The notes under the pieces are model-generated. The model had not been told where the DNA came from and did no database searches. It saw only the letters and a list, made by a program, of their open reading frames with translations. Shown one piece after another: positions 1 through 64,000 of a DNA stretch of 64,000 bases. The translations under genes and the position numbers were made by a program. How positions within the stretch are numbered: the stretch's first letter is position 1; the number at the start of each line of letters is the position of its first letter. The stretch is taken from the IMG/VR virus record IMGVR_UViG_3300027858_000005, positions 1-64,000 of that record; one strand, given 5' to 3'. Origin of the DNA: a virus.

Positions 1-161
1 CCGTTCCAGTCAAAGCAAAAGTAACGCGCGCCATTCGAAACGTACCAGTCCCGGTAAACTCCTGAAGTGTTCTTCTTGTTGCCCAGTTCGTAAACGATCT
101 TATCTTTGAACCAGTGCGGCGGCGGCATTGCCGTCAATTCGTCAACGGGTATTTCAGTCAT
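1..161 (-). CDS. hypothetical protein, partial (C-terminus outside window)
   Basis: The first 53 codons of a leftward gene are visible; the frame stays open to the left edge of the window, so the C-terminus is missing. The ATG at 161 overlaps the stop of the Tat-signal gene by 4 bp (ATGA), which fixes the start and implies translational coupling. The visible part is soluble and rich in aromatic residues (HWF, YRDWYV, YFCFDWN). I do not recognise a family. It is the last visible gene of the leftward operon that begins near 3.9 kb. Confidence 0.6.
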   Translation of the reverse strand, partial: MTEIPVDELTAMPPPHWFKDKIVYELGNKKNTSGVYRDWYVSNGARYFCFDWN

Positions 162-490
162 GATATCACCATCGGTTTTTCGATCTTAATGATCTTTTCA
201 TTATAGTCGACAATAATGCCGTATTTGTTGCCGGTACGCTTTACGTTTTCGGTTTCCGGGTAAGTGAAGTCGCCTTCAAGCGGTCTGCCGCCCGGTCCCA
301 TGTCGTGCCATTCTTCTTTCAGAAACGAATACAAAGCTTCCATCGTCACGCCGTTCGCGTTGACGGTCATTCCATACGTGTGCGTTTCTGTAAGCGTCGC
401 AACACGCATCAGGTTGTCAGCCTTGATGATCGCCGGGGCGCAGAACAGCGCCGCCGTGCCTTGTAAAAATCTTCGTCTGGTGATGTTCAT
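158..490 (-). CDS. Tat-signal protein carrying a virion-type ALYSFLKEEW motif
   Basis: The protein has 110 aa. It opens with a twin-arginine signal (TRRRFLQG), a hydrophobic stretch and an alanine-rich cleavage region (CAPAIIKA), so export of the folded protein to the periplasm by the host Tat system is likely. Residues of about 46-66 (NANGVT..ALYSFLKEEWHD) closely match a segment of the 746-aa virion protein encoded at 48003-50243, and the underlying DNA is also similar. Small Tat-signal proteins are known in phages of Gram-negative bacteria, but I know of no defined function. It overlaps both neighbours by 4 bp. A virion or surface-exclusion role is inference. Confidence 0.75.
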   Translation of the reverse strand: MNITRRRFLQGTAALFCAPAIIKADNLMRVATLTETHTYGMTVNANGVTMEALYSFLKEEWHDMGPGGRPLEGDFTYPETENVKRTGNKYGIIVDYNEKIIKIEKPMVIS

Positions 491-921
491 TTCATTAAGT
501 CGTCTGGAAACTCTACAAAACTGGGCTGATCCGGTGAGCCGCGCAGTTCCCGCGCCAAGTCGACCCCGCGTTCAGACAGCGCACCGCCGACCGTTTCCCG
601 TACTATATCATCGTGACTGAATTCAGCCCAGTACAATTCGAACGCGACCGTGTTTTCTGTCGCCTCGAACGAATGGTATAGCCCGGGCTTTACTTGCATG
701 AAGTCACCACGAATCAAACGGGTTTCATCGACAAGGTCGTAATCTTTTTGCCATACCTTAACGACCAGTTCACCGTTTTCAACGTAGAAGCCGTTCCACT
801 TGTAATCGTGTTTATGCTTTGAACAGTGACCGCCCGCCGTGATTGCGATGCGATGAAATTCAAGCACGCCGTTCGCATGTATCAAACTGGTTTCACCCCA
901 GACTTTGCCCGCGATTCTCAT
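487..921 (-). CDS. cupin-fold protein
   Basis: The protein has 144 aa. The core GGHCSKHKHDYKWNGFYVENGELVVKV followed later by LIRGDFMQVKPGLYHSFEA matches the two cupin motifs (clustered His residues plus Glu in motif 1, and a Pro-Gly-x-x-His in motif 2), so metal binding by the histidines is likely. Cupins include sugar epimerases and isomerases; the nearby sulfotransferase-like and glycan genes would fit a sugar-modifying role, but that is inference. I chose ATG 921 rather than the upstream GTG 933 because it overlaps the stop of the micropeptide gene in an ATGA junction. Confidence 0.65.
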   Translation of the reverse strand: MRIAGKVWGETSLIHANGVLEFHRIAITAGGHCSKHKHDYKWNGFYVENGELVVKVWQKDYDLVDETRLIRGDFMQVKPGLYHSFEATENTVAFELYWAEFSHDDIVRETVGGALSERGVDLARELRGSPDQPSFVEFPDDLMK

Positions 922-992
922 ATCGACAACCACAAAAAAATCAATGCCGTAACCAGTACCGCAAGCAAAAGTTGTTTGTCTAGCTCCTTCAT
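918..992 (-). CDS. 24-aa single-span membrane micropeptide
   Basis: The product is 24 aa: a charged start (MKELDKQ) followed by one hydrophobic helix (LLLAVLVTALIFLWLSI). Its ATG overlaps the stop of the 83-aa gene upstream (TGATG) and its stop overlaps the ATG of the cupin gene (ATGA). This double coupling is the main argument that it is translated. The function is unknown; tiny phage membrane peptides can affect lysis timing or host membrane enzymes. Confidence 0.5.
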   Translation of the reverse strand: MKELDKQLLLAVLVTALIFLWLSI

Positions 993-1243
993 CAGAAGTT
1001 CACCGACAAGTAACCGCGCGGAAAGTATTTCATCTGGTCTTCGTCCCAGCGGTCTTCCGGGCAGTGCTGATGAAACTTGCCGTCGAACAATTCGAACGCC
1101 AGCTTGTCGGCGGCTTCGTACGTGTCCGCCGCAATCACGCCGACGCAATCTTTGTCGAACGTTTTGCCGTTAACCGAATGAACGTGCACCTGACCAAATG
1201 TGACGAACAGTTTCTTCAGCGGTATGTCGCTTCCAGTAATCAT
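992..1243 (-). CDS. hypothetical protein, 83 aa
   Basis: A small soluble protein. The middle (VIAADTYEAADKLAFELFDGKFHQHCPEDRWDED) reads like a compact alpha/beta domain with a Cys-His patch. I do not recognise the family. The ATG overlaps the stop of the 50-aa gene upstream by 4 bp and the stop is fused with the start of the 24-aa membrane peptide, so it sits firmly in the coupled operon. Confidence 0.6.
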   Translation of the reverse strand: MITGSDIPLKKLFVTFGQVHVHSVNGKTFDKDCVGVIAADTYEAADKLAFELFDGKFHQHCPEDRWDEDQMKYFPRGYLSVNF

Positions 1244-1392
1244 AATTTTTCCTTTCTGTTGTGTTCTTTTGTTATGTCTTCTTGTATTTTTCGCATCATA
1301 CAGAACGCGGCGAAGTCTACGGCGCAGGTTATCGCGAACAGTACGCCGCCACTAACCACAACCAGTAAAACAAAACTTAAAAATTCTTTCAT
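1240..1392 (-). CDS. small membrane protein, 50 aa
   Basis: I start the gene at ATG 1392, nine bases after an AGAAAGGA ribosome-binding site, giving MKEFLSF as the N-terminus. One long hydrophobic segment spans residues of about 4-30, followed by a charged tail (RKIQEDITKEHNRKEKL). It is probably an inner-membrane protein with a cytoplasmic C-terminus. The function is unknown. A longer in-frame reading from 1443 has no good ribosome-binding site and overlaps the sulfotransferase-like gene. Confidence 0.6.
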   Translation of the reverse strand: MKEFLSFVLLVVVSGGVLFAITCAVDFAAFCMMRKIQEDITKEHNRKEKL

Positions 1393-1417
1393 AAAACTAT
1401 TTCCTTTCTGTTGTGTT

Positions 1418-2044
1418 TTACCCGTGAAATTTTTCTGGTTCAATTGCCCTGATCACCGCGCCGTAATCGACTTCGATTTTGCAATCGCGCAGTGCTTCGT
1501 AAATACCTGACAACGCCTGATCTTCGCCCGTGCCGACAAGCAAGTTCGTCGCAACGAATTCCCCGGGCAAGCCTTCCATCAGCTTCAACCGTTTGACCGC
1601 GACCTTGTATCCTAGCGCATAACTACCGATATGCCTGCGTTCCAGTGATTCGGCGATATCTTCCGGCGGGCGATAAACCTTTATGAAATCGACAGACTTT
1701 CCGGTGTGCGCGGCGAACTCTTGCCAGCATTGCGCAAACTCGACACCGACTTTCACGAAATCGATTTGCGGTTGATTGATGTAGTACGCCAGCAGTTTAT
1801 TGATTCGCATCGGCGTCGGTTCGAGCATTTCACCCAGCGGCCATTTCGGGTTGTTATCGGAAACCAGCGACTTCATGCACTTTTTCCAGCCCGGGTGTTC
1901 GTAGGTTTTGTAACTGGCATTTTCAACACCGTGCCCTATTTGAACCGGGTCGTTCTGTCCATCTTTCCACAGCAACCCATGTTCAGCCAGAACCCGGCAG
2001 ACCATAGAAGACCCGCTGCGCGATGTCATCAAAACAACGATCAT
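1418..2044 (-). CDS. sulfotransferase-like protein
   Basis: The protein has 208 aa. The N-terminus MIVVLMTSRSGSSMVCRVL is the P-loop-like 5'-phosphosulfate-binding loop of the sulfotransferase superfamily (strand, then RSGSS, then helix). A later VYRPPEDIAESLERR segment fits the 3'-phosphate-binding region with its conserved Arg and Ser. Such enzymes move sulfate from PAPS to sugars, lipids or proteins. It overlaps the 67-aa gene upstream by 4 bp. Together with the cupin and the glycosyltransferases at 7-14 kb it suggests glycan modification, but the acceptor is unknown. Confidence 0.65.
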   Translation of the reverse strand: MIVVLMTSRSGSSMVCRVLAEHGLLWKDGQNDPVQIGHGVENASYKTYEHPGWKKCMKSLVSDNNPKWPLGEMLEPTPMRINKLLAYYINQPQIDFVKVGVEFAQCWQEFAAHTGKSVDFIKVYRPPEDIAESLERRHIGSYALGYKVAVKRLKLMEGLPGEFVATNLLVGTGEDQALSGIYEALRDCKIEVDYGAVIRAIEPEKFHG

Positions 2045-2244
2045 TGCGGTAAATCCTTCGACAGTTTTCGGATTTCGTCGAACGCCTTGATCAGTTCAAC
2101 ACAAACGCCGGGGGAATCACAAGCCAGCGACGCGCTTGCGCCGTTGATTCGGGTCGCCTTCCAGCAGTTCAAGTTTTCCTTGACAAGTTCTTCAACGGTC
2201 AGTTCCATCGGAACACCGAAGTCGATGACAACTTTCACGGTCAT
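2041..2244 (-). CDS. hypothetical protein, 67 aa
   Basis: A short protein beginning MTVKVVIDFGVPMELTVEELVKENLN, which looks like a beta strand followed by amphipathic helices. It contains two Cys in a CDSPGVC segment. No family is recognised. It overlaps the genes on both sides by 4 bp within the leftward operon. Confidence 0.55.
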   Translation of the reverse strand: MTVKVVIDFGVPMELTVEELVKENLNCWKATRINGASASLACDSPGVCVELIKAFDEIRKLSKDLPQ

Positions 2245-2498
2245 TTCAGCAGATCAATTTTGATCGCTTCGAGTGCGCCGACGGTCTGGTATTTATGTTC
2301 CGCCAGACGGTGCGACGACATCATGCCGACCGCGACTTCGTGTTCCGCGTCTTCAGGTTCCAACAGAAACACGCCGGTCATGCCGTTCAACCGTCCGCGC
2401 TTCGCTTCTTCTAGCAGAAACGTTAACATGGTTTCCATGCTTTTATCGTCGGTCACTTCTGGCGGTATCCAGTCTTGCATTTTGACAACGTTAGTCAT
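2241..2498 (-). CDS. hypothetical protein, 85 aa
   Basis: I start it at ATG 2498, which follows a GAGGG ribosome-binding site lying in the end of the upstream gene; longer readings run through that gene in another frame. The sequence is a mixed alpha/beta type (EEAKRGRLNGMTGVFLLEPEDAEHEVAVGMMSS and so on). Similar small proteins with a turn followed by VxVGMxSxH occur next to early phage genes, but I cannot name the family. Confidence 0.55.
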   Translation of the reverse strand: MTNVVKMQDWIPPEVTDDKSMETMLTFLLEEAKRGRLNGMTGVFLLEPEDAEHEVAVGMMSSHRLAEHKYQTVGALEAIKIDLLK

Positions 2499-2503
2499 AA
2501 CTT

Positions 2504-2686
2504 TTAACCCTCGCAAGGTTGATCGTGTTCGATTTCGAAGTTCGTCAACGTGATGTCTTCCATCAACGCTTCGCCGTTCTTCGCGTCGTACACCGTCGCC
2601 GACACAACTCGCGTGTCGCATTCGGTCATGTATGTTTGATCGTAAACCGTTAACTGACGGTCTTCGACTGTGATTGATTCTTTCAT
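2504..2686 (-). CDS. hypothetical protein, 60 aa
   Basis: A small acidic, beta-rich protein (ITVEDRQLTVYDQTYM, then VVSATVYDAKNGEALMEDITLTNFEIE). No family is recognised. Its ATG overlaps the stop of the coiled-coil gene upstream by 4 bp and its end contains the ribosome-binding site for the next gene. Confidence 0.55.
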   Translation of the reverse strand: MKESITVEDRQLTVYDQTYMTECDTRVVSATVYDAKNGEALMEDITLTNFEIEHDQPCEG

Positions 2687-3036
2687 CTTAAACCTTCCCG
2701 TTTTACTCGTTGATAAACTTCGTGCAAGTCCGGCACTGAATTTTTCAGGTTCGGATACTTCACGAACAGAATTCGCAGTTCGTCCGACAATGCTTTCAAG
2801 TCGGCTTCGATGTTGTCGGCGCGCAGTTCAGCTTCGTCGACGTCGTCTTGAAGGTCGTTGACTTTGTCTTCAAGTTCGTCGGCGCGTTGTTCGGTGCCTT
2901 CGTGTTCGTCTTGCAGATACGCCAATTGTTCACCGAACCTTTCCCCAACTTTAGCGGGCACACCTTCGACCGCATCGATTCCAACATAGTGCGCAAATTC
3001 TTCCGCGCTTAAATGTTCTTGCTTTAACTGGTTCAT
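2683..3036 (-). CDS. coiled-coil protein, 117 aa
   Basis: Residues of about 45-90 form a long acidic heptad-rich coiled coil (ELEDKVNDLQDDVDEAELRADNIEADLKALSDEL), with a short helical N-terminus (AEEFAHYVGIDAVEG). It probably oligomerises. I chose ATG 3036 over GTG 3045 because it overlaps the stop of the 40-aa membrane gene in an ATGA junction and has a GGAG site eight bases upstream. The function is unknown. Confidence 0.6.
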   Translation of the reverse strand: MNQLKQEHLSAEEFAHYVGIDAVEGVPAKVGERFGEQLAYLQDEHEGTEQRADELEDKVNDLQDDVDEAELRADNIEADLKALSDELRILFVKYPNLKNSVPDLHEVYQRVKREGLR

Positions 3037-3155
3037 TGTAGCCACTCCACAAGCGGTTCAAGAATAATCGGGTCGGTCATCCCTATTGCAAAGATCGCAA
3101 GAATCAGCAGAACCCAGCCGGTATCGATTAAAAACCTTTTAGTTTGATATCTCAT
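3033..3155 (-). CDS. 40-aa membrane peptide
   Basis: A single hydrophobic segment (WVLLILAIFAIGM) follows a basic N-terminus (MRYQTKRF), so an N-in, single-span inner-membrane peptide is likely. Its ATG overlaps the 132-aa gene stop and its stop overlaps the ATG at 3036, both as ATGA, which supports translation. The function is unknown. Confidence 0.5.
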   Translation of the reverse strand: MRYQTKRFLIDTGWVLLILAIFAIGMTDPIILEPLVEWLQ

Positions 3156-3550
3156 GCTTCGTACGCCTTCCGAATTGTCAGGGCGTTTTGCGCTTGCGGG
3201 ATTACTACCGCTGACGCGCGTCGCCCGTCGTTGTCAATCTGCATCCGTTCGACGTCAAAGATCATGCGAATGTCGCCGTCGCGGGTCGGGTTGATATTCA
3301 AACGTAACCCATTATCAAGTTCGATGTCAATGTTGCTGGCGACAAAAAAGCGCGTCGAGATTCCGCCGTTGATCATGTCCGAAGTTTTGATCGTGTGTTC
3401 ATGCCAGTCGGCACGCTGTTTCTGATCATCGTTCAGCAAAATAACTTGATTGCGCAGATCGAAACATTCGCGTTCCAGCCCTTCAATGCGGGCTTTCGCC
3501 CACTTCGGCAACCGCGACAGTTTCATCGCGTCTGTGACAGGGCCGTTCAT
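3152..3550 (-). CDS. hypothetical protein, 132 aa
   Basis: The N-terminal third is helical and contains LPKWAKARIEGLERECFDLRNQVILLNDDQ, a coiled-coil start seen in many small phage early proteins. The rest looks like a beta domain (TRFFVASNIDIELDNGLRLNINPTRDGDIRMIFDVERMQIDNDG). I recognise the general type but not a function. It is coupled on both sides by 4-bp overlaps. Confidence 0.6.
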   Translation of the reverse strand: MNGPVTDAMKLSRLPKWAKARIEGLERECFDLRNQVILLNDDQKQRADWHEHTIKTSDMINGGISTRFFVASNIDIELDNGLRLNINPTRDGDIRMIFDVERMQIDNDGRRASAVVIPQAQNALTIRKAYEA

Positions 3551-3834
3551 GACTCGCGCCTTTCAGCTAACCACTTGTTGACACCAGCGATAGTCATTTC
3601 CTGACGCGGGCGAAAACCGTTGTCAGACTTGTAGCAGTTGTGAAAAACTTCGTACGTGTCCGCGTCTTCATAAGCCGGGGTCTTGTCTTCGCCGCCGTAA
3701 ATTTCAACGATCTTCGACAGGATGTAATTGTACGAATGAACCGCGTCGGCGTGTTCGGTCGTGTTCAACTCCGCACGGTAAATCGCGTTCAGGTTGTCCG
3801 ACAATTGTTCTCTATAAGTTTCTAACATTTCCAT
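3547..3834 (-). CDS. hypothetical protein, 95 aa; first gene of the 3.8-0 kb operon
   Basis: A mostly helical, acidic protein (MEMLETYREQLSDNLNAIYRAELNTTEHADAVHSYNYILSKIVEIYGG). It lies just downstream of a leftward promoter (3890-3917) and the common leader with an AGAAAGGAAAAATG start. It is therefore probably the first gene of the operon that runs to the left edge. The function is unknown. Confidence 0.65.
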   Translation of the reverse strand: MEMLETYREQLSDNLNAIYRAELNTTEHADAVHSYNYILSKIVEIYGGEDKTPAYEDADTYEVFHNCYKSDNGFRPRQEMTIAGVNKWLAERRES

Positions 3835-3889
3835 TTTTCCTTTCTAAGTTTATAAAAGCTGGTCAGTTCTTATAACTAACCATGTATAG

Positions 3890-3917
3890 ATAATAACACA
3901 ATACAAAATAATTGCAA
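3890..3917 (-). promoter_or_regulatory. early promoter, leftward
   Basis: On the minus strand TTGCAA, a 16-bp spacer and TATTAT with TGT before the -10. It belongs to the repeated promoter family described in the findings, but its -10 is the least consensus member. It drives the 95-aa gene and the operon to its left. Confidence 0.65.
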
Positions 3918-3942
3918 GGATTATTACAGATATTTTTAAGCT

Positions 3943-4119
3943 TTATTCAACCGCCGTCGGGTATTTGTTGGGGTCCGGTTTTTCTTTGGTTTCAATCCAT
4001 CCGATACCGACCCATTCCATGACAACGCCTTTGACTATGACCGCGTCATATTTCTTTTCGTTACCGGCAACCATTTTCATCGTTGACAGTTCTGATCGTT
4101 TTACTGTTTTGTTTTTCAT
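3943..4119 (-). CDS. hypothetical protein, 58 aa
   Basis: An ATG at 4119 follows AAAGGAGAAATTGA. The product starts MKNKTVKRSELSTMKMV and contains KYDAVIVKGVVMEWVGIGW, a beta-rich core, with a Pro-rich end. Its stop lies in the promoter region of the next operon. Codon use matches its neighbours. The function is unknown. Confidence 0.6.
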   Translation of the reverse strand: MKNKTVKRSELSTMKMVAGNEKKYDAVIVKGVVMEWVGIGWIETKEKPDPNKYPTAVE

Positions 4120-4148
4120 TTCAATTTCTCCTTTAAAAGTTTAGGAAT

Positions 4149-4187
4149 GTCGACCCGGCGAAGAACGCACGCGGGGGCCGGGTCGAC
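4149..4187. repeat. 11-bp perfect inverted repeat
   Basis: GTCGACCCGGC and its exact reverse complement are separated by 17 bases, between the 52-aa and 58-aa genes. There is no U-tract on the leftward side, so this looks like an RNA stem (processing, stability or weak pausing) rather than a full terminator. Confidence 0.6.
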
Positions 4188-4224
4188 TTATACGGTGATA
4201 CCTGCACCGCCTTAGAATGCCCCG

Positions 4225-4383
4225 CTAGTTTTCAATTTCTTCAGTTGAAAGCAGAACGCCAAAATAATAATCGTTGTCCCATGCTAAATCGAAAGCTTCG
4301 CTTTCATCTTCGGCTTCGCCTTCCCATGTGCGGACAGACTCGCCGGTCTTGTCATCCAGATATGTCACTTTATACCACGGCAT
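4225..4383 (-). CDS. hypothetical protein, 52 aa
   Basis: The product starts MPWYKVTYLDDKTGESVRTW and is very acidic towards the end (EGEAEDESEAFDLAWDND). It begins with TAATG, sharing one base with the stop of the 216-aa gene. The form is typical of small phage early proteins; the function is unknown. Confidence 0.6.
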   Translation of the reverse strand: MPWYKVTYLDDKTGESVRTWEGEAEDESEAFDLAWDNDYYFGVLLSTEEIEN

Positions 4384-5033
4384 TACTTCACCGCCCAGTC
4401 GTCACCGACTGAAACAATTCGGTCGCGGCCCGCGTCGACAACAAACTGCGTCGCAAGATATTCGGTGACCGTACCTTCGAAGGTTTCGTTGCCAACGTGC
4501 ACGACAACGGTTTCACCTTTCTTCGGTGCGCCGCGCGGGCGGGGTTGATCTTTCAACCACGGCTTCGCGCTTTCGATATCCAGTATCGGCAAGCTTTCGA
4601 AAACTTCGCCCGCCGTGCGGTCGACCATTTTCAAAACCGCTTGCTCGACACGCTTCACCCGGTAAACTTTCTTGATCCGGTGGCGGCGACCTTGCGCCCA
4701 GTCAACAAACTGTTCACCGTTGAACGCCAGAAAGTGACGGTCGACCGTGACGAAAAATCTTCGGCCCCGGGCGTATCGTTTTAGATCGCGTTCAAGTGTC
4801 ACGACGGTTTTGCCGGGAAACGTTTCTTCGATAACCTCGAAGCCTAACGATTCAATTGCCGGTTTGCAATGATCTATGAAATATGAAGTGCGACGATTTT
4901 TTCGCCCCGCTTCTTTCATCGCGGCGTGTGCCTTTTCGTAAGACACCCCGCAGGAAATCGCAACCGACTTTACACCGCAGTCGTTGTGTTCGTTGAACTC
5001 CTTGCGCTTCTTTTCTAGTTCAGCAAAGTTCAT
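4383..5033 (-). CDS. peptidase C39-like / papain-fold protein
   Basis: The protein has 216 aa. Residues of about 15-30 (EHNDCGVKSVAISCGV) and 94-112 (VDRHFLAFNGEQFVDW) place a Cys, a His in a hydrophobic strand and an Asp in the order seen in C39-like cysteine peptidases. The C-terminal 60 residues look like a small beta-barrel (GETVVVHVGNETFEGTVTEYLATQFVVD). Such folds in phages can be true peptidases or inactive binding domains; the substrate is unknown. It is coupled to the Cys-rich gene upstream by ATGA. Confidence 0.5.
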   Translation of the reverse strand: MNFAELEKKRKEFNEHNDCGVKSVAISCGVSYEKAHAAMKEAGRKNRRTSYFIDHCKPAIESLGFEVIEETFPGKTVVTLERDLKRYARGRRFFVTVDRHFLAFNGEQFVDWAQGRRHRIKKVYRVKRVEQAVLKMVDRTAGEVFESLPILDIESAKPWLKDQPRPRGAPKKGETVVVHVGNETFEGTVTEYLATQFVVDAGRDRIVSVGDDWAVK

Positions 5034-5188
5034 TTCATGTCACCCCAATATTCTTCATTGGCGCGCTTTCCTTCTTCTTCGTCGGCACGCGCTTTTTCTT
5101 CGTGACCGTCGCAATCGCAACCGTCGCCACGTCCGCACGCGCATTCGTCGTACTCGGTGGTGTAACCATTGTATTCAGGGTAGTTCAT
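5030..5188 (-). CDS. small Cys-rich acidic protein, 52 aa
   Basis: A short protein with four Cys (DECACGRGDGCDCDGHEE) and a charged tail (EEKARADEEEGKRANEEYWG). The cluster could bind a metal. It has a strong GGAGAAA site upstream and a 4-bp overlap with the next gene. It is not assigned to a family. Confidence 0.6.
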   Translation of the reverse strand: MNYPEYNGYTTEYDECACGRGDGCDCDGHEEKARADEEEGKRANEEYWGDMK

Positions 5189-5232
5189 TTTTCATTTCTC
5201 CTTTCTAAGTGTAACAAAATTCGGGAAAGTAA

Positions 5233-5258
5233 CCCGGTCAACGTCCTTGTCAACCGGG
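5233..5258. other. RNA hairpin
   Basis: CCCGGT pairs with ACCGGG 14 bases later, with further pairing inside the loop. It lies just after the 67-aa gene in the leftward transcript and lacks a clear U-tract. It is one of the GC-rich hairpins that separate early genes. Confidence 0.4.
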
Positions 5259-5265
5259 GATCATT

Positions 5266-5469
5266 TTAAAGCAGTTCGAAGTTATTCCAAACAGTGCGCA
5301 AAAAATGATCGTGGTTGCCACTAGCCGCCTTCAGAACCAAAGCTTCAATTTCAGCTTCGGGAACGCCTGCTTCCCGCAGTGCTCGGACCATCCGTTTCGA
5401 TATTTCGAACGGGTCGCCCTTCAGGTCGGTGACTAAAACAGTGACGTCAGGGTAGTTAACGAATTTCAC
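5266..5469 (-). CDS. hypothetical protein, 67 aa
   Basis: I place the start at GTG 5469, eight bases after a near-perfect AAAGGAGG site. An in-frame ATG at 5505 is an alternative. The product is a beta strand followed by helices (VKFVNYPDVTVLVTDLKGDPFEISKRMVRALREAGVPEAEIEALV) and resembles a small alpha/beta regulator-like domain. The function is unknown. It is the first gene after the leftward promoter at 5547. Confidence 0.6.
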   Translation of the reverse strand: MKFVNYPDVTVLVTDLKGDPFEISKRMVRALREAGVPEAEIEALVLKAASGNHDHFLRTVWNNFELL

Positions 5470-5546
5470 TTCGCGTTCCTCCTTTCTCACTTCCCGGGAC
5501 ACCATTGCCCCAAGATCATTCCAAATCCCTTTTTGACCATGTAAAG

Positions 5547-5574
5547 ATTATAACAGGTTGTTACAGGAAAGCAA
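5547..5574 (-). promoter_or_regulatory. early promoter, leftward
   Basis: On the minus strand TTGCTT, a 16-bp spacer and TATAAT with TGT before it, followed by CTTTACAT. It is back to back with the rightward promoter at 5618 and drives the leftward 5.5-3.9 kb genes. Confidence 0.8.
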
Positions 5575-5617
5575 GAACTTTCGTAATTATTTTTTTCGGG
5601 CGGTTTTAAAAAAACGT

Positions 5618-5645
5618 TTGACTTTTGATAACCGTGTGTTATAAT
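5618..5645 (+). promoter_or_regulatory. early promoter, rightward
   Basis: TTGACT, a 16-bp spacer and TATAAT with TGT before it, followed by CTTTACATCACTTAG and then the ribosome-binding leader. It drives the rightward cluster starting at 5675. Confidence 0.85.
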
Positions 5646-5674
5646 CTTTACATCACTTAGAAAGGAAAAACGAA

Positions 5675-5860
5675 ATGAACTTACTTACCAAAATGATCGA
5701 GCAACTTGAAAACGAAGCGCAAGAAATTGTGAACACCCTGTCAAATGAAGAACTGTTGAACGGTGAATACGGCGCAGAATATGACAGCCTTGTTAACCAA
5801 CTTGTTGAACTTCGAATGAACGACACCAACGCGAAACTTGAAGCACTGTTGAACCAGTAA
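5675..5860 (+). CDS. hypothetical protein, 61 aa
   Basis: A small acidic, all-helical protein (MNLLTKMIEQLENEAQEIVNTL, ending TNAKLEALLNQ). It is the first gene after the rightward promoter and has the standard leader. A UUCG-type hairpin follows its stop. The function is unknown; the position suggests expression immediately after infection. Confidence 0.7.
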   Translation: MNLLTKMIEQLENEAQEIVNTLSNEELLNGEYGAEYDSLVNQLVELRMNDTNAKLEALLNQ

Positions 5861-5867
5861 AACAACC

Positions 5868-5881
5868 GCCCCTTCGGGGGC
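5868..5881 (+). other. UUCG-type RNA hairpin between early genes
   Basis: GCCCC and GGGGC flank TTCG plus one extra G, right after the first rightward gene. No U-tract follows; the common AACTTAGAAAGG leader starts at once. It probably protects or separates mRNA segments. Confidence 0.5.
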
Positions 5882-5905
5882 ACCAACTTAGAAAGGAAAA
5901 ATGAA

Positions 5906-6127
5906 ATGAATACAGTATTAGACGGAAAACTTGTGAAGGTTGAATATGAAGTTGATCGCTTCGGCGATGTCGGACTCGATACAACTTTCGTTTTCGACAT
6001 GTTCGGTAAAGAAATTGATATCGATACTTTGTCGAAGCACGCTACATGGAAGCTTGAAGAAATTGTCAGCGTCGACTTCGCTGGCGAAATGATCGAAGCT
6101 GCCCGTCACTTCGGCGGTGCAGCATGA
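5906..6127 (+). CDS. hypothetical protein, 73 aa
   Basis: A small protein with a beta-rich N-terminus (VLDGKLVKVEYEVDRFGDVGLDTTFVFDMFG) and a helical end. The ATG at 5906 follows the standard leader; an earlier out-of-frame ATG at 5901 reads only Met-Lys-stop. The stop overlaps the next start by 4 bp. The function is unknown. Confidence 0.65.
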   Translation: MNTVLDGKLVKVEYEVDRFGDVGLDTTFVFDMFGKEIDIDTLSKHATWKLEEIVSVDFAGEMIEAARHFGGAA

Positions 6128-6312
6128 ACGACGCGGAAAAGTTAAAGAAACTTCAACGCGATGTTCGCGTCGCGATTCGCCCGTTCGTCAACGCGAAGAA
6201 GTACAGCCCCAGCAACAGCATTGACATTCAAACAAAACGTGTAATGAACGTCAAAGCGATTGACATTATCGTGCTGAAAAATTTATTACAAAGACTTGAC
6301 AACATCGGATAA
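6124..6312 (+). CDS. hypothetical protein, 62 aa
   Basis: A basic helical protein (AEKLKKLQRDVRVAIRPFVNAKKY, then NVKAIDIIVLKNLLQRLDNIG). The start is coupled to the previous stop (ATGA). The last codons also contain the -35 box of the next promoter (6296-6301), so coding and control sequence overlap. The function is unknown. Confidence 0.65.
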   Translation: MNDAEKLKKLQRDVRVAIRPFVNAKKYSPSNSIDIQTKRVMNVKAIDIIVLKNLLQRLDNIG

Positions 6313-6323
6313 GGTGCTATAAT
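6296..6323 (+). promoter_or_regulatory. early promoter, rightward
   Basis: TTGACA, a 16-bp spacer and TATAAT with TGC before it. The -35 lies within the end of the 62-aa gene. It drives the 63-aa gene and those after it. Confidence 0.85.
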
Positions 6324-6353
6324 TATAACACTTAGAAACAGAAAGGAAACGAA

Positions 6354-6545
6354 ATGAAAAACAGAACTTACCCCAACTTCAAGCCCGGGTCTTACGACCG
6401 CAACGGCAAAGCACGCAACGAAGTTTATACTGGTTGTTGTGACGCGGCCCGCGACGGTTTCACGGGTAGCAAGTTTGATGACCCAGTCGAAGTTTCAAGC
6501 AAGAGCGTTTTCGAAGCCTTGCGCGAAATGGGAATCAAAATTTAA
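6354..6545 (+). CDS. hypothetical protein, 63 aa
   Basis: A small protein with a basic start (MKNRTYPNFKPGSYDRNGKARNE), a Cys pair (TGCCD) and a helical C-terminus (VFEALREMGIKI). It follows its own promoter and an AGAAAGGAAACGAA leader. No family is recognised. Confidence 0.65.
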   Translation: MKNRTYPNFKPGSYDRNGKARNEVYTGCCDAARDGFTGSKFDDPVEVSSKSVFEALREMGIKI

Positions 6546-6551
6546 TCCACC

Positions 6552-6569
6552 GCCCCGGGCAACCGGGGC
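6552..6569 (+). other. GC-rich RNA hairpin
   Basis: GCCCCGG and CCGGGGC flank GCAA, between two rightward early genes. It is followed at once by the common ribosome-binding leader rather than a U-tract. Confidence 0.5.
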
Positions 6570-6591
6570 ACCAACTTAGAAAGGAAAAATT

Positions 6592-6771
6592 ATGAAAAAG
6601 CGAGTATGGGAAATAACATTAGACAACGGCGACAAGTTCGAATTCTTTGCTGACAATAAAGGCGAAGCAATGGATCATGTTGTACAGTTGGAATCTGACC
6701 CAAATTTCAAAGAACTGACAAACTACGACCACCCGATGTTCACGCGCTGGGCGCTGGATGGTGACTTATGA
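6592..6771 (+). CDS. hypothetical protein, 59 aa
   Basis: The product starts MKKRVWEITLDNGDKFEFFA and contains a helix with DHVVQLESDPNFKEL. It has the standard leader (AACTTAGAAAGGAAAAATT) before ATG. Its stop overlaps the next ATG (TTATGA). The function is unknown; the fold looks like a small beta-alpha unit. Confidence 0.65.
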   Translation: MKKRVWEITLDNGDKFEFFADNKGEAMDHVVQLESDPNFKELTNYDHPMFTRWALDGDL

Positions 6772-6944
6772 TCACGTACAAACAAATCAACGGCAAGAAA
6801 TTTCATTTGCAAGTCAAGCTTGACGGTCGGGTCGTTGGTTCAATTCGACCCGTGCTGGACGGCTTTAAATATTTTCCGAAAGGTTCCTGCAACGGCGGTG
6901 AACGGTTCGCGACAATTGACGAAGTCAAAGCCAGTTTGCTATAA
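6768..6944 (+). CDS. hypothetical protein, 58 aa
   Basis: A small basic beta-rich protein (MITYKQINGKKFHLQVKLDGRVVGSIRPV, then a Cys and a helix with TIDEVKASLL). It is coupled to the previous gene by a 4-bp overlap. Its last 20 bases overlap the convergent glycosyltransferase gene. It is the last gene of the rightward cluster. Confidence 0.65.
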   Translation: MITYKQINGKKFHLQVKLDGRVVGSIRPVLDGFKYFPKGSCNGGERFATIDEVKASLL

Positions 6945-7644
6945 CCCACGGTTCCCGGCACTGATCAGGTTTCGGGTCACCATGAAAAACCACGACCCGC
7001 GAAAGCGGGTTTTGTTTTTTGCCCCGGCAATCGTACTTGTAAGAATCGATAAGATCGCGCGGCCAGTTTGCGACGTTGTCACGAAGCACGCGCCAAATCC
7101 AACATTGATCGCCGTGCAACGCGTTCATGATTTTATCCGAATCGTTTGCGTACTGGGTAAATATCGGGTTCAATCTTTCATCGTTCGCTGACCACAACAT
7201 GACCGAAGAATTGTGCGCGCAGTGTCCCCGGTTCGGGCCGAAGTTGTAAATCATGATTAACGGTTCGGGTGCCCATTGGTGCGCAAGATAATCAAGGTCA
7301 CCAGTGATCACGACGTCAAGATCGAAATACAAAACCCGGTCGCCGTCTTCAAACAAGCCCGGGTAAAACAACCAGACTTTTTGCCACCAGCCTTCGCGCT
7401 TTTTGTCGAGCGTCGGCAGCGGGACAGTTTCGACGCCGTCAATTTCCCGGTCAGACAAACAAACGAATCTTATCGGAACTGACAAGTTTCTTTCAACTGC
7501 TGACTTCAGTTTGTGAACGTATTCGACTTTGTATTTCGTTCCATAGAAAACGCAAGTGACAACCAGCGGGCGGTTCCCGGGCGGGTGATCGCGATAGATC
7601 GACCAGCGCGTCGGCGTAATCGGCGGGGTTTTTAAATCGATCAT
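6925..7644 (-). CDS. glycosyltransferase, GT-A type
   Basis: The protein has 239 aa from ATG 7644, which overlaps the FkbM gene stop by 4 bp. It shows a Rossmann-like N-terminus (PLVVTCVFYGTKYKVEY), the DXD-type motif YFDLDVVITGDLD near residue 105 and a GHCAHNSSVMLW acceptor region. It would transfer a sugar from a nucleotide-sugar donor in a metal-dependent way. The neighbours (FkbM methyltransferase, DUF115-like proteins) suggest a glycan pathway. The acceptor could be a host surface glycan, a virion glycan or modified DNA; the sequence does not say which. Confidence 0.75.
   Translation of the reverse strand: MIDLKTPPITPTRWSIYRDHPPGNRPLVVTCVFYGTKYKVEYVHKLKSAVERNLSVPIRFVCLSDREIDGVETVPLPTLDKKREGWWQKVWLFYPGLFEDGDRVLYFDLDVVITGDLDYLAHQWAPEPLIMIYNFGPNRGHCAHNSSVMLWSANDERLNPIFTQYANDSDKIMNALHGDQCWIWRVLRDNVANWPRDLIDSYKYDCRGKKQNPLSRVVVFHGDPKPDQCREPWVIANWL
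6995..7020 (+). terminator. rho-independent terminator, rightward, inside the glycosyltransferase gene
   Basis: ACCCGC, a GAAA loop and GCGGGT are followed by a T-rich run of 11 bases. It ends the rightward cluster 50 bp after its last gene, yet lies wholly within the coding sequence of the convergent leftward glycosyltransferase. Confidence 0.8.
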
Positions 7645-8363
7645 TGTGGCGGTGCCAAAATTACATCGCGGTGAACTTTCTGCACGACTTGATACTTGTG
7701 AATTCTTTCGAGCCATTCGGTCGCTTCGCCTGCTTGGTGATTGACCTGTTTGCCCGGTCCCATTTGCGGCAACGGCTTTTCTTCGATCATGATGAAAGGC
7801 TGATAACGTTCGATAGTATCGTACGCCCCGCGCAGTGCTTCCACTTCGCGCCCTTCGATGTCAAGGCAGATCAGATCGCACGCGACCATCTTCAAATCAT
7901 CCAGAACGATTCTCGGCACGACTTCAGAGTAACCAGCCGAAAATTCTGGCGCGTCAATCGTAAAGAAGGCACCAGCGTTTCCCCGTTCTGATGGATGTAG
8001 TGCTGTCGTAACGTTACCGGGCTTTTCACCCAGTGCCGCGTTCAGCGGCATTATTTTTTCTGGCAAGTGCGACACGTTCGCCGCCAAACACCAGTAATTT
8101 AATTTGTCTGGTTCATACGTGAACACTAAATCGAAATGCTGCGCCAACGCAACAGGCCAAACGCCCATAGCGCCGCCAGCCTGAACCGCGATTTGCATGT
8201 CGCGCCCCGCCTTGGTCATCAACAACAACGTCGCGTTCAGATCGTTGACCCAGTCGTTGACCGCTTTCAACTTCGTATCTTGCTTCGGCCATTTCCAGCG
8301 GCGACCATCGAATTCGATGTACTCGCAAAAATCGTCGTAGTCAGTTGGTGTGTTAGTAGTCAT
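7641..8363 (-). CDS. FkbM-family SAM-dependent methyltransferase
   Basis: The protein has 240 aa from ATG 8363. It has the class I methyltransferase core (VQAGGAMGVWPVALAQHFDLVFTYEPD: a motif I variant, then an acidic residue after strand 2) and the typical FkbM ending of an acidic LICLDIEGREVEALRGA motif followed by PFIMIEEK. FkbM enzymes methylate sugar or other hydroxyl groups. The glycine-rich loop starts QAGG rather than the usual DxGxxxG, a small departure. It sits in a coupled run of glycan-type genes. Confidence 0.75.
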   Translation of the reverse strand: MTTNTPTDYDDFCEYIEFDGRRWKWPKQDTKLKAVNDWVNDLNATLLLMTKAGRDMQIAVQAGGAMGVWPVALAQHFDLVFTYEPDKLNYWCLAANVSHLPEKIMPLNAALGEKPGNVTTALHPSERGNAGAFFTIDAPEFSAGYSEVVPRIVLDDLKMVACDLICLDIEGREVEALRGAYDTIERYQPFIMIEEKPLPQMGPGKQVNHQAGEATEWLERIHKYQVVQKVHRDVILAPPQ

Positions 8364-8988
8364 CAATTTTCCCTTTCTTGAAGTGGTTCAGTGCTGATGT
8401 TTCGCACAAGTTTATCACAGTTATTCCAAGGTCGCTTTCATCAATCGTTTCGAACTGTTTGATCAGCCCGGTGAATTCACCGTTCGGGCCGGTTCGTGGG
8501 TTGTGATACAAACTGCGCGGGTACTCGCCGAAGTAATGCCGCTTTTCCCCGGGCGGGTATGCCATGTCGTACCCCAATAAATAGAATTCTCGAATTCCTG
8601 CATGATACGCGATTCCAAGTATCTGATAGCCGCTTGCGTGTCCGAAGTGGATAAACGCGGGGTCTTTGGACAGACTGTCACCCCAACGACCTTCGATATA
8701 GTTAAGGTTTTTGATTTCACCTGACCGCCAGATATAAGTTGGTTTGTGCCACGTCCACTTTTCAAAAGGCGCGTCGCGAATGCGCGGGTCTTGTGCGTAT
8801 TCGTCCCACCATTCCGGGTTGCACGCCATGAAGTAGTCAAGCGACGGCACGCGCTGATAAACGTTGTTGATACCGAACAAAGGAACGCCCAGCCGTTGCC
8901 AGTTAAGCGCCCATTCAATTTGATCATCTGACAAAGACGGGCCAGTCCCGATAATAATTCCTTTAGTCTGTGGCGTTCGCGATTGCAT
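8353..8988 (-). CDS. DUF115 / MptE-like Rossmann protein, copy 1
   Basis: The protein has 211 aa from ATG 8988. The N-terminus IIIGTGPSLSDDQIEWA is the glycine-rich loop typical of DUF115/MptE-like proteins. Later it has FIHFGHASGYQILGIAYHAGIREFYLLGYDM, which closely matches the next gene. Family members act in sugar or pterin pyrophosphate transfer and in flagellin glycan pathways. In phages they often lie beside glycosyltransferases. It overlaps both neighbours and is probably a tandem duplicate of the gene to its right. Confidence 0.65.
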   Translation of the reverse strand: MQSRTPQTKGIIIGTGPSLSDDQIEWALNWQRLGVPLFGINNVYQRVPSLDYFMACNPEWWDEYAQDPRIRDAPFEKWTWHKPTYIWRSGEIKNLNYIEGRWGDSLSKDPAFIHFGHASGYQILGIAYHAGIREFYLLGYDMAYPPGEKRHYFGEYPRSLYHNPRTGPNGEFTGLIKQFETIDESDLGITVINLCETSALNHFKKGKIDDY

Positions 8989-9693
8989 CTTCAAGACTCA
9001 TTTGCGGGAAACATTTTAACCGGGTCGGCGACGTTGCGTTGATGACCTGCATACCCGGGGGAACTTTGATCTTGTCAAACTGCGCCGCGAAAGAATGATA
9101 CGACGTGTTGCGTGAAAGCCCTTTCGGGTGATCGCCGAAGAAATGCAGCTTCGGTTTTTTGTTGTCACCAACAGCCATCATGTTGAACCCAACTAGCACC
9201 ATATATCTGATTCCCAGCAGGTAGGCGATGTTCGTGATTTGGTATCCTGAATTTGAACCGTAATGAATTTTCGATTGGTCGCGGGACCATCCGGCCCCGC
9301 CGTTCCCAGCAATCCGATACAAGTCAGGGTAAGTTTTTTTCGTCCCGCTTTCAGTACACCAGAACCCATTACGACTTCCGTTCCATTCCTTGACTTTATC
9401 GTAATGAATTTTCCACCAGCGGTTGTCGCACGCATAGTGGAAATCCAGATAAGGGCAGATTCTATAGCAATCCGAGATTCCGATATATTTCCACCCGCTT
9501 TCCGAATAAATTCGATCAATAACTTCTTGTGTGAGGCTTGGACCCGTAGCCATGACAAACGCTTTTTCTCCTTCAAAGATTCTGGGGATGGGGCTGCATC
9601 CAGCGTCGATTTTTGTGTTTCTATGCCCTTTAATCGGGCGCGCTCGCGCCCTACCGGGGGGAAGTGACGTGGTTTTTTTGGGGTGTCTTCCAT
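8963..9693 (-). CDS. DUF115 / MptE-like Rossmann protein, copy 2, probable -1 frameshift near its start
   Basis: The conserved part (FEGEKAFVMATGPSLTQEVIDRIY to SLEDAIANATD) is in one frame, with a GYQITNIAYLLGIRYMVLVGF segment matching copy 1. That frame has no usable NTG start between the polymerase gene and the internal ATG at 9553, which would cut off the first beta strand. An ATG at 9693, four bases after the polymerase stop, is one frame away. A -1 slip at A AAA AAA (about 9673-9680) would give MEDTPKK followed by the conserved frame. The alternatives are an assembly error in the A7 or C6 run, or a true start at 9553. Confidence 0.55.
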
Positions 9694-9696
9694 TTT

Positions 9697-11694
9697 CTAT
9701 TTGGCTTCGCCCCAGTTGTCCCCGTGATTGCTGTCGCACGTTAACGGCAGGTTTAGCAGGACGCAGTTTTCCATTATCCGTTTCGCTTCGTCGTGGGCTT
9801 GGTGTGCTTCCGTCGTTTTGGGCACCGACCAGTTTAGTTCGTCGTGTACGGTGAGAAGCGGAGCCCCTAATGTGTCGATTATACCAGCCGTTTCCCATAT
9901 ATCCACCATTGCAATTTTCATAATGTCCGCCGCTGAACCTTGCAGTAAAGCGTTCAGGGCTTTATGTGTGTTAGCGACTTCGTATTCGTCGCCGTACTTT
10001 TCCCGGGCGACGGTTTCATTGAACGCGCCTTCTGCTTTCGCTATTTTACGATTGACTGATTGGTAACGATCCCAGCGCCGACGCCGCCCCTGATATGTTC
10101 GAATCCATTTCCGGTTTTTCGCGCGCCTGTCGCATTCGTCATACAGCGATTTGATGAATGGTAACCTACTATGGTATTGCAAGAAAAGCGGTTTTACATC
10201 TTCCAGCGAACGTCCCAGATTTGCCGCCATCGTGGGTTCACCCATACCGTACACCAAGCCGAAGTTAATGTTCTTTGCGGGCTTGCGGTCAATCCCTGTC
10301 AGTTCTGAAACGAATTTGTGAAAGTCTGTCGTTGGATCGTCGCGAAACTGTCGGCAAATAACGTCGGCGGCGCTTCCCGGGTCGCGCTTCCCGTATTGCT
10401 CGAACGCATAATGCACCAGCATTCGAAATTCGATTTGTGACCAATCGTCCGAATACCAGTCTTCACCTTCGTCGGGTATGAACAGCGACCGGATACGCGG
10501 CCCGAGTTCTTCATCGCGTGCCGGGATGTTCTGAAGGTTAGGATTACTGGAACTGAAGCGCCCTGATACCGCCCCGTAGGCGTCGTTTTTAAGTTGGTGA
10601 AACTGGGTGTGAATGCGCCCGTTGATCTCATTGCCCAGTATAGCGCCCTTGATGAACGTTCCTGAATGCTTGTCCAGCTTGCGCAGTTGGTGAACGTCGC
10701 GCAATATTTGTTCTGGGTGTTCTTCCAGAAAATCAGCCGTGAATGAAGGCTTTTTCGTGGGCGTCAGATTGAAGCTGACAGCGTGCTTGTGACACCATGC
10801 CGCAATCGATTCAGCGCCCCACACGTCGATTCCAGCGGCGGTAACCTTCTTTCTGATGCCGTCGGCCACGGTCATCAATTCGTCGTCAAGGGCGTGCGCT
10901 GCGGGCTTGTCAACGGCAACACCGCGTCGGCGCATGGCTAGCATCATCGGCAGCAACCGCGTTTCAATGTCCCAAACACGCCCTAGTTCTTGATCTGCGA
11001 TGATTTCTCGTTGCTTAGCTAAGATGTCCCGGGGCTGTTCAACGTCGCCCATCGCGTATTCTGCGACCACTTCCGGCGGTGCCCGGTATATGTTCTTCGC
11101 CTGACCCGCCCGGGTAGGCTTTCCACCATACGCAGCGGCTAGCCACGCGTAAAGCTGTTCCTCGCGCTTGCCTTCACCCAGATACTTTCGCGCACAACCG
11201 CCCAGTGAGAACGTGAAGGCGTTTTCGTCAATCAGGGGTTCAGCAATCAGGATATCGTAATACGGTCCCGGGACTTCAACCCCGGCTTCCCACAAGTAAT
11301 CCAGATCGTACAACAAGTTCGCGCCGATCTTCGCAACGCCCGGGCGGCACAGTTCATGCTTTGCCCAGTTAAGAACATTCTTCCGGGGCAGGTTGTATCC
11401 GCTGGGGTCGTATTTGTCGGGGTGGTCGTGTTGCATAGGGAAATACCAAGAACGGTCTTCAGTAGCGACAGAAATTCCGACCATGAACCCATCGCGTCGA
11501 ACGCCCGGGCCTTTTTCTTTCAAGTCGGGGTCGTAGGTTTCGACATCGATGACCAGTTCTTTTGCGCTATCAAGACGTGGGAATTCTGTTGGCTTCCATA
11601 TCACGTTGTCCGGTATCTTCGGCATGACGCGCGGACCTTTGCGCTTCCCTGCTGGCGCGTCCCACAATAGCCCGGAATTTTTCGGGTAGCTCAT
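9697..11694 (-). CDS. polA: family A DNA polymerase with 3'-5' exonuclease
   Basis: The protein has 665 aa. The exonuclease motifs are VIDVETYD (Asp50, Glu52), an IGANLLYDLDYLW segment and YAMGDVEQPRDI. The polymerase motifs are SDDWSQIEFRML (motif A), RKPAKNINFGLVYGM (motif B) and LLTVHDEL (motif C). All catalytic acidic residues are present, so a proofreading replicative polymerase is expected. The motif B position equivalent to E. coli Pol I residue 762 is Phe. There is no 5'-3' exonuclease domain. It overlaps the DUF4326 gene by 4 bp. Confidence 0.95.
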   Translation of the reverse strand: MSYPKNSGLLWDAPAGKRKGPRVMPKIPDNVIWKPTEFPRLDSAKELVIDVETYDPDLKEKGPGVRRDGFMVGISVATEDRSWYFPMQHDHPDKYDPSGYNLPRKNVLNWAKHELCRPGVAKIGANLLYDLDYLWEAGVEVPGPYYDILIAEPLIDENAFTFSLGGCARKYLGEGKREEQLYAWLAAAYGGKPTRAGQAKNIYRAPPEVVAEYAMGDVEQPRDILAKQREIIADQELGRVWDIETRLLPMMLAMRRRGVAVDKPAAHALDDELMTVADGIRKKVTAAGIDVWGAESIAAWCHKHAVSFNLTPTKKPSFTADFLEEHPEQILRDVHQLRKLDKHSGTFIKGAILGNEINGRIHTQFHQLKNDAYGAVSGRFSSSNPNLQNIPARDEELGPRIRSLFIPDEGEDWYSDDWSQIEFRMLVHYAFEQYGKRDPGSAADVICRQFRDDPTTDFHKFVSELTGIDRKPAKNINFGLVYGMGEPTMAANLGRSLEDVKPLFLQYHSRLPFIKSLYDECDRRAKNRKWIRTYQGRRRRWDRYQSVNRKIAKAEGAFNETVAREKYGDEYEVANTHKALNALLQGSAADIMKIAMVDIWETAGIIDTLGAPLLTVHDELNWSVPKTTEAHQAHDEAKRIMENCVLLNLPLTCDSNHGDNWGEAK

Positions 11695-11939
11695 TGGTTA
11701 GCGTACTTTAGCAAAACGTCACCGTGACAAGCTTTCGGCGTGCACCAGCAACCAAGAACTTTTCCTTCTAATTCATGTAAATCAGAAAACAAAGTTGGAT
11801 GACTTAAAAGCCAACGTTCAAATTTATCAATTACTTCGGCCCGTGTTCCATCGCGGCCAATCGTGAAAGGATTGCCCCATTTAGACGGACGACCAATATA
11901 GACGTCGAACGGTTCGCGCTTGCAATGAACAACCTTCAT
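11691..11939 (-). CDS. DUF4326 family protein
   Basis: The protein has 82 aa from ATG 11939. It shows the family pattern: a start in KVVHCKREPFDVYIGRPSKWGNPF and an end with LGCWCTPKACHGDVLLKYA (two Cys, then Cys-His-Gly-Asp). The Cys/His pattern suggests metal binding. DUF4326 is common in phages but has no established function. It lies between the clamp-like and polymerase genes and is coupled to both, so a replication-associated role is possible but unproved. Confidence 0.85.
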   Translation of the reverse strand: MKVVHCKREPFDVYIGRPSKWGNPFTIGRDGTRAEVIDKFERWLLSHPTLFSDLHELEGKVLGCWCTPKACHGDVLLKYANQ

Positions 11940-12901
11940 GCCCGCACGCCCATCGTTACACCTTGCACGCCGTCGCCGCTGAAAGGAATCGGTTTCGGGT
12001 ACTGGCTCAAATCCATGCAGTCGGCAATGCTTAATATCTTGATGATCGGCTCCGCGAAAAAGTGCGCCGGTTCGTCGACGTCGAATTTCATTTCGATTTC
12101 CGCTTCGCTTTCCCCGGTCATAGTTGTTACCGCGCCCGGTTTGAAACAGATGACCGGCACGCGTCCAGTGCTGGGCGTGAATGGTAATAAATCCTTTACC
12201 GCTTGTTGCGCGCCTTCCGGCAGCTTCGGCAAGTCCCAATCGTAATTGAAAAACTTTCCAATGTCCGGCCAGTCCGCTTGATACTTTTTAAACTCTATCC
12301 AGTAGTCACCGAATTCAATGCCCCCCGCGTTTTCTCGGTCGTGCAGTGCGGTAATTTCGTGCGGGGTGCGCAGGATTAAATCAACTGCGAAGTCAGGCAA
12401 AATAAAATTGTTATTCCATGACGTTTCCCACTGCACCCGAACCAGCGTTACGTTGTTCGTCGCGTACAACCAACCGTCGCTATACATGATCGTTCGCGCA
12501 AACAGTTTTCCGATGTCAGCGTCGACGCCCATGAACGGTTTCAACTTGCGCAGGGGTTCTTTGATTGAGTCGTCGAGCGGTTCCCAGATTTGCGGCTTCT
12601 CGCACAACGGATATGGGTCGGTAGAAATCGCCATCTTCGCACGCATCCGCCCGCCCTTCACAATCAGGTTCCCATCTTTCGATTCGAATTTCGGGTTCTT
12701 GATTTTCTGCAAAGCTGCAACGAATTTGTCAGCCGGTAGATTGACCGGGTTGCCTTCGCGCGGCCACGGTCCATCGAAGTTCATTGTTCCGTCAGTTGCT
12801 TGAACCCGGTTGTCGTAAAAGTGAAGATTCGACATTACCGGGACGGTTGCCTTTTTGTCAATCACGCTGGCGACCAGCTTGGCAACTTCAAAATCGGACA
12901 T
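11936..12901 (-). CDS. DnaN-like sliding clamp, putative
   Basis: The protein has 321 aa from ATG 12901, with AAGG upstream. The first 90 residues follow the beta-clamp domain I pattern: a helix, VPVMSNLHFYDNRVQATDGT, then NLPADKFVAALQKI, then NLIVKGGRMRAKMAIS. Later domains are more divergent, and it ends GVTMGVRA where DnaN ends MPMRL. It would encircle DNA and hold a polymerase on the template. Pairing a family A polymerase with a phage clamp is less common than the T7 arrangement. I rely on pattern likeness, not alignment. Confidence 0.6.
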   Translation of the reverse strand: MSDFEVAKLVASVIDKKATVPVMSNLHFYDNRVQATDGTMNFDGPWPREGNPVNLPADKFVAALQKIKNPKFESKDGNLIVKGGRMRAKMAISTDPYPLCEKPQIWEPLDDSIKEPLRKLKPFMGVDADIGKLFARTIMYSDGWLYATNNVTLVRVQWETSWNNNFILPDFAVDLILRTPHEITALHDRENAGGIEFGDYWIEFKKYQADWPDIGKFFNYDWDLPKLPEGAQQAVKDLLPFTPSTGRVPVICFKPGAVTTMTGESEAEIEMKFDVDEPAHFFAEPIIKILSIADCMDLSQYPKPIPFSGDGVQGVTMGVRA

Positions 12902-13658
12902 CACAAAGCCTTGGACCGCGACGCGGGTTTAGTTGATCCCAGAACAAACCGCATTCGATATCAGTGAAATGATACTGACACATCGCAAGATACGACAACA
13001 ATTTTTCCCGGGGCGGTTCCAGCTTGACATTGCAACCCGGGGCGCAAACAGCCCAAACCGGGGAACCTTCGTCGAATGCGGCGGTCGGGTGCCCCAGAAT
13101 TAAAGTTTCGATTGCGACCGTTGAATTCAACGTCACTGAAATTCCAGCCCGGGCGACGTCGGCGCGAAGGTTTCTGTCACCCGGCCATTTTCGAAAAATG
13201 AAATTTTGATTGAACATCCGCTGCATGTCGTGATACCAATCGGGAAGCATTCGCCAGAATGTGCAACGACCCAGATCAGCTTGACCCATGATCAACGCGC
13301 GCGGGTCGGTGGTTCTTTTCCACGGCAGCAACGTCACCATTGATTGAACATCCGCGTCGATTGATTCGGGCACATCGTCAACGCAGAATTGACCGCGACC
13401 GTTGAAACCGTTCCAGCCGATTGTGACATTGTCGTTCACGTTGCCCAGAAACTTTCGGTTGACCTGCAAGAAATTATCGTAACCGCGTTCGCAGTTCTTC
13501 CAGTAGTTCGGCCCGAACAGAACATGTATGTCGCCGGGTACAATCCTGTCGGAACTGGTAAGTTCTGATTGTATGCCGTGCTTTGCAAATCCTTTCTTGA
13601 AAAATTCAAGGTAACGTTTTTGCCAAGCGATTCCGGTTGCGTGAATGACTGCTTTCAT
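12888..13658 (-). CDS. GT-B-like glycosyltransferase
   Basis: The protein has 256 aa. The C-terminal half contains AGISVTLNSTVAIETLILGHPTAAFDEGSPVW, the pattern of capsule-type and CDP-glycerol-type GT-B transferases (a small residue pair, then Ser-Thr, helix, Gly-x-Pro). The N-terminal half has IHVLFGPNYWKNC and a Trp-rich loop. It is probably a glycan-modifying enzyme. It is coupled to the 98-aa gene upstream and overlaps the clamp gene start by 14 bp, so glycan and replication genes are interleaved. Confidence 0.55.
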   Translation of the reverse strand: MKAVIHATGIAWQKRYLEFFKKGFAKHGIQSELTSSDRIVPGDIHVLFGPNYWKNCERGYDNFLQVNRKFLGNVNDNVTIGWNGFNGRGQFCVDDVPESIDADVQSMVTLLPWKRTTDPRALIMGQADLGRCTFWRMLPDWYHDMQRMFNQNFIFRKWPGDRNLRADVARAGISVTLNSTVAIETLILGHPTAAFDEGSPVWAVCAPGCNVKLEPPREKLLSYLAMCQYHFTDIECGLFWDQLNPRRGPRLCDVRF

Positions 13659-13951
13659 CGGGTCATCCGGTGTTCTTCAACGCCCTTCAACAAGGCTTCG
13701 TTCAATACTTGCATCCACGTTCGGCCCGCAGCTTCTTCGAACGGCATACCTTTTTCTTTGCATTCGGTTAGCCGGGTCATCTGAATATTCAGGCACGAAA
13801 TTGCGCCCGCCAGAAACACCAGATACAATTCGTGATAGCGTTTCGAATCCATAATTTCTTCGCCGTACAATTCTTCATAGTATGTCGACCACGCTTCGTC
13901 GAAGTCCCGGTACTGTTTGCCGTCGATACCGGCAAAGGTCATTTTTAACAT
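13655..13951 (-). CDS. hypothetical protein, 98 aa
   Basis: A helical protein (YRDFDEAWSTYYEELYG, then RYHELYLVFLAGAISCLNIQMTRL). It is the first protein gene after the tRNA region and has AAAGGAG upstream. I do not recognise the family. It is probably on the same long leftward transcript as the tRNA-Tyr. Confidence 0.6.
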   Translation of the reverse strand: MLKMTFAGIDGKQYRDFDEAWSTYYEELYGEEIMDSKRYHELYLVFLAGAISCLNIQMTRLTECKEKGMPFEEAAGRTWMQVLNEALLKGVEEHRMTR

Positions 13952-14017
13952 TTCGTCTGCTCCTTTATAACCAGAACATTACCACAGTTCCAGCACAAAA
14001 CAAAATCGTGTGGTTAG

Positions 14018-14069
14018 TTTCCCGAGTACAACGCGCAGCGGTTTCGAACCCGCTGGTTGTCGATGCCTG
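14018..14069 (-). other. long hairpin with a T-loop-like tip
   Basis: On the minus strand ACAAC-CAGCGG and CCGCTG-CGC-GTTGT flank the loop GTTCGAAA, which resembles a tRNA T-arm with one extra G. No matching acceptor stem can be completed, so it is either tRNA debris or an unrelated RNA stem. Confidence 0.35.
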
Positions 14070-14145
14070 AACACCACAATTCAGAAACGTCTATCAGTCC
14101 GGTTCGCGACCCTCGCTGATAACAATAGTTCTCGTTTAAGAAGGT

Positions 14146-14194
14146 AGCGGCGGCGGGGACTCGAACCCCAGTGTCAACCGACTTTGACCGCCTC
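14146..14194 (-). ncRNA. truncated tRNA-like element (about 49 nt)
   Basis: On the minus strand a 7-bp acceptor-like stem (GAGGCGG with CCGCCGC, one mismatch) encloses one small hairpin (GTCAA with TTGAC) and a perfect T-arm (TGGGG TTCGAGT CCCCG). No D-arm or normal anticodon loop can be placed. It lies about 10 nt after tRNA-Tyr in the same transcript. It could be a deleted tRNA gene or a selected mini-tRNA structure. Confidence 0.45.
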
Positions 14195-14203
14195 ATAAAT
14201 TTT

Positions 14204-14290
14204 TGGTGGATGCCGAAGGATTCGAACCTTCTACGGTCTAGCCGCGTCCCGCTTTACAGGCGGGCGAACTTCCAGTCGTTCATCGCATCC
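14204..14290 (-). tRNA. tRNA-Tyr (anticodon GUA)
   Basis: A full cloverleaf of 87 nt with encoded CCA is present: D-arm GAAC/GTTC, anticodon stem CCCGC/GCGGG with loop CTGTAAA (anticodon GTA), a long class II variable arm and T-arm GAAGG TTCGAAT CCTTC. The acceptor stem is GGATGCG with GGCATCC, giving six pairs and a G7-G66 mismatch. The long variable arm is expected for bacterial tRNA-Tyr. A 12-bp inverted repeat abuts its 5' end. Confidence 0.85.
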
Positions 14291-14327
14291 ACTGATCAAA
14301 AAACTTCGTAAAGCGTTTTGATCAGTG
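14290..14327. repeat. 12-bp perfect inverted repeat next to tRNA-Tyr
   Basis: CACTGATCAAAA and TTTTGATCAGTG are separated by 14 bases, and the left arm includes the first base of tRNA-Tyr. In the leftward RNA this forms a hairpin directly before the tRNA. It may guide 5' processing. Confidence 0.6.
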
Positions 14328-14575
14328 CCCCGAAGGGTGACCGGATTCCAAAACCGTGAAACAGGAACAGTAGTGGTTGTCCTAACATTTTTTCGTCTTG
14401 CTTGACGTCGGCTATTGCATCCTGTACTGATTTTTCGCCCTTCTGTCTAGGTGTCATCCTGAACCTAGCTATTGATTTCTGGGTAGGTAGCCGACAGCCC
14501 TTCAATAGTAGGGGTGTCGGTTATAAGCGGCTTACCTGATTCGTGCGACCTTTCGGCCCGTTTCCGCTTAACCTT
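14328..14575 (-). ncRNA. structured leader RNA, putative
   Basis: Between a strong leftward promoter and tRNA-Tyr there is no convincing gene, but several hairpins: 14521-14573 (GGTT-AAGCGG with CCGCTT-AACC, enclosing a GAAA tetraloop stem), 14491-14520 (CCGACA..CCC with GGG..TGTCGG) and 14447-14468 (CTAGGT with ACCTAG). A reading of up to 69 codons at 14296-14505 exists but has atypical codons and no good ribosome-binding site. No known RNA class is recognised. Confidence 0.45.
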
Positions 14576-14627
14576 TTAAATTCACCATTTGCGTTTCTTG
14601 TATCTCCTTTCTCTAAGTGATGTAAAG

Positions 14628-14655
14628 ATTATAACAGCACCCTACAAAAAGTCAA
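14628..14655 (-). promoter_or_regulatory. early promoter, leftward
   Basis: On the minus strand TTGACT, a 16-bp spacer and TATAAT with TGT before it, followed by CTTTACATCACTTAG. It drives the structured RNA and tRNA region. Confidence 0.85.
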
Positions 14656-14694
14656 GGGTTTTTTTAATCTTTTTTAAACACCGCGTACGATGCT

Positions 14695-14722
14695 TAAAAA
14701 AAGTGCCCCGGTTTCCCGGGGC
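14695..14722 (-). terminator. rho-independent terminator after the DUF932 gene
   Basis: GCCCCGG, TTTC and CCGGGGC are followed in the leftward direction by a run of seven T. It separates the DUF932 gene from the promoter of the tRNA region. Confidence 0.8.
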
Positions 14723-14730
14723 GGTTGATG

Positions 14731-15495
14731 CTATGCGGCTTCTGCGATTTTCAGTTCCAGCTTCGGAACTTCGCAAACGGTGTCAAGGTGACTGTGCAGC
14801 TTACCCGACAAGTTCTGAATCCATTCAGGTGACGTACCCTTGTAAGATTCGGTGCAAGCGTTGAACAGCTTCCACACGTTGTCGTTTTTGAATTCTTCGT
14901 GGTCGGGCTGGTCCCACTGTTCAACAACCTTCGGAAGATTGCGAGTGTTCAAAGCACCTTGACGAAAAAGTTCAATGATCGTTGCTTCGGCTTCGTAGTT
15001 GTCGAAGTCACGATCTTTGTAAGCGATGTACCGGGTTGCCTGATGATCGTCAAGCTTTACAACTTGATCCATCGCGGCGGCGATACGAAGCGGTAAGTAT
15101 TCGCGAACGTTTGTGGTGTGCTTGTGACCGACTACGATTTCACCAGAAAACGCGAGGTTGTCACAAACGAAGACACCAGAACCGACAGCAATCATCGCAG
15201 CGAATTCTTTTGCGTGACTGTTACGAAGACCGATTACCGTGCTGTAATCTTCGCGCAAGTTCTTACCAATCACTTCGAACATTCCGAAGTAGTTTTGACC
15301 ATTTTTAGTCAAACCGTGGGCTTCTGATAAAACCTTCAAGCCTCGATCTTCTAAACGGTCCTGAACCATGTCAACGAAATAATCGTGGTTGACTGGTTGA
15401 AAGCTGCGAGTCGAAGCCGGAAGTTCAACCTTTCCCAGTGCGGGACGGTCAACAGCGGCAGCGCCACAATGCAACATTAAGTTAAGATTTGACAT
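14731..15495 (-). CDS. DUF932 family protein
   Basis: The protein has 254 aa. It matches DUF932 phage and plasmid proteins: an N-terminal region ending VLSEAHGLTKNGQNYFGMFEV, then STVIGLRNSHAKEFAAMIAVGSGVFVCDNLAFSGE, the family's most conserved stretch. Family members are linked to defence and anti-defence or plasmid maintenance, but no activity is settled. It is a single-gene unit with its own early promoter (15552-15579) and its own terminator, suggesting strong expression early in infection. Confidence 0.8.
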   Translation of the reverse strand: MSNLNLMLHCGAAAVDRPALGKVELPASTRSFQPVNHDYFVDMVQDRLEDRGLKVLSEAHGLTKNGQNYFGMFEVIGKNLREDYSTVIGLRNSHAKEFAAMIAVGSGVFVCDNLAFSGEIVVGHKHTTNVREYLPLRIAAAMDQVVKLDDHQATRYIAYKDRDFDNYEAEATIIELFRQGALNTRNLPKVVEQWDQPDHEEFKNDNVWKLFNACTESYKGTSPEWIQNLSGKLHSHLDTVCEVPKLELKIAEAA

Positions 15496-15551
15496 ACAAT
15501 TTTCTCCTTTCCAATTAAGTTAAAGTAGAACCAAAATTGATTCATGTAAAG

Positions 15552-15579
15552 ATTATAACAACTTTACCAGAATTGTCAA
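15552..15579 (-). promoter_or_regulatory. early promoter, leftward (DUF932 gene)
   Basis: On the minus strand a perfect TTGACA, a 16-bp spacer (ATTCTGGTAAAGTTGT) and a perfect TATAAT, then CTTTACAT. Confidence 0.9.
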
Positions 15580-15599
15580 GCCTTAAATAAAATTAATTA

Positions 15600-16064
15600 T
15601 CAAGGTTCATACTTTGTTAGGTCGCCCGCTTTTTTCCATAGGGCTTCGTGATTTGCAACCCTGTATGAAATATGTTCGTACCCGCCACCAGCCCCATGCT
15701 GCATAGAAAAAATAATTGACGCTGCGTCGCTAGTATTAATCCCGAAACCGGCAGTCGCATCAGCCGGTAATTTACCAATTGATTTTGAAAACCCGAAATC
15801 AAAAGTGCTTACAATGTGATCGTAGAAATCCTTGAAATCGAAGTACGGTTTCACTTCTACTAATAGAGCGTGGTAACCGTAGCATTCTGAATGACCACAA
15901 GAAAATTTAACCCTAAAGTCTGGCGTCCACCCCGGAAAATCAATCGGTTCATATTCCCATTCCCAACCAGCAAGATCGAAAAAAGCCGCCCAGCGTGCTT
16001 CCAATCTTGACCGGAAGACAACGTCGGCGTATTCGGTGGGGTGCGCTTTAAAAGTATATTCCAT
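15600..16064 (-). CDS. PD-(D/E)XK nuclease-like protein
   Basis: The protein has 154 aa from ATG 16064 (TGATG junction). The N-terminal half has FRSRLEARWAAFFDLAGWEWEYEP, then WTPDFRV and HALLVEVKPY. This is the order Glu, Asp, Glu-x-Lys of phage PD-(D/E)XK endonucleases. Such enzymes act as Holliday-junction or nicking nucleases in replication and recombination. Its neighbours are small early genes and the UvrD-like helicase. The C-terminal third is not typical and may bind partners. Confidence 0.65.
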   Translation of the reverse strand: MEYTFKAHPTEYADVVFRSRLEARWAAFFDLAGWEWEYEPIDFPGWTPDFRVKFSCGHSECYGYHALLVEVKPYFDFKDFYDHIVSTFDFGFSKSIGKLPADATAGFGINTSDAASIIFSMQHGAGGGYEHISYRVANHEALWKKAGDLTKYEP

Positions 16065-16408
16065 CACTCACCCCCGCACTTGATCCGAAACATGCCTTTC
16101 AATTCGTTCGGGCGCAGCGCCATGATCAATCGGGAAACGAACGGCGTCATGTTGTTACTGATTTTGTATTCGGTTCCGATTTCAGACAGCATTGAATCCC
16201 ATCGTATTTTTTCACGAATGCAATACGCACTGTAATATTCACGATGAACGCGTTGCTTCAGATAAAGCGCGGCTTTACCGAACGCGTTGACGATGTGCAT
16301 GTTGTCGGGTAACCAAGCCAAAAACTCCCGGGTTTGCCGCTTCTTCAACCCTTCAAATATTTTGGGGTTGTCATCAATGCGTTGTTTCGCTTCTAAATAT
16401 GTCGCCAT
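16064..16408 (-). CDS. hypothetical protein, 114 aa
   Basis: A mostly helical basic protein (EAKQRIDDNPKIFEGLKKRQTREFLAWLPDNMHIVNAFGKAALYLKQRVHREYYSAYCIREKIRWD). No family is named. Its stop is fused with the nuclease start. It is co-transcribed with the nuclease and the genes to its right. Confidence 0.6.
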   Translation of the reverse strand: MATYLEAKQRIDDNPKIFEGLKKRQTREFLAWLPDNMHIVNAFGKAALYLKQRVHREYYSAYCIREKIRWDSMLSEIGTEYKISNNMTPFVSRLIMALRPNELKGMFRIKCGGE

Positions 16409-16409
16409 T

Positions 16410-16853
16410 TCATAACCCCTTTCTTTCAGCGCGTCGTTTCATGTAACGGTCGACGATGTCTTCCGGCTTCATTGAAAAAACAACAACGGGTTCTTCGTTT
16501 TGAATTATTTCTTCAAGCGCCCCGTCCAGTTCGATTAACATTTCATCCCACGGTCCGTAATGACCATGTTCAGCAAGCATCCCCATCAGTGCAGACCAGT
16601 CATACTTGACGATCTTCAACGGGTCGATGTTTCCAAGAACGTAATAAATCGGCGTCGCAATGGTGACATCGGCGTTCGTGTCGTGAACGATTGCCGGTGA
16701 ACTTTTTTCAAGCCACGCGTGCGGATGAACCAGCCCTTTCGCTTCACCGCTGCGCCCGGTCGGCGCACCATGACAAAGAACCCAGTTTTGATCACGTTCT
16801 TCGATCATTTTCTTCGCGGCGCTGTCGAAGCATGTGCCGTTGCGCTTTCTCAT
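16410..16853 (-). CDS. papain-like fold protein, putative
   Basis: The protein has 147 aa from ATG 16853, which overlaps the upstream stop (ATGA). The pattern CFDSAAKKMIEE, then VLCHGAP, then LVHPHAWLE, then AIVHDTNAD gives a Cys, a His in HAW and an Asp in the order of a small cysteine-peptidase or transglutaminase-like fold found in several phages. Activity and substrate are unknown. The C-terminal half is helical. Confidence 0.5.
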   Translation of the reverse strand: MRKRNGTCFDSAAKKMIEERDQNWVLCHGAPTGRSGEAKGLVHPHAWLEKSSPAIVHDTNADVTIATPIYYVLGNIDPLKIVKYDWSALMGMLAEHGHYGPWDEMLIELDGALEEIIQNEEPVVVFSMKPEDIVDRYMKRRAERKGL

Positions 16854-17170
16854 TTCATCCACTCGATGACGTCGCCTTTCTTGTGACTGTCGCCGTGACT
16901 GTCGGTGAATTCAACATCACCAATAACAACCCATTCAATGCCGTGCGGGTCACAATCGTCGGGTGCACCGCTGCCGGGGATGTAAGACTTGTCGAGCAAG
17001 CCAACATTACGAAGATCGCCGAAACAAAGATCAGGCGATGAAATGCCGCCAGCAGTGAGAACGTTTTCGATCTTCAGTGTGTAGCCAAGATATTTAGCGA
17101 AATCCGTCGCAAGCTTCAGGTCTTCAACCTTGAAGTTGTATACGCCAGCAGTTATTTTTTGTGTGTTCAT
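16850..17170 (-). CDS. hypothetical protein, 106 aa
   Basis: I start it at ATG 17170 (MNTQKITAG), which has better spacing to the AAAGGA site than the ATG at 17176. The product has an alpha/beta N-terminus (YNFKVEDLKLATDFAKYLGYTLKIENV) and a Gly/Asp-rich middle (PGSGAPDDCDPHGIEWVVIGDVEF). The function is unknown. It begins a coupled run of four genes. Confidence 0.6.
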   Translation of the reverse strand: MNTQKITAGVYNFKVEDLKLATDFAKYLGYTLKIENVLTAGGISSPDLCFGDLRNVGLLDKSYIPGSGAPDDCDPHGIEWVVIGDVEFTDSHGDSHKKGDVIEWMK

Positions 17171-17194
17171 TTTCATTTATCCTTTCTAAGTTAA

Positions 17195-17210
17195 GCCCCG
17201 TTGCCGGGGC
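17195..17210 (-). other. GC-rich RNA hairpin between early genes
   Basis: GCCCCG and CGGGGC flank TTGC, between two leftward early genes. No U-tract follows. Confidence 0.45.
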
Positions 17211-17217
17211 GGTTAAG

Positions 17218-17487
17218 TTACTGGGTCCAAGCATCGGCCAGTGGTTCAACTTCAAACGTCGAAGCCATGTGCGCAATATCGATAATGTTGTTCGGCAGTG
17301 AAGCATTAAAACGTGCGTAACATTTATACTGTGCTTCAACATTGTATGAAAGATTATCAAAAGCACTTTCAAGAATAGTTTCATCAAACTGGTTTGAAAC
17401 ATTCCATTGAATTTCACCTTTTGACCATGCGGTGATTTCGTCGGCTATCAGTTGCTTTACGCGTGTTAAAAAAGTATCAAAGTTCAT
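17218..17487 (-). CDS. hypothetical protein, 89 aa
   Basis: A helical, acidic protein (MNFDTFLTRVKQLIADEITAWSKGEIQWNVSNQFDETILESAFDNLSYN). It follows an early promoter and the standard leader (CTTAGAAAGGAAAAACGAA). No family is recognised. Confidence 0.65.
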   Translation of the reverse strand: MNFDTFLTRVKQLIADEITAWSKGEIQWNVSNQFDETILESAFDNLSYNVEAQYKCYARFNASLPNNIIDIAHMASTFEVEPLADAWTQ

Positions 17488-17520
17488 TTCGTTTTTCCTT
17501 TCTAAGTTGACTATGTAAAG

Positions 17521-17548
17521 ATTATAACAGACCTTGCCAGAATTGCAA
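17521..17548 (-). promoter_or_regulatory. early promoter, leftward
   Basis: On the minus strand TTGCAA, a 16-bp spacer (TTCTGGCAAGGTCTGT) and TATAAT, then CTTTACAT. Confidence 0.85.
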
Positions 17549-17556
17549 GGTTTTTT

Positions 17557-19098
17557 TCAACCCGTTTTTGGAACCGGGAAACCGCAACGCGGCGACAGCT
17601 TGACGAATAACCGCTTCTTTGCCCGGGTCGCGGCGACATAAAAGATTCGCGCTTCGTCGTCGCGGGTGTAACCGATCTTGTAATAATGATGCGGGCGTCG
17701 CCCCATGCTATTCGAAAAGTATACGTTATCAGCTTCGCCGCCTTTGACGCCGTGTATCGTATGAATTTCAATTTTCGGTTTGTCCAGTAACGCAGATAAA
17801 CCAAAGCGGTCTTTCACTGCGGAATAATAGTGGCTGTCGTTCTCGCCTACCAGAAGGGCTTCGTTCCAGATAGCATCTGTTTTCTTGAACCCGTAGTCGC
17901 GAACCAGTGTCGTCATTCTAATTCTGTCGGCGGGCTCTCGTTGCATTAATCTTTCGCGCGTCGTCTTCTCGATCTGGTTGTCTTGCATACTATCAACAAT
18001 TGATATAATCGAAGAAACGGGGACAGACTCGCCGTTCTGTAATTTCGTCCAAGCGTTAGCAAGGCGCAAGTGTTGTTGTTTAACTGAATTGCGTTCGTTG
18101 CAAACAAACGGGTAACCGTGTCGGCGTAGCCATGCCGCAAGGTCGTCTTGTTGGCTTCGCGTTCTTGTCAGAAGATACCAGCTTTCACCGTTATCAAGTG
18201 GGCAGTCTTCGAGCCCGCCCACGAAATTGAATTCGCCGTCTTCGTCGCGCGGCGACCATTCTTTTTCGTATCGGTCGTCGATCATCGAAACGATGCTGAT
18301 TGCAAATTCCCAAACCGCCCGGGGTAGCCGGTACGATTCCGCCAGAACCGTTCGGTGTGCGTCCATGTGTCGAAACGTGTGCAGGTCAGCGCCCGCCCAC
18401 GAATAAATTGCTTGATCATCGTCGCCAGCAATCCAGACTGTTTGCACGTCTTTAAACATTTGCTTCGCGAACTTCCATTGCAACGGCGACAGGTCTTGCG
18501 CTTCATCGATGATTGCGAAGTCGACGTCGAGCGGATCAAGACTGCACCCCATTTCAAGCATGTCATGAAAATCAACAAGACCGTTTAATTTTTTGTAGGT
18601 TTCCAGCGCAACGCCCATCTTGACGAATTCGTTCAAGCCGTCGGTCATGCCGCCGAAGTAGAACCGGCGCAGTGTCATTGACGCGGCTATTTTTTCGAAG
18701 TGGTCGCCGTAGCCCCGGCATAGATTCCGGGCAAGCCCCAAATGAAACCCGGTCATATTGCGCGCTAAAACTGACGTATCCATTTCGGCGGGCATAATAT
18801 CTTTCCCCAGATATTCGCCCAGTTCGCGCCAGTGGTCCGGCTTCATTACGTCGTTGTGCTTTAATCGGTTCCGATGAAAAGCCGTGCTGTGCATTGTTCG
18901 AAAATGGGGGAAGTCGTCTTTCGGTAAATCGAACCGGGCGGCGGCTCGGTCGCGTGCTTCGTTCGCTGCCTTGCGTGTGAAACTCACGTACGCAATTCGG
19001 TCTGGGGTGACTCCTTTGTCAAGCAACTGTTCAACGACGTCGATGCAGGTAGAAGTTTTACCCGTTCCCGGCGGTCCTAGTATCATTTCTTTCCGCAT
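17557..19098 (-). CDS. UvrD/PcrA-like superfamily 1 helicase
   Basis: The protein has 513 aa with all main SF1A motifs: GPPGTGKTST (Walker A, residues 8-17), FTRKAANEARDRA (Ia), IIDEAQDLSPLQW (Walker B/II), WIAGDDDQAIYSWAGAD (III, Q-D-D-Q-A-I-Y type), IHTIHGVKGGEADNVYF (V) and FYVAATRAKKRLFV (VI). It probably unwinds DNA 3'-5' in replication or repair. The start shares TGATG with the primase stop. At 513 aa it is shorter than cellular UvrD (about 720), as is usual in phages. Confidence 0.9.
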   Translation of the reverse strand: MRKEMILGPPGTGKTSTCIDVVEQLLDKGVTPDRIAYVSFTRKAANEARDRAAARFDLPKDDFPHFRTMHSTAFHRNRLKHNDVMKPDHWRELGEYLGKDIMPAEMDTSVLARNMTGFHLGLARNLCRGYGDHFEKIAASMTLRRFYFGGMTDGLNEFVKMGVALETYKKLNGLVDFHDMLEMGCSLDPLDVDFAIIDEAQDLSPLQWKFAKQMFKDVQTVWIAGDDDQAIYSWAGADLHTFRHMDAHRTVLAESYRLPRAVWEFAISIVSMIDDRYEKEWSPRDEDGEFNFVGGLEDCPLDNGESWYLLTRTRSQQDDLAAWLRRHGYPFVCNERNSVKQQHLRLANAWTKLQNGESVPVSSIISIVDSMQDNQIEKTTRERLMQREPADRIRMTTLVRDYGFKKTDAIWNEALLVGENDSHYYSAVKDRFGLSALLDKPKIEIHTIHGVKGGEADNVYFSNSMGRRPHHYYKIGYTRDDEARIFYVAATRAKKRLFVKLSPRCGFPVPKTG

Positions 19099-20666
19099 CA
19101 GAAATTTGTTTCGGGTGGTATGACTGGGTCTAGTTCCTGCGTCGAATCAACTCGAAGTGTTCCCGCGTCCGCTTCCCAATAAGTCAGCCCGATAGTATCG
19201 GAACCGTTTCGAATGGTTGTCCGGTCACGTCGCATGTCAAAGGCTTCTAAGTGCTTTCCTATTACTTTCGGGTTTGGGGTCACACGCGTTTTTTCACGAA
19301 TGAAGTCAACGAGTGATTCCAACCTGAAACGGTACACCCCTTCGACTTTCAAAGCAAGACCGTCGAACAACTGGTTGTTGTTTTTCGCGTGCGACATCAT
19401 TTTCAGGTAGTCTTTCAAATGCTCCAACGTCTGCGACTGGGGTGACAACTCGAATGGTATTTCAATTGTCTGGCAACCGTCCAGCGCATTTTGAATCACG
19501 TTTCGCCAGCGGGCTTGCGGAATTATCTGCGGGTAAAAGTTAACCTTTTCAATACACTGCGCGCCGAACTTCTTCTGCTCCATTAAACCGCTTACGTCTT
19601 CGTAGCGCAGAACATGACCGCGCACCGTGATTTCCCATTCTGGCTTTTCGTCGATTACCTTGCCGGTCGGCGTCATGTAAACCAGTTTTTTCAAATCCTG
19701 TAAATCGATGTCCATTTCGAATCGTTCTTCGATAGCCCCGCCGACGCCGTGCTTTCGTCGCATACAAACAGCCCGGTTGCAAACCTGCGTCAATGGCGCT
19801 TGCGTGCAAAGGTAACCGTAATCGCGCCGCCCTAGCGATTTGTAAATCGTGTCGTTCAACTCCCGGGTCGACAGCGGCGGGTTCACATACTTGATATTGA
19901 ATTCGTCAACGTACTCTTGCCAGTCGTCTTCGCCGTATTTGATCTTCGCATAAACGCCCATCTGCAACAGAACCGTATTGCGCCCGCCCTCGCTGATGCC
20001 GTCCCGGGCGAAGTGCTGGCAGCACGGCGGACCGTCCGAGAATGGGTATTCAATGGTCGGCACTTTTAAATCGCGGAATTGTTTCCTGCTCAAACTACTG
20101 CGTTTTGCTAATTCAAGGAATTCATCAAGGTCAAGCTGATCGCCGTCACGGCTGAACGCATAGCGAACGGTAAAGTCGGCTTGAAAATACGGCATGTTCA
20201 ACCAGTTGCCATATTGATCTTCTTCCAGTTTTATTTGCTTCGGGAAAATTTCTGTACCATCGAAGCCCATCGCTTGCGCAAACGCCTTCAGCTTTTTGAC
20301 GACTTCCGACGCTTTGATTTTCTCGGTAAAGAAAACGTACACGTGAGCCCCGCCAGATTTTGACCGGACAACGATAAACGGCAAGCCGTGTTCTTTGATG
20401 AACTGATTCATCGTGGCGCAAACGTTCGCGCCATACGAATCGATATCGAGCGCCGCCCACATGACCGTTCCGTCGTCGCAAATTGGAATGATGCCCAGAC
20501 TTCGAATGCCGTCAAGATGTTGCTGCCACATTTCAAGCGTCGGCGGGGTTGCAATGGTCTTCGCTTCGCCGGATACTTTTTCGCCTTCGATGGTTTCATC
20601 GATTGCGTATGTGCCGTGCGCCCGGTCGAGCCCGACGAATAACTTTTGTAACTTTTTTGCTGACAT
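19098..20666 (-). CDS. archaeo-eukaryotic-type primase (TOTE-like)
   Basis: The protein has 522 aa. The N-terminal 200 residues carry AEP motifs: VMWAALDIDSYG (metal-binding Asp-x-Asp), FIVVRSKSGGAHVYVFF (the Ser-Gly-Gly-x-His nucleotide site) and GTEIFPKQIKLEEDQYGNWLNMPYF. A helical PriCT-like region follows (SDGPPCCQHFARDGISEGGRNTVLLQMGVYAK), with four Cys near 285-305 that could bind zinc. It would prime the phage replication fork together with the helicase just downstream. The end is not assigned. Confidence 0.8.
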   Translation of the reverse strand: MSAKKLQKLFVGLDRAHGTYAIDETIEGEKVSGEAKTIATPPTLEMWQQHLDGIRSLGIIPICDDGTVMWAALDIDSYGANVCATMNQFIKEHGLPFIVVRSKSGGAHVYVFFTEKIKASEVVKKLKAFAQAMGFDGTEIFPKQIKLEEDQYGNWLNMPYFQADFTVRYAFSRDGDQLDLDEFLELAKRSSLSRKQFRDLKVPTIEYPFSDGPPCCQHFARDGISEGGRNTVLLQMGVYAKIKYGEDDWQEYVDEFNIKYVNPPLSTRELNDTIYKSLGRRDYGYLCTQAPLTQVCNRAVCMRRKHGVGGAIEERFEMDIDLQDLKKLVYMTPTGKVIDEKPEWEITVRGHVLRYEDVSGLMEQKKFGAQCIEKVNFYPQIIPQARWRNVIQNALDGCQTIEIPFELSPQSQTLEHLKDYLKMMSHAKNNNQLFDGLALKVEGVYRFRLESLVDFIREKTRVTPNPKVIGKHLEAFDMRRDRTTIRNGSDTIGLTYWEADAGTLRVDSTQELDPVIPPETNF

Positions 20667-20726
20667 TTTTATTTTTCCGTATCTAAGTATTTTTATTACA
20701 GTGTATCTGTTTACTACTAGGGAAAT

Positions 20727-20755
20727 AAAAGGGGCTACGTTTCCGTAGCCCCTTT
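20727..20755 (-). terminator. rho-independent terminator
   Basis: GGGGCTACG, TTTC and CGTAGCCCC are followed in the leftward direction by TTTTATTT. It lies after the 279-aa gene and before the primase, so the two are partly uncoupled. Confidence 0.8.
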
Positions 20756-20759
20756 CACG

Positions 20760-21599
20760 CTAGAACGTCGCCGGTTCTGAAGGTTGTGGATTTTCAGATT
20801 CACCCGTTGGCGTTTTTGCTTTTTCACTGGTGGCTTCGCCGCCGGGTTCTTGATCGACGCTTTTCACTGCCCCTTGTTGAAACGCCTGATAAAACTTTAT
20901 TGCTGCGTTTAACTGGTTCTGGTCAGTCACAAGCGACGGCGCTTTGATGTCCCAAATACGCCACGTGTTGTTGTCTTTCTGCTGGGCTTCAGACCCGACG
21001 GAATAGATCAACTGGCAGGTCGCCCGCAAACCGCGCGCGGTGACTTGCTTGTTCATGTCCGAAAACCATCGACGCGAACGCTTGACTTGCGTGCGTTCCA
21101 TGTTGATGACGCCCGGGTAAAAAATACCGTTACCACGAACAACGACCACGTAATGAATCCGGGTGTCGTTCAGTTCATGCCCATTCGGAAGAATGTCACG
21201 GTTCTTATCGTTAAGCGTTGTCTGACGCATCAGTTCTTCGCCTTCGACCGGGTCGTATTCCGCGATGAAACCTTGTCGACCATCGGAATCAGTTTCGTTA
21301 CGGGGAACCCATTCGACAAAGACGCGTTTGTACCCAACAGGTATAAACTGAATCTTTTCTTTTTCCGGGTCGATTACTTCGCCGCCGATGGTGTCGTATA
21401 ACATCCCGGCTTTTGTACCTTCGATGAAACTTTCGCTGTCAGGGTCAGCTTGTGGCGAACCCTTTTGCAATAGCCGCATGAACGGGGTGGCAAACGAAGA
21501 CGAATCAGCGTTTTCTAAACCCGCGCCATCTGGTAGGACGTCATCGGGAATGGTAAGCGCGGTTGCGCCTGATGTTTCTAGGTCTTTTTTGTTACTCAT
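20760..21599 (-). CDS. conserved phage replication-region protein, 279 aa
   Basis: A soluble protein with a core of FMRLLQKGSPQADPDSESFIEGTKAGMLYD, IQFIPVGYKRVFVEWVPR and MERTQVKRSRRWFSDM. It ends in a Pro/Ser/Glu-rich tail (ESENPQPSEPATF). Similar proteins occur beside polymerase and primase genes in other podo- and siphophages without a settled function. The flexible acidic tail and position would fit a single-strand DNA-binding or recombination mediator, but this is inference only. Confidence 0.65.
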   Translation of the reverse strand: MSNKKDLETSGATALTIPDDVLPDGAGLENADSSSFATPFMRLLQKGSPQADPDSESFIEGTKAGMLYDTIGGEVIDPEKEKIQFIPVGYKRVFVEWVPRNETDSDGRQGFIAEYDPVEGEELMRQTTLNDKNRDILPNGHELNDTRIHYVVVVRGNGIFYPGVINMERTQVKRSRRWFSDMNKQVTARGLRATCQLIYSVGSEAQQKDNNTWRIWDIKAPSLVTDQNQLNAAIKFYQAFQQGAVKSVDQEPGGEATSEKAKTPTGESENPQPSEPATF

Positions 21600-21668
21600 T
21601 GGTGTTACCTCATTGGTGATTGATTAAAATGGGCTGTTTTCTAAATAGGGAACCCGACCCTATTCACC

Positions 21669-22214
21669 TTACTTCTTTACCTTCGACACTCGCTTTTCGT
21701 AATAGCTGATGCTTTCTGGTACTACGTTGCTGTTCGCAAGTTGTTCGTTAACCCACGCGCGCAATGTTCCGGGGTGGATAGACGTTTTCGCCTCGAAGGC
21801 GATTTCGTTCGTATCCAATAATGATTTTAATATTTCCGCTTTGCCGTCTTCACCGGGTCCGAACGTCGTCGTGATCGCGTTGCGAATAATAGCGCCGTGA
21901 TTGTGATCTTTCAACCAGCGATGTGCTTCGGCCCGATTTTTTTCACTGATGTTTGCAAAAACTGATTCTTTGACATCGATTTCGGTGCCGTCGGTCAAGC
22001 GAAAAGTTTCAAACCCGATTGCAAGCATGGCGTCAGGCAATAGATTTTCGTTTATTGTTTGTAAATTCTGCTTTGCAAGACGCAGGGAATTTTCAAGGTC
22101 TGCGACGGTACTTTCAGCGGCAAGCTGACGATTCGCAAGTGCTTCGACAGTTTTCATTTGTTCGTCGGATGGGGTCCGCACTTCTTCGAGTGCAGTTAAG
22201 TCTAGTTCTGGCAT
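21669..22214 (-). CDS. conserved phage protein with N-terminal coiled coil, 181 aa
   Basis: An N-terminal coiled coil (ANRQLAAESTVADLENSLRLAKQNLQTINENLLP) is followed by an alpha/beta region with EAHRWLKDHNHGAIIRNAITTTFG and a C-terminal PGTLRAWVNEQL. I recognise this as a widespread phage replication-module protein of unknown function. It has a GGAGAAA site upstream. It is likely co-transcribed with the SNF2-like helicase. Confidence 0.7.
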   Translation of the reverse strand: MPELDLTALEEVRTPSDEQMKTVEALANRQLAAESTVADLENSLRLAKQNLQTINENLLPDAMLAIGFETFRLTDGTEIDVKESVFANISEKNRAEAHRWLKDHNHGAIIRNAITTTFGPGEDGKAEILKSLLDTNEIAFEAKTSIHPGTLRAWVNEQLANSNVVPESISYYEKRVSKVKK

Positions 22215-22238
22215 TTCGTTTTCTCCTTTCTATGATCG

Positions 22239-22619
22239 TTAAATTTTGAAATCCATCTTGACGTATTGCCGGGTGTTGCCCGCCCAGCGCAAGATACTGA
22301 AGCCGCCGAAATCCCGAACGGCAATGGCACAACAAAGCGCGACTGCGACTGGGTCACCGACAGCAATGATTGAATCTTCGTCGGGGTTGAAATCTCGCAA
22401 AGCCCTTCGAACCTGACTGATGTTCGCAGCCATCGCCGCCGGGGGAACCCCGTGCCCACCGAAGACAGGTTCGTTTTGAATCTCGCCGTACGCCGACGCG
22501 ATGGTCACATCGACAGCCGGGTCTTTCAACACTTCGCCGGTATCACGATCACGAAGCGGTTTGCCCGTTCCGTCGCGACGAATTCGATACGGGATCGACG
22601 GTATAAAACATTTTGGCAT
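22239..22619 (-). CDS. hypothetical protein, 126 aa
   Basis: I start it at ATG 22619 (MPKCFIPSIPYRIRRDGTGKP), after AAAGGAGAAACCG. Longer readings run into the helicase gene. The C-terminal half is hydrophobic-helical (AVGDPVAVALCCAIAVRDFGGFSILRW). The family is not named; a similar gene often accompanies SNF2-type helicases in phages. Confidence 0.6.
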   Translation of the reverse strand: MPKCFIPSIPYRIRRDGTGKPLRDRDTGEVLKDPAVDVTIASAYGEIQNEPVFGGHGVPPAAMAANISQVRRALRDFNPDEDSIIAVGDPVAVALCCAIAVRDFGGFSILRWAGNTRQYVKMDFKI

Positions 22620-22647
22620 TTCGGTTTCTCCTTTCGAACTGTTAATG

Positions 22648-24279
22648 TTACAACTTCGCGGGGCAAGGTGCAAATAAATCTTGCACAATTCCAGCGGCAA
22701 CGACGCCGGTGTGCGCCTTCTCGCTTTCCATAATCCGCAAACTGTCTTGTGTGATCATGTCCGCGAGACTCATTTTCTTTGCTAGCGCCATAACAATTTT
22801 AGTGTCAACCGTTCCCCGGCATTCCAGATCAACGTAGTTGACAGGGTGATGTTGTCCGATGCGGTGTGCCCGGTCTTCTGATTGCAACCGCGCTTCAAGA
22901 CTGAAATCGTTGCTGTAATAAATCACCGTTGTTGCAGCGGTCAAGGTCAACCCGTAGCCGCCGGAATGTTGTTGACCGACAAAGAAGCGCGACTGTTCTT
23001 CTTCGGGCACCGGGTCCACGCGAACGACTTGGCGTGTTTCCGGGTCGATGATGGGGCGCTCACCTTGAAACAATGTCTGCGCTTCTTCCCGGTCAGCATC
23101 TTTTACGCCGCCGTGATAACTGACAACACTTGTCGGCCCATATTCTTTTCGTAGGGCGTTTTCTATCGCTTCGATTTCAGGGCGAAACCTCGACCAGATA
23201 ATAACCTTGCCTTCGGTTTCTTCGATGACGTCCAGCATCGATTGAATACGTGGGTTGCTGGTGCCGATGGGTTGCGCAACACCGTATTCTTCTTCGGGCA
23301 CAAAGCCGCCGATGATTTGTTGTAAACGCAAAAGCCGGGTCAGTACATTCGACACCGGCACGTTCTGCCCATCCATTTCGATGACTGAATCGTGAATCAG
23401 TTTGTTGTAAACTTTGCGCTGATCTTCGCTTAATTCGACGTAGCGAATCTGATAAATCTTGTCGGGTAGGTCAAGGCATTCTTCTTTCGTTATGCGAGAA
23501 CTATGCGGGGCTAGTAGTGCAATCAGTTTGTCGAGATTTTTATATTCGACTAGTGCTTCGAATTCTTGTTTTTCGTCTTTGCCGGGGATGTAACGATATT
23601 CAGTTTGCCATTCCGCAAAATACTTCTTGAACGAAACGAAATTGTCGAAGCCAATTATCGACGGGTCGAGAAATCGGAACTGTGAATAAATATCGAACGG
23701 GCTGTTCGTGACGGGTGTTCCTGTCAGTATCCGACGGCAGACCGCGTGTCGTCCAAGATGGTACATTGCCCGGGTTCGTTTCGCGCCGGGTGTTTTGATC
23801 TTGCTCGATTCGTCGACCGCCATCATGACTTTCAACGAATTCAAAATCGGGCGCAGGAACTTCGCCGGTCGGCAAGCTTGGGAATTCGTGAAGCCTTCGA
23901 GATTGATCGCGATGACGCGCAAGCCTTCGAAGCCGGGTTCGAGAACATGATCGACGGCGCGCTTTTCCGCGACCCTCATTGTCGCTGACCACGTAGCGCC
24001 CCGGTAGTTTGTCCATTCTGGCATGTGCGCAGGTAGTTCACGACTGATCCAGTTGCGGTGAACGCCCTTCGGCGCGACGATGACCAGACAGTTGACCCGC
24101 CCGTGGTAGAAGTTGTACGCGGCGGTATCGATCACGATTTTCGATTTGCCGGTTCCCATCCCCATCAACAGCGCAAAACTTAATGTATCACGGGAACGCA
24201 GGAAGATTTCACGTTGATGATCGTATGGCTTGGTTTTCCAGACATAATCTTCCGCTTTCACGGGTATCGGTTCTGACAT
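22648..24279 (-). CDS. SNF2-like superfamily 2 helicase
   Basis: The protein has 543 aa. Motifs are MGMGTGKSKIVID (Walker A, about residues 39-51), VIVAPKGVHRNW (Ia), MMAVDESSKIKTPG (II, DE-type), ILTGTPVTNSPFDIYSQFRFL (III), VIIWSRFRPEIEAI (IV), VGQQHSGGYGLTLTAATTVIY (V) and RAHRIGQHHPVNYVDL (VI). This is the SNF2/Rad54 pattern found in many phage replication modules. It probably translocates on double-stranded DNA in replication restart or recombination. It is the first gene after control cassette A. Confidence 0.9.
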   Translation of the reverse strand: MSEPIPVKAEDYVWKTKPYDHQREIFLRSRDTLSFALLMGMGTGKSKIVIDTAAYNFYHGRVNCLVIVAPKGVHRNWISRELPAHMPEWTNYRGATWSATMRVAEKRAVDHVLEPGFEGLRVIAINLEGFTNSQACRPAKFLRPILNSLKVMMAVDESSKIKTPGAKRTRAMYHLGRHAVCRRILTGTPVTNSPFDIYSQFRFLDPSIIGFDNFVSFKKYFAEWQTEYRYIPGKDEKQEFEALVEYKNLDKLIALLAPHSSRITKEECLDLPDKIYQIRYVELSEDQRKVYNKLIHDSVIEMDGQNVPVSNVLTRLLRLQQIIGGFVPEEEYGVAQPIGTSNPRIQSMLDVIEETEGKVIIWSRFRPEIEAIENALRKEYGPTSVVSYHGGVKDADREEAQTLFQGERPIIDPETRQVVRVDPVPEEEQSRFFVGQQHSGGYGLTLTAATTVIYYSNDFSLEARLQSEDRAHRIGQHHPVNYVDLECRGTVDTKIVMALAKKMSLADMITQDSLRIMESEKAHTGVVAAGIVQDLFAPCPAKL

Positions 24280-24337
24280 GTTTTTCCCTTTCTGATTTTC
24301 GCAATTGTATCACGGGGTCAGGATAAATTGCGACGCC

Positions 24338-24567
24338 CTAATAAGTAAACGGATTTTCAAACTTTCAGACAGGGTGTTAAGATTATAACACGTTTCGCAC
24401 GCGCGCGCCATTAGAGAATTACACTTTTCAAATACCTGATAACTTGAAAAACGGCTAACTGACAACAAAGCTGTAAAACTATACCCTGTTATAAAACAGC
24501 AAATAATCTTCACACACGTTTGAAATCTATGTATATTGTTTAACCTTATAGGAGATTACAATTTTCG
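24338..24567 (-). promoter_or_regulatory. control cassette A, upstream of the helicase operon
   Basis: There is no gene between 24280 and 24595. This stretch shares five blocks, in the same order and orientation, with 61285-61651 upstream of the terminase genes. The blocks include a CCTATAAGG/CCTATAGGG element with GTAATC before it, a TTTTATAACAGGGTATA block and a TTTGAAAATCCGTTTACTTAT block. Inside it, at 24382-24387 on the minus strand, is a TATAAT with TGT extension but no recognisable -35. It probably contains the promoter of the leftward replication operon. Confidence 0.6.
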
Positions 24568-24595
24568 GGGTCTTAATGGGTGTTCAAAAGCGGGG

Positions 24596-24871
24596 TTATT
24601 CGTCGAGAATCCACAAACGCAGGGATTCGTGCCTAGCGGCACAATCTCGGTATATCTGGTCTGCGAGTACCTTATTTTGGAGAACGGCCCGCAGGGCGTC
24701 TTCAGCGGGCAGTGTGACGGTGATTTGAGCTAGCGTCGGAAGCGGTTTGCAGTGTTCCATCGCTTCGATGGGTTTTCCCCGGGGAATTTCAGTTGGTGGT
24801 AACACCACGGGCTGAATCGTTCCACAACCTGACAAACTCATAAGAAATAGGGTTGTAATCGACTTGCGCAT
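24596..24871 (-). CDS. Rz1: o-spanin lipoprotein (Rz1-like)
   Basis: The protein has 91 aa from ATG 24871, eight bases after AGAAGG. It has a short signal peptide ending in the lipobox LSGC, then a Pro-rich segment (TIQPVVLPPTEIPRGKP), as in outer-membrane spanins. It starts inside the i-spanin gene in another frame and extends beyond it, the classic overlapping Rz/Rz1 layout. Together the two would fuse inner and outer membranes at lysis. The presence of an o-spanin implies a Gram-negative host. Confidence 0.8.
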   Translation of the reverse strand: MRKSITTLFLMSLSGCGTIQPVVLPPTEIPRGKPIEAMEHCKPLPTLAQITVTLPAEDALRAVLQNKVLADQIYRDCAARHESLRLWILDE

Positions 24872-25208
24872 TGCATTCACCTTCTATCGTCAGTATTTGG
24901 GGCACAGGCTTCGCCAGTTTAGCCAGTTTCAATGATTCGGTAAGACGGCGTGCCTTGGCGTCACTTTCAGCTATCGTCGCTGTCAGCGCAATTCTCGCGG
25001 TCGTGTCCCGCTTCACTTGCGCCGTGTGCTTCTCGATCAAAATATCTTGTTCCGCTTTCCAGACTTCTATTGCGGCTATCTGGGCTTCCGCGAACTTCGC
25101 TTCTAGCCGCCACCCGTTCACACTCCAACCTGCGCCGAAGGCGACTGCGCTCGCGACGCCGACGATCACGACGGTCGATTTCAATTTTGTAATGAAGCCC
25201 AGTGCCAT
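24789..25208 (-). CDS. Rz: i-spanin (Rz-like)
   Basis: The protein has 139 aa. A single N-terminal membrane span (VVIVGVASAVAFGAGW) is followed by a periplasmic coiled coil (AQIAAIEVWKAEQDILIEKHTAQVKRDTTARIALTATIAESDAKARRLTESL). This is the inner-membrane half of a two-component spanin. Its 3' end overlaps the Rz1-like gene by 83 bp. The pair lies 3.4 kb from the amidase, separated by early genes, which is unusual. Confidence 0.8.
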   Translation of the reverse strand: MALGFITKLKSTVVIVGVASAVAFGAGWSVNGWRLEAKFAEAQIAAIEVWKAEQDILIEKHTAQVKRDTTARIALTATIAESDAKARRLTESLKLAKLAKPVPQILTIEGECNAQVDYNPISYEFVRLWNDSARGVTTN

Positions 25209-25223
25209 CGATTACAGACGCCT

Positions 25224-25748
25224 TCACCGAAGCTTCGACAGCTTGGCGTTGATGACGTCCCACGCGGCTTCGCGCAGGTCGTCGCCGTCGTTGCTGACGG
25301 TCGCGTGGCAAAGCGCATCAGGAAAGTATGAAACGTTGCTGTCATCGTCCGGGCTTTCAACGCGTAGCAGGAACCCACCAGCTTCCACAATCCATTTCGC
25401 TTCGTTGCCAAGTTGAACATCAGGGATCACCATGCGCCCTTCGTTGTCCGCGTTGACCATGTGCCAGCGACCTTCAGCCATCAGAACCCACAAGTTTTTG
25501 TCAACGCTGTTCATACCCCATCCAACTAGAAGTGAATTCAATAAGTATTCCGGCGATTTTCCCAGCCACGGGATAGAACGGTATCGCGCGTCGTCGTTTG
25601 TCCAGACGTCTTCGCGAATGTGCAATTGCTTCAGCATGTTTTTGACAGGGTCGGCGAAACAGTATTGTTCATATACATCATGCTCGACCATCTTTTGCGC
25701 TAGTTCATCTTTCCCGCACTCGGGCGTTCCCGTCAGACCAATCAACAT
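25224..25748 (-). CDS. deoxynucleoside monophosphate kinase-like protein
   Basis: The protein has 174 aa from ATG 25748, after AAGGAGAAGCCGCA. It has a P-loop GTPECGKDEL (residues 7-16), then a DPVKNML segment, an RYRSIPWLGKSPEYLLNSL loop and VIPDVQLGNEAKWIVEAGG. This is the pattern of phage dNMP kinases such as T4 gp1. It would convert dNMPs to dNDPs for phage DNA synthesis. The position among lysis genes is odd for a nucleotide enzyme. Confidence 0.75.
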   Translation of the reverse strand: MLIGLTGTPECGKDELAQKMVEHDVYEQYCFADPVKNMLKQLHIREDVWTNDDARYRSIPWLGKSPEYLLNSLLVGWGMNSVDKNLWVLMAEGRWHMVNADNEGRMVIPDVQLGNEAKWIVEAGGFLLRVESPDDDSNVSYFPDALCHATVSNDGDDLREAAWDVINAKLSKLR

Positions 25749-25812
25749 TGCGGCTTCTCCTTTATTCAGCAATGCAGAATTGTAACTTCTTTTTGCATAA
25801 CTGCATAGCCAC

Positions 25813-25834
25813 AAAAAAGCCCCGTTGCCGGGGC
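25813..25834 (-). terminator. rho-independent terminator
   Basis: GCCCCG, TTGC and CGGGGC are followed leftward by six T. It ends the 93-aa early gene before the dNMP kinase gene. Confidence 0.8.
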
Positions 25835-25840
25835 TGGTTG

Positions 25841-26122
25841 TTAGTAGGTGTAAAATCCTGTACAGATTCCAAGGTAACCGCCGATGGTTTCGGGGCGACT
25901 GATCAGTTCAGTCAGGTCAATCGCGCCAACCCAACCAAGACCGTCAACTTTAAATGTCAAGAAACGTGCGGGGCGGTTGCTGTCAAAATGTTCACCAGCT
26001 ATTTCAGCCATTTTACGCGTCGCTTTAACTGCGCCGTCATCAGTCTTGTAATGTTTACAAGGGTTTTTCGTTTCAGTCATTCGGTTATGAATACGTGCTG
26101 TTAATGTTTCAGTGATGTGCAT
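25841..26122 (-). CDS. hypothetical protein, 93 aa
   Basis: A small protein with KATRKMAEIAGEHFDSNRPARFLTFKVDGLGWVGAIDLTELI, which looks like a helix followed by a beta meander. It is a single-gene unit between an early promoter (26158-26185) and a terminator. The function is unknown. Confidence 0.65.
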   Translation of the reverse strand: MHITETLTARIHNRMTETKNPCKHYKTDDGAVKATRKMAEIAGEHFDSNRPARFLTFKVDGLGWVGAIDLTELISRPETIGGYLGICTGFYTY

Positions 26123-26157
26123 TGCTTTTTTCCTTTCTAAGTTTAAGTAATGTAAAG

Positions 26158-26185
26158 ATTATAACACGGTCTTACAGAAACGCAA
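26158..26185 (-). promoter_or_regulatory. early promoter, leftward
   Basis: On the minus strand TTGCGT, a 16-bp spacer (TTCTGTAAGACCGTGT) and TATAAT, then CTTTACATTACTTA. Confidence 0.85.
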
Positions 26186-26199
26186 GCGTTTTTTTAAAT

Positions 26200-26763
26200 T
26201 TATTTCCAAGCCCAAAGAAGATAGCACCCGTCGTCATAACGAACTTCGTCAACCCGGCTGAAATGTTTCAACAACTTTTCGTCCCACCAGTCGCGGTCCT
26301 GAATCGTCAAATGTAATTGAAGACCAAGTGCGTCGCCGTCTTTGTCTGGCAACCGAGCAATACCGAAAAATACCGCGTCAGTGACGTGCGCAGCGATGTT
26401 CATCAAAACCGTGCTAACGTCGTCAGTCGGTATGTGTTCCATCAAGTCAGTGCAGATTCCGAACTGCGCTTGTCCGAGCGTGACCATAGAACCGGCGTCG
26501 CGAAGATCGCCGACAGTTATCAGGTTATGATTTTGCGTGATCGCGTTCGCGGCGATTTCGATTCCTTTTGGCAAGAAGCTTGCTTGCTTCAACCAGCCCA
26601 GCGAAGAACCGTTGCCGCAACCGAAGTCGATGACAGTAGAACCGTATACCGCTGTTTTTAGAAACGGACGTTTGTACGGGCGACCAAGTCCAATATCAAC
26701 CCAGTTTTTACCGTAGCGTTTACAATCACGCCAGACTTTTTCATACTTTTCTTTTTCGTTCAT
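26200..26763 (-). CDS. class I SAM-dependent methyltransferase
   Basis: The protein has 187 aa. It has motif I (TVIDFGCGNGSSLGWL), an acidic residue after strand 2 in KGIEIA, GDLRDAG and ICTDLMEHIP (motif IV region). The N-terminus is KYEKVWRDCKRYGKNW, as in small phage methyltransferases. The substrate is not evident. It is coupled to the 73-aa gene upstream by 4 bp. Confidence 0.75.
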   Translation of the reverse strand: MNEKEKYEKVWRDCKRYGKNWVDIGLGRPYKRPFLKTAVYGSTVIDFGCGNGSSLGWLKQASFLPKGIEIAANAITQNHNLITVGDLRDAGSMVTLGQAQFGICTDLMEHIPTDDVSTVLMNIAAHVTDAVFFGIARLPDKDGDALGLQLHLTIQDRDWWDEKLLKHFSRVDEVRYDDGCYLLWAWK

Positions 26764-26981
26764 CGCGACAGTATAAAAGATTCACATATTTTTCGCCCAG
26801 CTATTTTGACAACAATGCACGCTTCGTAAATATCGCGCTCGGTTCCGTCAAGCCCGAAGTACATCAGCACTAGACACTTGAACCCGGCGTCGGCTTCTTC
26901 CCGGGTCGAGTCCGGCAAGGCGTCGAAAAATTCTTTCGCTGCCGTGTCGAACTCGCTGCGTGTTGCGGTAAGTGTAGCCAT
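26760..26981 (-). CDS. hypothetical protein, 73 aa
   Basis: A helical protein (SEFDTAAKEFFDALPDSTREEADAGFKCLVLMYFGLDGTERDIYEACIVVKIAGRKI). It is coupled on both sides (ATGA). No family is recognised. Confidence 0.6.
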   Translation of the reverse strand: MATLTATRSEFDTAAKEFFDALPDSTREEADAGFKCLVLMYFGLDGTERDIYEACIVVKIAGRKICESFILSR

Positions 26982-27421
26982 CAGATTTCCGTCATCAGGT
27001 TCAAGTTGTCTGCAACCAAACCGTACATCGATTTCACTTGCAACTGGTGGTTGCGACCGTCGCCCTTGTAAAGACTGTCGGTATCTTTCACCAATGCTTC
27101 GAACTTTTCCAATGCTTCTTCTTTCGAGTCAGCCCGGATCACTTTCGACAAATGGTACGTCGCATCTTCAACGTGAAGTTCGACATCGATCAAGTAAGCG
27201 TTGCCGATGGTCAGCGGTCGCGTGTCGTGCTTGACGATCATGTCGGCAGTGAAGAACAATGGCGGGTTCGGCGATTCAAGCGTGTGATCCCACGGCGAAA
27301 CTTCTTTCAACCAGTAACCTTCAGTACCACCGACCAGTTCAACGCCTTTTGATTCGACGCGAAAAATTCCGCAGTTACGACCGGCGACGATTTCGCCGTT
27401 TTCAAATTTTTCAATATTCAT
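26981..27421 (-). CDS. hypothetical protein, 146 aa
   Basis: A beta-rich N-terminus (ENGEIVAGRNCGIFRVESKGVELVGGTEGYWLKEV) is followed by a region with TFKVIRADSKEEALEKFEAL-type helix (HLSKVIRADSKEEALEKFEALV). It ends LVADNLNLMTEI. It follows the standard leader. The function is unknown. Confidence 0.6.
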   Translation of the reverse strand: MNIEKFENGEIVAGRNCGIFRVESKGVELVGGTEGYWLKEVSPWDHTLESPNPPLFFTADMIVKHDTRPLTIGNAYLIDVELHVEDATYHLSKVIRADSKEEALEKFEALVKDTDSLYKGDGRNHQLQVKSMYGLVADNLNLMTEI

Positions 27422-27445
27422 TTCAATTTCTCCTTTCTAAGTTTT

Positions 27446-27461
27446 GCCCCGTTGCCGGGGC
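27446..27461 (-). other. GC-rich RNA hairpin
   Basis: GCCCCG and CGGGGC flank TTGC between two leftward early genes. Only four T follow, so any termination would be weak. Confidence 0.45.
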
Positions 27462-27468
27462 GGTTAAG

Positions 27469-27717
27469 TTATGAATAACAATCCAGACCTAAAGCTTCGA
27501 TCATTCCTTTCGCGAGGTAATCAAGGTAATGGAAAACATCGCCGTTTTTGAAATCGATGATTACCAGTGTCTTACGAATTTGTGCATGGTAATCTTTAGC
27601 TTCGTGAATGTAGTCAACCAGCATTTCGTAAGTTAATCCGAAGTGACCTTCGATTTTAATTTCTTGGTCAAGGTCGACGCCTTTTTCGTTGATCAGTGTT
27701 TTCAGGTACTTTTTCAT
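27469..27717 (-). CDS. hypothetical protein, 82 aa
   Basis: A helical protein (KKYLKTLINEKGVDLDQEIKIEGHFGLTYEMLVDYIHEAKDYHAQIRKTLVIIDFKNGDVFHYLDYLAKGMIEALG). It follows an early promoter at 27758-27785. The function is unknown. Confidence 0.65.
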   Translation of the reverse strand: MKKYLKTLINEKGVDLDQEIKIEGHFGLTYEMLVDYIHEAKDYHAQIRKTLVIIDFKNGDVFHYLDYLAKGMIEALGLDCYS

Positions 27718-27757
27718 TTCTGTTATTTCCTTTCTTCGTTTCGTTGATGTTGTAATA

Positions 27758-27785
27758 ATTATAACAGGGTCTTACCAGAAGTCAA
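27758..27785 (-). promoter_or_regulatory. early promoter, leftward
   Basis: On the minus strand TTGACT, a 16-bp spacer (TCTGGTAAGACCCTGT) and TATAAT, then TATTACA. Confidence 0.85.
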
Positions 27786-27828
27786 GCGTTTTGGTGAAAA
27801 TAAATATAAAAAGAATTATTAAAAAAAC

Positions 27829-27856
27829 TTGACAGTTCCGATAAGTGTGTTATAAT
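27829..27856 (+). promoter_or_regulatory. early promoter, rightward, upstream of a non-coding stretch
   Basis: A perfect TTGACA, a 16-bp spacer and a perfect TATAAT, then CTTTACAT. No gene starts in the next 180 bases; the gene at 28097 has its own promoter. Confidence 0.85.
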
Positions 27857-27862
27857 CTTTAC

Positions 27863-28035
27863 ATGAATTAGGAAACAACCTGATTCGCAAACGGGTCAAC
27901 CAGATGTCGCACCCGCAGCCCGCGAGGCAAAAGACTTCATCGTTATTGTAACAGCGGTTCCCTGCACCGAAGCGTAGCAGGGTCGGGACAACGAACCGAC
28001 CTTGTGTGAAGACAGGCAGAATTTAGTTTTAAGAA
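27863..28035 (+). ncRNA. putative small structured RNA
   Basis: This stretch lies between two consensus rightward promoters and has no plausible coding frame with a ribosome-binding site. It can form hairpins CGGGT/ACCCG (27892-27915) and CCCTGC/GCAGGG (27960-27982). Two pairings exclude each other: CGGTTC/GAACCG (27955-27998) and GGTCGG/CCGACC (27981-28001). This fits a small RNA or a switch-like leader. It resembles no class I know. Confidence 0.5.
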
Positions 28036-28038
28036 AGC

Positions 28039-28066
28039 TTGACAATTTTGGTAACACTGCTATAAT
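28039..28066 (+). promoter_or_regulatory. early promoter, rightward
   Basis: A perfect TTGACA, a 16-bp spacer (ATTTTGGTAACACTGC) and a perfect TATAAT, then TATTACATTACTTAG and the ribosome-binding leader of the 28097 gene. Confidence 0.9.
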
Positions 28067-28096
28067 TATTACATTACTTAGAAAGGAGAAACAAGA

Positions 28097-28306
28097 ATGA
28101 CTGTAGACATGAAAAAAGTACGCGAAGACATGGACCGCGAATGGGACATGACCGGCGAAGAATTTGATAAGTTCGACGTTGCGCAAGCAAACGACTTGAA
28201 CGAAGGATGGAAAGAAATTGTCATGGAAAACGTCAACGACGACAGCGACAGGTTCTTCATTGAAGTTAACGCCGATTCAGAAGTTTGGAATTTCGAACGA
28301 ATCTAA
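28097..28306 (+). CDS. hypothetical acidic protein, 69 aa
   Basis: A very acidic small protein (VREDMDREWDMTGEEFDKFDVAQANDLNEGWKEIVMENVNDDSDRF). It has AGAAAGGAGAAACAAGA before the ATG. The acidity would fit a DNA mimic or an inhibitor of a host factor, but nothing beyond composition supports that. It is a single rightward gene facing the lysis genes. Confidence 0.7.
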   Translation: MTVDMKKVREDMDREWDMTGEEFDKFDVAQANDLNEGWKEIVMENVNDDSDRFFIEVNADSEVWNFERI

Positions 28307-28313
28307 AATCACC

Positions 28314-28332
28314 GCCCCGGTAACCCCGGGGC
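28314..28332. terminator. GC-rich hairpin at a convergent junction
   Basis: GCCCCGG pairs with CCGGGGC around TAAC plus one C, between the rightward 28097 gene and the leftward holin-like gene. Only a few T follow on either side, so termination may be partial. Confidence 0.45.
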
Positions 28333-28333
28333 T

Positions 28334-28507
28334 TCATTCGTTGTGAATTTTTCTGATGTGATACGCAATGGCTAAACCGCCCGCGATGATCGCAACAAGT
28401 CCCGCGACCAAATGAACAATATTATTCCATTGCCCCAACGACAAACCAAGAAAAGTCAGCACTGATCCCCCGGCGGCGATGTCGGCGATTACGTCTTTGT
28501 TGCTCAC
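28334..28507 (-). CDS. holin-like two-span membrane protein, 57 aa
   Basis: I start it at GTG 28507, eight bases after GAGG. A small soluble N-terminus (SNKDVIADIAAGG) leads into two hydrophobic spans (VLTFLGLSLGQW and IVHLVAGLVAIIAGGLAIAYHI) and a charged tail (RKIHNE). Its size, topology and place just after the amidase and second membrane gene fit a class II holin or antiholin. Which of the two membrane proteins is the holin cannot be told. Confidence 0.6.
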   Translation of the reverse strand: MSNKDVIADIAAGGSVLTFLGLSLGQWNNIVHLVAGLVAIIAGGLAIAYHIRKIHNE

Positions 28508-28531
28508 GCTATGCCCTCGAATTAACACTGT

Positions 28532-28747
28532 TCATGACCCGTCGCCTGATTCAACATAAAATTTGAAGAAAGCAACAGCGCCAAGAACGACGGCAGCAAG
28601 ACCGCCTGATTCAGCGTAATTCACACTTGGGTTTTCCATGTACCAGCGAACAATTCTGTCCATTTGGTAAGCGTAAAACCCGCAAAGCAAAATAGGAATC
28701 GGTCGGTGAATTAATCGTTCAAAAAATGTTTTGGCAGTTTCAGTCAT
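28532..28747 (-). CDS. holin-like membrane protein, 71 aa
   Basis: ATG 28747 overlaps the amidase stop (ATGA). It has hydrophobic segments PIPILLCGFYAYQM and SGGLAAVVLGAVAFFKFYV separated by a charged loop. It is a good holin or antiholin candidate by position directly after the endolysin. Confidence 0.6.
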   Translation of the reverse strand: MTETAKTFFERLIHRPIPILLCGFYAYQMDRIVRWYMENPSVNYAESGGLAAVVLGAVAFFKFYVESGDGS

Positions 28748-29217
28748 TGCTTCCATCCAACGCCTTCGATAAAACCAGTCCAGTTAAAACCTGCGCCCGG
28801 GTCGACCTTCCTTCCCGGGCTAATGTCACTATGCCGGACCAGACGCTTGATATCATACGCAGATAACCAGCTTTTTACAACTTCTGTAAGAGTGTCCATT
28901 TGCGCAAGGGTAACCCAGTCGGTCTTGATCGCTTCCAGAAACGTTCCGTAATTGTGGTGCCCCTCGACCAAAACTTCGACGCCCAGTGAATCAGTGTTGT
29001 AGCCCCGAGCATGGTAAGCGCCTTGATCATCGTCACGGCAAACGTACACGTCACCGTTCGGTGATATCAATGCGTGCGCCGAGTAACCCATCTTGACCAG
29101 AAAGTCACTAGCATGAATCGGGTGCGGGTCATTGATAAATTCGCCCATGCTGTGAACGACGATCATTTTCGGGGTGTTGCTGGAACTGCCGAATTCTGAT
29201 GGTTCTTGAATAATCAT
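28744..29217 (-). CDS. endolysin, N-acetylmuramoyl-L-alanine amidase (Amidase_2)
   Basis: The protein has 157 aa. It has the first zinc ligand in MIVVHSMGEF (His22), then YSAHALISPNGDVYVCRDDDQGAYHARGYN and SLGVEVLVEG. It ends with the second histidine and its partner in VRHSDISPGRKVDPG (about 128-140). This is the Amidase_2/PGRP-like fold of T7-type lysozymes. It would cut the amide bond between MurNAc and the stem peptide. It has no signal peptide, so release through a holin is expected. Confidence 0.9.
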   Translation of the reverse strand: MIIQEPSEFGSSSNTPKMIVVHSMGEFINDPHPIHASDFLVKMGYSAHALISPNGDVYVCRDDDQGAYHARGYNTDSLGVEVLVEGHHNYGTFLEAIKTDWVTLAQMDTLTEVVKSWLSAYDIKRLVRHSDISPGRKVDPGAGFNWTGFIEGVGWKQ

Positions 29218-29219
29218 GG

Positions 29220-29324
29220 TTAGCCCCAGACTTTACCGGAAACCCAACGATACCCGGCGACGATTTTCGACCAGACTAGCATCGTCGCGGCGAAAGCCAA
29301 CATTTTCAATTTTGCAGTATTCAT
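29220..29324 (-). CDS. 34-aa membrane peptide upstream of the amidase
   Basis: MNTAKLKMLAFAATMLVWSK is followed by IVAGYRWVSGKVWG. One short hydrophobic helix with basic flanks is seen. It fills the gap between the tail-tip gene and the amidase almost exactly (2-3 bp on each side), which supports it being a gene. A role in lysis is possible by position only. Confidence 0.45.
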   Translation of the reverse strand: MNTAKLKMLAFAATMLVWSKIVAGYRWVSGKVWG

Positions 29325-29327
29325 GTT

Positions 29328-31898
29328 TTATACCCTTGTGAAATCACGTTCCCATTTGCCAGAAATAACTTCAGGACTTCCGACAACCGCTTCAATTTCG
29401 ATTCGGTACGTTTGCGCGAATGGTTGTGGTGATGCCCACGGCGAAGTAATCGGGCTGAAGTCTACAGCGTAACCTGTGACCGCCTGCGTGCCGCCTATAG
29501 GCGATGTGCCGCCCGCGTCGCTGATGCCTGTTTGATTGAACACTTCGACTTCAGGACTGACGCCAGTATGGTAAACGCGCACGTTGTACGTGTAGCCAGT
29601 TCCGGTCGCGTTTCCGTCTTCTTGGTCGGCTTGGCGGATGGTGAACGAATTCAAACGATTGCGCCAGTTAATGTTGAACGTATCGCCCAGTTCGTCGACG
29701 TCGCCCAAACGAACACCATCAATTGAAACGTTGACCGGGGCGCTGGGTCCAAGATAACGATTTGGTGTTGCTATCGAATGATATACGCCTATTTCTGGGC
29801 TTCCGGTAGGGCTTCCGTCTGGTGGGCCTTGATCACCGCCGCCGCTGTTGCTCATAAACCACGCGGAAACACTTGCCGCCGACGGATCGAGCGCCGTCAC
29901 CATTTGCCCGACTCCATACGTGAAAAACCAAAGCACTGAATTGTCGTCGTGTCTTGCAACAGCCGTGTCGAGCATCCCTCGATGCACGCCGTTTAACTGG
30001 TACTGCCCGCCGCCAAGATCAGACAGTGATTCGAAGAACATGATTTCGTCGTCGACTAACACCAGATTCGGCGGTACTGGGTCGTCCAATTCTGAAACTA
30101 CCGCGCTATCTGTAACAAGGTCGATGTCACTCGTTGCATTTATTGTGATCACGTCATTATTAAAATTGTTCGGTGACCCTTCGTTAATTTCAACAGCGCC
30201 GTCGAGCAAGCCCGCCGGGGTGAACGGCGAAACTTGTTGGTCGAATGTGAATCCGGTTCGAACTTGCGAAACAGGGAATGTAGTATCTTGTTTTATATAC
30301 GCGTCAAACGAAACCTGCGTACCGTTCGCCCGGGCCGCGAGTAATCCGATTTGCTGTATGGTGTTCACGTCTTGATACCCTAGCGGCAACAAGAACAATC
30401 GAGCGGCGCTAACGTTCACGGGGTCGTCTTGAATCGGTGTCCACAAGCTATCTGTCGGGTCTGCGAAGCTTGGCAACTCGACCCTGAAAATATCTTCGAC
30501 CCAGTCATAAATAATTTCGTTCGACTCTGCTGTCCCCAGCGAAATCTTTATGATGCGAACAACAAGGTCTTCGATTTCATACGGGGGCCACGTAATTCTT
30601 GCAAGGTCGCCCGGGCGCAGGGTGTAGTTCGAACGGTCAGCTTTAATCTTGCCCTTGGCGAGCGGATAAGACAACGTACGCAGGTCACGCCATGCCAAAG
30701 CATTCGCCAATGATCGTTCTTGTACTGCTGGGTAATTAGATGTCGCGATGACGTCGTCGTTGTTTTGAATAATCTTGTTCGCCATATCTTGCGCAACAGC
30801 GAACGACGGTTGAAAGTTTTTTTCGCGGTCGGTGAACTGAACCTTGACCTGATTCGATGTGTCAGCCCACGCACCCCGGGCAAAATCAAACGACATTATA
30901 TTCGTTTCATTGAACACGGGGATATCAGACAGGGGCGACGGGTAGTCCGTTTCGCGGATTAACCGAAGCTGCCAAAATTTTGTAACAGCATCTTGAACAA
31001 GGAACCCGTCGACTTGCTGTTCTATTTCTGTCAACAGTTCAACCGCTTGCATACCACGGTCAAGGATTCTGGCGTACCCGTTGTCTTCCCCGGCGAGTAC
31101 GACGCCCGCCGCTGCCATCTGCGTGACGTCAACATTTGAAAGACCAAGACCCCATTCAGAATTCGTCATAATTTCATAAATGACGTTCGCGGGGTTTGCG
31201 TCGTTGCCGTTGACTATGGCGTTCGCGCCCAGTGAAAGACCGTCTGGAATACGGCGCATTTCAAACGACCACGGGCGCAGGTTCGGCGCGTTGCCGATGT
31301 ACATTTTTTCAAGTACCGCGTGAATTGTGCCCCGGTAGTTCGGCAACAACGTCGCGTCGACATCTGACAAACCCGCCATGTACGACGATTGCGCTTGATT
31401 ATTTCGCCCAGCGTACAATTGAATGGTGCCGACAACGCCGCCAGAATCTTTGCCGAAGAAGTTTTTGTCGTTTAATGTGATCGCGCCTTGTTTGATCCAT
31501 CCGGCGGAAGAAGGGCGAATCAGGTTGTCGTCAATCCAGATGCGGCGAATACCTTCGTCGTACCCGGGAGCCGCCACCGTGAATTCACCACGCCCCAGCA
31601 TGAAATCGATGCCAATATAATATTCATGCCCGACGGTCACCTTGTCAGAACTGAACAACCCAGTTTTAACTTTTTCCTTGATTGAATTCGTTCCGAGGTC
31701 GCCGTACCACCCGATGTTCGGCCCGTTCATTCGAACGGTTCCCCAGATAATTTGAACGGCGCGACCTTCTTCAGCGGTCGGAACTTGAAAATCTCCGAGC
31801 CCGGCGGGCTTCGCGTTTTCAAGATTTGGTTTCGGGCGCAATAATTCCGTCAGCAGGAAAACCGCCGCGTACACCAATAGTGTGATAAAGAAGCCCAT
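29328..31898 (-). CDS. tail tip / host-specificity protein, J-like
   Basis: The protein has 856 aa from ATG 31898. The N-terminus has a hydrophobic helix (GFFITLLVYAAVFLLTELL) and then KPAGLGDFQVPTAEEGRAVQIIWGTVRMNGPNIGWYGD, the signature of siphovirus tail-tip proteins. The middle has a baseplate-hub-like region (SEWGLGLSNVDVTQMAAAG). The C-terminal 200 residues are beta-rich with fibronectin-like spacing. It should form the central tip hub and contribute to receptor binding. It is the last virion gene before lysis. Confidence 0.75.
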   Translation of the reverse strand: MGFFITLLVYAAVFLLTELLRPKPNLENAKPAGLGDFQVPTAEEGRAVQIIWGTVRMNGPNIGWYGDLGTNSIKEKVKTGLFSSDKVTVGHEYYIGIDFMLGRGEFTVAAPGYDEGIRRIWIDDNLIRPSSAGWIKQGAITLNDKNFFGKDSGGVVGTIQLYAGRNNQAQSSYMAGLSDVDATLLPNYRGTIHAVLEKMYIGNAPNLRPWSFEMRRIPDGLSLGANAIVNGNDANPANVIYEIMTNSEWGLGLSNVDVTQMAAAGVVLAGEDNGYARILDRGMQAVELLTEIEQQVDGFLVQDAVTKFWQLRLIRETDYPSPLSDIPVFNETNIMSFDFARGAWADTSNQVKVQFTDREKNFQPSFAVAQDMANKIIQNNDDVIATSNYPAVQERSLANALAWRDLRTLSYPLAKGKIKADRSNYTLRPGDLARITWPPYEIEDLVVRIIKISLGTAESNEIIYDWVEDIFRVELPSFADPTDSLWTPIQDDPVNVSAARLFLLPLGYQDVNTIQQIGLLAARANGTQVSFDAYIKQDTTFPVSQVRTGFTFDQQVSPFTPAGLLDGAVEINEGSPNNFNNDVITINATSDIDLVTDSAVVSELDDPVPPNLVLVDDEIMFFESLSDLGGGQYQLNGVHRGMLDTAVARHDDNSVLWFFTYGVGQMVTALDPSAASVSAWFMSNSGGGDQGPPDGSPTGSPEIGVYHSIATPNRYLGPSAPVNVSIDGVRLGDVDELGDTFNINWRNRLNSFTIRQADQEDGNATGTGYTYNVRVYHTGVSPEVEVFNQTGISDAGGTSPIGGTQAVTGYAVDFSPITSPWASPQPFAQTYRIEIEAVVGSPEVISGKWERDFTRV

Positions 31899-31899
31899 A

Positions 31900-32748
31900 T
31901 CAGCTTTTCGTGAACTGTGATTGATTAAAAGGATTCTTCCCGGGGACCAGTGGGAAGCCGCCGAAGTTCGGAACGTTGCTGAACTTCGTCTTGCATGTGG
32001 AAACACTGTGGTCGCAACCCTGAAACGCCGTGACGGTTTCGCCCAGTATGTCGCGGAACGGTAACAACAAAGTAAACGTGTCGCCGCTGTGCGCGATGAT
32101 CATGCGGTAATCGTTGCCTGCTTGGTTCTGCACGTACCCACCAGTAAAATCGGACCCGGTAAAACCGTTGACAGCGATGTCGTTTCCGTCGACGCCGTTG
32201 ACCGTCCCGCTTTGCTTGAATGAGTTTTTATCGACGGTGCAGAACGAATCGTAAAGAACGTGATTGCAAAGCGACTGATATTTGTAGCGGGGGATTTCTC
32301 GACTGAACTGTTCGTTGAACGGGTTCATGTCGATTTTGCAAGTGCGCCCGCTGAACGCGATGCTGGTGACGTAACCTTCGAACAATACAAACCCGGTCGT
32401 CGGTGCGGGCGCGGGTTCTGGGGAAGGTAACGGCGAAGTAGTCGCGACTTCATCAAGCTGTATGCGGGTGATTATGCAGTCAAGTGTCAGTGCGGGTTGA
32501 ATACCGATGTAGTCGTTGAAGGGTCGTTCAGACGCCAACGAATCAAGGTGAACTTTTGTGTTGCGGCGCTCGCGCGGGTTTTCGCTTGGCGCGCTGCGCT
32601 TTATTTCCAGCGGTGTATATGTGGCACCGCCGAAGATTATTTCTTCCGCGTGACTGGTAAAAAAGAACGTTTCCGAGCCGTAATCAAAACGATACAAGTC
32701 TGCCGGTCTGCTGTACCGTCCGCCTTCTAATTCTGCGAAAGTGGTCAT
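31900..32748 (-). CDS. tail protein, DUF2163/BR0599 family
   Basis: The protein has 282 aa. It has the N-terminal pattern YRFDYGSETFFFTSHAEEIIFGGATYTPLEIKRS. The C-terminal BR0599 pattern has Cys residues in SLCNHVLYDSFCTVDK and TAFQGCDHSVSTCKTKFSN, ending NFGGFPLVPGKNP. Family members are tail-tip proteins placed between the tape measure and J-like proteins, as here. A Pro/Ser-rich insert (TSPLPSPEPAPAPTTG) lies in a loop. Confidence 0.8.
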   Translation of the reverse strand: MTTFAELEGGRYSRPADLYRFDYGSETFFFTSHAEEIIFGGATYTPLEIKRSAPSENPRERRNTKVHLDSLASERPFNDYIGIQPALTLDCIITRIQLDEVATTSPLPSPEPAPAPTTGFVLFEGYVTSIAFSGRTCKIDMNPFNEQFSREIPRYKYQSLCNHVLYDSFCTVDKNSFKQSGTVNGVDGNDIAVNGFTGSDFTGGYVQNQAGNDYRMIIAHSGDTFTLLLPFRDILGETVTAFQGCDHSVSTCKTKFSNVPNFGGFPLVPGKNPFNQSQFTKS

Positions 32749-34631
32749 GATTGCACGTCGCCGATGAAAACGGCTTCAACTGTAGAATCGAGAACGTCGC
32801 TTTCTGCGTCTTGCCAGTCGTGGTTGATTGTGACGTCGTCAGTTGCAAGTCGCGCAAGAATCATCAGATCAACTTTGTCGACTTCAGCAACAGTCGCCGC
32901 GAATGATGTCGCGGGTTCGATGTTAACGCGTTCTGTTGTATCGTCAATCTTCGTGACGCTCAAAATTCTGTGGTAACTGATGCTGCCGTCGGTTTTCTTT
33001 AACCTGAGTCCGGCCCACGGTCGTTGACCGCTGACGAAATCTGACATGCCCCAGTTGTCAACGTCAAAGTTAAACGCACCGCTACCGATGTTTGCGTTTA
33101 CGTTGAAGTCGTGGCGGTGTGTCGGAATCCACGCGTTGCGAAGTTTTCCGCGCAGGTAGTACAGCAAGGAACGAAGCTGCCATTCAAACTGAACACTTTC
33201 GACAATCCAGTTGAACGGGGTTGAACGTCTGGCAGCTAGTTCTTGCGTTAACTGCTGGAACTTGCCTATACCGTAATCGATACGTTGCAGTTTCAATTCC
33301 CAGCCTTCAGCCAAGGTGCCGCCGTCGATGTTGTTTGCATCGTCAATGATCAACGTGTCGTTGCCGTCGAAGTCGGTCAGTTCTGGATACCACGCGTTGT
33401 CGATGCCGGGTATTGTCGGGTCGTTTTCAAGCAGGTCGAACTTCATACTGTACCGCGAAGTTTCGCCCGCTTGCGGGGTGCGCTGTTTCGCGGGGGACGC
33501 CAGAATAGAAGGCACAACCGGAACCACCGTGGCAAGGCTTCCGTCGTAGGCATTCTGCACACCTGTCGCAAAAGTGATTGTGTCCTGCGTGCTTTCTGGT
33601 GAAGCGACAGACATGATTACGTCGGATATCTGCAAGCTGTCCTGCGTGATTGTGCCGTCTGGGTTTTCCTGAAAGACCATCGCCAGCCCGCCGATTCTGA
33701 AATCAGCGTTGTCGAGCCCACCCGGGCGAACAAATACGACGGTGTCGTTTACCGCAACATCAGCGATTAATGATCGTTCAAACCACCAAAGCGGGACACC
33801 GAAAACCCGGGAAGTCCAATCAACGAGCAGGTTACGAATCTTGTTCATGTTGGCGAGTGTCGTCGATGAAATTTCATACGATACGCTTTGTCGTGGATTC
33901 GGTCGCAGGGCGTGGCGTTGTTCGCTGCCGTCGGCACTTTTGATTATATCGGTTGACCACGCAAGAACTTCTTTTGAAGCACCTTGCGGGGTGTACGGAA
34001 ATATAATGATCCGCGTACCAGTTAACGACAGAACAAGCGTCCCGCCTGTTGTAATGAAATCAATCGTGCCGTTGATGTTTGGCGGACCGTCCGTCGTTAC
34101 GGTGACGACGTAAACCTTGTCGGCGTTCGGTGCAAGGTTCGCTGGTGTGCCCGCTCCCGTGATCGTTATTCCCGCCCCGGCATTATTGTCAATACTGTTA
34201 AGCGTCTGATTATCTTTTCGGAATGTATTTTGAATAGTTGCGTTGAAAACAGTGTCACTGACCACGTTACCCAGTGCAACAACCCCGGGATTTAACAAAA
34301 CTTTTTCAAAGTAATCGAATCCTACCCCTTTCATGTCCGCCGGACCAGTGCCTAAATTTTTCCACCGCCCGGTTCCGTTCGCGCCGCGTGCGCTTCGTTG
34401 CCTCCACCCAACAATATTATCTGTTGGGGTGACCAAAATATGATAACCGCGTGCGGGAATGTCAGCGGAAAAACCGAAAGTTACGGCGTCGGGAAACCGC
34501 GTCGGTTGAACGTAAACACCACGGGAAAGTTCGTGGTTTACAGAATCGTTTAAGTCTTGGTAATTCCTATGAAACGGAACTTCTGGACCCGCTTGATTTC
34601 TATAAAGTAATGCTCCGCTTCTCGCAGCCAT
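32745..34631 (-). CDS. distal tail / tail-tip structural protein, 628 aa
   Basis: A large beta-rich protein with FHRNYQDLNDSVNHELSRGVYVQPTRFPDAVTFGF near the start and FNWIVESVQFEWQLRSLLYYLRGKLRNAWIPTHRHDF towards the end. The order (after the tape measure and two paralogues, before DUF2163) places it in the tail tip. It is coupled to DUF2163 by 4 bp. I do not recognise an enzymatic motif. Confidence 0.65.
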   Translation of the reverse strand: MAARSGALLYRNQAGPEVPFHRNYQDLNDSVNHELSRGVYVQPTRFPDAVTFGFSADIPARGYHILVTPTDNIVGWRQRSARGANGTGRWKNLGTGPADMKGVGFDYFEKVLLNPGVVALGNVVSDTVFNATIQNTFRKDNQTLNSIDNNAGAGITITGAGTPANLAPNADKVYVVTVTTDGPPNINGTIDFITTGGTLVLSLTGTRIIIFPYTPQGASKEVLAWSTDIIKSADGSEQRHALRPNPRQSVSYEISSTTLANMNKIRNLLVDWTSRVFGVPLWWFERSLIADVAVNDTVVFVRPGGLDNADFRIGGLAMVFQENPDGTITQDSLQISDVIMSVASPESTQDTITFATGVQNAYDGSLATVVPVVPSILASPAKQRTPQAGETSRYSMKFDLLENDPTIPGIDNAWYPELTDFDGNDTLIIDDANNIDGGTLAEGWELKLQRIDYGIGKFQQLTQELAARRSTPFNWIVESVQFEWQLRSLLYYLRGKLRNAWIPTHRHDFNVNANIGSGAFNFDVDNWGMSDFVSGQRPWAGLRLKKTDGSISYHRILSVTKIDDTTERVNIEPATSFAATVAEVDKVDLMILARLATDDVTINHDWQDAESDVLDSTVEAVFIGDVQS

Positions 34632-34632
34632 A

Positions 34633-35703
34633 TCACGTTGTTACCTTTTTATAGGCAAGACCATAAAGACCAGAATTTTCAAGATTGTCAGCGGTGTTGG
34701 CTGTTTGCTTTCTGGCAACAGGGAAAGCAAGCCATGTATCTGACCCTATTGTAAATTCATCACCACCTTGTAATGAACCTTCCATTGATATATTCCTTAT
34801 ATCGGGGAGAACTCCAACAGGGCGATAGTTGTCGGGGCTTGAAGCCCGGTATGTTGTCCAAAGATGAATCGGGAACATGGAACGGTAACCATTGAAAGGG
34901 GATATCCCGTTCAAATAAAGTGGATAGTGCAGTCCACCGCGCGGGCCATTCGAGAACAACGTCCCTTTCTGCCGCCCATCTGCGTCAAGTGCGCCGGAAC
35001 CGGCACCGTTATCGGCAAGACTTTGTGCTACATGCCACGCGGTTTCCGGGGACTGCCTGCCCACTACATCAGGAAAACCAGTGCCGTCTAGTTGCCTTCC
35101 GTACAGCCAAGCAGCCGCAAACCCAGAAACACTGTCCACACACATTGCGTGTTGACCAGAAAACTTATTTTCAATGAAGGATGGTGATTGGTCCCAAACA
35201 GAACCGTAGTAATATTCACCACCAAACCATCGACCAATCTTGTTCACCGCCCCCATACCGAAATGTCTAAAATACCCGACCGCAAATTCAACAACCGCGT
35301 GCGCGTAATAGTCACTTTCAAAGAACCAATAATTTTCAAACGGGTCAGTCGGGAAACCCGTTCTAATATGCGTCGCGCCAGTGTCCGCGTATGTCGACGA
35401 CGACGTGCCGACTTCCGTTCCAAGGTTCGGGTCGCCACTACCAGAATAATCGCGCATAGGAATCATGTTAATCAGGTCGCCGTATGAACTAGAAAAACCG
35501 ACTGGCGCAAAACCACAGTACAGGTTCACCGTGTTTTCGTCTTCCGGGCTTAACTGATTTTGACGATGGATGACCCCATAGCTAGGGCTTTGACCGGCAG
35601 CGGCGTAGTCAACGTCAGCGGTCCAGCCGTTCGCCTGCAAAAAGTTGAACCATTTGGCAGTTAAATCTTCATGCCCGGTTGCGGTTCCTGTTTCAAATGA
35701 CAT
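34633..35703 (-). CDS. tail-associated virion protein, paralogue 2
   Basis: The protein has 356 aa and starts MSFETGTATGHEDLTAKWFNFLQANGW. The same ETGTAT start and overall composition (Trp/Tyr/Gly-rich, beta-type) occur in the next gene, so they are paralogues. It contains SESDYYAHAVVEFA-type strands and an RQSPETAWH segment. It is probably a tip or side-fibre component. The start shares TAATG with the upstream stop. Confidence 0.65.
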   Translation of the reverse strand: MSFETGTATGHEDLTAKWFNFLQANGWTADVDYAAAGQSPSYGVIHRQNQLSPEDENTVNLYCGFAPVGFSSSYGDLINMIPMRDYSGSGDPNLGTEVGTSSSTYADTGATHIRTGFPTDPFENYWFFESDYYAHAVVEFAVGYFRHFGMGAVNKIGRWFGGEYYYGSVWDQSPSFIENKFSGQHAMCVDSVSGFAAAWLYGRQLDGTGFPDVVGRQSPETAWHVAQSLADNGAGSGALDADGRQKGTLFSNGPRGGLHYPLYLNGISPFNGYRSMFPIHLWTTYRASSPDNYRPVGVLPDIRNISMEGSLQGGDEFTIGSDTWLAFPVARKQTANTADNLENSGLYGLAYKKVTT

Positions 35704-36860
35704 TACTCATTCCTCATCGCCATAAATGTCCACGCATCAGTTCTGTGCACATTCTGAAAAACTAAATTAACGGCTTCTGGGCTTTCCCCCGTATCTGTTA
35801 TCGTATCTTCTGACGACAAACCACCACCACCGGGGCACCAGTAACACCCGTCAAATTCACCAAGTAATTGATTAGAGTCAGGCATGTAAACTGTCAGCGG
35901 CCAAAGAAGCGTTGTCACCGGGGAACCCACCGTTTGCAATTGTTGAATTAGCGGCGCTCCCCCCGGAGTGGTCGAAGTGTGACTGGTGTCAATACTGACT
36001 GTCGATTGTATTTCGTTGCCCCAGTCCACACCGACTGCTATATCTCTATCCGCCAGCGGCCAAACAGAAAATATACCCGCGCCGCTATCGTGCCGACCTT
36101 CAGAACTTCCCTGCGCGTAAAAGTGCTTTCCTTGATACCAGTTACCGTCTGTGAAACGAACCCACCCGGTAGATTGCGGCGTCGGGTATGGGTCAGTGTT
36201 AGCCAGCGACCCGTTGTTGTTCCCAGCCGGTGCCACAATACCAGACGACGCGTCAATTGCATTTGTGCTGAATATTCTATTTTCAAGGTGTGATGTTCCG
36301 CACATCATCATCGGATAGGGATATTCTGCGGCGGTCGCGAAAGTGTTCAAGAACCCGAAATAAAAAGGCTGGTATGAAGAACCTGTTTTAATAACGCCCT
36401 TGACATGTCGGTCGTCGCCCATGAACCAATACGTCATCGACACGTTTTGCAACATCAAGTAAGAAGGCGGACTTCTACCGGGCTGATCGACAAGGTTTAC
36501 ATAATCCGTTATTGGTGAATTCTGCGCAAACCCGGTTAACCCGCGAAGCTGCCAATTGTAATAACCAGTCGTTGATAAACCATAGGTTTGAATTGCGAAG
36601 TAGCATGGAACTTCAGGACTAACACCGCCGGTACTTTTAAATATAATTTGGTCGTGTGTCTGGTCGTTATTGGCGGCAGCAAGCATCAGTTCACCAGAAC
36701 CACCGACCCCAATTTCTGTTTGTGGTGAAGTTTGCGCGCTTCGTTCTTCCAGCACTTCCCAGTTAAGCCCACTTTCCGGGGAACCCGTGCCCGTCAAAAA
36801 TGCCTTCAGCTTTTGAAGAAGGTCGCGGTAATCTGTTGCTGTTCCTGTTTCTGTTGCCAT
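35703..36860 (-). CDS. tail-associated virion protein, paralogue 1
   Basis: The protein has 385 aa and starts MATETGTATDYRDLLQKLKAFL, an opening I have seen in tail-region proteins of several marine and pseudomonad phages. It has YFAIQTYGLSTTGYYNWQLRGLTGF and MTYWFMGDDRHVKGVIKTGSSYQPFYFGFLN, typical of a carbohydrate-contacting or structural beta domain. It follows the tape measure gene. The role in the tip or fibre is inferred from position. Confidence 0.65.
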   Translation of the reverse strand: MATETGTATDYRDLLQKLKAFLTGTGSPESGLNWEVLEERSAQTSPQTEIGVGGSGELMLAAANNDQTHDQIIFKSTGGVSPEVPCYFAIQTYGLSTTGYYNWQLRGLTGFAQNSPITDYVNLVDQPGRSPPSYLMLQNVSMTYWFMGDDRHVKGVIKTGSSYQPFYFGFLNTFATAAEYPYPMMMCGTSHLENRIFSTNAIDASSGIVAPAGNNNGSLANTDPYPTPQSTGWVRFTDGNWYQGKHFYAQGSSEGRHDSGAGIFSVWPLADRDIAVGVDWGNEIQSTVSIDTSHTSTTPGGAPLIQQLQTVGSPVTTLLWPLTVYMPDSNQLLGEFDGCYWCPGGGGLSSEDTITDTGESPEAVNLVFQNVHRTDAWTFMAMRNE

Positions 36861-39304
36861 TAGCTTAAAGCCCTTTTGATTGCGTCGGGGTTCTGCGAAA
36901 TCGCGTTCATGATTGCTTGTTGACCACCCGTGGATTCCATCGCAGCGACCGCCGCTTGTGGATCACTGACGTTTATGATCTGCGGAGTAACGTTAACAAT
37001 CGGCGGCGCTTGGGACATCATCGCGGACGACTTGTCATTCGGAATTATGGTGCTTTGCGACCGGGGCGTGATAATCTCCGGGCCTTCTTCACCAACTAAG
37101 ACGGGTTGACCGCCGGGGAAAGTGCCGCCATCAGCGGCGGCAAAACTGGTTAATGCGCCGCCGAGTAAGCCACCCAACCCACCGCCGCCGCCAGCCGCCC
37201 CAGCGGCCCCCCCGAAAAGGGATTGAAAAATTTGCGCGGTAATGGCGTCCGCCGCCATTCGCTGCAAAGCTTTCGAAAATGAATCTGCCATGTCTTCGAA
37301 CCCTTCGGCGGTTGGGTCAAGTAAGAAATCCGAGAACGCAGATTCGATACTTTGCGCGGCGGTTTCGCCAAGTTGCACAAGTTTTGATAACAACGGATCA
37401 GCAGCAAGCGCCGCTTCTTCGAACGCGGCTTTCGCGGCGTCTTTCAACCGGGTATAGTCTTCCGGGTCCATGTCATCTTGCAGTGATGCCAGTTCCGCCA
37501 GTTTGGCGTTGTATTCTTCTTGCGGTGTCGCGACATCAGCAAGCAATTCTTGAATTTTCGCCAGCCGTTCTTCTTGGGTCAGGTACGCCGGGTCAGCGGC
37601 GCGCATTTCTTCGGCTGAATCTTCGATCGCACGTCCGAACGTTTCCCACGTAATAAGGTTTTGTTTCATCAGGTTGTCGATGTTCTCGACGTTGGCCGCG
37701 TGCTTTTCTTGTGGCGTCTGCAAATCTTCTGTTAACTGTGCAGCTTCTTCGACGGCGTCGTTGTACGCTTCGACTTCTGGTAACGTTTCACTGTACGCTT
37801 CTGAAGTACGAACAATGACTTTGTTGTATTCTTCTTGATCAAGCGCGCCAGCTTTTAAAAGAACACCGGCTTCTTCGATTGTCCTGTTGAATTTTTCTTG
37901 ATCAGTTTCCAGTGATTTAAGAAGCTTCGCCGCATCTTTAAGTTGTTCAGGGTTCGCAACTAGCCCCGCTTCGACCTTCGCTTTTTGATCAAGGTCAGCG
38001 GCGTTCGCCCTTGCCCGGGCGGCGGCGCGGTCGTCAATTGCGGCTTGAAGCCGTTGTTCTTGACTGATAATCGCGTCGCCATTTCTAATCCGTTCTGCGT
38101 CCAGTTCAGCGCCAAGCCCTTCGACTTGCGCGAATAACTCTAATCTTTTCCGGGTGGTTTCTTCTAACGCTTCTTCGTCGCCAATCAAAGTCGCGAACAA
38201 TGTTTTGTTATCATTGATGAACGACTCAAAACCTGTTTGCGCAAATGCGAACAGCCCGCCAAGTTCCGTTGTAATGATGCCGAACGCGTTGACAAGATTC
38301 GTGGGTATTTCTACAAGCGCGTCGCCGATAAAACCTGTCACCGAAGTAATGTCGATGCCCATTGCTTCGAAACGTCTGGCGGAATCGTCCGCGCCATCGC
38401 CAATCGCTTCAAACGCGATTGCCAATTGATCGCCAAATTCAAGTAGCCCCGGGGTGAAATCTTTTTCGATGAATTCTGCAAGGTCGATGATGATGCCTGC
38501 AAAACCGCCAGCCGCGCCGGACGCGTCACTAAACGCGCCGACAGATTTAATCACCGCGTTTTCAAGAATTACAAAAGACTGCGCCACGGTCGCGGATGTT
38601 TGCGCAAATTCTTTTTCTAATACTTCTTTCTGATCCTGCAACGCTTTAACAACCGCCGCGCCGGTCAACTTGCCTTGCTTACCCATTTCGCGCAGTGCGC
38701 CGATAGGTAAATCCATACCATCGGCAATCGCCCGGGCAAGTCGTGGTGTTTGTTCCAGTACAGAACGCAATTCGTCACCGCGTAGAGTGCCAGACGCAAG
38801 ACCCTGCCCTAACTGGATGATAGCGGCGTTAGCTGAATCGGCGGCGGTTCCAGAAATTGTTATTGCTTGCGCAACAGATTCCGTAACACCGAGCAGGTCA
38901 TTTTGGCTTAACCCGAGCGTGTCTGATGACCGAGCAATACGGGCGTAAAGGTCAGCAGTGGATTCAAGCCCGGAACGGGTGCGTTGCGCAATCTGAAATA
39001 CTTCTTCGGTGACCGCGTTTAATTCGTCTTGTCCTTTCGTGACAAGCTTCAGGCGGTTGTTTAACTGGGTCCATGCGTCTGCGTACTGAACAACCTTCTT
39101 GGCGACCAGAAACGCCCCGATACCGCCCAGAACGCGCCCAGTTGTCAACCCGGTTCTTCCGACCTTGCGCAAAGACCCCGATGTCTTTTTCAGGGCTCTA
39201 TCTGTTTGCCCTGCTTTCTTGGTTATTCCGTCAAGCGACCGGACAACGACGCTAGCGCCTTTTACTGCGCCTCGACCGTCGATTACTACTTCCAGTTCTG
39301 CCAT
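36860..39304 (-). CDS. tape measure protein
   Basis: The protein has 814 aa. The N-terminal region has TWTQLNNRLKLVTKGQDELNAVTEEVFQIAQRTRSGLESTADLYARI, the lambda/TP901-type tape measure domain. Long helical stretches follow, then a glycine/alanine-rich hydrophobic segment (GGAAGAAGGGGGLGGLLGGAL) and the common ending with EEGPEIITPRSQSTIIPND. It sets tail length; at about 0.15 nm per residue a tail of roughly 120 nm is predicted. It follows the frameshifted chaperones as in lambda. Confidence 0.9.
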   Translation of the reverse strand: MAELEVVIDGRGAVKGASVVVRSLDGITKKAGQTDRALKKTSGSLRKVGRTGLTTGRVLGGIGAFLVAKKVVQYADAWTQLNNRLKLVTKGQDELNAVTEEVFQIAQRTRSGLESTADLYARIARSSDTLGLSQNDLLGVTESVAQAITISGTAADSANAAIIQLGQGLASGTLRGDELRSVLEQTPRLARAIADGMDLPIGALREMGKQGKLTGAAVVKALQDQKEVLEKEFAQTSATVAQSFVILENAVIKSVGAFSDASGAAGGFAGIIIDLAEFIEKDFTPGLLEFGDQLAIAFEAIGDGADDSARRFEAMGIDITSVTGFIGDALVEIPTNLVNAFGIITTELGGLFAFAQTGFESFINDNKTLFATLIGDEEALEETTRKRLELFAQVEGLGAELDAERIRNGDAIISQEQRLQAAIDDRAAARARANAADLDQKAKVEAGLVANPEQLKDAAKLLKSLETDQEKFNRTIEEAGVLLKAGALDQEEYNKVIVRTSEAYSETLPEVEAYNDAVEEAAQLTEDLQTPQEKHAANVENIDNLMKQNLITWETFGRAIEDSAEEMRAADPAYLTQEERLAKIQELLADVATPQEEYNAKLAELASLQDDMDPEDYTRLKDAAKAAFEEAALAADPLLSKLVQLGETAAQSIESAFSDFLLDPTAEGFEDMADSFSKALQRMAADAITAQIFQSLFGGAAGAAGGGGGLGGLLGGALTSFAAADGGTFPGGQPVLVGEEGPEIITPRSQSTIIPNDKSSAMMSQAPPIVNVTPQIINVSDPQAAVAAMESTGGQQAIMNAISQNPDAIKRALS

Positions 39305-40027
39305 TTTCTTTCGGTGCCTTACCCTTCAGGAATTCAAAATAAACGTCGTCAAGCTGTCTGACAAACCCCAGCAGTGAACCCGAGTCTTCCCGATTGAGTC
39401 CGGCTAGATCACTATATGCTAGAACATCCTGCAAAGCAATCGGCTGTGGTTGACCGCCGAACCACATTCGGCCTTTTCCTAATGTTGAATACCCTTCCCA
39501 AATCCAGTCGTCGTACCCTAAATCCATTTCTGCACGCCTTTCCAGCGCGGGTACTTTGTTGCCAGCTTCTTGAAGGGTGCGGAGTTCTTTTATTCTGGGA
39601 CCGTACTGCAAATCCCAGCGCAACAACTCCGCTAGTCGTTTCCCGTTTCTTCAGCCGCTATCAGCGCGAAAGACGACTGTTCTTCAGCAACCAACATCAC
39701 ATTCGAGCGAAAATCTTTCAGCCCGTGCAACATATCGAAAGCATTCTTTTCGGAATACTTTATGGCTTTGCCGTTGTCGTCTTCCCAGCCTTTCCAATCA
39801 AGCAAGATAGTTTTAGATTCAACTTTGCAGTTAATATCCAACCAGTCTTCTTCGGAGATATTTTTGCGGGAGTGCTTGTTCTGGAACGGTTTTAAAAGCT
39901 CGCGCAGTATTTTCTTGTATTCTGGGTTTCCGACGCGAGCAATCTTGCAGCTTGCGCCGTCGCCAAAATCTACCCAAACCCCGTTTTCTTCAAGGTCCAG
40001 ATCGGTTGCGAATGTACTGAATTTCAT
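39252..40027 (-). CDS. tail assembly chaperone, frameshift fusion (lambda gpGT-like)
   Basis: Ribosomes that slip -1 at G GGA AAC (39638-39644) leave the first frame just before its stop and continue in the second frame to 39252. The fused product has ...EETGN joined to RLAELLRWDLQYGP... and is about 255 aa. The second frame alone has no ATG start, only in-frame TTG codons without a ribosome-binding site, and its end overlaps the tape measure start by 53 bp. This is the conserved siphovirus arrangement. Confidence 0.8.
39632..40027 (-). CDS. tail assembly chaperone (lambda gpG-like)
   Basis: The protein has 131 aa. It contains VWVDFGDGASCKIARVGNPEYKKILRELLKPFQN, typical of tail assembly chaperones, then an IKYSEKNAFDMLHGLKDFRSNVMLVA helix pair. 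It would coat the tape measure protein during tail assembly. It ends GND-stop directly after the slippery sequence. It lies between the tail tube and tape measure genes. Confidence 0.8.
   Translation of the reverse strand: MKFSTFATDLDLEENGVWVDFGDGASCKIARVGNPEYKKILRELLKPFQNKHSRKNISEEDWLDINCKVESKTILLDWKGWEDDNGKAIKYSEKNAFDMLHGLKDFRSNVMLVAEEQSSFALIAAEETGND
39638..39644 (-). promoter_or_regulatory. programmed -1 frameshift slippery site GGGAAAC
   Basis: In frame it reads G GGA AAC, an X XXY YYZ heptamer, followed after one codon by the TAG stop of the first chaperone frame. Lambda uses GGGAAAG at the same place. Confidence 0.8.
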
Positions 40028-40054
40028 GGTGGCTTACCTTATTCATGGTTGAAA

Positions 40055-41284
40055 TTACGCTGCAAATCTGTTGATCGCAACGGTGAAGTCGCTGTCAGGG
40101 TCGCGCTTACCGTTAAACTCGACCGAAACTAGAATGTCTTGATCGTTGCCGCCCGTGTCAGTGTTGCCGCTGATAAACTTCACTGCCGGGAAATCGAAAA
40201 CGTAATTGTCGCCGCCGAGCGTTGCCCGGAAACTTAAACTGACGGTATCGAAGTTCAGGTACTTGTCAAAGAAGGTACGATCTAACAGATACGCTTCAAT
40301 TGTGCCAGTCAGTAATGACCGACCCAGACCGATTCCGTTGTTCGCTAACGAACCAATACACGGTTGCGCCCGCAGTGTGTTGTCAACGGTGAAATCGACA
40401 TTCGTAAATATGCAGTTCGTATCGGGTAAACCGTCGACCAGAATGTCAGTGATGTTGTCGACCGCGTTCATGACATCATCCGCGCTGACCGCTTGCGGTG
40501 CGCCGTCGCCAATGGTTGCACCAACACTGAAAGCTTGCTTGCCTTCGAAGGTGAAACCGCCGTTGATAATTGCACCCGGGGCGATGGTCAAGTTCATGGT
40601 GCCGACGCGCATTCCGGTGTAATACTGAATGACGCTTGATTCTGGTGAATCCTGATCGTCGGTAATGTCGCTAAACAATTTTTCAATGGTGAACGACTTT
40701 CGAGTGACGCCGTTCTTGATGAACTGCCCCTTGATATTGAACGTGCCGCCCGCTTCGTCTTGCTGCGGGGCTTGCTCGAACAGAATAGTGTTTGCTTCGG
40801 CGTCAACGCTGGCGACTTTGTAGTAACCGTCGTTCGTTGGCGACACGGCAGAACCCGAGAGTTGCAACCACTGCCCCGCAACAACATTTTCCATCCAGTT
40901 AGGCGACGCGGTAGGCGACGCCGTTAGAATGAAAGACCCGGGGCCGGGGGACGCAGTAATGAAGCCAGCGCCAACGCCGGTTTCATCAACCAGTGTTGAC
41001 CATTCATCGGCCAATGCGCCCGCCATCAAATCGTCATGCGACCCGTACGATAGTTCGATGCCGACGTCGCCGCCTGCTGATACTGCCGTTCGAATGATAT
41101 CCGAAACTTGACGGTCACTTCGAATTTCTTCCGACTGTGAAGTCTCGGTTGTCTGGGTTAGTGAATCGCTTGTGAATCGAAATTCATTCAGCTTCGGGGC
41201 TTCAGGAGAACCGCCGCTGACCGGAATTTCGCCCCATGTGGATTCTTCCACATAGTATAGCTGAACTGAACTTGAATCTGACAT
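40055..41284 (-). CDS. major tail tube protein
   Basis: The protein has 409 aa. The N-terminus (VQLYYVEESTWGEIPVSGGSPEAPKLNEFRFTSDSLTQTTETSQSEEIRSDRQVSD) is the usual start of lambda-like tail tube proteins, with the EIRSDRQ motif. The C-terminal half has FFDKYLNFDTVSLSFRATLGGDNYVFDFPAVKFISG. It polymerises into the tail tube around the tape measure. Its length, more than most tube proteins, suggests an extra beta domain in the middle. Confidence 0.85.
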   Translation of the reverse strand: MSDSSSVQLYYVEESTWGEIPVSGGSPEAPKLNEFRFTSDSLTQTTETSQSEEIRSDRQVSDIIRTAVSAGGDVGIELSYGSHDDLMAGALADEWSTLVDETGVGAGFITASPGPGSFILTASPTASPNWMENVVAGQWLQLSGSAVSPTNDGYYKVASVDAEANTILFEQAPQQDEAGGTFNIKGQFIKNGVTRKSFTIEKLFSDITDDQDSPESSVIQYYTGMRVGTMNLTIAPGAIINGGFTFEGKQAFSVGATIGDGAPQAVSADDVMNAVDNITDILVDGLPDTNCIFTNVDFTVDNTLRAQPCIGSLANNGIGLGRSLLTGTIEAYLLDRTFFDKYLNFDTVSLSFRATLGGDNYVFDFPAVKFISGNTDTGGNDQDILVSVEFNGKRDPDSDFTVAINRFAA

Positions 41285-41297
41285 TTTTGCTTAACCT

Positions 41298-41711
41298 CTA
41301 CGTGATAGGGATACAATCATCTGCTTGATAAGGGGTGCCAGCATTCCACATGCTGAAAGCCCCTTCAACGCCAACACGGTCAAGCCCGGTCCCCCGGAAA
41401 ATGACCCCGCTAATTGTGCGACCTTGAAAGATGTTTGCCACGCTGTCGGCTAATTCTCTTGCAAGACCATCGCCGCTTCCCGCAGGCACAAAAATTTGAA
41501 CAACAACAACCCCGATTCGACGAAAGCGCCGTACAGCGCCCATGCTAACTTGCGTCTGATCGCCCGGTAAAATGTTCAACCGAACGAAGGGTTGTTCTAT
41601 ATCTGGCTTGTAGTCTACATCAGAAAAGGTAAAAGCGACAGTAGGTTGTTCAATTGCCCATTGCGAATTGAACTGGGTTCTGATCGTGACGGCGTCGGCT
41701 GCGTGTCCCAT
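41298..41711 (-). CDS. tail terminator protein, DUF4128-like
   Basis: The protein has 137 aa. It contains AVTIRTQFNSQWAIEQPTVAFTFSDVDYKPDIEQPFVRLNILPGD and RRIGVVVVQIFVPAGSGDGLARELADSVANIFQGR, the DUF4128 terminator fold. It would cap the tail tube and join it to the head. It is the first gene before the tube protein, as expected. Confidence 0.8.
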   Translation of the reverse strand: MGHAADAVTIRTQFNSQWAIEQPTVAFTFSDVDYKPDIEQPFVRLNILPGDQTQVSMGAVRRFRRIGVVVVQIFVPAGSGDGLARELADSVANIFQGRTISGVIFRGTGLDRVGVEGAFSMWNAGTPYQADDCIPIT

Positions 41712-42100
41712 TACTTAAATTGTGCATCCACTTCCGCGACGGAAACCCGAACCATTCCGGTAGGCGCTTGCCGACTGCTACCTTCTTCCAACTTTCTGAT
41801 GTACTTGACGTTATTGAATATAGTAATGACACTGAACGGCGGTGCGCCAGCGATGACCGCTGCGCCGCCTGCTAACGGTGCGCCGCCGCCTTCGACCGTG
41901 CTTTCATTCGAGCTACCGACAACGGTTTGCCAGTTGCCCCGCGCGCGCCCGGTATCGACCGGGGTGCGGAATACGATTCGACGCAGTAGATCAAGCGCGA
42001 GTCGCCCAGCAAAGAAACGTTCGGCTTCGGGCGTGGTTTGCTTACCAAAAAGCTGCAATTCTTTGTTAAAAGCTGGAAGATTCTTGAATTTAATAGTCAT
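41711..42100 (-). CDS. HK97 gp10-like neck protein
   Basis: The protein has 129 aa. It shows ALDLLRRIVFRTPVDTGRARGNWQTVVGSS, the Arg-Thr-Pro-Val-Asp-Thr-Gly-x-x-Arg-x-x-Trp core of gp10-like proteins, and ends with KLEEGSSRQAPTGMVRVSVAEV. Family members sit at the head-tail junction. It is directly before the terminator gene (TAATG junction). Confidence 0.85.
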   Translation of the reverse strand: MTIKFKNLPAFNKELQLFGKQTTPEAERFFAGRLALDLLRRIVFRTPVDTGRARGNWQTVVGSSNESTVEGGGAPLAGGAAVIAGAPPFSVITIFNNVKYIRKLEEGSSRQAPTGMVRVSVAEVDAQFK

Positions 42101-42103
42101 AAT

Positions 42104-42469
42104 CTATCGCCGCATCTGCAATTCGTACATCGCCGGGAGTGCCCCGCTGTACAACGGGTTGATGCCGACAACCTGCCATTCATCCCCGGCATACTGTACT
42201 TTATCGCCAATTGCGGGAACAAAACTGATTGCGGCGGCTGCAATATTCGATGCCATATCACCATTCTGAATCACTGTACCGTCAATCCTACCAGTTTTAA
42301 ACGGTTCTGGTGGTGTTATTATCACCGACGATTCGACTTCTGTCGACGTCGTCTTGCCCGTTAACGCGTTGAACGCCTCGGTGACTTGGGTATACGTGAC
42401 CGTTCCGCCGAAATCACCAATCAGGTTCACCGCCAGCGGCACCATTACCGAATCAAGCTTTCCCGTCAT
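42104..42469 (-). CDS. head-tail joining protein, 121 aa
   Basis: It contains FGGTVTYTQVTEAFNALTGKTTSTEVESSVIITPP and VPAIGDKVQYAGDEWQVVGINPLYSG. The last part matches the beta-barrel of head-closure proteins (the GDxVxxxGxxWxVxxV pattern). It is in the expected position between the adaptor and gp10-like genes. Confidence 0.7.
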   Translation of the reverse strand: MTGKLDSVMVPLAVNLIGDFGGTVTYTQVTEAFNALTGKTTSTEVESSVIITPPEPFKTGRIDGTVIQNGDMASNIAAAAISFVPAIGDKVQYAGDEWQVVGINPLYSGALPAMYELQMRR

Positions 42470-43053
42470 GATCTAACAACCTGCCCCGTGTGCGGGTTTG
42501 ACTGGTTCAGGAACGGTTCTACCGTCTTTGCTGCGTCCCAGTAAGTGTTCGTCATGCTGGTGTTGCCGCCTTCTTCAGCGGTCATGTATTCGACTTCTAG
42601 TGACCCGGCTTTTTCCCGCTTGGTCTTGCGACCATAATTCGGTTGCAGTGGTGTACTGGACAGCGAGCCGCCGGAAAATGTCGCCAGCGCAAGAAGGTTC
42701 TGCGCTTCTTTAGCTTCGGCGGGAACCTCGTTTTCGGGTATGAAATACGTGTCTTGAAATGCTATCGGAACGTTTACGTTATTGTAAAAAGGGTCAAAAA
42801 AGTCAGGAACAGGAACGCCCCGGCGCGGCCAGTCCATTGACTGAACTGCGTCGACCCGGGAGCCCGCCCACATCAAGCGCCACTTCTGTTCCATGTACTG
42901 CGCGGCTTTTATCAGGGCTGGTTCGATCTGTTCTTCGTCAGCTTCAGCGGCGGCGGTGTTACCTTGGTTTTCGGCGTAGCTGATAAACTCCGCTACCGTG
43001 ACGTAAGTATTCGAGTTTGCGACGACAGTTCCGTCTTCAACGATTAGTGTCAT
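42466..43053 (-). CDS. head-tail adaptor, DnaT-like domain
   Basis: The protein has 195 aa. The start NTYVTVAEFISYAENQGNTAAAEADEEQIEPALIKAAQYMEQ followed by QSMDWPRRGVPVPDF is the pattern of phage proteins annotated with a DnaT-like ssDNA-binding domain. In virion modules they are head-tail connectors. The C-terminus is Thr/Asn-rich. It is coupled to both neighbours. Confidence 0.75.
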   Translation of the reverse strand: MTLIVEDGTVVANSNTYVTVAEFISYAENQGNTAAAEADEEQIEPALIKAAQYMEQKWRLMWAGSRVDAVQSMDWPRRGVPVPDFFDPFYNNVNVPIAFQDTYFIPENEVPAEAKEAQNLLALATFSGGSLSSTPLQPNYGRKTKREKAGSLEVEYMTAEEGGNTSMTNTYWDAAKTVEPFLNQSNPHTGQVVRS

Positions 43054-43427
43054 TTCAATTTCCCCTTAACGGTGACCCGGCGCAGGTAACATCGCTGCGG
43101 GGTGTTGTCGTCGAGCGCCAGCACCTTGAACGTGTACGTGGTGCCGACTACAACGTTCACGCCGCTTAACCAGAACACAACAGTATCGTTACGCAGTGGT
43201 GAAGGCTCCGGGCTGGGTTGCGCTTGTGTATTGGTCAGGAACACGAACGGGCTACCGTATTGTAAGTCCGGCAGTTCTGGCGACGGTAGCGGCGACGGGG
43301 CGACTGATTGTGATTCAAGTTCGACAGTAGCACCAATCAGGCTCCGGCCCGCTGCCATCAAGTCGCTAAATTCGACGCTGTAATCTAAACATTCTTGCGG
43401 GTCTAGTTCCGGTAATTTTAAAGCCAT
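43050..43427 (-). CDS. fibre-tail adaptor-like protein, 125 aa
   Basis: I start it at ATG 43427 (TAATG with the previous stop). The C-terminus is an Ig-like strand set (DTVVFWLSGVNVVVGTTYTFKVLALDDNTPQRCYLRRVTVKGK). The middle has Ser-Pro-rich loops (SVAPSPLPSPELPD, QAQPSPEPSPL). Similar small proteins next to the repeat protein are found in other phages and called fibre-tail adaptors. Function is inferred. Confidence 0.55.
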   Translation of the reverse strand: MALKLPELDPQECLDYSVEFSDLMAAGRSLIGATVELESQSVAPSPLPSPELPDLQYGSPFVFLTNTQAQPSPEPSPLRNDTVVFWLSGVNVVVGTTYTFKVLALDDNTPQRCYLRRVTVKGKLK

Positions 43428-43939
43428 TAGTTGCAACCCTCGGGTTCTGGTTTCGCGTCCCGCGTTTCTGTTGTAGTCACGACGTTTCGGTCTTCGGATT
43501 CGGGCTTGGTTGATCGCCGTTCCGATGCTGCAACGGTCGATCTGTCTTCCGAACTTGCCGAAACGTTCCGCGCCTCTGATGACGCCTTCGACGTTCTCGC
43601 CTCGCTGGTGGGTTTCGCCGTTCTATCTTCAGCCAGCGCATAACCCCGCCTAGTCTCTGGGTCCAAAGAAGCAAGCCTATCCTCATTACCAACAACCAAC
43701 TTTCGACCTTCATCGTCTATTACCAATGTTCTAACTTCGCCCGCTGGGCGTAATATTCGTTGTTCGCTGACGACTTTCAACGTTCTGTCTTCCGGGTCGA
43801 ACGGGCAAACGAAGCGCAAGGCATAATCGACGCGCCCGATTCCGGGTTGTATAGTAAGCGGTTCACGTCCCAAGCCCCAAGCAACAATCGTGCCCAGAAC
43901 ATCGATATCACGACCAAGACCGCGTGCAACGATAGCCAC
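43427..43939 (-). CDS. nonapeptide-repeat virion-region protein, 170 aa
   Basis: From residue 50 to 160 a Glu-x-Arg motif recurs every nine residues exactly, 13 times (E50, E59, E68 and so on to E158), with consensus near S-E-D/A-R-S/T followed by small residues. A repeat this regular suggests a beta-solenoid or an extended trimeric rod. The first 48 residues are hydrophobic and non-repetitive. It lies among connector and fibre-type genes. I know of similar EDRT-type repeats in other phages but no function. Confidence 0.7.
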   Translation of the reverse strand: MAIVARGLGRDIDVLGTIVAWGLGREPLTIQPGIGRVDYALRFVCPFDPEDRTLKVVSEQRILRPAGEVRTLVIDDEGRKLVVGNEDRLASLDPETRRGYALAEDRTAKPTSEARTSKASSEARNVSASSEDRSTVAASERRSTKPESEDRNVVTTTETRDAKPEPEGCN

Positions 43940-43940
43940 A

Positions 43941-44555
43941 TCAAGTCACCTTGCCCCGACGATCTGCGCCTTGACCGCGATACGGCTGCGTTGCAGCAAC
44001 GTCTTCGAACAAGTCACCTTGAAGTAGAATTGTGGTGTCATCATCGTCATATATTTCTATTCTACCTGTTCCCGGGTCAGTATGGGTACGATTTGTCAAG
44101 ATTTTTCTGGTCGTGGTAGTGTTCTCGCCGATTAAAGTGATCCCGTCAAGCAGGTTCGTTACTTTATTTTCAACGTTCACAGTGTACGGACCATCGACCG
44201 GGATCGAAATAGATTGCCCCGCCGGGTCGGTGAAAATGTTACCGACGATCTGCCAGCGGTGATGACCTTCGGCAGCTTTGAACCGCCAGCCGTTTGTCAC
44301 AAAGTAGGTAATGCCAAGATTTTCAACGTCAGATGTCGGGTCACCGCCGACTATTCGAACCGCTGGTGGGAATCCAAGATTACCCGTTGACGGCGACCCA
44401 GCGTTGTCCGCGACAAACTGTTTCCACTCGCTATAAATTTCTTGCGCGTTGGTTATGTTATCAACAAGCGTTTCCGGGCTGGTTTCCGGGCTAGGCGGAA
44501 CCCCGATTTCGATAATCAGCAAGCGTTCGGTGTCAAATGTGACGACGTTAGGCAT
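43941..44555 (-). CDS. virion-associated protein, 204 aa
   Basis: It contains ITNAQEIYSEWKQFVADNAG, FPPAVRIVGGDPTSDVENLGITYFVTNGWRFKAAEGHHRWQIVGNIFTDPAG, a pattern I recognise from phage structural regions next to the repeat protein. The C-terminus is Thr-rich with RTHTDPGTGRIEIYDDDDTTILLQ. It is probably part of a fibre or baseplate. The exact role is unknown. Confidence 0.6.
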   Translation of the reverse strand: MPNVVTFDTERLLIIEIGVPPSPETSPETLVDNITNAQEIYSEWKQFVADNAGSPSTGNLGFPPAVRIVGGDPTSDVENLGITYFVTNGWRFKAAEGHHRWQIVGNIFTDPAGQSISIPVDGPYTVNVENKVTNLLDGITLIGENTTTTRKILTNRTHTDPGTGRIEIYDDDDTTILLQGDLFEDVAATQPYRGQGADRRGKVT

Positions 44556-46453
44556 TACGGATTCTCGAAGTTCCGGTCTAAAATTTGGGAAATCGGGAAC
44601 GACGTTGACGTCGTTGGGATAGTAAAGTTCTTAATGCGGTTGTTCGGCGGCAATATCCAATCGACATTGAACACAACAATATCAACCACCGTGCCCGCTG
44701 CGGCACTGAATGTGAATTCAGACGGCGACCCTGTGTCTTCAATGCCCGCAATTTCAGTGGTATCAATCGGGCTGGTGAAATCTTCCGCATGATAAACGCG
44801 GACTTCTGTAAATTCTTCAATGTTCGTTAAAGTAACTGACACATTGTTATTAATAGTCGTGCCCGGGGATTGCTTATCGGTGAACGTCGGTGTGTCACCG
44901 TCGGTTATATTCAATATCACTGCACCAATACCGTTAAACAATGCAGCGTCGGTTGTATCGTTACCGTCGGGGCTAGTGCCATCTAACCATTGCCCGTCAA
45001 ACAAGTTGCTCGGAAAAGAAAACTCACCTTCTGCGAGTAAATTTATCGCGTGACCCGCACCCGCACCGGAAAATAAAAAAGAATTACCAATAAGCCCCGC
45101 CGGGTTCGCAGTCCATAGATACGCGACGTCTTCAGGACTTCCCAAAATTGGCGATTCATCAAATGTTTGTGGTGTTGCGGTGACAATTGTGTTCGCTTGA
45201 AAATTTGCACCGACACCGCCGCCTGACCCAAAAGCAAAACCAAAGCCCAGCCATTCAGACGAAGGGGCGTTAGTGGTAAGTGTGAATTCCCAGCCGTCAC
45301 TATTGAAAGACCACCCAGAAGCAACGACAGCAGAACCAGCGCCGTCGCTATCTAATATATCAAGGTCTGTTGCTGTCATCGACTTTGCAACTGATGTCGA
45401 AACGTTATCTTGCCCAGAAATCGAAACAACACCTAGTGCGGCTTTCCTATCGAATGCCGCTATAGATATGGTTTTGTCCCCCGTGGCGTCGGCAGCATTT
45501 CTGGAAGACACCCCGCCCGCCGTGAATATCATTCCGAAATCTGGTTCGAATCCCGGGTTCGTTTCGGTGTAATCACCAGACGTCGGCCACGCCATATCAA
45601 AAAGCGCCATTTGTGGGTTGTCAGTGAAACGAAAACATAAGTGCAAAATGTCATCACTCCCGCCGCCGCCAGTACCGTCAGTTCTTATGTCAAACCCGGT
45701 TGCTGTAAACGCTGTTAACGTGCAATCGTATTGAACGCCGCCGCCTAGCATCCCATGCGCGAGAACGTCATTGCTAATTATTGCAGTTATGTCGGTTGGG
45801 TCTTCAGCGTTGCCAGCGGAGTGACCTATTGCCCGTTGTGTCAAACTCCCGTCGTTGATTGCAACACCGAACGAAAGGTAATTATTTTCTTTCCAGTCAG
45901 TGGTTCCAACAGTCGTTAAGTTGTTAATAGCGAAAACTAAATCAGGTGTGAAGCCCGGGGTTGTTATATTAATTGTTTCCCCGTTAGTCGTTCCCATTCT
46001 AGTATGATTGCAATCGACTTCAGCGATATCTGACCCTGTAAACAAAACACAAAGAACTGACGGAAAAATTTGTGGCGAATCGTTAAAAGGTGTTGTAACG
46101 GTAAACCTTATACCGTCTTCTATAAATGAATCAAAATCCCATTGACCCACCGCTTCGGGGCTTTGTGTGTCTGCACGCACCATTATTATAGATGAATTAC
46201 TATCGGCGCGACCGTTGAAAGCTGGGTTATCGTTGTCCCGCATGTAACCAGCGTAAACTCGCTGATTCGTGCCGTCTGTAATTCCAATCGACAACAAACC
46301 GCTTGCTTCAACTACACCGTCAGTTTGACCGTTATTTGTGTAACAAATTGCCGCTTTTGGTAGCCCGATTCCGGGTATGGTGACGTCGACTGTTCCAGCC
46401 GCCCCAGTATCATCGACATTAAAAACAACAACATGTTTTTTTACATCAGCCAT
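44555..46453 (-). CDS. virion structural protein, 632 aa
   Basis: A beta-rich protein with internal repeats of a lectin-like layout: GIGLPKAAICYTNNGQTDG, then TPGFTPDLVFAINNLTTVG, then NPGFEPDFGMIFTAGGVS, each followed by similar strands. This suggests three or more related sandwich domains. The C-terminus is Ig-like and cysteine-free. It is probably a surface or fibre protein. It is coupled to the 204-aa gene. Confidence 0.6.
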   Translation of the reverse strand: MADVKKHVVVFNVDDTGAAGTVDVTIPGIGLPKAAICYTNNGQTDGVVEASGLLSIGITDGTNQRVYAGYMRDNDNPAFNGRADSNSSIIMVRADTQSPEAVGQWDFDSFIEDGIRFTVTTPFNDSPQIFPSVLCVLFTGSDIAEVDCNHTRMGTTNGETINITTPGFTPDLVFAINNLTTVGTTDWKENNYLSFGVAINDGSLTQRAIGHSAGNAEDPTDITAIISNDVLAHGMLGGGVQYDCTLTAFTATGFDIRTDGTGGGGSDDILHLCFRFTDNPQMALFDMAWPTSGDYTETNPGFEPDFGMIFTAGGVSSRNAADATGDKTISIAAFDRKAALGVVSISGQDNVSTSVAKSMTATDLDILDSDGAGSAVVASGWSFNSDGWEFTLTTNAPSSEWLGFGFAFGSGGGVGANFQANTIVTATPQTFDESPILGSPEDVAYLWTANPAGLIGNSFLFSGAGAGHAINLLAEGEFSFPSNLFDGQWLDGTSPDGNDTTDAALFNGIGAVILNITDGDTPTFTDKQSPGTTINNNVSVTLTNIEEFTEVRVYHAEDFTSPIDTTEIAGIEDTGSPSEFTFSAAAGTVVDIVVFNVDWILPPNNRIKNFTIPTTSTSFPISQILDRNFENP

Positions 46454-46456
46454 GTG

Positions 46457-47557
46457 TCACCTTGAATGAATCAAGCGTTGACCGTCGATCAAAGCACAAT
46501 TTCGCATGTCGGCGTTTTTGCTATCAATATCGATTACGCCAGAATGCAATAACAAACAACCAAAAAAGTTCGCTTCTTGTAGAGTGCCGTCGGTTGCTTT
46601 AATAAACCATCTGGGACCGTCTTCCGCTGCGGTTACAACCCAACCCAAAGCACCAACTTCGCCCGCCAACTGCCCCGCCTGAAACAATTGTACATTTGCG
46701 TTGTCTGCAACTATCGTAAACCCGTAAAAACCATCAGCCACAAGTTGACTTTCCCACGCGATGATTCTTGTCAAATCGGAAAATTTATGGTTGCCGGGGT
46801 CAGGGGAAACCGGGATCAGCCCGTTAGAACTTCCGAATTGAATCGGGGCATTAATTTTTATTACACCGTCACTTTGCGATATCATACCCCATGCTTTAGC
46901 AGGGTCGGAATTGTCGCCAGCTTCTACAATATCCAGCCAATTGTAAGGAACTTCTGGGGAACTGCCCGCGTTACCTTCGACAATGATTCCCGGCTCACCT
47001 GCCGGTAGCCGCCACATTGCATCGACAAAATGATTGTCAGCGCCGCCCGGTGCAGAAGATAACACGTCGAACACAATCAAGATTCTGCGAATTGCCGTCG
47101 TTGCTGGCGGGGTTCCGTTTGTTGCGCCATCGGTCGAAGGTGATGCTTCAACAGCAAGTTCGCGGGCTTTATCAATATCGACCACCGACATTTTAAAACC
47201 GCCGCCGTATGTGTCCGACCCGTCAATATTAACTTCGAACCAGTCAGTAACCGTCGCACCTGTAAAACGCATCGTGACCCCGGCAGCGGCTTTCGTTCCC
47301 AGCTTGCCCGCCACGTCAGAACGCCACCAGACATAAAAAACATTCCCCGACCAGTCCCGGTCGGCGTCTTCACGCCACCCGATTCCACCGCGCGAGCTAG
47401 AAAGGCGGTCAGCAGCAGACGAAACACCTTCAATAAACGTGTCAGTATCTAGTGCTATCGCCATCGTGCTGTCGGCGTCGTCAATCCAGTCGCCACCGCT
47501 GCCCGGGGCCAGTGATTCCGCGTCAGCGATTAATATTCTGTTATCAATTATCGGCAT
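46457..47557 (-). CDS. virion structural protein, 366 aa
   Basis: The first half is a beta-sandwich type (FYVWWRSDVAGKLGTKAAAGVTMRFTGATVTDWFEVNIDG). The C-terminus has short strand-turn repeats (FFGCLLLHSGVIDIDSKNADMRNCALIDGQ), a start of a right-handed beta-helix. It is likely part of a fibre or decoration. It follows the 149-aa gene with a 14-bp overlap. Confidence 0.6.
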   Translation of the reverse strand: MPIIDNRILIADAESLAPGSGGDWIDDADSTMAIALDTDTFIEGVSSAADRLSSSRGGIGWREDADRDWSGNVFYVWWRSDVAGKLGTKAAAGVTMRFTGATVTDWFEVNIDGSDTYGGGFKMSVVDIDKARELAVEASPSTDGATNGTPPATTAIRRILIVFDVLSSAPGGADNHFVDAMWRLPAGEPGIIVEGNAGSSPEVPYNWLDIVEAGDNSDPAKAWGMISQSDGVIKINAPIQFGSSNGLIPVSPDPGNHKFSDLTRIIAWESQLVADGFYGFTIVADNANVQLFQAGQLAGEVGALGWVVTAAEDGPRWFIKATDGTLQEANFFGCLLLHSGVIDIDSKNADMRNCALIDGQRLIHSR

Positions 47558-47990
47558 GGTCGCCCCTATCCGCCAGCACTATTGCAGCGGCTTGATCAGC
47601 CCATAAACTGTTCGGTGAAATCGTCAACCAATCCCCCTTCAAATCTGTTTCTTGTTCATGCCAAGCATACGGCATTCCGCAAGCATTACCACCAAAGCAA
47701 TAAAGAACATCTGTTGGGTGAACGAAGTCTGAAAGAAACGTTGCAGTTCTGTTAAGCGGAATATCTTTTTCGACGAACACGAACGATTTGTCAGACGGGA
47801 TTTCGGCAAAATCGTCAACGATAGTGTGCGGGGTTTGAAGGCTGATTGAATCCCACGCAAGGTTTTGCGCTTTGTTGATCAAATAACAATGCTCCACGCC
47901 GAAAGCGGCGCAAAGCGTTTGCCATCTGTCAAAAGTTACTTCGACCGGGTCAAGTGACCTTCTTTCGACGTAAAAGCATATTTCAAGCAC
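47544..47990 (-). CDS. hypothetical protein in virion operon, 148 aa
   Basis: The start is GTG 47990 with GGGG upstream. The sequence (ICFYVERRSLDPVEVTFDRWQTLCAAFGVEHCYLINKAQ, then TDVLYCFGGNACGMPYAWHEQE) looks alpha/beta rather than structural, with five Cys. I do not recognise the family. It is the least virion-like product in this stretch. Confidence 0.6.
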   Translation of the reverse strand: MLEICFYVERRSLDPVEVTFDRWQTLCAAFGVEHCYLINKAQNLAWDSISLQTPHTIVDDFAEIPSDKSFVFVEKDIPLNRTATFLSDFVHPTDVLYCFGGNACGMPYAWHEQETDLKGDWLTISPNSLWADQAAAIVLADRGDHADN

Positions 47991-48002
47991 ATCACCCCAC
48001 CA

Positions 48003-50243
48003 TTACGGATTGTTGAAGTTTCTTTCAAGCGGCGCAACAAGCGTGAAATCGTTGGTCGTTGACCGTTGTATTGTACCAGTAGTTTCAACAAACTGCGCAA
48101 GGTCCGTTCCGATTGCCCGAACTGCGACCGCTGCGTCAGTAGCGGGTGTTCTTCCGCCCTGATCGTTGCCGTCGTAATCGTAGTCATAAGACACACTTGA
48201 ACCCGGCACAAGCCCGGTGATCGGTTGCGGGCTATGTGTGCTGTCCGAATTAACGATGATCGAATCAGGGCTGTCAATCGGGTTTTCGTCAACGCTACCA
48301 GAAACCGGGCCTTCGTCGGTCAGTGTTAGCGTGCTGTCGTATGCCTGAACATCGATATCAGAACTTGAATTGAAAGCGATGACCAAGAAGACGCCGTTGT
48401 TGTTCGGGTCAGTGAACCCGTTCAGGTTGATGTATTCGCCCGCTACAACGGTCGGGAATTGCGCGGTACAAGTGATGTTCGCGTCACTGCCGACAATCGT
48501 TCCAATTGACAAATCGGTAATGACCGTTCGCGTGGTGTACCGATAGAACATTGAATACGTTGCGGGTCCAGTGTCGTTCTGCAAGTTTTCATTGAAGAAA
48601 ATGTTGCCCGCTGCCACGAACGGAAACGTTCTGGTAAGACCGTCGTTATCAATAAACGAAATCCTGTTGGTATCCGCCGCATTGAAGTTGATGATCGTAA
48701 CACCCGTGCCGCCGCCGCTTGGATTGGTCGCAGCGAGTGTACCAAGCGAATCACCAACGAAGGCAAGTAATTCATCTGCCGTTTTGCCGGTAACAACGTC
48801 GTTACCCGGGGACAAAATATTGTCGTTGATGTTGGCCGCTTGCCGCAATGAAAATTGGACGTATTCGTAAACGAATTCGAGTGACAGCCCTTTTGCATCG
48901 ATCACGATTCCGAACGCTGCGTCAGTTTGTGGTGACTGGGTGCTTGCGCCGTCAGCGTTAAAGCCGCTGATGACCTGCGCCGTACCAAAGTATTCAATGG
49001 TGACTGTTGGCGACCTTGTGGAAACTGTTGCGTCTGCATTAAGAACCTTCAGGTCGGCAGAATTCGCCAACGGGAATCGATACACCTGATTCGTCAATAC
49101 GGTTACACCGATATCGGCGAGGGCAGCTTGCGCATAGGTCTTGCCGGAATCCGGGTCAAGTGCCGTGGTGAAACCTTCACGCAGGAACAGGGTTAGCAGG
49201 TTTCTGTTATCGACTGCAACGTCAGCGGTGCGTTCGTTCGGCGAGGTTGTCGCGGTGAATGACGCGGCGGTTACAGTAACGACGCCAGCGGTTACCGCAA
49301 GAACGTCGAAGGTGCCGTCGTTCACCGGGCTGGTGCCGCTGCAATTCTCGACGGTGATTTGACCGCCAACTTGAACGCCGTCAGTGATCCAGCTTCCACC
49401 GTCGTTCCGCGTGATGCTGTCGGTTCCGAAATCGAGTCCCAGACCAGCGCCGCCGCCGTTATTCACGACGCGGTTGTAAACCAAGACAGATTCGTTGACC
49501 GGGCCGTCGAAATCGAAGTCGATTGCAGCGCCCGTGTCGGTCGGGTCGTTGCCCTGCTGGTAGTACGCCCGGTCGGTTGCTTCAACAAACGGTCCCAGCG
49601 TAATAGCGCAAATGTACTGTTTGATCAATTCGCCGTCAGTGTCCAGTTCAGACCAGCCGCCAGTTCTAATCAGTTTTCGTGTGCGGAACGTTGCCGGGGA
49701 AGCGTTGGTGTCGTCCGCCGGATTCCAGTTTTCGGAAAATTCGTACTGTTCTGGGGTGATCGCAACCATCGGGAAGACAAACGGAATCAACGTGTCGTCG
49801 TCTTTCCATTCTTCTTTCAGGAACGAATAAAGTGCCTGTTCGGTGACGCCGTCGGCGTCAACACGCCCCTGTTCCAGCAGGTATATGTCACGATCACCCG
49901 TGGCGATGTGAACTGACTTCTGGTTGTCTGATTCTGGCGAACTGGCAGAATTGCCAAGCCACGTTATTGATTCAGACCCGGCGGTGACCGGGTTGTTGCC
50001 TGAAATCTTCTTCGCGGTGACTGAACTTGTCGTTGGTGACCCGCCGACTTCTTGGTATAAGCCGTTGTTGCGTCCGTCACTGTGGTCGCGGATTTCGAAG
50101 AATTCCCCGGCTATGATTACCGGAAGTGTTGCCGCTGAAGTGATGACTGCTTCGTCAAGTGGTGAACCAACGGTGAAGGTAACTGCGGCGGGGGCTGTAA
50201 TCGCGCCTTGCGAAAGATCGTCTGGATCAGTGCGAAGTGTCAT
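48003..50243 (-). CDS. large virion protein, 746 aa
   Basis: The start is ATG 50243 with GGAG upstream. The middle (RDIYLLEQGRVDADGVTEQALYSFLKEEWKDDDTLIPFVFPMVAITPEQYEF) is a motif shared by large structural proteins of many phages and by the Tat-signal protein at 158-490. Several repeated beta segments of the type VTVTAASFTATTSPNE follow. It is probably a major structural or decoration protein; its exact place in the particle is unknown. Confidence 0.7.
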   Translation of the reverse strand: MTLRTDPDDLSQGAITAPAAVTFTVGSPLDEAVITSAATLPVIIAGEFFEIRDHSDGRNNGLYQEVGGSPTTSSVTAKKISGNNPVTAGSESITWLGNSASSPESDNQKSVHIATGDRDIYLLEQGRVDADGVTEQALYSFLKEEWKDDDTLIPFVFPMVAITPEQYEFSENWNPADDTNASPATFRTRKLIRTGGWSELDTDGELIKQYICAITLGPFVEATDRAYYQQGNDPTDTGAAIDFDFDGPVNESVLVYNRVVNNGGGAGLGLDFGTDSITRNDGGSWITDGVQVGGQITVENCSGTSPVNDGTFDVLAVTAGVVTVTAASFTATTSPNERTADVAVDNRNLLTLFLREGFTTALDPDSGKTYAQAALADIGVTVLTNQVYRFPLANSADLKVLNADATVSTRSPTVTIEYFGTAQVISGFNADGASTQSPQTDAAFGIVIDAKGLSLEFVYEYVQFSLRQAANINDNILSPGNDVVTGKTADELLAFVGDSLGTLAATNPSGGGTGVTIINFNAADTNRISFIDNDGLTRTFPFVAAGNIFFNENLQNDTGPATYSMFYRYTTRTVITDLSIGTIVGSDANITCTAQFPTVVAGEYINLNGFTDPNNNGVFLVIAFNSSSDIDVQAYDSTLTLTDEGPVSGSVDENPIDSPDSIIVNSDSTHSPQPITGLVPGSSVSYDYDYDGNDQGGRTPATDAAVAVRAIGTDLAQFVETTGTIQRSTTNDFTLVAPLERNFNNP

Positions 50244-50685
50244 GGGTCTGAATCTCCAAAGCTGCAAAATTCGCGCAATACGCGCGGGGAATGAATTTTA
50301 ACCCCTTCAAGGCTTCCCGCAGCAAGGGTTCAGTTCCGACAATTGTAGCTGATTGCAGGAACTTTGTGCAACCCATAGGAACCGAATCGAACAAAAACAA
50401 ACAACCGACATTTTCCATCGGTTCTTCGTTGTCGAGATAGAATAGCGCGTTTCGCGGTGCTTGTGGTAGCGAAAACGTAGGAATTCCAGTGAAAATCTTA
50501 GATTCAACCCGGCTTTTCCGGGTATCGTAACAGTGAACAGGTCGCCCCAGACTAGCGATAACCCCTATCGGTTTCGTGTGATTCAGTATTCCTGCAACGA
50601 CCGTGTTTCCGAACTTGTAGTTCGAGCCCCGACAAACTTCGTATATCAGGCTGTTAAGGCTGGGTAACTTCTTCCCCTGCGTCAT
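50227..50685 (-). CDS. virion-region protein, 152 aa
   Basis: I start it at ATG 50685 (MTQGKKLPSLNSLIYEVC), which overlaps the end of the acidic gene by 32 bp; longer readings are out-of-frame shadows of that gene. It is alpha/beta with FGNTVVAGILNHTKPIGVIASLG and ALFYLDNEEPMENVGCLFLFDSVP. The family is unknown. It lies between the acidic protein and the 746-aa virion protein. Confidence 0.55.
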   Translation of the reverse strand: MTQGKKLPSLNSLIYEVCRGSNYKFGNTVVAGILNHTKPIGVIASLGRPVHCYDTRKSRVESKIFTGIPTFSLPQAPRNALFYLDNEEPMENVGCLFLFDSVPMGCTKFLQSATIVGTEPLLREALKGLKFIPRAYCANFAALEIQTHDTSH

Positions 50686-51118
50686 TGCCCGCTTCAGGTT
50701 GCGCGTCGTCAGCAACTTCGGGGTCGCCTTCCGCAACTGCATCGGCTTCTTCTTCTGTAACATCGGGGTCGGCTTGCTCCGCATCGGCATTTGCATCGGC
50801 TGTTGTTCCTTCTGGTGGCGTTTCTGGTTCTGGGTCAACTGGTGCCGCATCTTCGTCAACCCAATTGCCAGCAGTATCGAAGAAATGAATTTCAGTTTCC
50901 GGGGCCGCTTTTCGGTATGTTGCGGCGATTAATTCCGCCCGGGCAGAATCGTTTTGAATGGCGACGGATGCGCAGTTGCGTAAATTGCCGACGCCTTTGA
51001 AGCGAACGGCGGTTGTCAAGTTCGCCAAATGACCTTCATTTCGAATCCTGTTGGCGATATCTTTCGCGGCGGCTTCGCTGCCGGGGGAATAGTAAATTAT
51101 GGCGAGTTGTTTTGACAT
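50654..51118 (-). CDS. virion-region protein with long acidic tail, 154 aa
   Basis: The N-terminal 75 residues form an alpha/beta unit (QLAIIYYSPGSEAAAKDIANRIRNEG). The rest is a low-complexity tail of Asp, Glu, Ala and Pro (VDPEPETPPEGTTADANADAEQ and on). It follows the capsid gene after a terminator-like hairpin, so it is probably made at lower levels. A role in capsid decoration or assembly is inference. Confidence 0.6.
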   Translation of the reverse strand: MSKQLAIIYYSPGSEAAAKDIANRIRNEGHLANLTTAVRFKGVGNLRNCASVAIQNDSARAELIAATYRKAAPETEIHFFDTAGNWVDEDAAPVDPEPETPPEGTTADANADAEQADPDVTEEEADAVAEGDPEVADDAQPEAGNDAGEEVTQP

Positions 51119-51135
51119 GGTGGCGTTCTCCGCTA

Positions 51136-51169
51136 GTTAAAAATGGGGGCTCCCCTGACAGAAGCCCCC
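51136..51169 (-). terminator. terminator-like hairpin after the major capsid gene
   Basis: GGGGGCT and AGCCCCC flank an 11-nt loop and are followed leftward by ATTTTTAA. It probably lowers transcription beyond the capsid gene. Confidence 0.7.
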
Positions 51170-51186
51170 GGAACTACCCTGACAAT

Positions 51187-52221
51187 TTAGAGTTGTGAAC
51201 GGATGACCACACCCGGCAAGTCTTTGTTGTCGTCCATCACTGAATCCCAGTTGGAACTGGTGCCCAGTGCGGCTTCGTCGGGGTTAACCCCGCCGTTTGC
51301 GACATCCCACTTGATACCTTTCAGACCCATGTTGTAGGCAAATTCACCTTGCAAACGGGTTACCAGATTTTCTTGCCCGGTAATGACTTCGGTATGAAGC
51401 ATGTCTTCTTCGCTGTCTTCGGCGACACAACTATTTTCAACCAGACCCAAAGTCGCGTACTGGGTAGGTGAAACACTGTCGTCGATCAGTGCAGCCGAAT
51501 CGGTAATCAGAACCGGACGGTTCAGGGTGACCGGCGTCGCTGTGGCAACGTTGAAGTTTGAAACACCGTCAATGTTATCGGTGATCTGTGAAGATACCAA
51601 CTCGTAATACGGCTTCGAGTGCATGACCCAGATTTTGACCCGGCTGGCGGCGTCGCCAAACAGTGCCAGACCGTTGACAAGGTCGAGCGTGTCAAGACCG
51701 GCTTGCGGACTTGCACCGCCAGCGTCGCCGTCATACACAAGACCAGCTTGTGCAGTGATCCCGGCAACTAACGATGTAACGCAGGCGTCAAGCATTTCGA
51801 CTTGCATTGCTTTCGCGATTTGCTCACCGAGCAAGAACGAAAGAACTTCAAGATCAGCCGAAGCGCCCAGCTTGCGGAATGAATCGAGAGTTTGATCGAT
51901 AGGCCCGATACGACGATTCAGCTTCACGCTGATGAATTCTTCGATAGGGACGGCGCTTGATGCTACTGCCGGATTTGCGGGGGACACGTTAACTTCCCGG
52001 CGCTGGATGATATTTGCAACGTTCTTGAAGAACGATTCTTGTGCGAAGTCACCTTTCTGACGATTGGTAACCATGCGGATTGCATTCAGCGATTGCGCGT
52101 TAAACGCATTCGATACCTGAACGAGAGTTTCAGACATGCCCGAATGGACAAGTTCTGGGTAGATAATTCCTTCTGGTAATCTACCAACACCAGCGAACGA
52201 TTCGCGAGTACCTTCTGTCAT
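51187..52221 (-). CDS. major capsid protein
   Basis: The protein has 344 aa. It contains SFFKNVANIIQRREVNVSPANPAVASSAVPIEEFISVKLNRRIGPIDQTLDSFRKLG and WVMHSKPYYELVSSQITDN, the pattern of HK97-fold coat proteins of podo- and siphophages. No long N-terminal delta domain is present; a separate scaffold gene lies just upstream. It ends PGVVIRSQL. Confidence 0.85.
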   Translation of the reverse strand: MTEGTRESFAGVGRLPEGIIYPELVHSGMSETLVQVSNAFNAQSLNAIRMVTNRQKGDFAQESFFKNVANIIQRREVNVSPANPAVASSAVPIEEFISVKLNRRIGPIDQTLDSFRKLGASADLEVLSFLLGEQIAKAMQVEMLDACVTSLVAGITAQAGLVYDGDAGGASPQAGLDTLDLVNGLALFGDAASRVKIWVMHSKPYYELVSSQITDNIDGVSNFNVATATPVTLNRPVLITDSAALIDDSVSPTQYATLGLVENSCVAEDSEEDMLHTEVITGQENLVTRLQGEFAYNMGLKGIKWDVANGGVNPDEAALGTSSNWDSVMDDNKDLPGVVIRSQL

Positions 52222-52264
52222 GATTTTTACCTGCTAGTTAACGAGATTAATAAAACTCAAGCGG

Positions 52265-53071
52265 TCAAGCGGGCAAATTCTGAAAAGTTTCATCGTCATG
52301 TTCACGTATGAACACGACCTTTTCCTTCGCCGTCATGTTGCTTCGCTTAAGATCAGAAGGGATCACCCCTTTTTTGCCAGATTGTTCGCTGCCGGGTCCG
52401 CCGGGTGGAGTCCCACCGCCCGATTTAACATCCGCGTCAAACGCCTTGGCGAAAGTTGGTTGGTCACGCATCTCGCTAACCAGTTCATCAACGGTAATGA
52501 ACTTACCATCGCCGTTCACCCGTGGGTTCCCGGCGTCGTCGATGACTTGATTTGAAAATCTACCGTTGTCATCTTCGACCATAATTACATGCTTCTTCAC
52601 ATGTGGAAGCAACAATTCACTGTTGCCCTTTAGCTTATTCAACGCCGAATTCACTTCCGCGTCAACAGTTTTTTCACGAAGCGCCCCCATTAGTTTTTCT
52701 TCGCGCTTGATATGCTTGTCTAATTCTTTTTGCTGTTTCTCGTTTTGCTGGGCTGCAAGCGTTTCCCATTGACCCTTCTTTTCAAGGTCCGCGTTCTTGG
52801 CGTCTTCTTCCGCCTGAACCAGTCTGGCGAATTCTTCCGGCTCGATGTCACCGTACTTTTCGCGCAGTTCTCGCAACTCCCGGGAAGCGGCTTTATTGTT
52901 GTCGCGTTCCTTACCGAGTGCTGATTTCAAACCCGACACATCTTCGATTTCGGTGTTCGACGTGTAATTCGATAAAATCTTCAGGCGGTAAGAACCGTCG
53001 TCGAGTTTTGTATAATTATCGTGTAGTGATTCTTCCAGCCCGTCAAGGTTGGTTAGAGTGGCTTCAAGCAT
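52265..53071 (-). CDS. scaffolding protein
   Basis: The protein has 268 aa from ATG 53071 (MLEATLTNLDGL), after GGGAAG. The longer reading starts in the early-promoter region and is unlikely. The centre is a long charged coiled coil (ALGKERDNNKAASRELRELREKYGDIEPEEFARLVQAEEDAKNADLEKKGQWETLAAQQ), with a flexible GGGTPPGGPGSEQSGKKG linker and a basic helical C-terminus, the usual coat-binding end. It lies directly upstream of the capsid gene. Confidence 0.8.
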   Translation of the reverse strand: MLEATLTNLDGLEESLHDNYTKLDDGSYRLKILSNYTSNTEIEDVSGLKSALGKERDNNKAASRELRELREKYGDIEPEEFARLVQAEEDAKNADLEKKGQWETLAAQQNEKQQKELDKHIKREEKLMGALREKTVDAEVNSALNKLKGNSELLLPHVKKHVIMVEDDNGRFSNQVIDDAGNPRVNGDGKFITVDELVSEMRDQPTFAKAFDADVKSGGGTPPGGPGSEQSGKKGVIPSDLKRSNMTAKEKVVFIREHDDETFQNLPA

Positions 53072-53165
53072 TTGTTGGCTTCCCGCTATTATTAACGCAG
53101 AATTGATTATATTCCTGAATGAGAACAAAAGGCAAACTTTTATGTGAAAATAATTACAAAAACCC

Positions 53166-53193
53166 TTGCGTTCTGCTAATGTGGTGCTATAAT
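53166..53193 (+). promoter_or_regulatory. early promoter, rightward
   Basis: TTGCGT, a 16-bp spacer (TCTGCTAATGTGGTGC) and TATAAT, then TATAACACTTAG. It drives the three-gene rightward island inside the virion operon. Confidence 0.85.
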
Positions 53194-53230
53194 TATAACA
53201 CTTAGAAAGCAAACAGAAAGGAAAAACGAA

Positions 53231-53494
53231 ATGCATACAGAAACAATTTTACGTTACCGAGTAGTTAAACTTGAAGATCGCGGCCCGGAAGTTCGTAAGG
53301 CACTTGAAGAACGCGGAATCGACCCGGACAACAACTGGAAGCTGATTTGGTCTTTTGACAACGAAGCCGATGCCATCGAACAAATGAACGATGAAATCGA
53401 AGACGATAAAGAATACGGTCTTGATAAATACACCACTTACAAGATCATCGACAACGGCAAAACCGAACAACGTAAAGTAGAAAGCTGGTTCTAG
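53231..53494 (+). CDS. hypothetical protein, 87 aa
   Basis: A charged alpha/beta protein (TILRYRVVKLEDRGPEVRKALEERGIDPDNNWKLIWSFDNEADAIEQMNDEIEDDKEYGLDKYTTYKIIDN). It has the standard early leader. It is the first gene of an early island that runs against the virion operon. The function is unknown. Confidence 0.7.
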   Translation: MHTETILRYRVVKLEDRGPEVRKALEERGIDPDNNWKLIWSFDNEADAIEQMNDEIEDDKEYGLDKYTTYKIIDNGKTEQRKVESWF

Positions 53495-53500
53495 TTAAAC

Positions 53501-53518
53501 GCCCGGGGCAACCCGGGC
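53501..53518 (+). other. GC-rich RNA hairpin between early genes
   Basis: GCCCGGG and CCCGGGC flank GCAA, right after the 87-aa gene and before the next ribosome-binding leader. Confidence 0.5.
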
Positions 53519-53538
53519 AAACAGAAAGGAAAAATGAA

Positions 53539-53844
53539 ATGAAAGTAACAAACGTAAATTATGGTAAAAGCCCGCTTTTCGAAGTGATGACTGAAGACGG
53601 TCCCGGCGATGGTTACAATTTGTTTGTCGTCGCACAAGGTCCGAACGGTTCAGTGTTTACTCACGAAATGCGTTTTGAATATTACGAAACTGAACGCGCC
53701 GAAGCTTTTGCGAAGCGTGTCGAAGCTAAAGGTGAAGTTGATTTAGCGTATTGGTCAGAAGGCACACCGTGGGATTGTTACGCGACGCCCCAGACTTACG
53801 AAGAAGAACGCGCCGAAGCATTGTTCAACGAAGGATATTATTAA
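53539..53844 (+). CDS. hypothetical protein, 101 aa
   Basis: An acidic protein with FEVMTEDGPGDGYNLFVVAQGPNGSVFTHEMRFEYYETERAEAFAKRVEAKGEVDLAYW, a beta sheet followed by a helix. It has the AGAAAGGAAAAATGAA leader. No family is recognised. Confidence 0.7.
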   Translation: MKVTNVNYGKSPLFEVMTEDGPGDGYNLFVVAQGPNGSVFTHEMRFEYYETERAEAFAKRVEAKGEVDLAYWSEGTPWDCYATPQTYEEERAEALFNEGYY

Positions 53845-53855
53845 ACACTAACTAC

Positions 53856-53868
53856 GCCCCTTCGGGGC
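53856..53868 (+). other. UUCG-type RNA hairpin
   Basis: GCCCC TTCG GGGC, between the second and third genes of the rightward island, followed directly by GGAGAAAGGAAAATG. Confidence 0.5.
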
Positions 53869-53881
53869 AGGAGAAAGGAAA

Positions 53882-54157
53882 ATGGCAATACGAAACAAAT
53901 ACTACGAAGTGACCGTCAACGGTCGCGGAAAATTCCCGCTGGACATGTTGCGCTATTCTCGCGCGTTCCCAGTTACCGAAGCGGATGCGGCAACAATGGA
54001 ATTCGACAGCAACAACCGCGAAGACTACCGCCGCCGCCGAACTGTTCGCATCGGCTTACACGCTGGAAACTACCTGACCGCGTTCAACTGCTGTCGCCGT
54101 TTCGAGTCCTTCGGCTGGAAAGCTGAAGTCACTTTCGAAGAACGTGTTGCTGGCTAA
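53882..54157 (+). CDS. hypothetical protein, 91 aa
   Basis: A basic, mixed alpha/beta protein (NKYYEVTVNGRGKFPLDMLRYSRAFPVTEADAATMEF, then RRRRTVRIGLHAGNYLTAFNCCRRFESFGWKAEVTFEE). Similar composition occurs in small phage early proteins. It converges with the methyltransferase gene, overlapping it by 4 bp. Confidence 0.7.
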   Translation: MAIRNKYYEVTVNGRGKFPLDMLRYSRAFPVTEADAATMEFDSNNREDYRRRRTVRIGLHAGNYLTAFNCCRRFESFGWKAEVTFEERVAG

Positions 54158-54651
54158 AGTCGAAACAGCCCATAAGACCAGACGCGCGTTTTTTCAAAGC
54201 CGCGCTTGGTTTTATGGTGCAATATTTCGGTAGGTTCGAGCCCGGGCAAACCGTCGATGTCGCAGTACGTCGCAAAAAGCCACGGGATTCCGCTACGCTT
54301 GAAATTATTGATCGCGGCTTCTACCGCCCCGGGTGCATACAGATGATTCAAAACATAGATGCACTGAATCATATCGAACACCGCTGGCACGATTTCCCGG
54401 GTACAATCAAACTCGATGATCATGCGTTCGCGCGGGTGCGCGTCGAATCCCTGCACTGCGACCGTGTCGAGCCATTTAATTTCGTTCATCCAGTTTTGAT
54501 CGCCGCAACCCACATCAGCGATTGATTGAATCTTGTAGGAATGCACAAGCTTTGGTAATTCTTGCCGGATCAGTTCAGTTTCAGCAATCCGAGCACCCTT
54601 GCCGCAAGGTGTTTCAGGCATTCCGCTGTGCCAGTAATTCGGATAATTCAC
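54154..54651 (-). CDS. class I SAM-dependent methyltransferase
   Basis: The protein has 165 aa from GTG 54651, which overlaps the MuF-like gene stop as GTGA and has GGAAG five bases upstream. It has motif I (QSIADVGCGDQNWM), FDAHPRE and FDMIQCIYVLNHLYAPGAVEAAI. Small methyltransferases of this type (with an N-terminal YWHSGMPETP) can modify nucleotides or glycans. Its place inside the head module is unexpected. Confidence 0.7.
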   Translation of the reverse strand: MNYPNYWHSGMPETPCGKGARIAETELIRQELPKLVHSYKIQSIADVGCGDQNWMNEIKWLDTVAVQGFDAHPRERMIIEFDCTREIVPAVFDMIQCIYVLNHLYAPGAVEAAINNFKRSGIPWLFATYCDIDGLPGLEPTEILHHKTKRGFEKTRVWSYGLFRL

Positions 54652-55412
54652 AGTGCTTCCAGTTGGTCGAGTGTTAACGGGTTGCCACGAAAATCGACCA
54701 ATTGTGACAAGGTGATTTTCCCTGACCGCCATAGTCGAGCGCGCCCGGGTCCGAGCAGGTTATCTTGAAAGGTTTTCGATTTGCGCTTCAAAAATCCGTC
54801 GAACGTGATGTCGCCGGGTACTTGCCCGTCCATGCTAGCGCGTGCAGCAAGCGGAACTTCTGTGCCGTCGATGCCCAGTTCTTCTAGTGATTTCATGACA
54901 GGAACCAAACGGCTTCGGCAATTGAAATGTCGGGGCGGTCCGCCATTAAACGGAAGCGTGCTGGGGTCGACGGGTTCCAGTGTGTTGACGTCCCAGACCT
55001 GCCCAGAATACGCGATGCAAATGTCGCTGGTGCGGCTGTCCAATGTGCTTATCTGCTGAATCGCCTTAACCACGTCGTTCATTTCTTGGAACGATTGCAG
55101 GGCGGCTTTGTTGACCACTTCAGCCATTGCGGTTCTTACCAAAGCTTCAGCGTTCCGGCGAGAAGTCGACATAACCCCGGGAACTTCAACCCCAGCGACC
55201 ACGCCGCCAGTAATCCGGGTCGTTGCCTGTATTGTCGATTCCCCGGCTTCAAGCGATAGCCGTACCTGATCCATTACCGCTTGTTGTGTCTGCCGGGAAT
55301 TGCGGCGCGTCCATTCCAGCAGGGTTGCCCCTTCAATGACGATTCCTGAAGCAATGGAAGCCGTTACAAACGCTGGCAATTCTTCCGTATTAAATTCAAT
55401 AACTTCGGTCAA
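54648..55412 (-). CDS. MuF-like / SPP1 gp7-like head protein
   Basis: The protein has 254 aa. It has the family core: AEALVRTAMAEVVNKAALQSFQEM, then QQISTLDSRTSDICIAYSGQVWDVN, LPFNGGPPRHFNCRSRLVPV, with the Cys and His-Phe-Asn-Cys-Arg-Ser pattern. It is a minor head protein that may be ejected with the DNA. MuF proteins often carry a C-terminal toxin; here the end (FRGNPLTLDQLEAL) is short and non-toxic in appearance. Confidence 0.85.
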   Translation of the reverse strand: MTEVIEFNTEELPAFVTASIASGIVIEGATLLEWTRRNSRQTQQAVMDQVRLSLEAGESTIQATTRITGGVVAGVEVPGVMSTSRRNAEALVRTAMAEVVNKAALQSFQEMNDVVKAIQQISTLDSRTSDICIAYSGQVWDVNTLEPVDPSTLPFNGGPPRHFNCRSRLVPVMKSLEELGIDGTEVPLAARASMDGQVPGDITFDGFLKRKSKTFQDNLLGPGRARLWRSGKITLSQLVDFRGNPLTLDQLEAL

Positions 55413-55717
55413 GACTTCGCCCGCTGTTTTGTCAACAGAACTTTGCGCAGGTCAATCAAATACCGCTTTCGGTCGGCTTCGTCTTCAGTCAGCGCGCGCC
55501 GTTCCCTGATGGTACGCAATAACTTCAATTCCAGTTCGACGCGTTGCAGGTCAAGTTCAATATTGCCCGCTATCATTTCCGAGATTATCGCGGCGTGCTG
55601 TTTCTCGCGCTGGTTCTGGTCGTAGGCGTAAGCACCGCCCATCAACCCCAAAAAAACGCAAACGGTCGTGATAACACTGCCATAAATCTTTTGTGTTGTG
55701 GTCGCTTTAAAATTCAT
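55409..55717 (-). CDS. single-span membrane protein with coiled coil, 102 aa
   Basis: The N-terminal span is YGSVITTVCVFLGLMGGAYAY, followed by a long coiled coil (AAIISEMIAGNIELDLQRVELELKLLRTIRERRALTEDEADRKRY). The topology is N-in with a helical periplasmic domain, like an i-spanin, but no partner lipoprotein is adjacent. It lies in the unusual membrane/secreted block. The function is unknown. Confidence 0.6.
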   Translation of the reverse strand: MNFKATTTQKIYGSVITTVCVFLGLMGGAYAYDQNQREKQHAAIISEMIAGNIELDLQRVELELKLLRTIRERRALTEDEADRKRYLIDLRKVLLTKQRAKS

Positions 55718-56046
55718 GGCAAATTCTCCTTGACGATTTTGACGGCGGTTTTCGCCTCGACCCGGGCTATTCGACGCCCAGCAGCTTTGATAATTCCGTT
55801 GATTTCTGAATACGCGGTTCTGGTAGCGATGCCCACTTCACGGTTCAGTTTGACAAGGCGACGCGCCCGGGCTTTGACTTGCTTGGTTCCGTTAACGTCA
55901 ATGCGAAGCATTAGCATCACGATTTCGGTTTCGAGTTGGTCAAGGCGGGTGTCGACTTCCCGGCGAACAGCGGCGTCGGCGCGCTTGTACCGGATGTCCT
56001 GCGCGATTATGTCATCACGTATCGATTCGGCGGCTGTTTCGGGCAT
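55714..56046 (-). CDS. helical basic protein, 110 aa
   Basis: A highly charged all-helical protein (IRDDIIAQDIRYKRADAAVRREVDTRLDQLETEIVMLMLRIDVNGTKQVKARARRLVKLNREVG). It starts TAATG with the 16-aa basic peptide. It may bind nucleic acid or act as an internal head protein; this is inference from charge and place. Confidence 0.6.
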   Translation of the reverse strand: MPETAAESIRDDIIAQDIRYKRADAAVRREVDTRLDQLETEIVMLMLRIDVNGTKQVKARARRLVKLNREVGIATRTAYSEINGIIKAAGRRIARVEAKTAVKIVKENLP

Positions 56047-56096
56047 TAATATTTCCTGCGACGTTGCCTTTTTTGTTTGCGTTTCTTTTTCGACAT
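56046..56096 (-). CDS. 16-aa highly basic micropeptide
   Basis: MSKKKRKQKRQRRRKY: 11 of 16 residues are Lys or Arg. The ATG overlaps the stop of the collagen-like gene (ATGA) and the stop shares TAATG with the next gene, so the spacing is exact on both sides. This is the best evidence it is translated. It might neutralise packaged DNA or bind RNA. It could also be only a coupling linker. Confidence 0.45.
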   Translation of the reverse strand: MSKKKRKQKRQRRRKY

Positions 56097-56620
56097 CAAT
56101 GAAGCTTCCGGTGATCTGGTGGTAAAAGGTCTTCTACCAGATCGATAATAGCCGCCTTCGACGCTGGCGTCAAAGCGGTGTCGCCTGCCGGACCTGTCGC
56201 CCCGGTGTCGCCCTTCGGCCCGGGTGGTCCGGGTTCGCCTTTGGCACCAGTTGCCCCGGGTTCGCCTGTCAAAACTAATGGGTCTGGGTAATTATGCTGA
56301 TGATCTTTCAAATCATTAAACTGCTGTTGCAGGTCGGCAAGCTGATCCATCAATTGTTCGTTCAACATGCCTTTCGTTGTGTCGATTGGCGCGGGGTCTA
56401 CGACACCGATTCCGATTGCCGCTTCTTTGATGAAGTTTTCGTCAACCGCCTGACCAACGACGACCGTTGAAGCCGCACCATAGAACAGAATTTTGAGTGT
56501 TACGAAAACGCGCTTCAACCACAACGCCGCATCCCACCAACGCTTTAATTTCTCGATGAACGTTAGTGCTTCTTCGACGTCATCGGTTTCGACGTAATCC
56601 AGCCCGGGTGTCATAGTCAA
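56096..56620 (-). CDS. collagen-like membrane protein, 174 aa
   Basis: A helical N-terminus with a membrane-like segment (VFVTLKILFYGAASTVVVGQAV) is followed by a coiled coil (LNEQLMDQLADLQQQFNDLKDH). Then come ten Gly-x-y triplets (GEPGATGAKGEPGPPGPKG and on) and a short tail. The Gly-x-y run should form a trimeric collagen helix. It is coupled to the YadA-like gene. It may be a surface protein of the infected cell rather than part of the virion. Confidence 0.65.
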   Translation of the reverse strand: MTMTPGLDYVETDDVEEALTFIEKLKRWWDAALWLKRVFVTLKILFYGAASTVVVGQAVDENFIKEAAIGIGVVDPAPIDTTKGMLNEQLMDQLADLQQQFNDLKDHQHNYPDPLVLTGEPGATGAKGEPGPPGPKGDTGATGPAGDTALTPASKAAIIDLVEDLLPPDHRKLH

Positions 56621-57054
56621 TCCCCTATCAGAAAAGTAGCACCGACGCCGACCGCGACTTCGTCGTCGTCTTCGATCCAGCCCACTTTACCCACGGCTAG
56701 AAATTCACCTTCTTCGGTTTCAATCAGCTTGGCGAGCCCCAGCGATACGGAATTCTTTCCGCTGTAATGACCGACGCCGACGCCGACTTGTGTTTTGCGT
56801 GTGCCGTGTGAAAACTCAATTGCCGAAATTGCCATTGACGTCGCCATAATCGAATCTATTGTGTCGTCGTCCAGTTTGTAGCTGATCCCATCGAGCCCGT
56901 TCACGCCGTCCGCCCCGTCTTGTCCGTCTTGTCCGTCAACACCGTCGGCCCCGGCTTCGTGCGTGTGGTGCGGGTCGGTCGCGCTCGCTTCTTTAAAAAT
57001 GCCGTATGTGATCACGATCAAGGCTAGTAACACGATAATATTCAGTTTCATCAT
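56617..57054 (-). CDS. miniature trimeric autotransporter (YadA-like anchor)
   Basis: The protein has 145 aa. In order: a signal peptide (LNIIVLLALIVITYGIFKEASA), seven collagen-like Gly-x-y triplets (GADGVDGQDGQDGADGVNG...), a short coiled coil, and about 75 residues matching a YadA C-terminal anchor (AISAIEFSHG, then QVGVGVGHYSGKNSVSLGLAK, then FLAVGKVGW, then AVGVGATFLIG). The anchor forms a trimeric outer-membrane barrel in bacterial adhesins. A phage-encoded copy implies display on the outer membrane of the infected Gram-negative cell. The start overlaps the secreted gene stop (ATGA). Confidence 0.7.
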   Translation of the reverse strand: MMKLNIIVLLALIVITYGIFKEASATDPHHTHEAGADGVDGQDGQDGADGVNGLDGISYKLDDDTIDSIMATSMAISAIEFSHGTRKTQVGVGVGHYSGKNSVSLGLAKLIETEEGEFLAVGKVGWIEDDDEVAVGVGATFLIGD

Positions 57055-57554
57055 TTATCCGGGTTCGGTAATCGGCGGTTGAATTGGTGCCTGCTGTGGC
57101 GGATTTTCCGACCCGAATCATCGCGGACAACGGGCGGCGGTGTTTCAACGGACGCGGTCGGGTCGTCAACTTCGAAGTCAAAATCGGTCGGCGGTCCGGG
57201 CGGAATAGTGGTTAACACGAATTTCGATACCGTGTTCGAAGGCTCCGATTCTGCGTCCGCTTTAATACTCCAAGAAGTCATATAGCAAAACAGTTCACCG
57301 CCGGGGACGTCGTCGTAACTGGCGGCGGCGGTCGTGTAGCCGTAAACGACTTTGTTGTATACGATCTTCGGCGACCCGTCGCCTTGATCAACGGTGCAGT
57401 AAATACGATATTCGTCAATGACCCAGTCGGACGGAACAGGCGCATTGAATGCGGGGTTCGGAATTATCCAAGTGAACTTAGCTGATCCAAGTGGTGTTTG
57501 CGCGCTGACGTGAGAACAAAACGAGAACAACAGCAACAACAGTAATTTCTTCAT
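57051..57554 (-). CDS. secreted protein with fibronectin-like domain, 167 aa
   Basis: A signal peptide (KKLLLLLLFSFCSHVSAQ) is followed by a fibronectin III-like strand set (AKFTWIIPNPAF..., YRIYCTVDQGDGSPKIVYNKVVYGYTTAAASYDDVPGGELFCYMTSW, two Cys) and a Pro-rich, basic tail. It is probably periplasmic or exported. Its signal-peptide codons contain a copy of the 16-bp repeat seen upstream of the terminase genes. It is coupled to portal and YadA-like genes. Confidence 0.65.
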   Translation of the reverse strand: MKKLLLLLLFSFCSHVSAQTPLGSAKFTWIIPNPAFNAPVPSDWVIDEYRIYCTVDQGDGSPKIVYNKVVYGYTTAAASYDDVPGGELFCYMTSWSIKADAESEPSNTVSKFVLTTIPPGPPTDFDFEVDDPTASVETPPPVVRDDSGRKIRHSRHQFNRRLPNPDK

Positions 57555-59224
57555 TGTGAAACCGTTCCTGTCGGGTCGTCTTCGCCTGCGCCGCCCCTGT
57601 CGGTTGCTGCAACGTTCGCCTTCAAGCCGTGTTCATGACCCGGGCCTTCGGATGTTTCGGGGCTGTTCGGTTCCCATTTGTGCCGGTGCCCGTCAACGCT
57701 GTTCGTCCAGCCGTTCGCCTGCAAAATATGCGTGTGCCCGTCGGCGGGCGCTGTTTCGTCGCCAACGTGATTCGCGGCGTCGGCTTCTTCTCCTGTGATG
57801 CCCGGTTGATTGTCTTGGTATTCAAGATCAAGTAAGTCAATTTCGACTTCTGGGTCAAAATCATCAGATAGCAGATTGCGCCGTTTAAGTTCATCCCAGT
57901 ATGAAAGCTGACTGATATCGCCCCGCCCGCGCATCGCGTCCAGTGCCTTAATGTCGTCGCCGTCGCGCATTGTGATTGAGAAATCTTTGTAAAGCGTGAC
58001 AGAACCGCCCGCATCTTCGCCAAGGTTCAGGATCACACCGAACAAATCGAACATCATTTCAAGCTGGTTTTCCAGATGCCTTGCAAACATGGCGAGCGGT
58101 GAATCGGATTCTGATTGATCCAGCGTGCGCGCCGTTGCGGTCGTGTCCCCGGCTTGGCGCTTGACCACCATGTTCAAACCGAGTTTCGCGATTCGTTGTT
58201 CGAGCGTTTCCAAATCTTTCGCCCCGGCTTCGATGCCGTGCCCGGAATGCTCGACGAATTCCAGCGTCGACCCTTGCGGACCCCGGGTCATTGAATTCGG
58301 GCCTACTTCAATACGGAAATCAACACGTTCATCATTACCCAGACCAGCGCCGAACAGTATGGGCACGCGGGCAACGTGCAGGATGTGCCGTTGATCGCTG
58401 TCGCTTTGCCAGTGCGCAATATTCAGGTAGCCAACGTCGAGCATGGTTGGCGTGCCCAGCATGAAGCCGACATGCTTGCCATATACCGGAATCAGGGGGA
58501 TGACTTCAAGGTCGGTCGGCATATCAGATTCGAGTAGCCATTCTTCTTCTTTGGTGTCTTTGTCAACGACCAAAACGTAAACCCGGTGCCGCCCGATTTC
58601 CCAGACGTGAATTCGCTTGACGTTTACTTGTGCAAATTCGTCGCCCGGTACATCTTCTTCGTTTTCCATCAGTATTCGGGCTTGTGTCAAGATGACTTGC
58701 CCGTCGACAACCTCGGTTTTGAAGCCCAGAACTTGCGGCGCTTTTACATGGATTGCATACGGTCGCAATTCCCCGGTCAGCACATCGGCCCGGGTAACTT
58801 CCCGCCCTTCTCGATCTTCGATGACTTCTTTGTTCGGGCTGTCAACTAGCATATAGGTAACGCCGTGATTCATCGCCCAGAATCCAATTCGCTTTGTCCA
58901 TTCGTTGATGTCAGTGCCAGCGGCGTCAATGTCGTCTTGATATTGTGCGATAGTCGGCGGGACATCTTCACCCAGAACGACAGGCTGTTTCATGATCTTA
59001 CCGATCAGCTTGTTCAGGGTGTCTTCGTACAGCGGCGTCAATACAGAACGCGACAACCGCGATTTGTAAGCGGGTTCAGATTCGGCGGGTTCTTGTGGAA
59101 GGTACGTGGTCCCAGCGGCGCGCATCGCGCGGGTTCCGCCGGTCAGGGTGTTGACTAAATCCCATACAGGCTTCTGCGCTTCCCATTGGGCGGACGGTTG
59201 TGCAACCGAATTCTTTTCTGTCAT
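57551..59224 (-). CDS. portal protein, DUF4055-like
   Basis: The protein has 557 aa. It has WDLVNTLTGGTRAMRAAGTTYLPQEPAESEPAYKSRLSRSVLTPLYEDTLNKLIGKIM at the start, an IAHWQSDSDQRHILHVARVPILFGAG core and a helical stretch with KRQAGDTTATARTLDQSESDSPLAMFARHLENQLEMMFDLFG. It forms the dodecameric ring at the packaging vertex. The last 80 residues are a His/Gly/Asp-rich tail (DGHTHILQANGW, DGHRHKW, GHEHGLK) that could bind metal. Confidence 0.85.
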   Translation of the reverse strand: MTEKNSVAQPSAQWEAQKPVWDLVNTLTGGTRAMRAAGTTYLPQEPAESEPAYKSRLSRSVLTPLYEDTLNKLIGKIMKQPVVLGEDVPPTIAQYQDDIDAAGTDINEWTKRIGFWAMNHGVTYMLVDSPNKEVIEDREGREVTRADVLTGELRPYAIHVKAPQVLGFKTEVVDGQVILTQARILMENEEDVPGDEFAQVNVKRIHVWEIGRHRVYVLVVDKDTKEEEWLLESDMPTDLEVIPLIPVYGKHVGFMLGTPTMLDVGYLNIAHWQSDSDQRHILHVARVPILFGAGLGNDERVDFRIEVGPNSMTRGPQGSTLEFVEHSGHGIEAGAKDLETLEQRIAKLGLNMVVKRQAGDTTATARTLDQSESDSPLAMFARHLENQLEMMFDLFGVILNLGEDAGGSVTLYKDFSITMRDGDDIKALDAMRGRGDISQLSYWDELKRRNLLSDDFDPEVEIDLLDLEYQDNQPGITGEEADAANHVGDETAPADGHTHILQANGWTNSVDGHRHKWEPNSPETSEGPGHEHGLKANVAATDRGGAGEDDPTGTVSQ

Positions 59225-60663
59225 ATCTCGACCTGCTGGACAACGGCACCCCGAGAAAACACGGGGTAAGCTTTAGCGATATAATAGCCGACCGAGTCAG
59301 TTAAATGCGTTAACTTCGGGTCTGCCTTCTTGTCTAATTCGCCGCTGCCTCCCGCGAGAAGGCGAACACCTTCAAAATCTTTCACGGTTTGCGGGGCAGT
59401 ATTCGGGTCAACCATCATCTGAATTTCGCCGTCGCCAGTCTTCAGCCGTGTGTTTACCGCGTTGATTCTAGCACGTTCCGTCGGATTACTGCTAGGGACT
59501 TGCAAATGCACCCTTTTATTCCCGAAATGTTTGTACAACGCTTTTTCGATTAAGTCCCAATCAGACCCTTCAGTCTGGGCACTGCCCCGGCTTCCCCCGG
59601 TAGCATCGCCGTATAAATAAACATGCCCTTTGTGATCGCCCCAATCTTCGATAACCTTCCTGCATACTGCCGGGGTGTTGCTGTTGCGCGGTATATGAAC
59701 TTCGCCGATTATCGCGGTCCCGGTCGACGCTGGGCGCGTCACATTAACGAACATTTCCCGCCCTTTTACCATGACCGGGGCAGCGGTTTCAATCACCCGG
59801 GGGAATTTCAATTCTTGCACAATGACACAAACACCCGGGTCAACGTTGAAATCGAAGCACAATATCAGGTCTGATGCTGGGTTGTAATGCTCTCGAAGAT
59901 TGGTGCAATGCAGATGTCGTTCGAATGGGTAATACGCCTGCCCTTCGAAATTAACAAAACTTGCTTCGTATTCCTGCCGGAACGTAAGCGGGTCGAGTGA
60001 TCTACGGGCTGACTCGATTTCCGCTTCGGGCAGTATGTCAGAACTGAACCATGTAAACGCGTCCCAGTCCCCGCCGTTGTCAACATGCAGCGCACCCAGC
60101 GCGTCGTTATAGGTGTCGTAGTAGTGATTCCGCCCTTCTGGTACGCCGATCAACCAACACCAGCCCGTTCGATCTGACAAAGACGGGCGAACATTTTCGC
60201 CCCATGCGTTCGGCTTCATGTTGGCGTATTCGTCCAAAACGCCGCCGTCCCACGGGGAACCTTCTATTCGCTGGGGCTTGTCCATTCCGACAACTGACAG
60301 CATCGCCCCGGTTTTGTACCAGATGGTTAATTCCGTTTCACTGGTGCGCCAGACGAATTGCCGTGGCGACATGGCTTTCAGGTCATCCCAGTATATGCGC
60401 TTTGCTTGGTCGCGGGTCGGTGCCGCTGCAAAGTAGTTCGGATTATCAAAACTGCTGCGCCCTGATAAACATTCTTCGACTAGTTTACGCTTTGCCCGTT
60501 CGGTCTTACCAGAACGCCGCCCTGCTGGCACAACCTTGAAGCGCGCCATACTGAACCATAATCGAGATTGTTCGGCGTGGTACTTTAAAGCGTTCCAGCG
60601 TTTAGTTAATAGTCCGCTTTTGTCCGGCAGCTTCGACGCCGTCGCCCGGTTCCTGTAACCCAT
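59221..60663 (-). CDS. terL: terminase large subunit
   Basis: The protein has 480 aa. The ATPase has Walker A VVPAGRRSGKTERA (about 45-58) and Walker B SPWDGGVLDEYANM. The nuclease has LCFDFNVDPG, VYLYGDATGGSRGS and a final Asp in LTHLTDSVGYY. It packages DNA through the portal and cuts it. It overlaps the small subunit by 62 bp. Confidence 0.93.
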   Translation of the reverse strand: MGYRNRATASKLPDKSGLLTKRWNALKYHAEQSRLWFSMARFKVVPAGRRSGKTERAKRKLVEECLSGRSSFDNPNYFAAAPTRDQAKRIYWDDLKAMSPRQFVWRTSETELTIWYKTGAMLSVVGMDKPQRIEGSPWDGGVLDEYANMKPNAWGENVRPSLSDRTGWCWLIGVPEGRNHYYDTYNDALGALHVDNGGDWDAFTWFSSDILPEAEIESARRSLDPLTFRQEYEASFVNFEGQAYYPFERHLHCTNLREHYNPASDLILCFDFNVDPGVCVIVQELKFPRVIETAAPVMVKGREMFVNVTRPASTGTAIIGEVHIPRNSNTPAVCRKVIEDWGDHKGHVYLYGDATGGSRGSAQTEGSDWDLIEKALYKHFGNKRVHLQVPSSNPTERARINAVNTRLKTGDGEIQMMVDPNTAPQTVKDFEGVRLLAGGSGELDKKADPKLTHLTDSVGYYIAKAYPVFSRGAVVQQVEI

Positions 60664-61264
60664 TGACTGAATTCATTTCCTGTAATACCCGTTGAATCGA
60701 TGCCGCTGTTTCTTCCGGCGGTGTGGTGTCGTTGTCACCCTTGCCGAGAATTCCCATCATGACGGCTAGGTCGTTGTTTGCTTTGTGCTGGTCGTGCAAT
60801 TCAAGATCGACGTTCCGTTCGCCCCGGGCGTTATGCGTGATCTTTATTTTTTTGATGCACTGGCGTTGTTCCTTGGTCAGTTGGTCAAGCGGAACAAGTT
60901 GATAATCGCCGATGAAATAATCACCGACGTCGGAGTCAGCCCAGAGTGACCAGCGAGCAATGACCGATTCTTCGTTCTCGCCAGATACACGCAACAGGCG
61001 ACGCAGTTCAATTTCGACAACCCGGCGAACAGCTTCAAGCTGGAAAAGGTACGGACCGGAAGTCGGCGACATGCCCGCCGCTTCGGCGGCTTTCTTGGCG
61101 TCACCCAGCCGCGCCATGTGATAACAAAATTCACGCCTTCCCGTAGTCCAGTTAAAATCTGTATTTATTTCATCGGGTATCGACAGGTGCAGGTCGATTT
61201 CTTCTTCAGACATATAACGCTTCTCGCGGTTTGGTTTCTCACCAGTATTCGCAGTTTGTTCCAT
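60602..61264 (-). CDS. terS: terminase small subunit
   Basis: The protein has 220 aa. The region GRREFCYHMARLGDAKKAAEAAGMSPTSGPYLFQLEAVRRVVEIEL is the helix-turn-helix DNA-binding part of Terminase_2-type small subunits. The C-terminus holds ASIQRVLQEM. It would recognise pac or cos DNA, plausibly the repeat-bearing region just upstream (61285-61666). An ATG at 61213 is an alternative start with a better ribosome-binding site. Confidence 0.8.
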   Translation of the reverse strand: MEQTANTGEKPNREKRYMSEEEIDLHLSIPDEINTDFNWTTGRREFCYHMARLGDAKKAAEAAGMSPTSGPYLFQLEAVRRVVEIELRRLLRVSGENEESVIARWSLWADSDVGDYFIGDYQLVPLDQLTKEQRQCIKKIKITHNARGERNVDLELHDQHKANNDLAVMMGILGKGDNDTTPPEETAASIQRVLQEMNSVNGLQEPGDGVEAAGQKRTIN

Positions 61265-61284
61265 TCGGGCGAAAATTGCAATTT

Positions 61285-61651
61285 CCTATAAGTAAACGGA
61301 ATTTCAAACTATCTAAGCAGGTATACCCAAAAAAAAAGTTTTCGCGTGCACGTGGCATGTATGTATTTTTACAATATTTTGAGAACAAAACGAGAAAATG
61401 AGAACAAAACGAGAAAATGATATAGGTTTAATCTATACTAAACACACTTCATATAGAGAACAAAACGAGAACCTGTCAGATTATGAACACCCATTAAGAG
61501 CAGAATTATAACAACAAAACTTCAAATTCCTTTTTGATTTTCTGCGTTCACCGTACTGTAAACAATATACCCTGTTATAAAATCACGAATAATATTCACA
61601 CTCTGAGGTTTACATAAATAACGTTTACCCTATAGGAGATTACAATTTTCG
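61285..61651 (-). promoter_or_regulatory. control cassette B, upstream of the terminase/virion operon
   Basis: The 466 bases between the terminase gene and the 61731 gene hold no plausible coding frame. The stretch shares five ordered blocks with cassette A (24338-24567): CGAAAATTGTAATCTCCTAT-A/G-GG, GTGTGAA-ATTATT...TTTTATAACAGGGTATA, a weak TATAAT, a GCACGCGAAAAC-like block and TTTGAAATTCCGTTTACTTAT. It is longer because of repeat insertions. It probably contains the promoter of the virion operon; packaging sites could also lie here. Confidence 0.6.
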
Positions 61652-61666
61652 AGAACAAAACGAGAA
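61381..61666. repeat. four copies of a 16-bp direct repeat
   Basis: GAGAACAAAACGAGAA occurs at 61381, 61400, 61456 and 61651, all in the same orientation. A fifth copy is at 57512 inside a coding sequence. The first two are 19 bp apart. The place just upstream of the terminase small subunit fits a terminase-, regulator- or origin-binding site. Confidence 0.8.
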
Positions 61667-61678
61667 CTTATCGCCCAC

Positions 61679-61701
61679 AAAAAAGCCCCGATTTCCGGGG
61701 C
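61679..61701 (-). terminator. rho-independent terminator
   Basis: GCCCCG, ATTT and CGGGGC are followed leftward by six T. It ends the 79-aa early gene before control cassette B. Confidence 0.8.
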
Positions 61702-61730
61702 AATTCTGTTCTATTTCAACCTGCGATCTG

Positions 61731-61970
61731 TTAAACAGTTCGTGAAGCGCGCATCATGGGAGCCATGCTGTATCGACCCAACGGCAACATAGTTTCTTCG
61801 CCGTCGTGAACTGTGACCTTGCTGCGAACATCGCCGTGACCAACAACGTACATGGTAACAAACTTGTCAGTACGCTTGACGACAGTTCCCAACCAAACAC
61901 AATCATAGTCACAAACAGAACGCATTTCGTAAGTGGGTCCAACTTCAAATTTTACAGTTTCGTTACTCAT
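61731..61970 (-). CDS. hypothetical protein, 79 aa
   Basis: A small beta-barrel-like protein (SNETVKFEVGPTYEMRSVCDYDCVWLGTVVKRTDKFVTMYVVGHGDVRSKVTVHDGEETML), typical of small phage early proteins. It is a single-gene unit between an early promoter (62006-62033) and a terminator. The function is unknown. Confidence 0.7.
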   Translation of the reverse strand: MSNETVKFEVGPTYEMRSVCDYDCVWLGTVVKRTDKFVTMYVVGHGDVRSKVTVHDGEETMLPLGRYSMAPMMRASRTV

Positions 61971-62005
61971 TTAATTTCCTTTCTTCGTTTCGTTTAAGTG
62001 TAATA

Positions 62006-62033
62006 ATTATAACACTCTTACCAGAATTGTCAA
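62006..62033 (-). promoter_or_regulatory. early promoter, leftward
   Basis: On the minus strand a perfect TTGACA, a 16-bp spacer (ATTCTGGTAAGAGTGT) and a perfect TATAAT, then TATTACACTTA. Confidence 0.9.
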
Positions 62034-62051
62034 GCTTTTATAACAATTATT

Positions 62052-62339
62052 TTAACCTAATTTAATGACGTCCCCGGGCTTGTAAACCGTCTTGTACTTC
62101 TGGTCTTCTTTGTACAAGTCCAGCATTTCGACGAACAGGTCGGCCCAGCCTTCAACACTGAATGATGTGATGTGCGCAGTGTAAACCGTCGTGCCGTAGA
62201 AGCCAGCAAGCATCATTTGCGTGCTGTAGTCATCCGAAACAAAGTGGTAACAGCCGACATTTGAGTCGCCTTCAAGCCCGATGTCGAGCCCTGTACGACG
62301 TTTGATTTCTTTGCTGATGTTGGTGCGTGTTACTCTCAT
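62052..62339 (-). CDS. hypothetical protein, 95 aa
   Basis: It contains VTRTNISKEIKRRTGLDIGLEGDSNVGCYHFVSDDYSTQMMLAGFYGTTVYTAHITSFSVEGWADLFVEML, the shape of a small alpha/beta protein. It follows the 69-aa gene in the same leftward unit. Similar small early proteins are common in phages; the function is unknown. Confidence 0.7.
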   Translation of the reverse strand: MRVTRTNISKEIKRRTGLDIGLEGDSNVGCYHFVSDDYSTQMMLAGFYGTTVYTAHITSFSVEGWADLFVEMLDLYKEDQKYKTVYKPGDVIKLG

Positions 62340-62359
62340 TTCGTTTATTCCTTTCTGGT

Positions 62360-62569
62360 TTAGATGTATTCGCGGCCTTTGATCTTGCGAACGATGCGCG
62401 TCATTACCGACGGCTTATTCAAGTCACAAAACAGTTGAAAACATTTGCGGCCATCTTCAAAAGAATCAAACTTGATAGTGTGGTCTTTTGTGATAACGAC
62501 ATACTGTCCGCTATCCAGATCGTGTCCTAATTTGCCGCCTTCGTAAGTTGTTAAGTTCTTGATATTCAT
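62360..62569 (-). CDS. hypothetical protein, 69 aa
   Basis: A small protein with LTTYEGGKLGHDLDSGQYVVITKDHTIKFDSFEDGRKCFQLFCDLNK. It has the standard leader and its own promoter at 62596. The function is unknown. Confidence 0.7.
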   Translation of the reverse strand: MNIKNLTTYEGGKLGHDLDSGQYVVITKDHTIKFDSFEDGRKCFQLFCDLNKPSVMTRIVRKIKGREYI

Positions 62570-62595
62570 TTCGTTTTTCCTTTCTAAGTGTTATA

Positions 62596-62623
62596 ATTAT
62601 AGCACTCTTATCAGAACTGTCAA
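62596..62623 (-). promoter_or_regulatory. early promoter, leftward
   Basis: On the minus strand a perfect TTGACA, a 16-bp spacer (GTTCTGATAAGAGTGC) and a perfect TATAAT, then TATAACACTTAG. Confidence 0.9.
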
Positions 62624-62671
62624 GCTTTTTTGTAATATTTATTACAATTAATTTCGTTTTATTACACCCAT

Positions 62672-62693
62672 AAAAAAGCCCCGTTTCCGGGGC
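62672..62693 (-). terminator. rho-independent terminator
   Basis: GCCCCG, TTTC and GGGGC are followed leftward by six T. It ends the 88-aa gene. Confidence 0.8.
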
Positions 62694-62700
62694 TGGTTAG

Positions 62701-62967
62701 TTATTGCGGGGGCTTGCCATCAACCCAAAGGTCACGATTCTGTTCAGTGAGTTTCGAAGGGTCGATGCCTTTGACGTTGTCAAGTATCATCTTTCTGCGA
62801 TAGCTTGTGATGCTGACCACACCGTCGTATTTAGTCAAGTAGCCGGTAGTACCGTAAAGCGGCTTTCCGTTTTCCTTGCGAACCCACTTCGGTTGATCGC
62901 CACAGTTTTTGATTTCGACGTTCAGGGTGACTTCTTTGTTGTTGCGGGTTCCGGTAATTGTTGTCAT
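62701..62967 (-). CDS. hypothetical protein, 88 aa
   Basis: A basic beta-rich protein (MTTITGTRNNKEVTLNVEIKNCGDQPKWVRKENGKPLYGTTGYLTKYDGVVSITSYRRKMIL). It is a single-gene unit between an early promoter and a terminator. The function is unknown. Confidence 0.7.
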   Translation of the reverse strand: MTTITGTRNNKEVTLNVEIKNCGDQPKWVRKENGKPLYGTTGYLTKYDGVVSITSYRRKMILDNVKGIDPSKLTEQNRDLWVDGKPPQ

Positions 62968-63001
62968 TTCGTTGTTCCTTTCTGCTTGTTTAAGTGTAAT
63001 A

Positions 63002-63029
63002 ATTATAACACAATTACCAGAACTGTCAA
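63002..63029 (-). promoter_or_regulatory. early promoter, leftward
   Basis: On the minus strand a perfect TTGACA, a 16-bp spacer (GTTCTGGTAATTGTGT) and a perfect TATAAT. The -35 box overlaps the stop codon of the 49-aa gene. Confidence 0.9.
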
Positions 63030-63175
63030 GCTTTTGTAGGCTTTTTTATGAAGTTTTTCAATGTGATGTAATGACCTTTCCATCGATCACGCTCGATCTT
63101 CAGGTTGTGAACTTCGACCTTCAACGTTTCAATTTCACGTTCCAGCCGCCGAACGTAGCCGCCTTTGAAAATCAT
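63026..63175 (-). CDS. small coiled-coil protein, 49 aa
   Basis: MIFKGGYVRRLEREIETLKV and on: a basic coiled coil of about five heptads with a lysine-rich end. It has GGAAG before the ATG. It reads through the hypothetical gap between the regulator gene and the next promoter. The function is unknown; it could oligomerise with a partner. Confidence 0.55.
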   Translation of the reverse strand: MIFKGGYVRRLEREIETLKVEVHNLKIERDRWKGHYITLKNFIKKPTKA

Positions 63176-63187
63176 TTCTTCCGCACC

Positions 63188-63226
63188 CTAGCTTTCCGCT
63201 GCCTTGATCTTGTCTAATTTAGCCAT
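63188..63226 (-). CDS. 12-aa micropeptide, doubtful
   Basis: MAKLDKIKAAES starts with an ATG overlapping the stop of the HTH gene (ATGA) and ends 12 bases before the next gene start. It may serve only for translational coupling between the regulator and the coiled-coil gene. Confidence 0.3.
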   Translation of the reverse strand: MAKLDKIKAAES

Positions 63227-63567
63227 CACTTCAACCTTTCTTCCAGCATTTCGAAAGCCCCGGGCGGTATCTTCTGTTCGGCTTTCAGCCATCGATACAG
63301 CGTGCGCAGGTCAACGGAAAAGAAGACTTGCGCATCTGGCAGCTTCAGCCCCGCACGCGCCATCAGCACGAACAGGTCTTCTTCTGGTTCCATCTTCACC
63401 GCACGGGCCGGGAATTTTTTTCGCAGGTCAGCAGGCAACCCACGCGCCCCGGTTTCCCATTGTGAAATGCAGCCTTGTGACACGCCGTGACGTGCCGCCG
63501 CATCTTCTTGTGTTTCGCCTTGGCGGCGACGTTCAATCGTAAAATGTTCGTGACTTTGTAGTTTCAT
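63226..63567 (-). CDS. helix-turn-helix regulator, Cro/C1 type
   Basis: The protein has 113 aa. Residues of about 10-45 (FTIERRRQGETQEDAAARHGVSQGCISQWETGARGLP) are a clear Xre-type helix-turn-helix. The C-terminal half (LMARAGLKLPDAQVFFSVDLRTLYRWLKAEQKIP) looks like a second, degenerate helix-turn-helix unit. It could control the early promoters. No operator can be defined from sequence alone. Confidence 0.8.
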   Translation of the reverse strand: MKLQSHEHFTIERRRQGETQEDAAARHGVSQGCISQWETGARGLPADLRKKFPARAVKMEPEEDLFVLMARAGLKLPDAQVFFSVDLRTLYRWLKAEQKIPPGAFEMLEERLK

Positions 63568-63758
63568 ATTTCACCTTCTGTTTTAAAAAAGTCAATGTCG
63601 TTAAGAATATGCGCTGACGCGGCGTTTTCTTTAATCTCGTTTAGCACATTGTCAGCACTTGCGCGCCCAGCATCCCAGCCAACGCGGCACGCTGCAAGAT
63701 CATACTTTGCCCAGTGTTTCGCGGGCAGTGTTTCGACCCATTCGTCAAATGTCATCAT
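63564..63758 (-). CDS. hypothetical protein, 64 aa
   Basis: It contains TFDEWVETLPAKHWAKYDLAACRVGWDAGRASADNVL, a short helical unit seen in many small phage early proteins (the W-DAGRA pattern). It is coupled to the regulator gene by ATGA. The function is unknown. Confidence 0.65.
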   Translation of the reverse strand: MMTFDEWVETLPAKHWAKYDLAACRVGWDAGRASADNVLNEIKENAASAHILNDIDFFKTEGEI

Positions 63759-64000
63759 CGCCCCGCAAATTCTCGCTTAAAAACGTCCCGGTGTGCTTGT
63801 TCAATTCTGCGGCCTGTTCTTCAAGTGTCAATGTCGGCGTGTCCGGTTGACCTTCGGGCGGTCCCGGCACGAATTCCCAGTAATCTTCGAACGCATTGTC
63901 AGAACTATTGCGTCTGTGCCAAAGCGTGCCATCTTCACAAACCGCAAACAATTCAAAGACTACCGTGCCGCGTCCTATTTCGTTTCGAATAATTTCGATC
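63745..64000 (-). CDS. hypothetical protein, partial (N-terminus outside window)
   Basis: The frame is open to the right edge; the visible 84 residues read IEIIRNEIGRGTVVFELFAV and on, through CEDGTLWHRRNSSDNAFEDYWEFVPGPPEG, to a helical end. The CEDGTLW and WEFVPGPP parts resemble a small beta-propeller-blade-like phage protein family. The TTG at 63951 should not be taken as the start. Confidence 0.6.
   Translation of the reverse strand, partial: IEIIRNEIGRGTVVFELFAVCEDGTLWHRRNSSDNAFEDYWEFVPGPPEGQPDTPTLTLEEQAAELNKHTGTFLSENLRGDDDI

What the first reader, a model, noticed from the sequence alone, without database searches (positions are those of the whole stretch)
24338..24567. Duplicated control cassette: five ordered blocks shared with 61285-61651
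Upstream of the replication operon (helicase) and of the virion operon (terminase) lie two non-coding stretches sharing, in the same order and orientation: a CGAAAATTGTAATCTCCTAT(A/G)GG element, a TTTTATAACAGGGTATA block, a weak TATAAT region, a GCG-rich GCGAAA block and TTTGAAA(A/T)TCCGTTTACTTAT. In addition, TCTTAATGGGTGTTC at 24570 occurs as its reverse complement at 61484. The -35/-10 family above is absent here, so this looks like a distinct phage-specific switch for middle or late transcription.
Basis: partly seen in the sequence, partly recalled or inferred. Interest (0 to 1): 0.65.

Follow-up and report, generated by a model that had tools for sequence, protein, structure and literature searches.

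The report
Twin intergenic control cassettes in phages
This phage carries two copies of the same non-coding control region, one at the start of its DNA-copying genes and one at the start of its particle-building genes; distant relatives keep the same paired arrangement with different letters, which suggests a conserved, apparently undescribed pair of replication-origin-like switches.

Summary
Cassette A (24338-24567) and cassette B (61270-61651) share ordered blocks far beyond chance: 78% identity over 97 nt, E about 1e-14, plus a second 42-nt block. Both lie just upstream of minus-strand operons, helicase (A) and terminase small subunit (B).

The blocks have no DNA-level match in relatives, but the arrangement recurs. 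Paired non-coding cassettes occur upstream of helicase and terminase in Yuavirus, Vojvodinavirus and Abidjanvirus and in five IMG/VR phages, and in another paired layout in Pamexvirus. Each lineage has its own repeats, and the core is AT-rich. In six phage genomes the two least stable stretches of the sequence examined are the two cassettes. In Abidjanvirus the copies are inverted. Both YuA cassettes contain promoters recorded as active.

My best reading is paired origin-like regions (iterons plus melting element, as in SPP1 oriL/oriR) that also carry the operon promoters (0.5). Nothing here proves origin or promoter function in this phage.

The parts
24338..24567 (-). Cassette A: non-coding, directly upstream of the replication operon (helicase 22648-24279, -)
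61270..61651 (-). Cassette B: non-coding, directly upstream of terminase small subunit 60602-61264 (-) and the virion operon
24545..24567 (-). E1 end element of cassette A
61629..61651 (-). E1 end element of cassette B (outer end)
61270..61292 (+). Third, inverted E1 copy closing cassette B next to the terminase start codon; makes B an inverted repeat
   Evidence: score 39; 0 of 1000 shuffles
24322..24346 (+). Degenerate inverted E1 copy closing cassette A
   Evidence: A_left vs B_left score 46; 0 of 1000 shuffles
24480..24496 (-). E2 block TTTTATAACAGGGTATA in A
61566..61582 (-). E2 block in B
24393..24409 (-). GCG block in A; occupies the place where a -35 hexamer would lie for the TATAAT within 24375-24394
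   Evidence: sequence inspection
61340..61359 (-). GCG block in B
   Evidence: sequence inspection
24341..24361 (-). E3 block in A
61288..61308 (-). E3 block in B
24375..24394 (-). -10-like half of the genome's host-type promoter family, without a -35
   Evidence: (D7)
61381..61396 (-). Direct repeat TTCTCGTTTTGTTCTC, copy 1 (B only)
61400..61415 (-). Direct repeat copy 2
61456..61471 (-). Direct repeat copy 3
61651..61666 (-). Direct repeat copy 4
24571..24585 (+). TCTTAATGGGTGTTC, just outside cassette A
61485..61499 (-). TCTTAATGGGTGTTC inside cassette B, opposite strand
22648..24279 (-). SNF2-type helicase (phrog_62), first gene after cassette A
60602..61264 (-). Terminase small subunit (PF03592), first gene after cassette B

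Best explanation
A and B are a pair of origin-like control cassettes. SHOWN: two copies of a non-coding element built as an imperfect inverted repeat stand at the heads of the helicase operon and the terminase operon; related phages have such pairs with lineage-specific repeats around an AT-rich core. INFERRED: a phage or host initiator binds the repeats and melts the core, starting theta replication at one or both copies; the second copy may serve as a late origin or fork-stalling site, as proposed for SPP1 oriR. INFERRED: the promoters of the two long operons lie in the same cassettes, which would couple replication with expression of replication and packaging genes.
For: Paired cassettes at helicase and terminase operon heads: LKO4/YuA/SN1 (57 nt, 84-86%), FP1 (140 nt, 83%, E 2e-33), Ab18 (310 nt, 86%, E 6e-97, inverted), PaMx11 (370 nt, 76%, inverted), G014, G016, G017, G018 (E 1e-7 to 2e-11 against the whole contig) and G012 by its repeat. 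Pamexvirus phiH1 has a pair at terminase and at the major-capsid gap. 15 of 16 records with an Ab18-type cassette hold two places. The two least stable 80-bp windows are the two cassettes in LKO4, FP1, Ab18, SN1, phiH1 and G016, and the homologous gaps in Donnerlittchen. Several repeats occur nowhere else in the sequence examined: CTATAGGGG in G012 (3+3, 0 elsewhere), AACCTAAGT in Ab18 (3+1, 0), TAAGTTAAG in LKO4 (2+2, 0), AATCTAAAC in phiH1 (2+2, 0). SPP1 has two origins of similar layout, direct repeats plus AT-rich element (PMC6316719).
Against: In the window itself A and B rank only 8th and 6th in instability, and no 9-mer occurs 4 or more times in the two together. Fourfold-site GC skew shows no sign change at the cassettes in the window, LKO4, FP1 or Ab18. 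No initiator gene was recognised. In all tested helicase/terminase pairs except Abidjanvirus the copies have the same orientation relative to the downstream operon, which also fits a promoter. Six of 11 long IMG/VR contigs gave no pair by blast or motif, one of them (G019) cut at the contig end.
Confidence: 0.5

Rival explanations
1. The cassettes are purely transcriptional: the same phage-controlled promoter/operator region placed before the two long operons, so one phage regulator controls both.
For: Position exactly at the two operon heads. YuA's record lists promoters of medium activity (1000 MU) at 489-568 and 33014-33160, at homologous places of both cassettes. Same orientation relative to the operon in the window, LKO4, FP1, G014, G016, G017, G018. 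In cassette A a -10 without -35 next to a conserved GCG block looks like an activator-dependent promoter.
Against: Copies inverted in Abidjanvirus with all genes one way. Replication and virion operons are normally expressed at different times (general knowledge). The cores are the least stable DNA of several genomes, beyond other promoters there. No consensus promoter in B.
Confidence: 0.35
2. Cassette B, with its four 16-bp direct repeats beside the terminase small subunit gene, is the packaging start (pac) or the terminase's own operator, and A is a decoy or secondary site.
For: Direct repeats TTCTCGTTTTGTTCTC x4 in B, none in A; neighbouring gene is terminase small subunit.
Against: The shared blocks are in A too, 37 kb away at the replication operon; pairing is conserved in phages with other terminase families, for example G012 with phrog_9.
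Confidence: 0.07
3. The blocks are the termini of a small mobile inverted-repeat element, or a neutral recent duplication.
For: Inverted repeat ends with little else shared.
Against: Same two operon heads in many lineages with unrelated sequences; no target duplication seen by eye; E1-type ends only in these two gaps.
Confidence: 0.04
4. E1 is a promoter of a phage single-subunit RNA polymerase (AATTGTAATCTCCTATAGGG resembles the layout of T3/K11 promoters).
For: AATT...CTATAGGG layout over 20 nt, best in the B copy at 61629-61651 (the resemblance is from memory, a lead only).
Against: No PF00940 match in the genome record (whose control genomes also gave none); in B one E1 copy points away from the operon; related cassettes keep only CTATAGG-type ends.
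Confidence: 0.04

Closest known systems
Bacillus phage SPP1 oriL and oriR (PMC6316719)
   Same: Two origins in one virulent siphovirus genome with similar organisation, direct repeats beside an AT-rich melting element; one in the replication genes, one in an intergenic stretch of the late region.
   Different: SPP1 oriL lies inside its initiator gene and the repeats are bound by gp38; here both copies are intergenic at operon heads, built as inverted repeats, and no gp38-like initiator was recognised.
YuA promoter fragments (GenBank AM749441, positions 489-568 and 33014-33160)
   Same: Same two genomic places (before helicase and before terminase small subunit); the two fragments overlap a block shared by both cassettes.
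   Different: Recorded only as two separate promoters with weak -35/-10; the pairing, the shared repeats and the AT-rich core are not noted in the record. Sequence unrelated to the window's blocks.
Paired non-coding cassettes of Abidjanvirus Ab18/PaMx11 and Vojvodinavirus FP1 (found here)
   Same: Two copies at helicase and terminase operon heads, repeats plus AT-rich core.
   Different: Other repeat sequences; in Abidjanvirus the copies are inverted relative to each other.

Membership tests
SPP1-type paired replication origins | Two copies of similar organisation in one genome | tested here: met
SPP1-type paired replication origins | Direct repeats (initiator boxes) in both copies | tested here: inconclusive
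   Met in several relatives; in the window the shared element is the E1 inverted repeat and the direct repeats are in B only
SPP1-type paired replication origins | AT-rich unwinding element | tested here: inconclusive
   Ranks 1 and 2 of the sequence examined in six relatives, ranks 6 and 8 in the window
SPP1-type paired replication origins | Phage initiator binds the repeats; replication starts there | not testable with these tools
   Needs binding and replication assays
The window's own host-type sigma-70 promoter family | TTGACA and TATAAT at 16-18 nt in both cassettes | tested here: not met
   A keeps only a -10-like part, B has none
Sigma-54 promoters as recorded for YuA late genes | GG and GC elements 10 nt apart in the GCG block of both cassettes | tested here: not met
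   By inspection: GG-GC spacing is 9 in A, GG absent in the GCG block of B
Single-subunit RNA polymerase promoters | Phage encodes such a polymerase | tested here: inconclusive
   No PF00940 match, but the control genomes gave none either
Paired operon-head cassettes of Yuavirus-like phages | Shared non-coding sequence before helicase and before terminase small subunit | tested here: met

The most novel reading that the evidence does not exclude
A broad group of siphovirus-like phages carries two co-evolving replication origins, one at the replication operon and one at the terminase operon, that double as operon promoters. Each lineage changes the repeat sequence in both copies together, so origin, initiator and timing of packaging-gene expression form one linked module.
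Probability: 0.35. Interest if true: 0.75.

Novelty: new variant of a known kind. Interest (0 to 1): 0.52.

Why it matters
YuA-like phages are studied against Pseudomonas, yet the recent family study I could read does not mention promoters, intergenic regions or a replication origin, and I found no description of the paired cassette in the papers searched. If the pair is a pair of origins, it gives a concrete place and a cultured model (YuA, Bordetella FP1) to test how these phages replicate and switch to packaging. It also offers a sequence-independent way to find candidate origins in unclassified phages: look for the shared non-coding element at the helicase and terminase operon heads.

Tried and rejected
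Exact-block scans of IMG/VR gave only chance hits, for example L015 inside a 2193-aa frame. A scan of 80 helicase loci for E1, E2, E3 gave only weak, scattered matches. Blast of cassette B against phages gave nothing useful. A close relative by terminase small subunit was not found. Rfam: no match. GC skew: inconclusive. Search for a phage RNA polymerase: no match, uninformative control. The two proteins encoded after the helicase were modelled to look for an initiator: the 279-aa one gave only weak OB-fold (RPA/SSB-like) matches, none below E 0.001; the 181-aa one is a coiled coil with no match. MW202621 (closest TerL), DSL-LC04 and NP1 showed no paired cassette by blast; DSL has a single inverted-repeat cassette with CCTATAG ends. 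Six of 11 long IMG/VR contigs showed no pair.

Full report
WHAT IS THERE. The window is almost all of a 64,011-base virus record from IMG/VR. Nearly all genes run on the minus strand. Cassette A lies between the end of the lysis genes and the helicase gene 22648-24279. Cassette B lies between 61731 and the terminase small subunit gene 60602-61264 (PF03592), which starts the virion operon (TerL, portal). Read in the direction of transcription, both show E1, E2, a GCG block and E3. Blast gives 78% over 97 nt (E 1e-14) and 83% over 42 nt (E 5e-6). The local score is 82 against a shuffle maximum of 35, and no other window of the genome exceeds 43.

ANATOMY BEYOND THE FINDING. A third E1 copy lies inverted at 61270-61292, five bases from the terminase start codon. 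Aligning the four half-cassettes shows that B_right and B_left, A_right and B_left, and A_left and B_left match beyond 1000 shuffles. So each cassette is an imperfect inverted repeat whose half runs E1, then GTAAAC; in A the inverted copy is badly decayed. B holds an insert with exact 16-bp repeats TTCTCGTTTTGTTCTC (four copies in and at the edge of B) that A lacks. Consensus host promoters are no more common than chance in A and absent in B. A keeps a -10-like TTATAAT of the genome's promoter family with the GCG block where a -35 would be (inspection).

RELATIVES. It succeeds for the arrangement. The window shares helicase, two following genes, DNA polymerase and virion genes with YuA-like phages. 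In LKO4, YuA and Sphaerotilus SN1 the gap before helicase and the gap before terminase small subunit share 57 nt at 84-86% plus further collinear blocks. In Bordetella FP1 they share 140 nt at 83%. In Ab18 they share 310 nt at 86% and in PaMx11 370 nt at 76%, in both cases inverted. In phiH1 the partner of the terminase gap is the gap before the major capsid gene. Of 11 long IMG/VR contigs chosen by helicase, G014, G016, G017 and G018 show the pair by blast (E about 1e-7 or better against the whole contig) and G012 by motif. In the genomes tested, 9 of 319 other long frames had a second match of their upstream region at E 1e-8, against 6 of 16 helicases (genomes partly related and partly preselected, so this is a rough control).

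G012 deserves mention. In 40 kb the words CCTATAG and CTATAGG occur only at the ends of two intergenic regions, one directly before helicase, the other before a leftward operon with TerS and TerL of a different family, phrog_9; about 0.3 of each word is expected. DSL-LC04 has one such cassette before its terminase small subunit operon, with CCTATAG at both ends of a 45-bp inverted repeat. The window's E1 contains the same core, CTCCTATAGG. This suggests, but does not prove, common descent of the end element.

ORIGIN-LIKE FEATURES. The two least stable 80-bp windows of the sequence examined are the two cassettes in LKO4, FP1, Ab18, SN1, phiH1 and G016, and the homologous gaps in Donnerlittchen; for several of these only 50 kb of 56-62 kb were loaded. 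In the window they rank 6th and 8th, behind ordinary intergenic promoters. Several repeats in the relatives' cassettes are found nowhere else in the sequence examined. Paired origins with repeats and an AT-rich element are known in SPP1 (PMC6316719). Fourfold-site skew does not change sign at the cassettes, which is no help to the origin reading.

PROMOTER-LIKE FEATURES. The YuA record lists promoters with medium activity at 489-568 and 33014-33160, at homologous places in both cassettes. The record gives the activities; I could not read the original paper. Orientation relative to the downstream operon is the same in all tested helicase/terminase pairs except Abidjanvirus.

JUDGEMENT. Both functions may coexist. 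A shared promoter alone does not explain the inverted copies of Abidjanvirus or the extreme instability of the cores. An origin alone does not explain the promoter records or the usual co-orientation. I therefore favour origin-like cassettes that also hold the operon promoters (0.5), with a purely transcriptional switch second (0.35). Steps shown: duplication, inverted-repeat build, positions, conservation of the paired arrangement. Steps inferred: binding of an initiator, melting, replication start, promoter use in this phage.

Noticed in passing
57512-57527 (-): Fifth exact copy of the cassette-B repeat TTCTCGTTTTGTTCTC, at the start of gene 57051-57554, far from the cassette.
   Followed up: no
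3.8-6.6, 13.9-17.6, 26.1-28.1, 53.1-53.5, 62.0-63.1 kb: Repeated module of host-type promoter plus CTTAGAAAGGA ribosome-binding stretch on both strands, heading many small early genes.
   Followed up: no
17185-17215, 25809-25839, 61675-61705, 62668-62698: Repeated GCCCCG...CGGGGC terminator-like hairpins.
   Followed up: no
L028 20554-20773 (phage DSL-LC04): Single inverted-repeat cassette with CCTATAG ends before the terminase small subunit operon.
   Followed up: partly
L132 7337-7600 and L133 8316-8543 (IMGVR_UViG_3300048589_000566): Two cassettes bounded by CTATAGGGG that are the only places with this word in 40 kb.
   Followed up: yes
20760-21599 and 21669-22214 (-): Conserved pair (Pam3 gp34-like, gp33-like) next to the helicase in most of 80 related IMG/VR loci, often divergent from it; the first gives weak OB-fold matches.
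   Followed up: partly
6925-9898 (-): Run of sugar-transferase-like genes (glycosyltransferase, sialyltransferase-like, methyltransferase).
   Followed up: no
19098-20666 (-): Primase matching the archaeo-eukaryotic primase domain of TOTE conflict systems.
   Followed up: no
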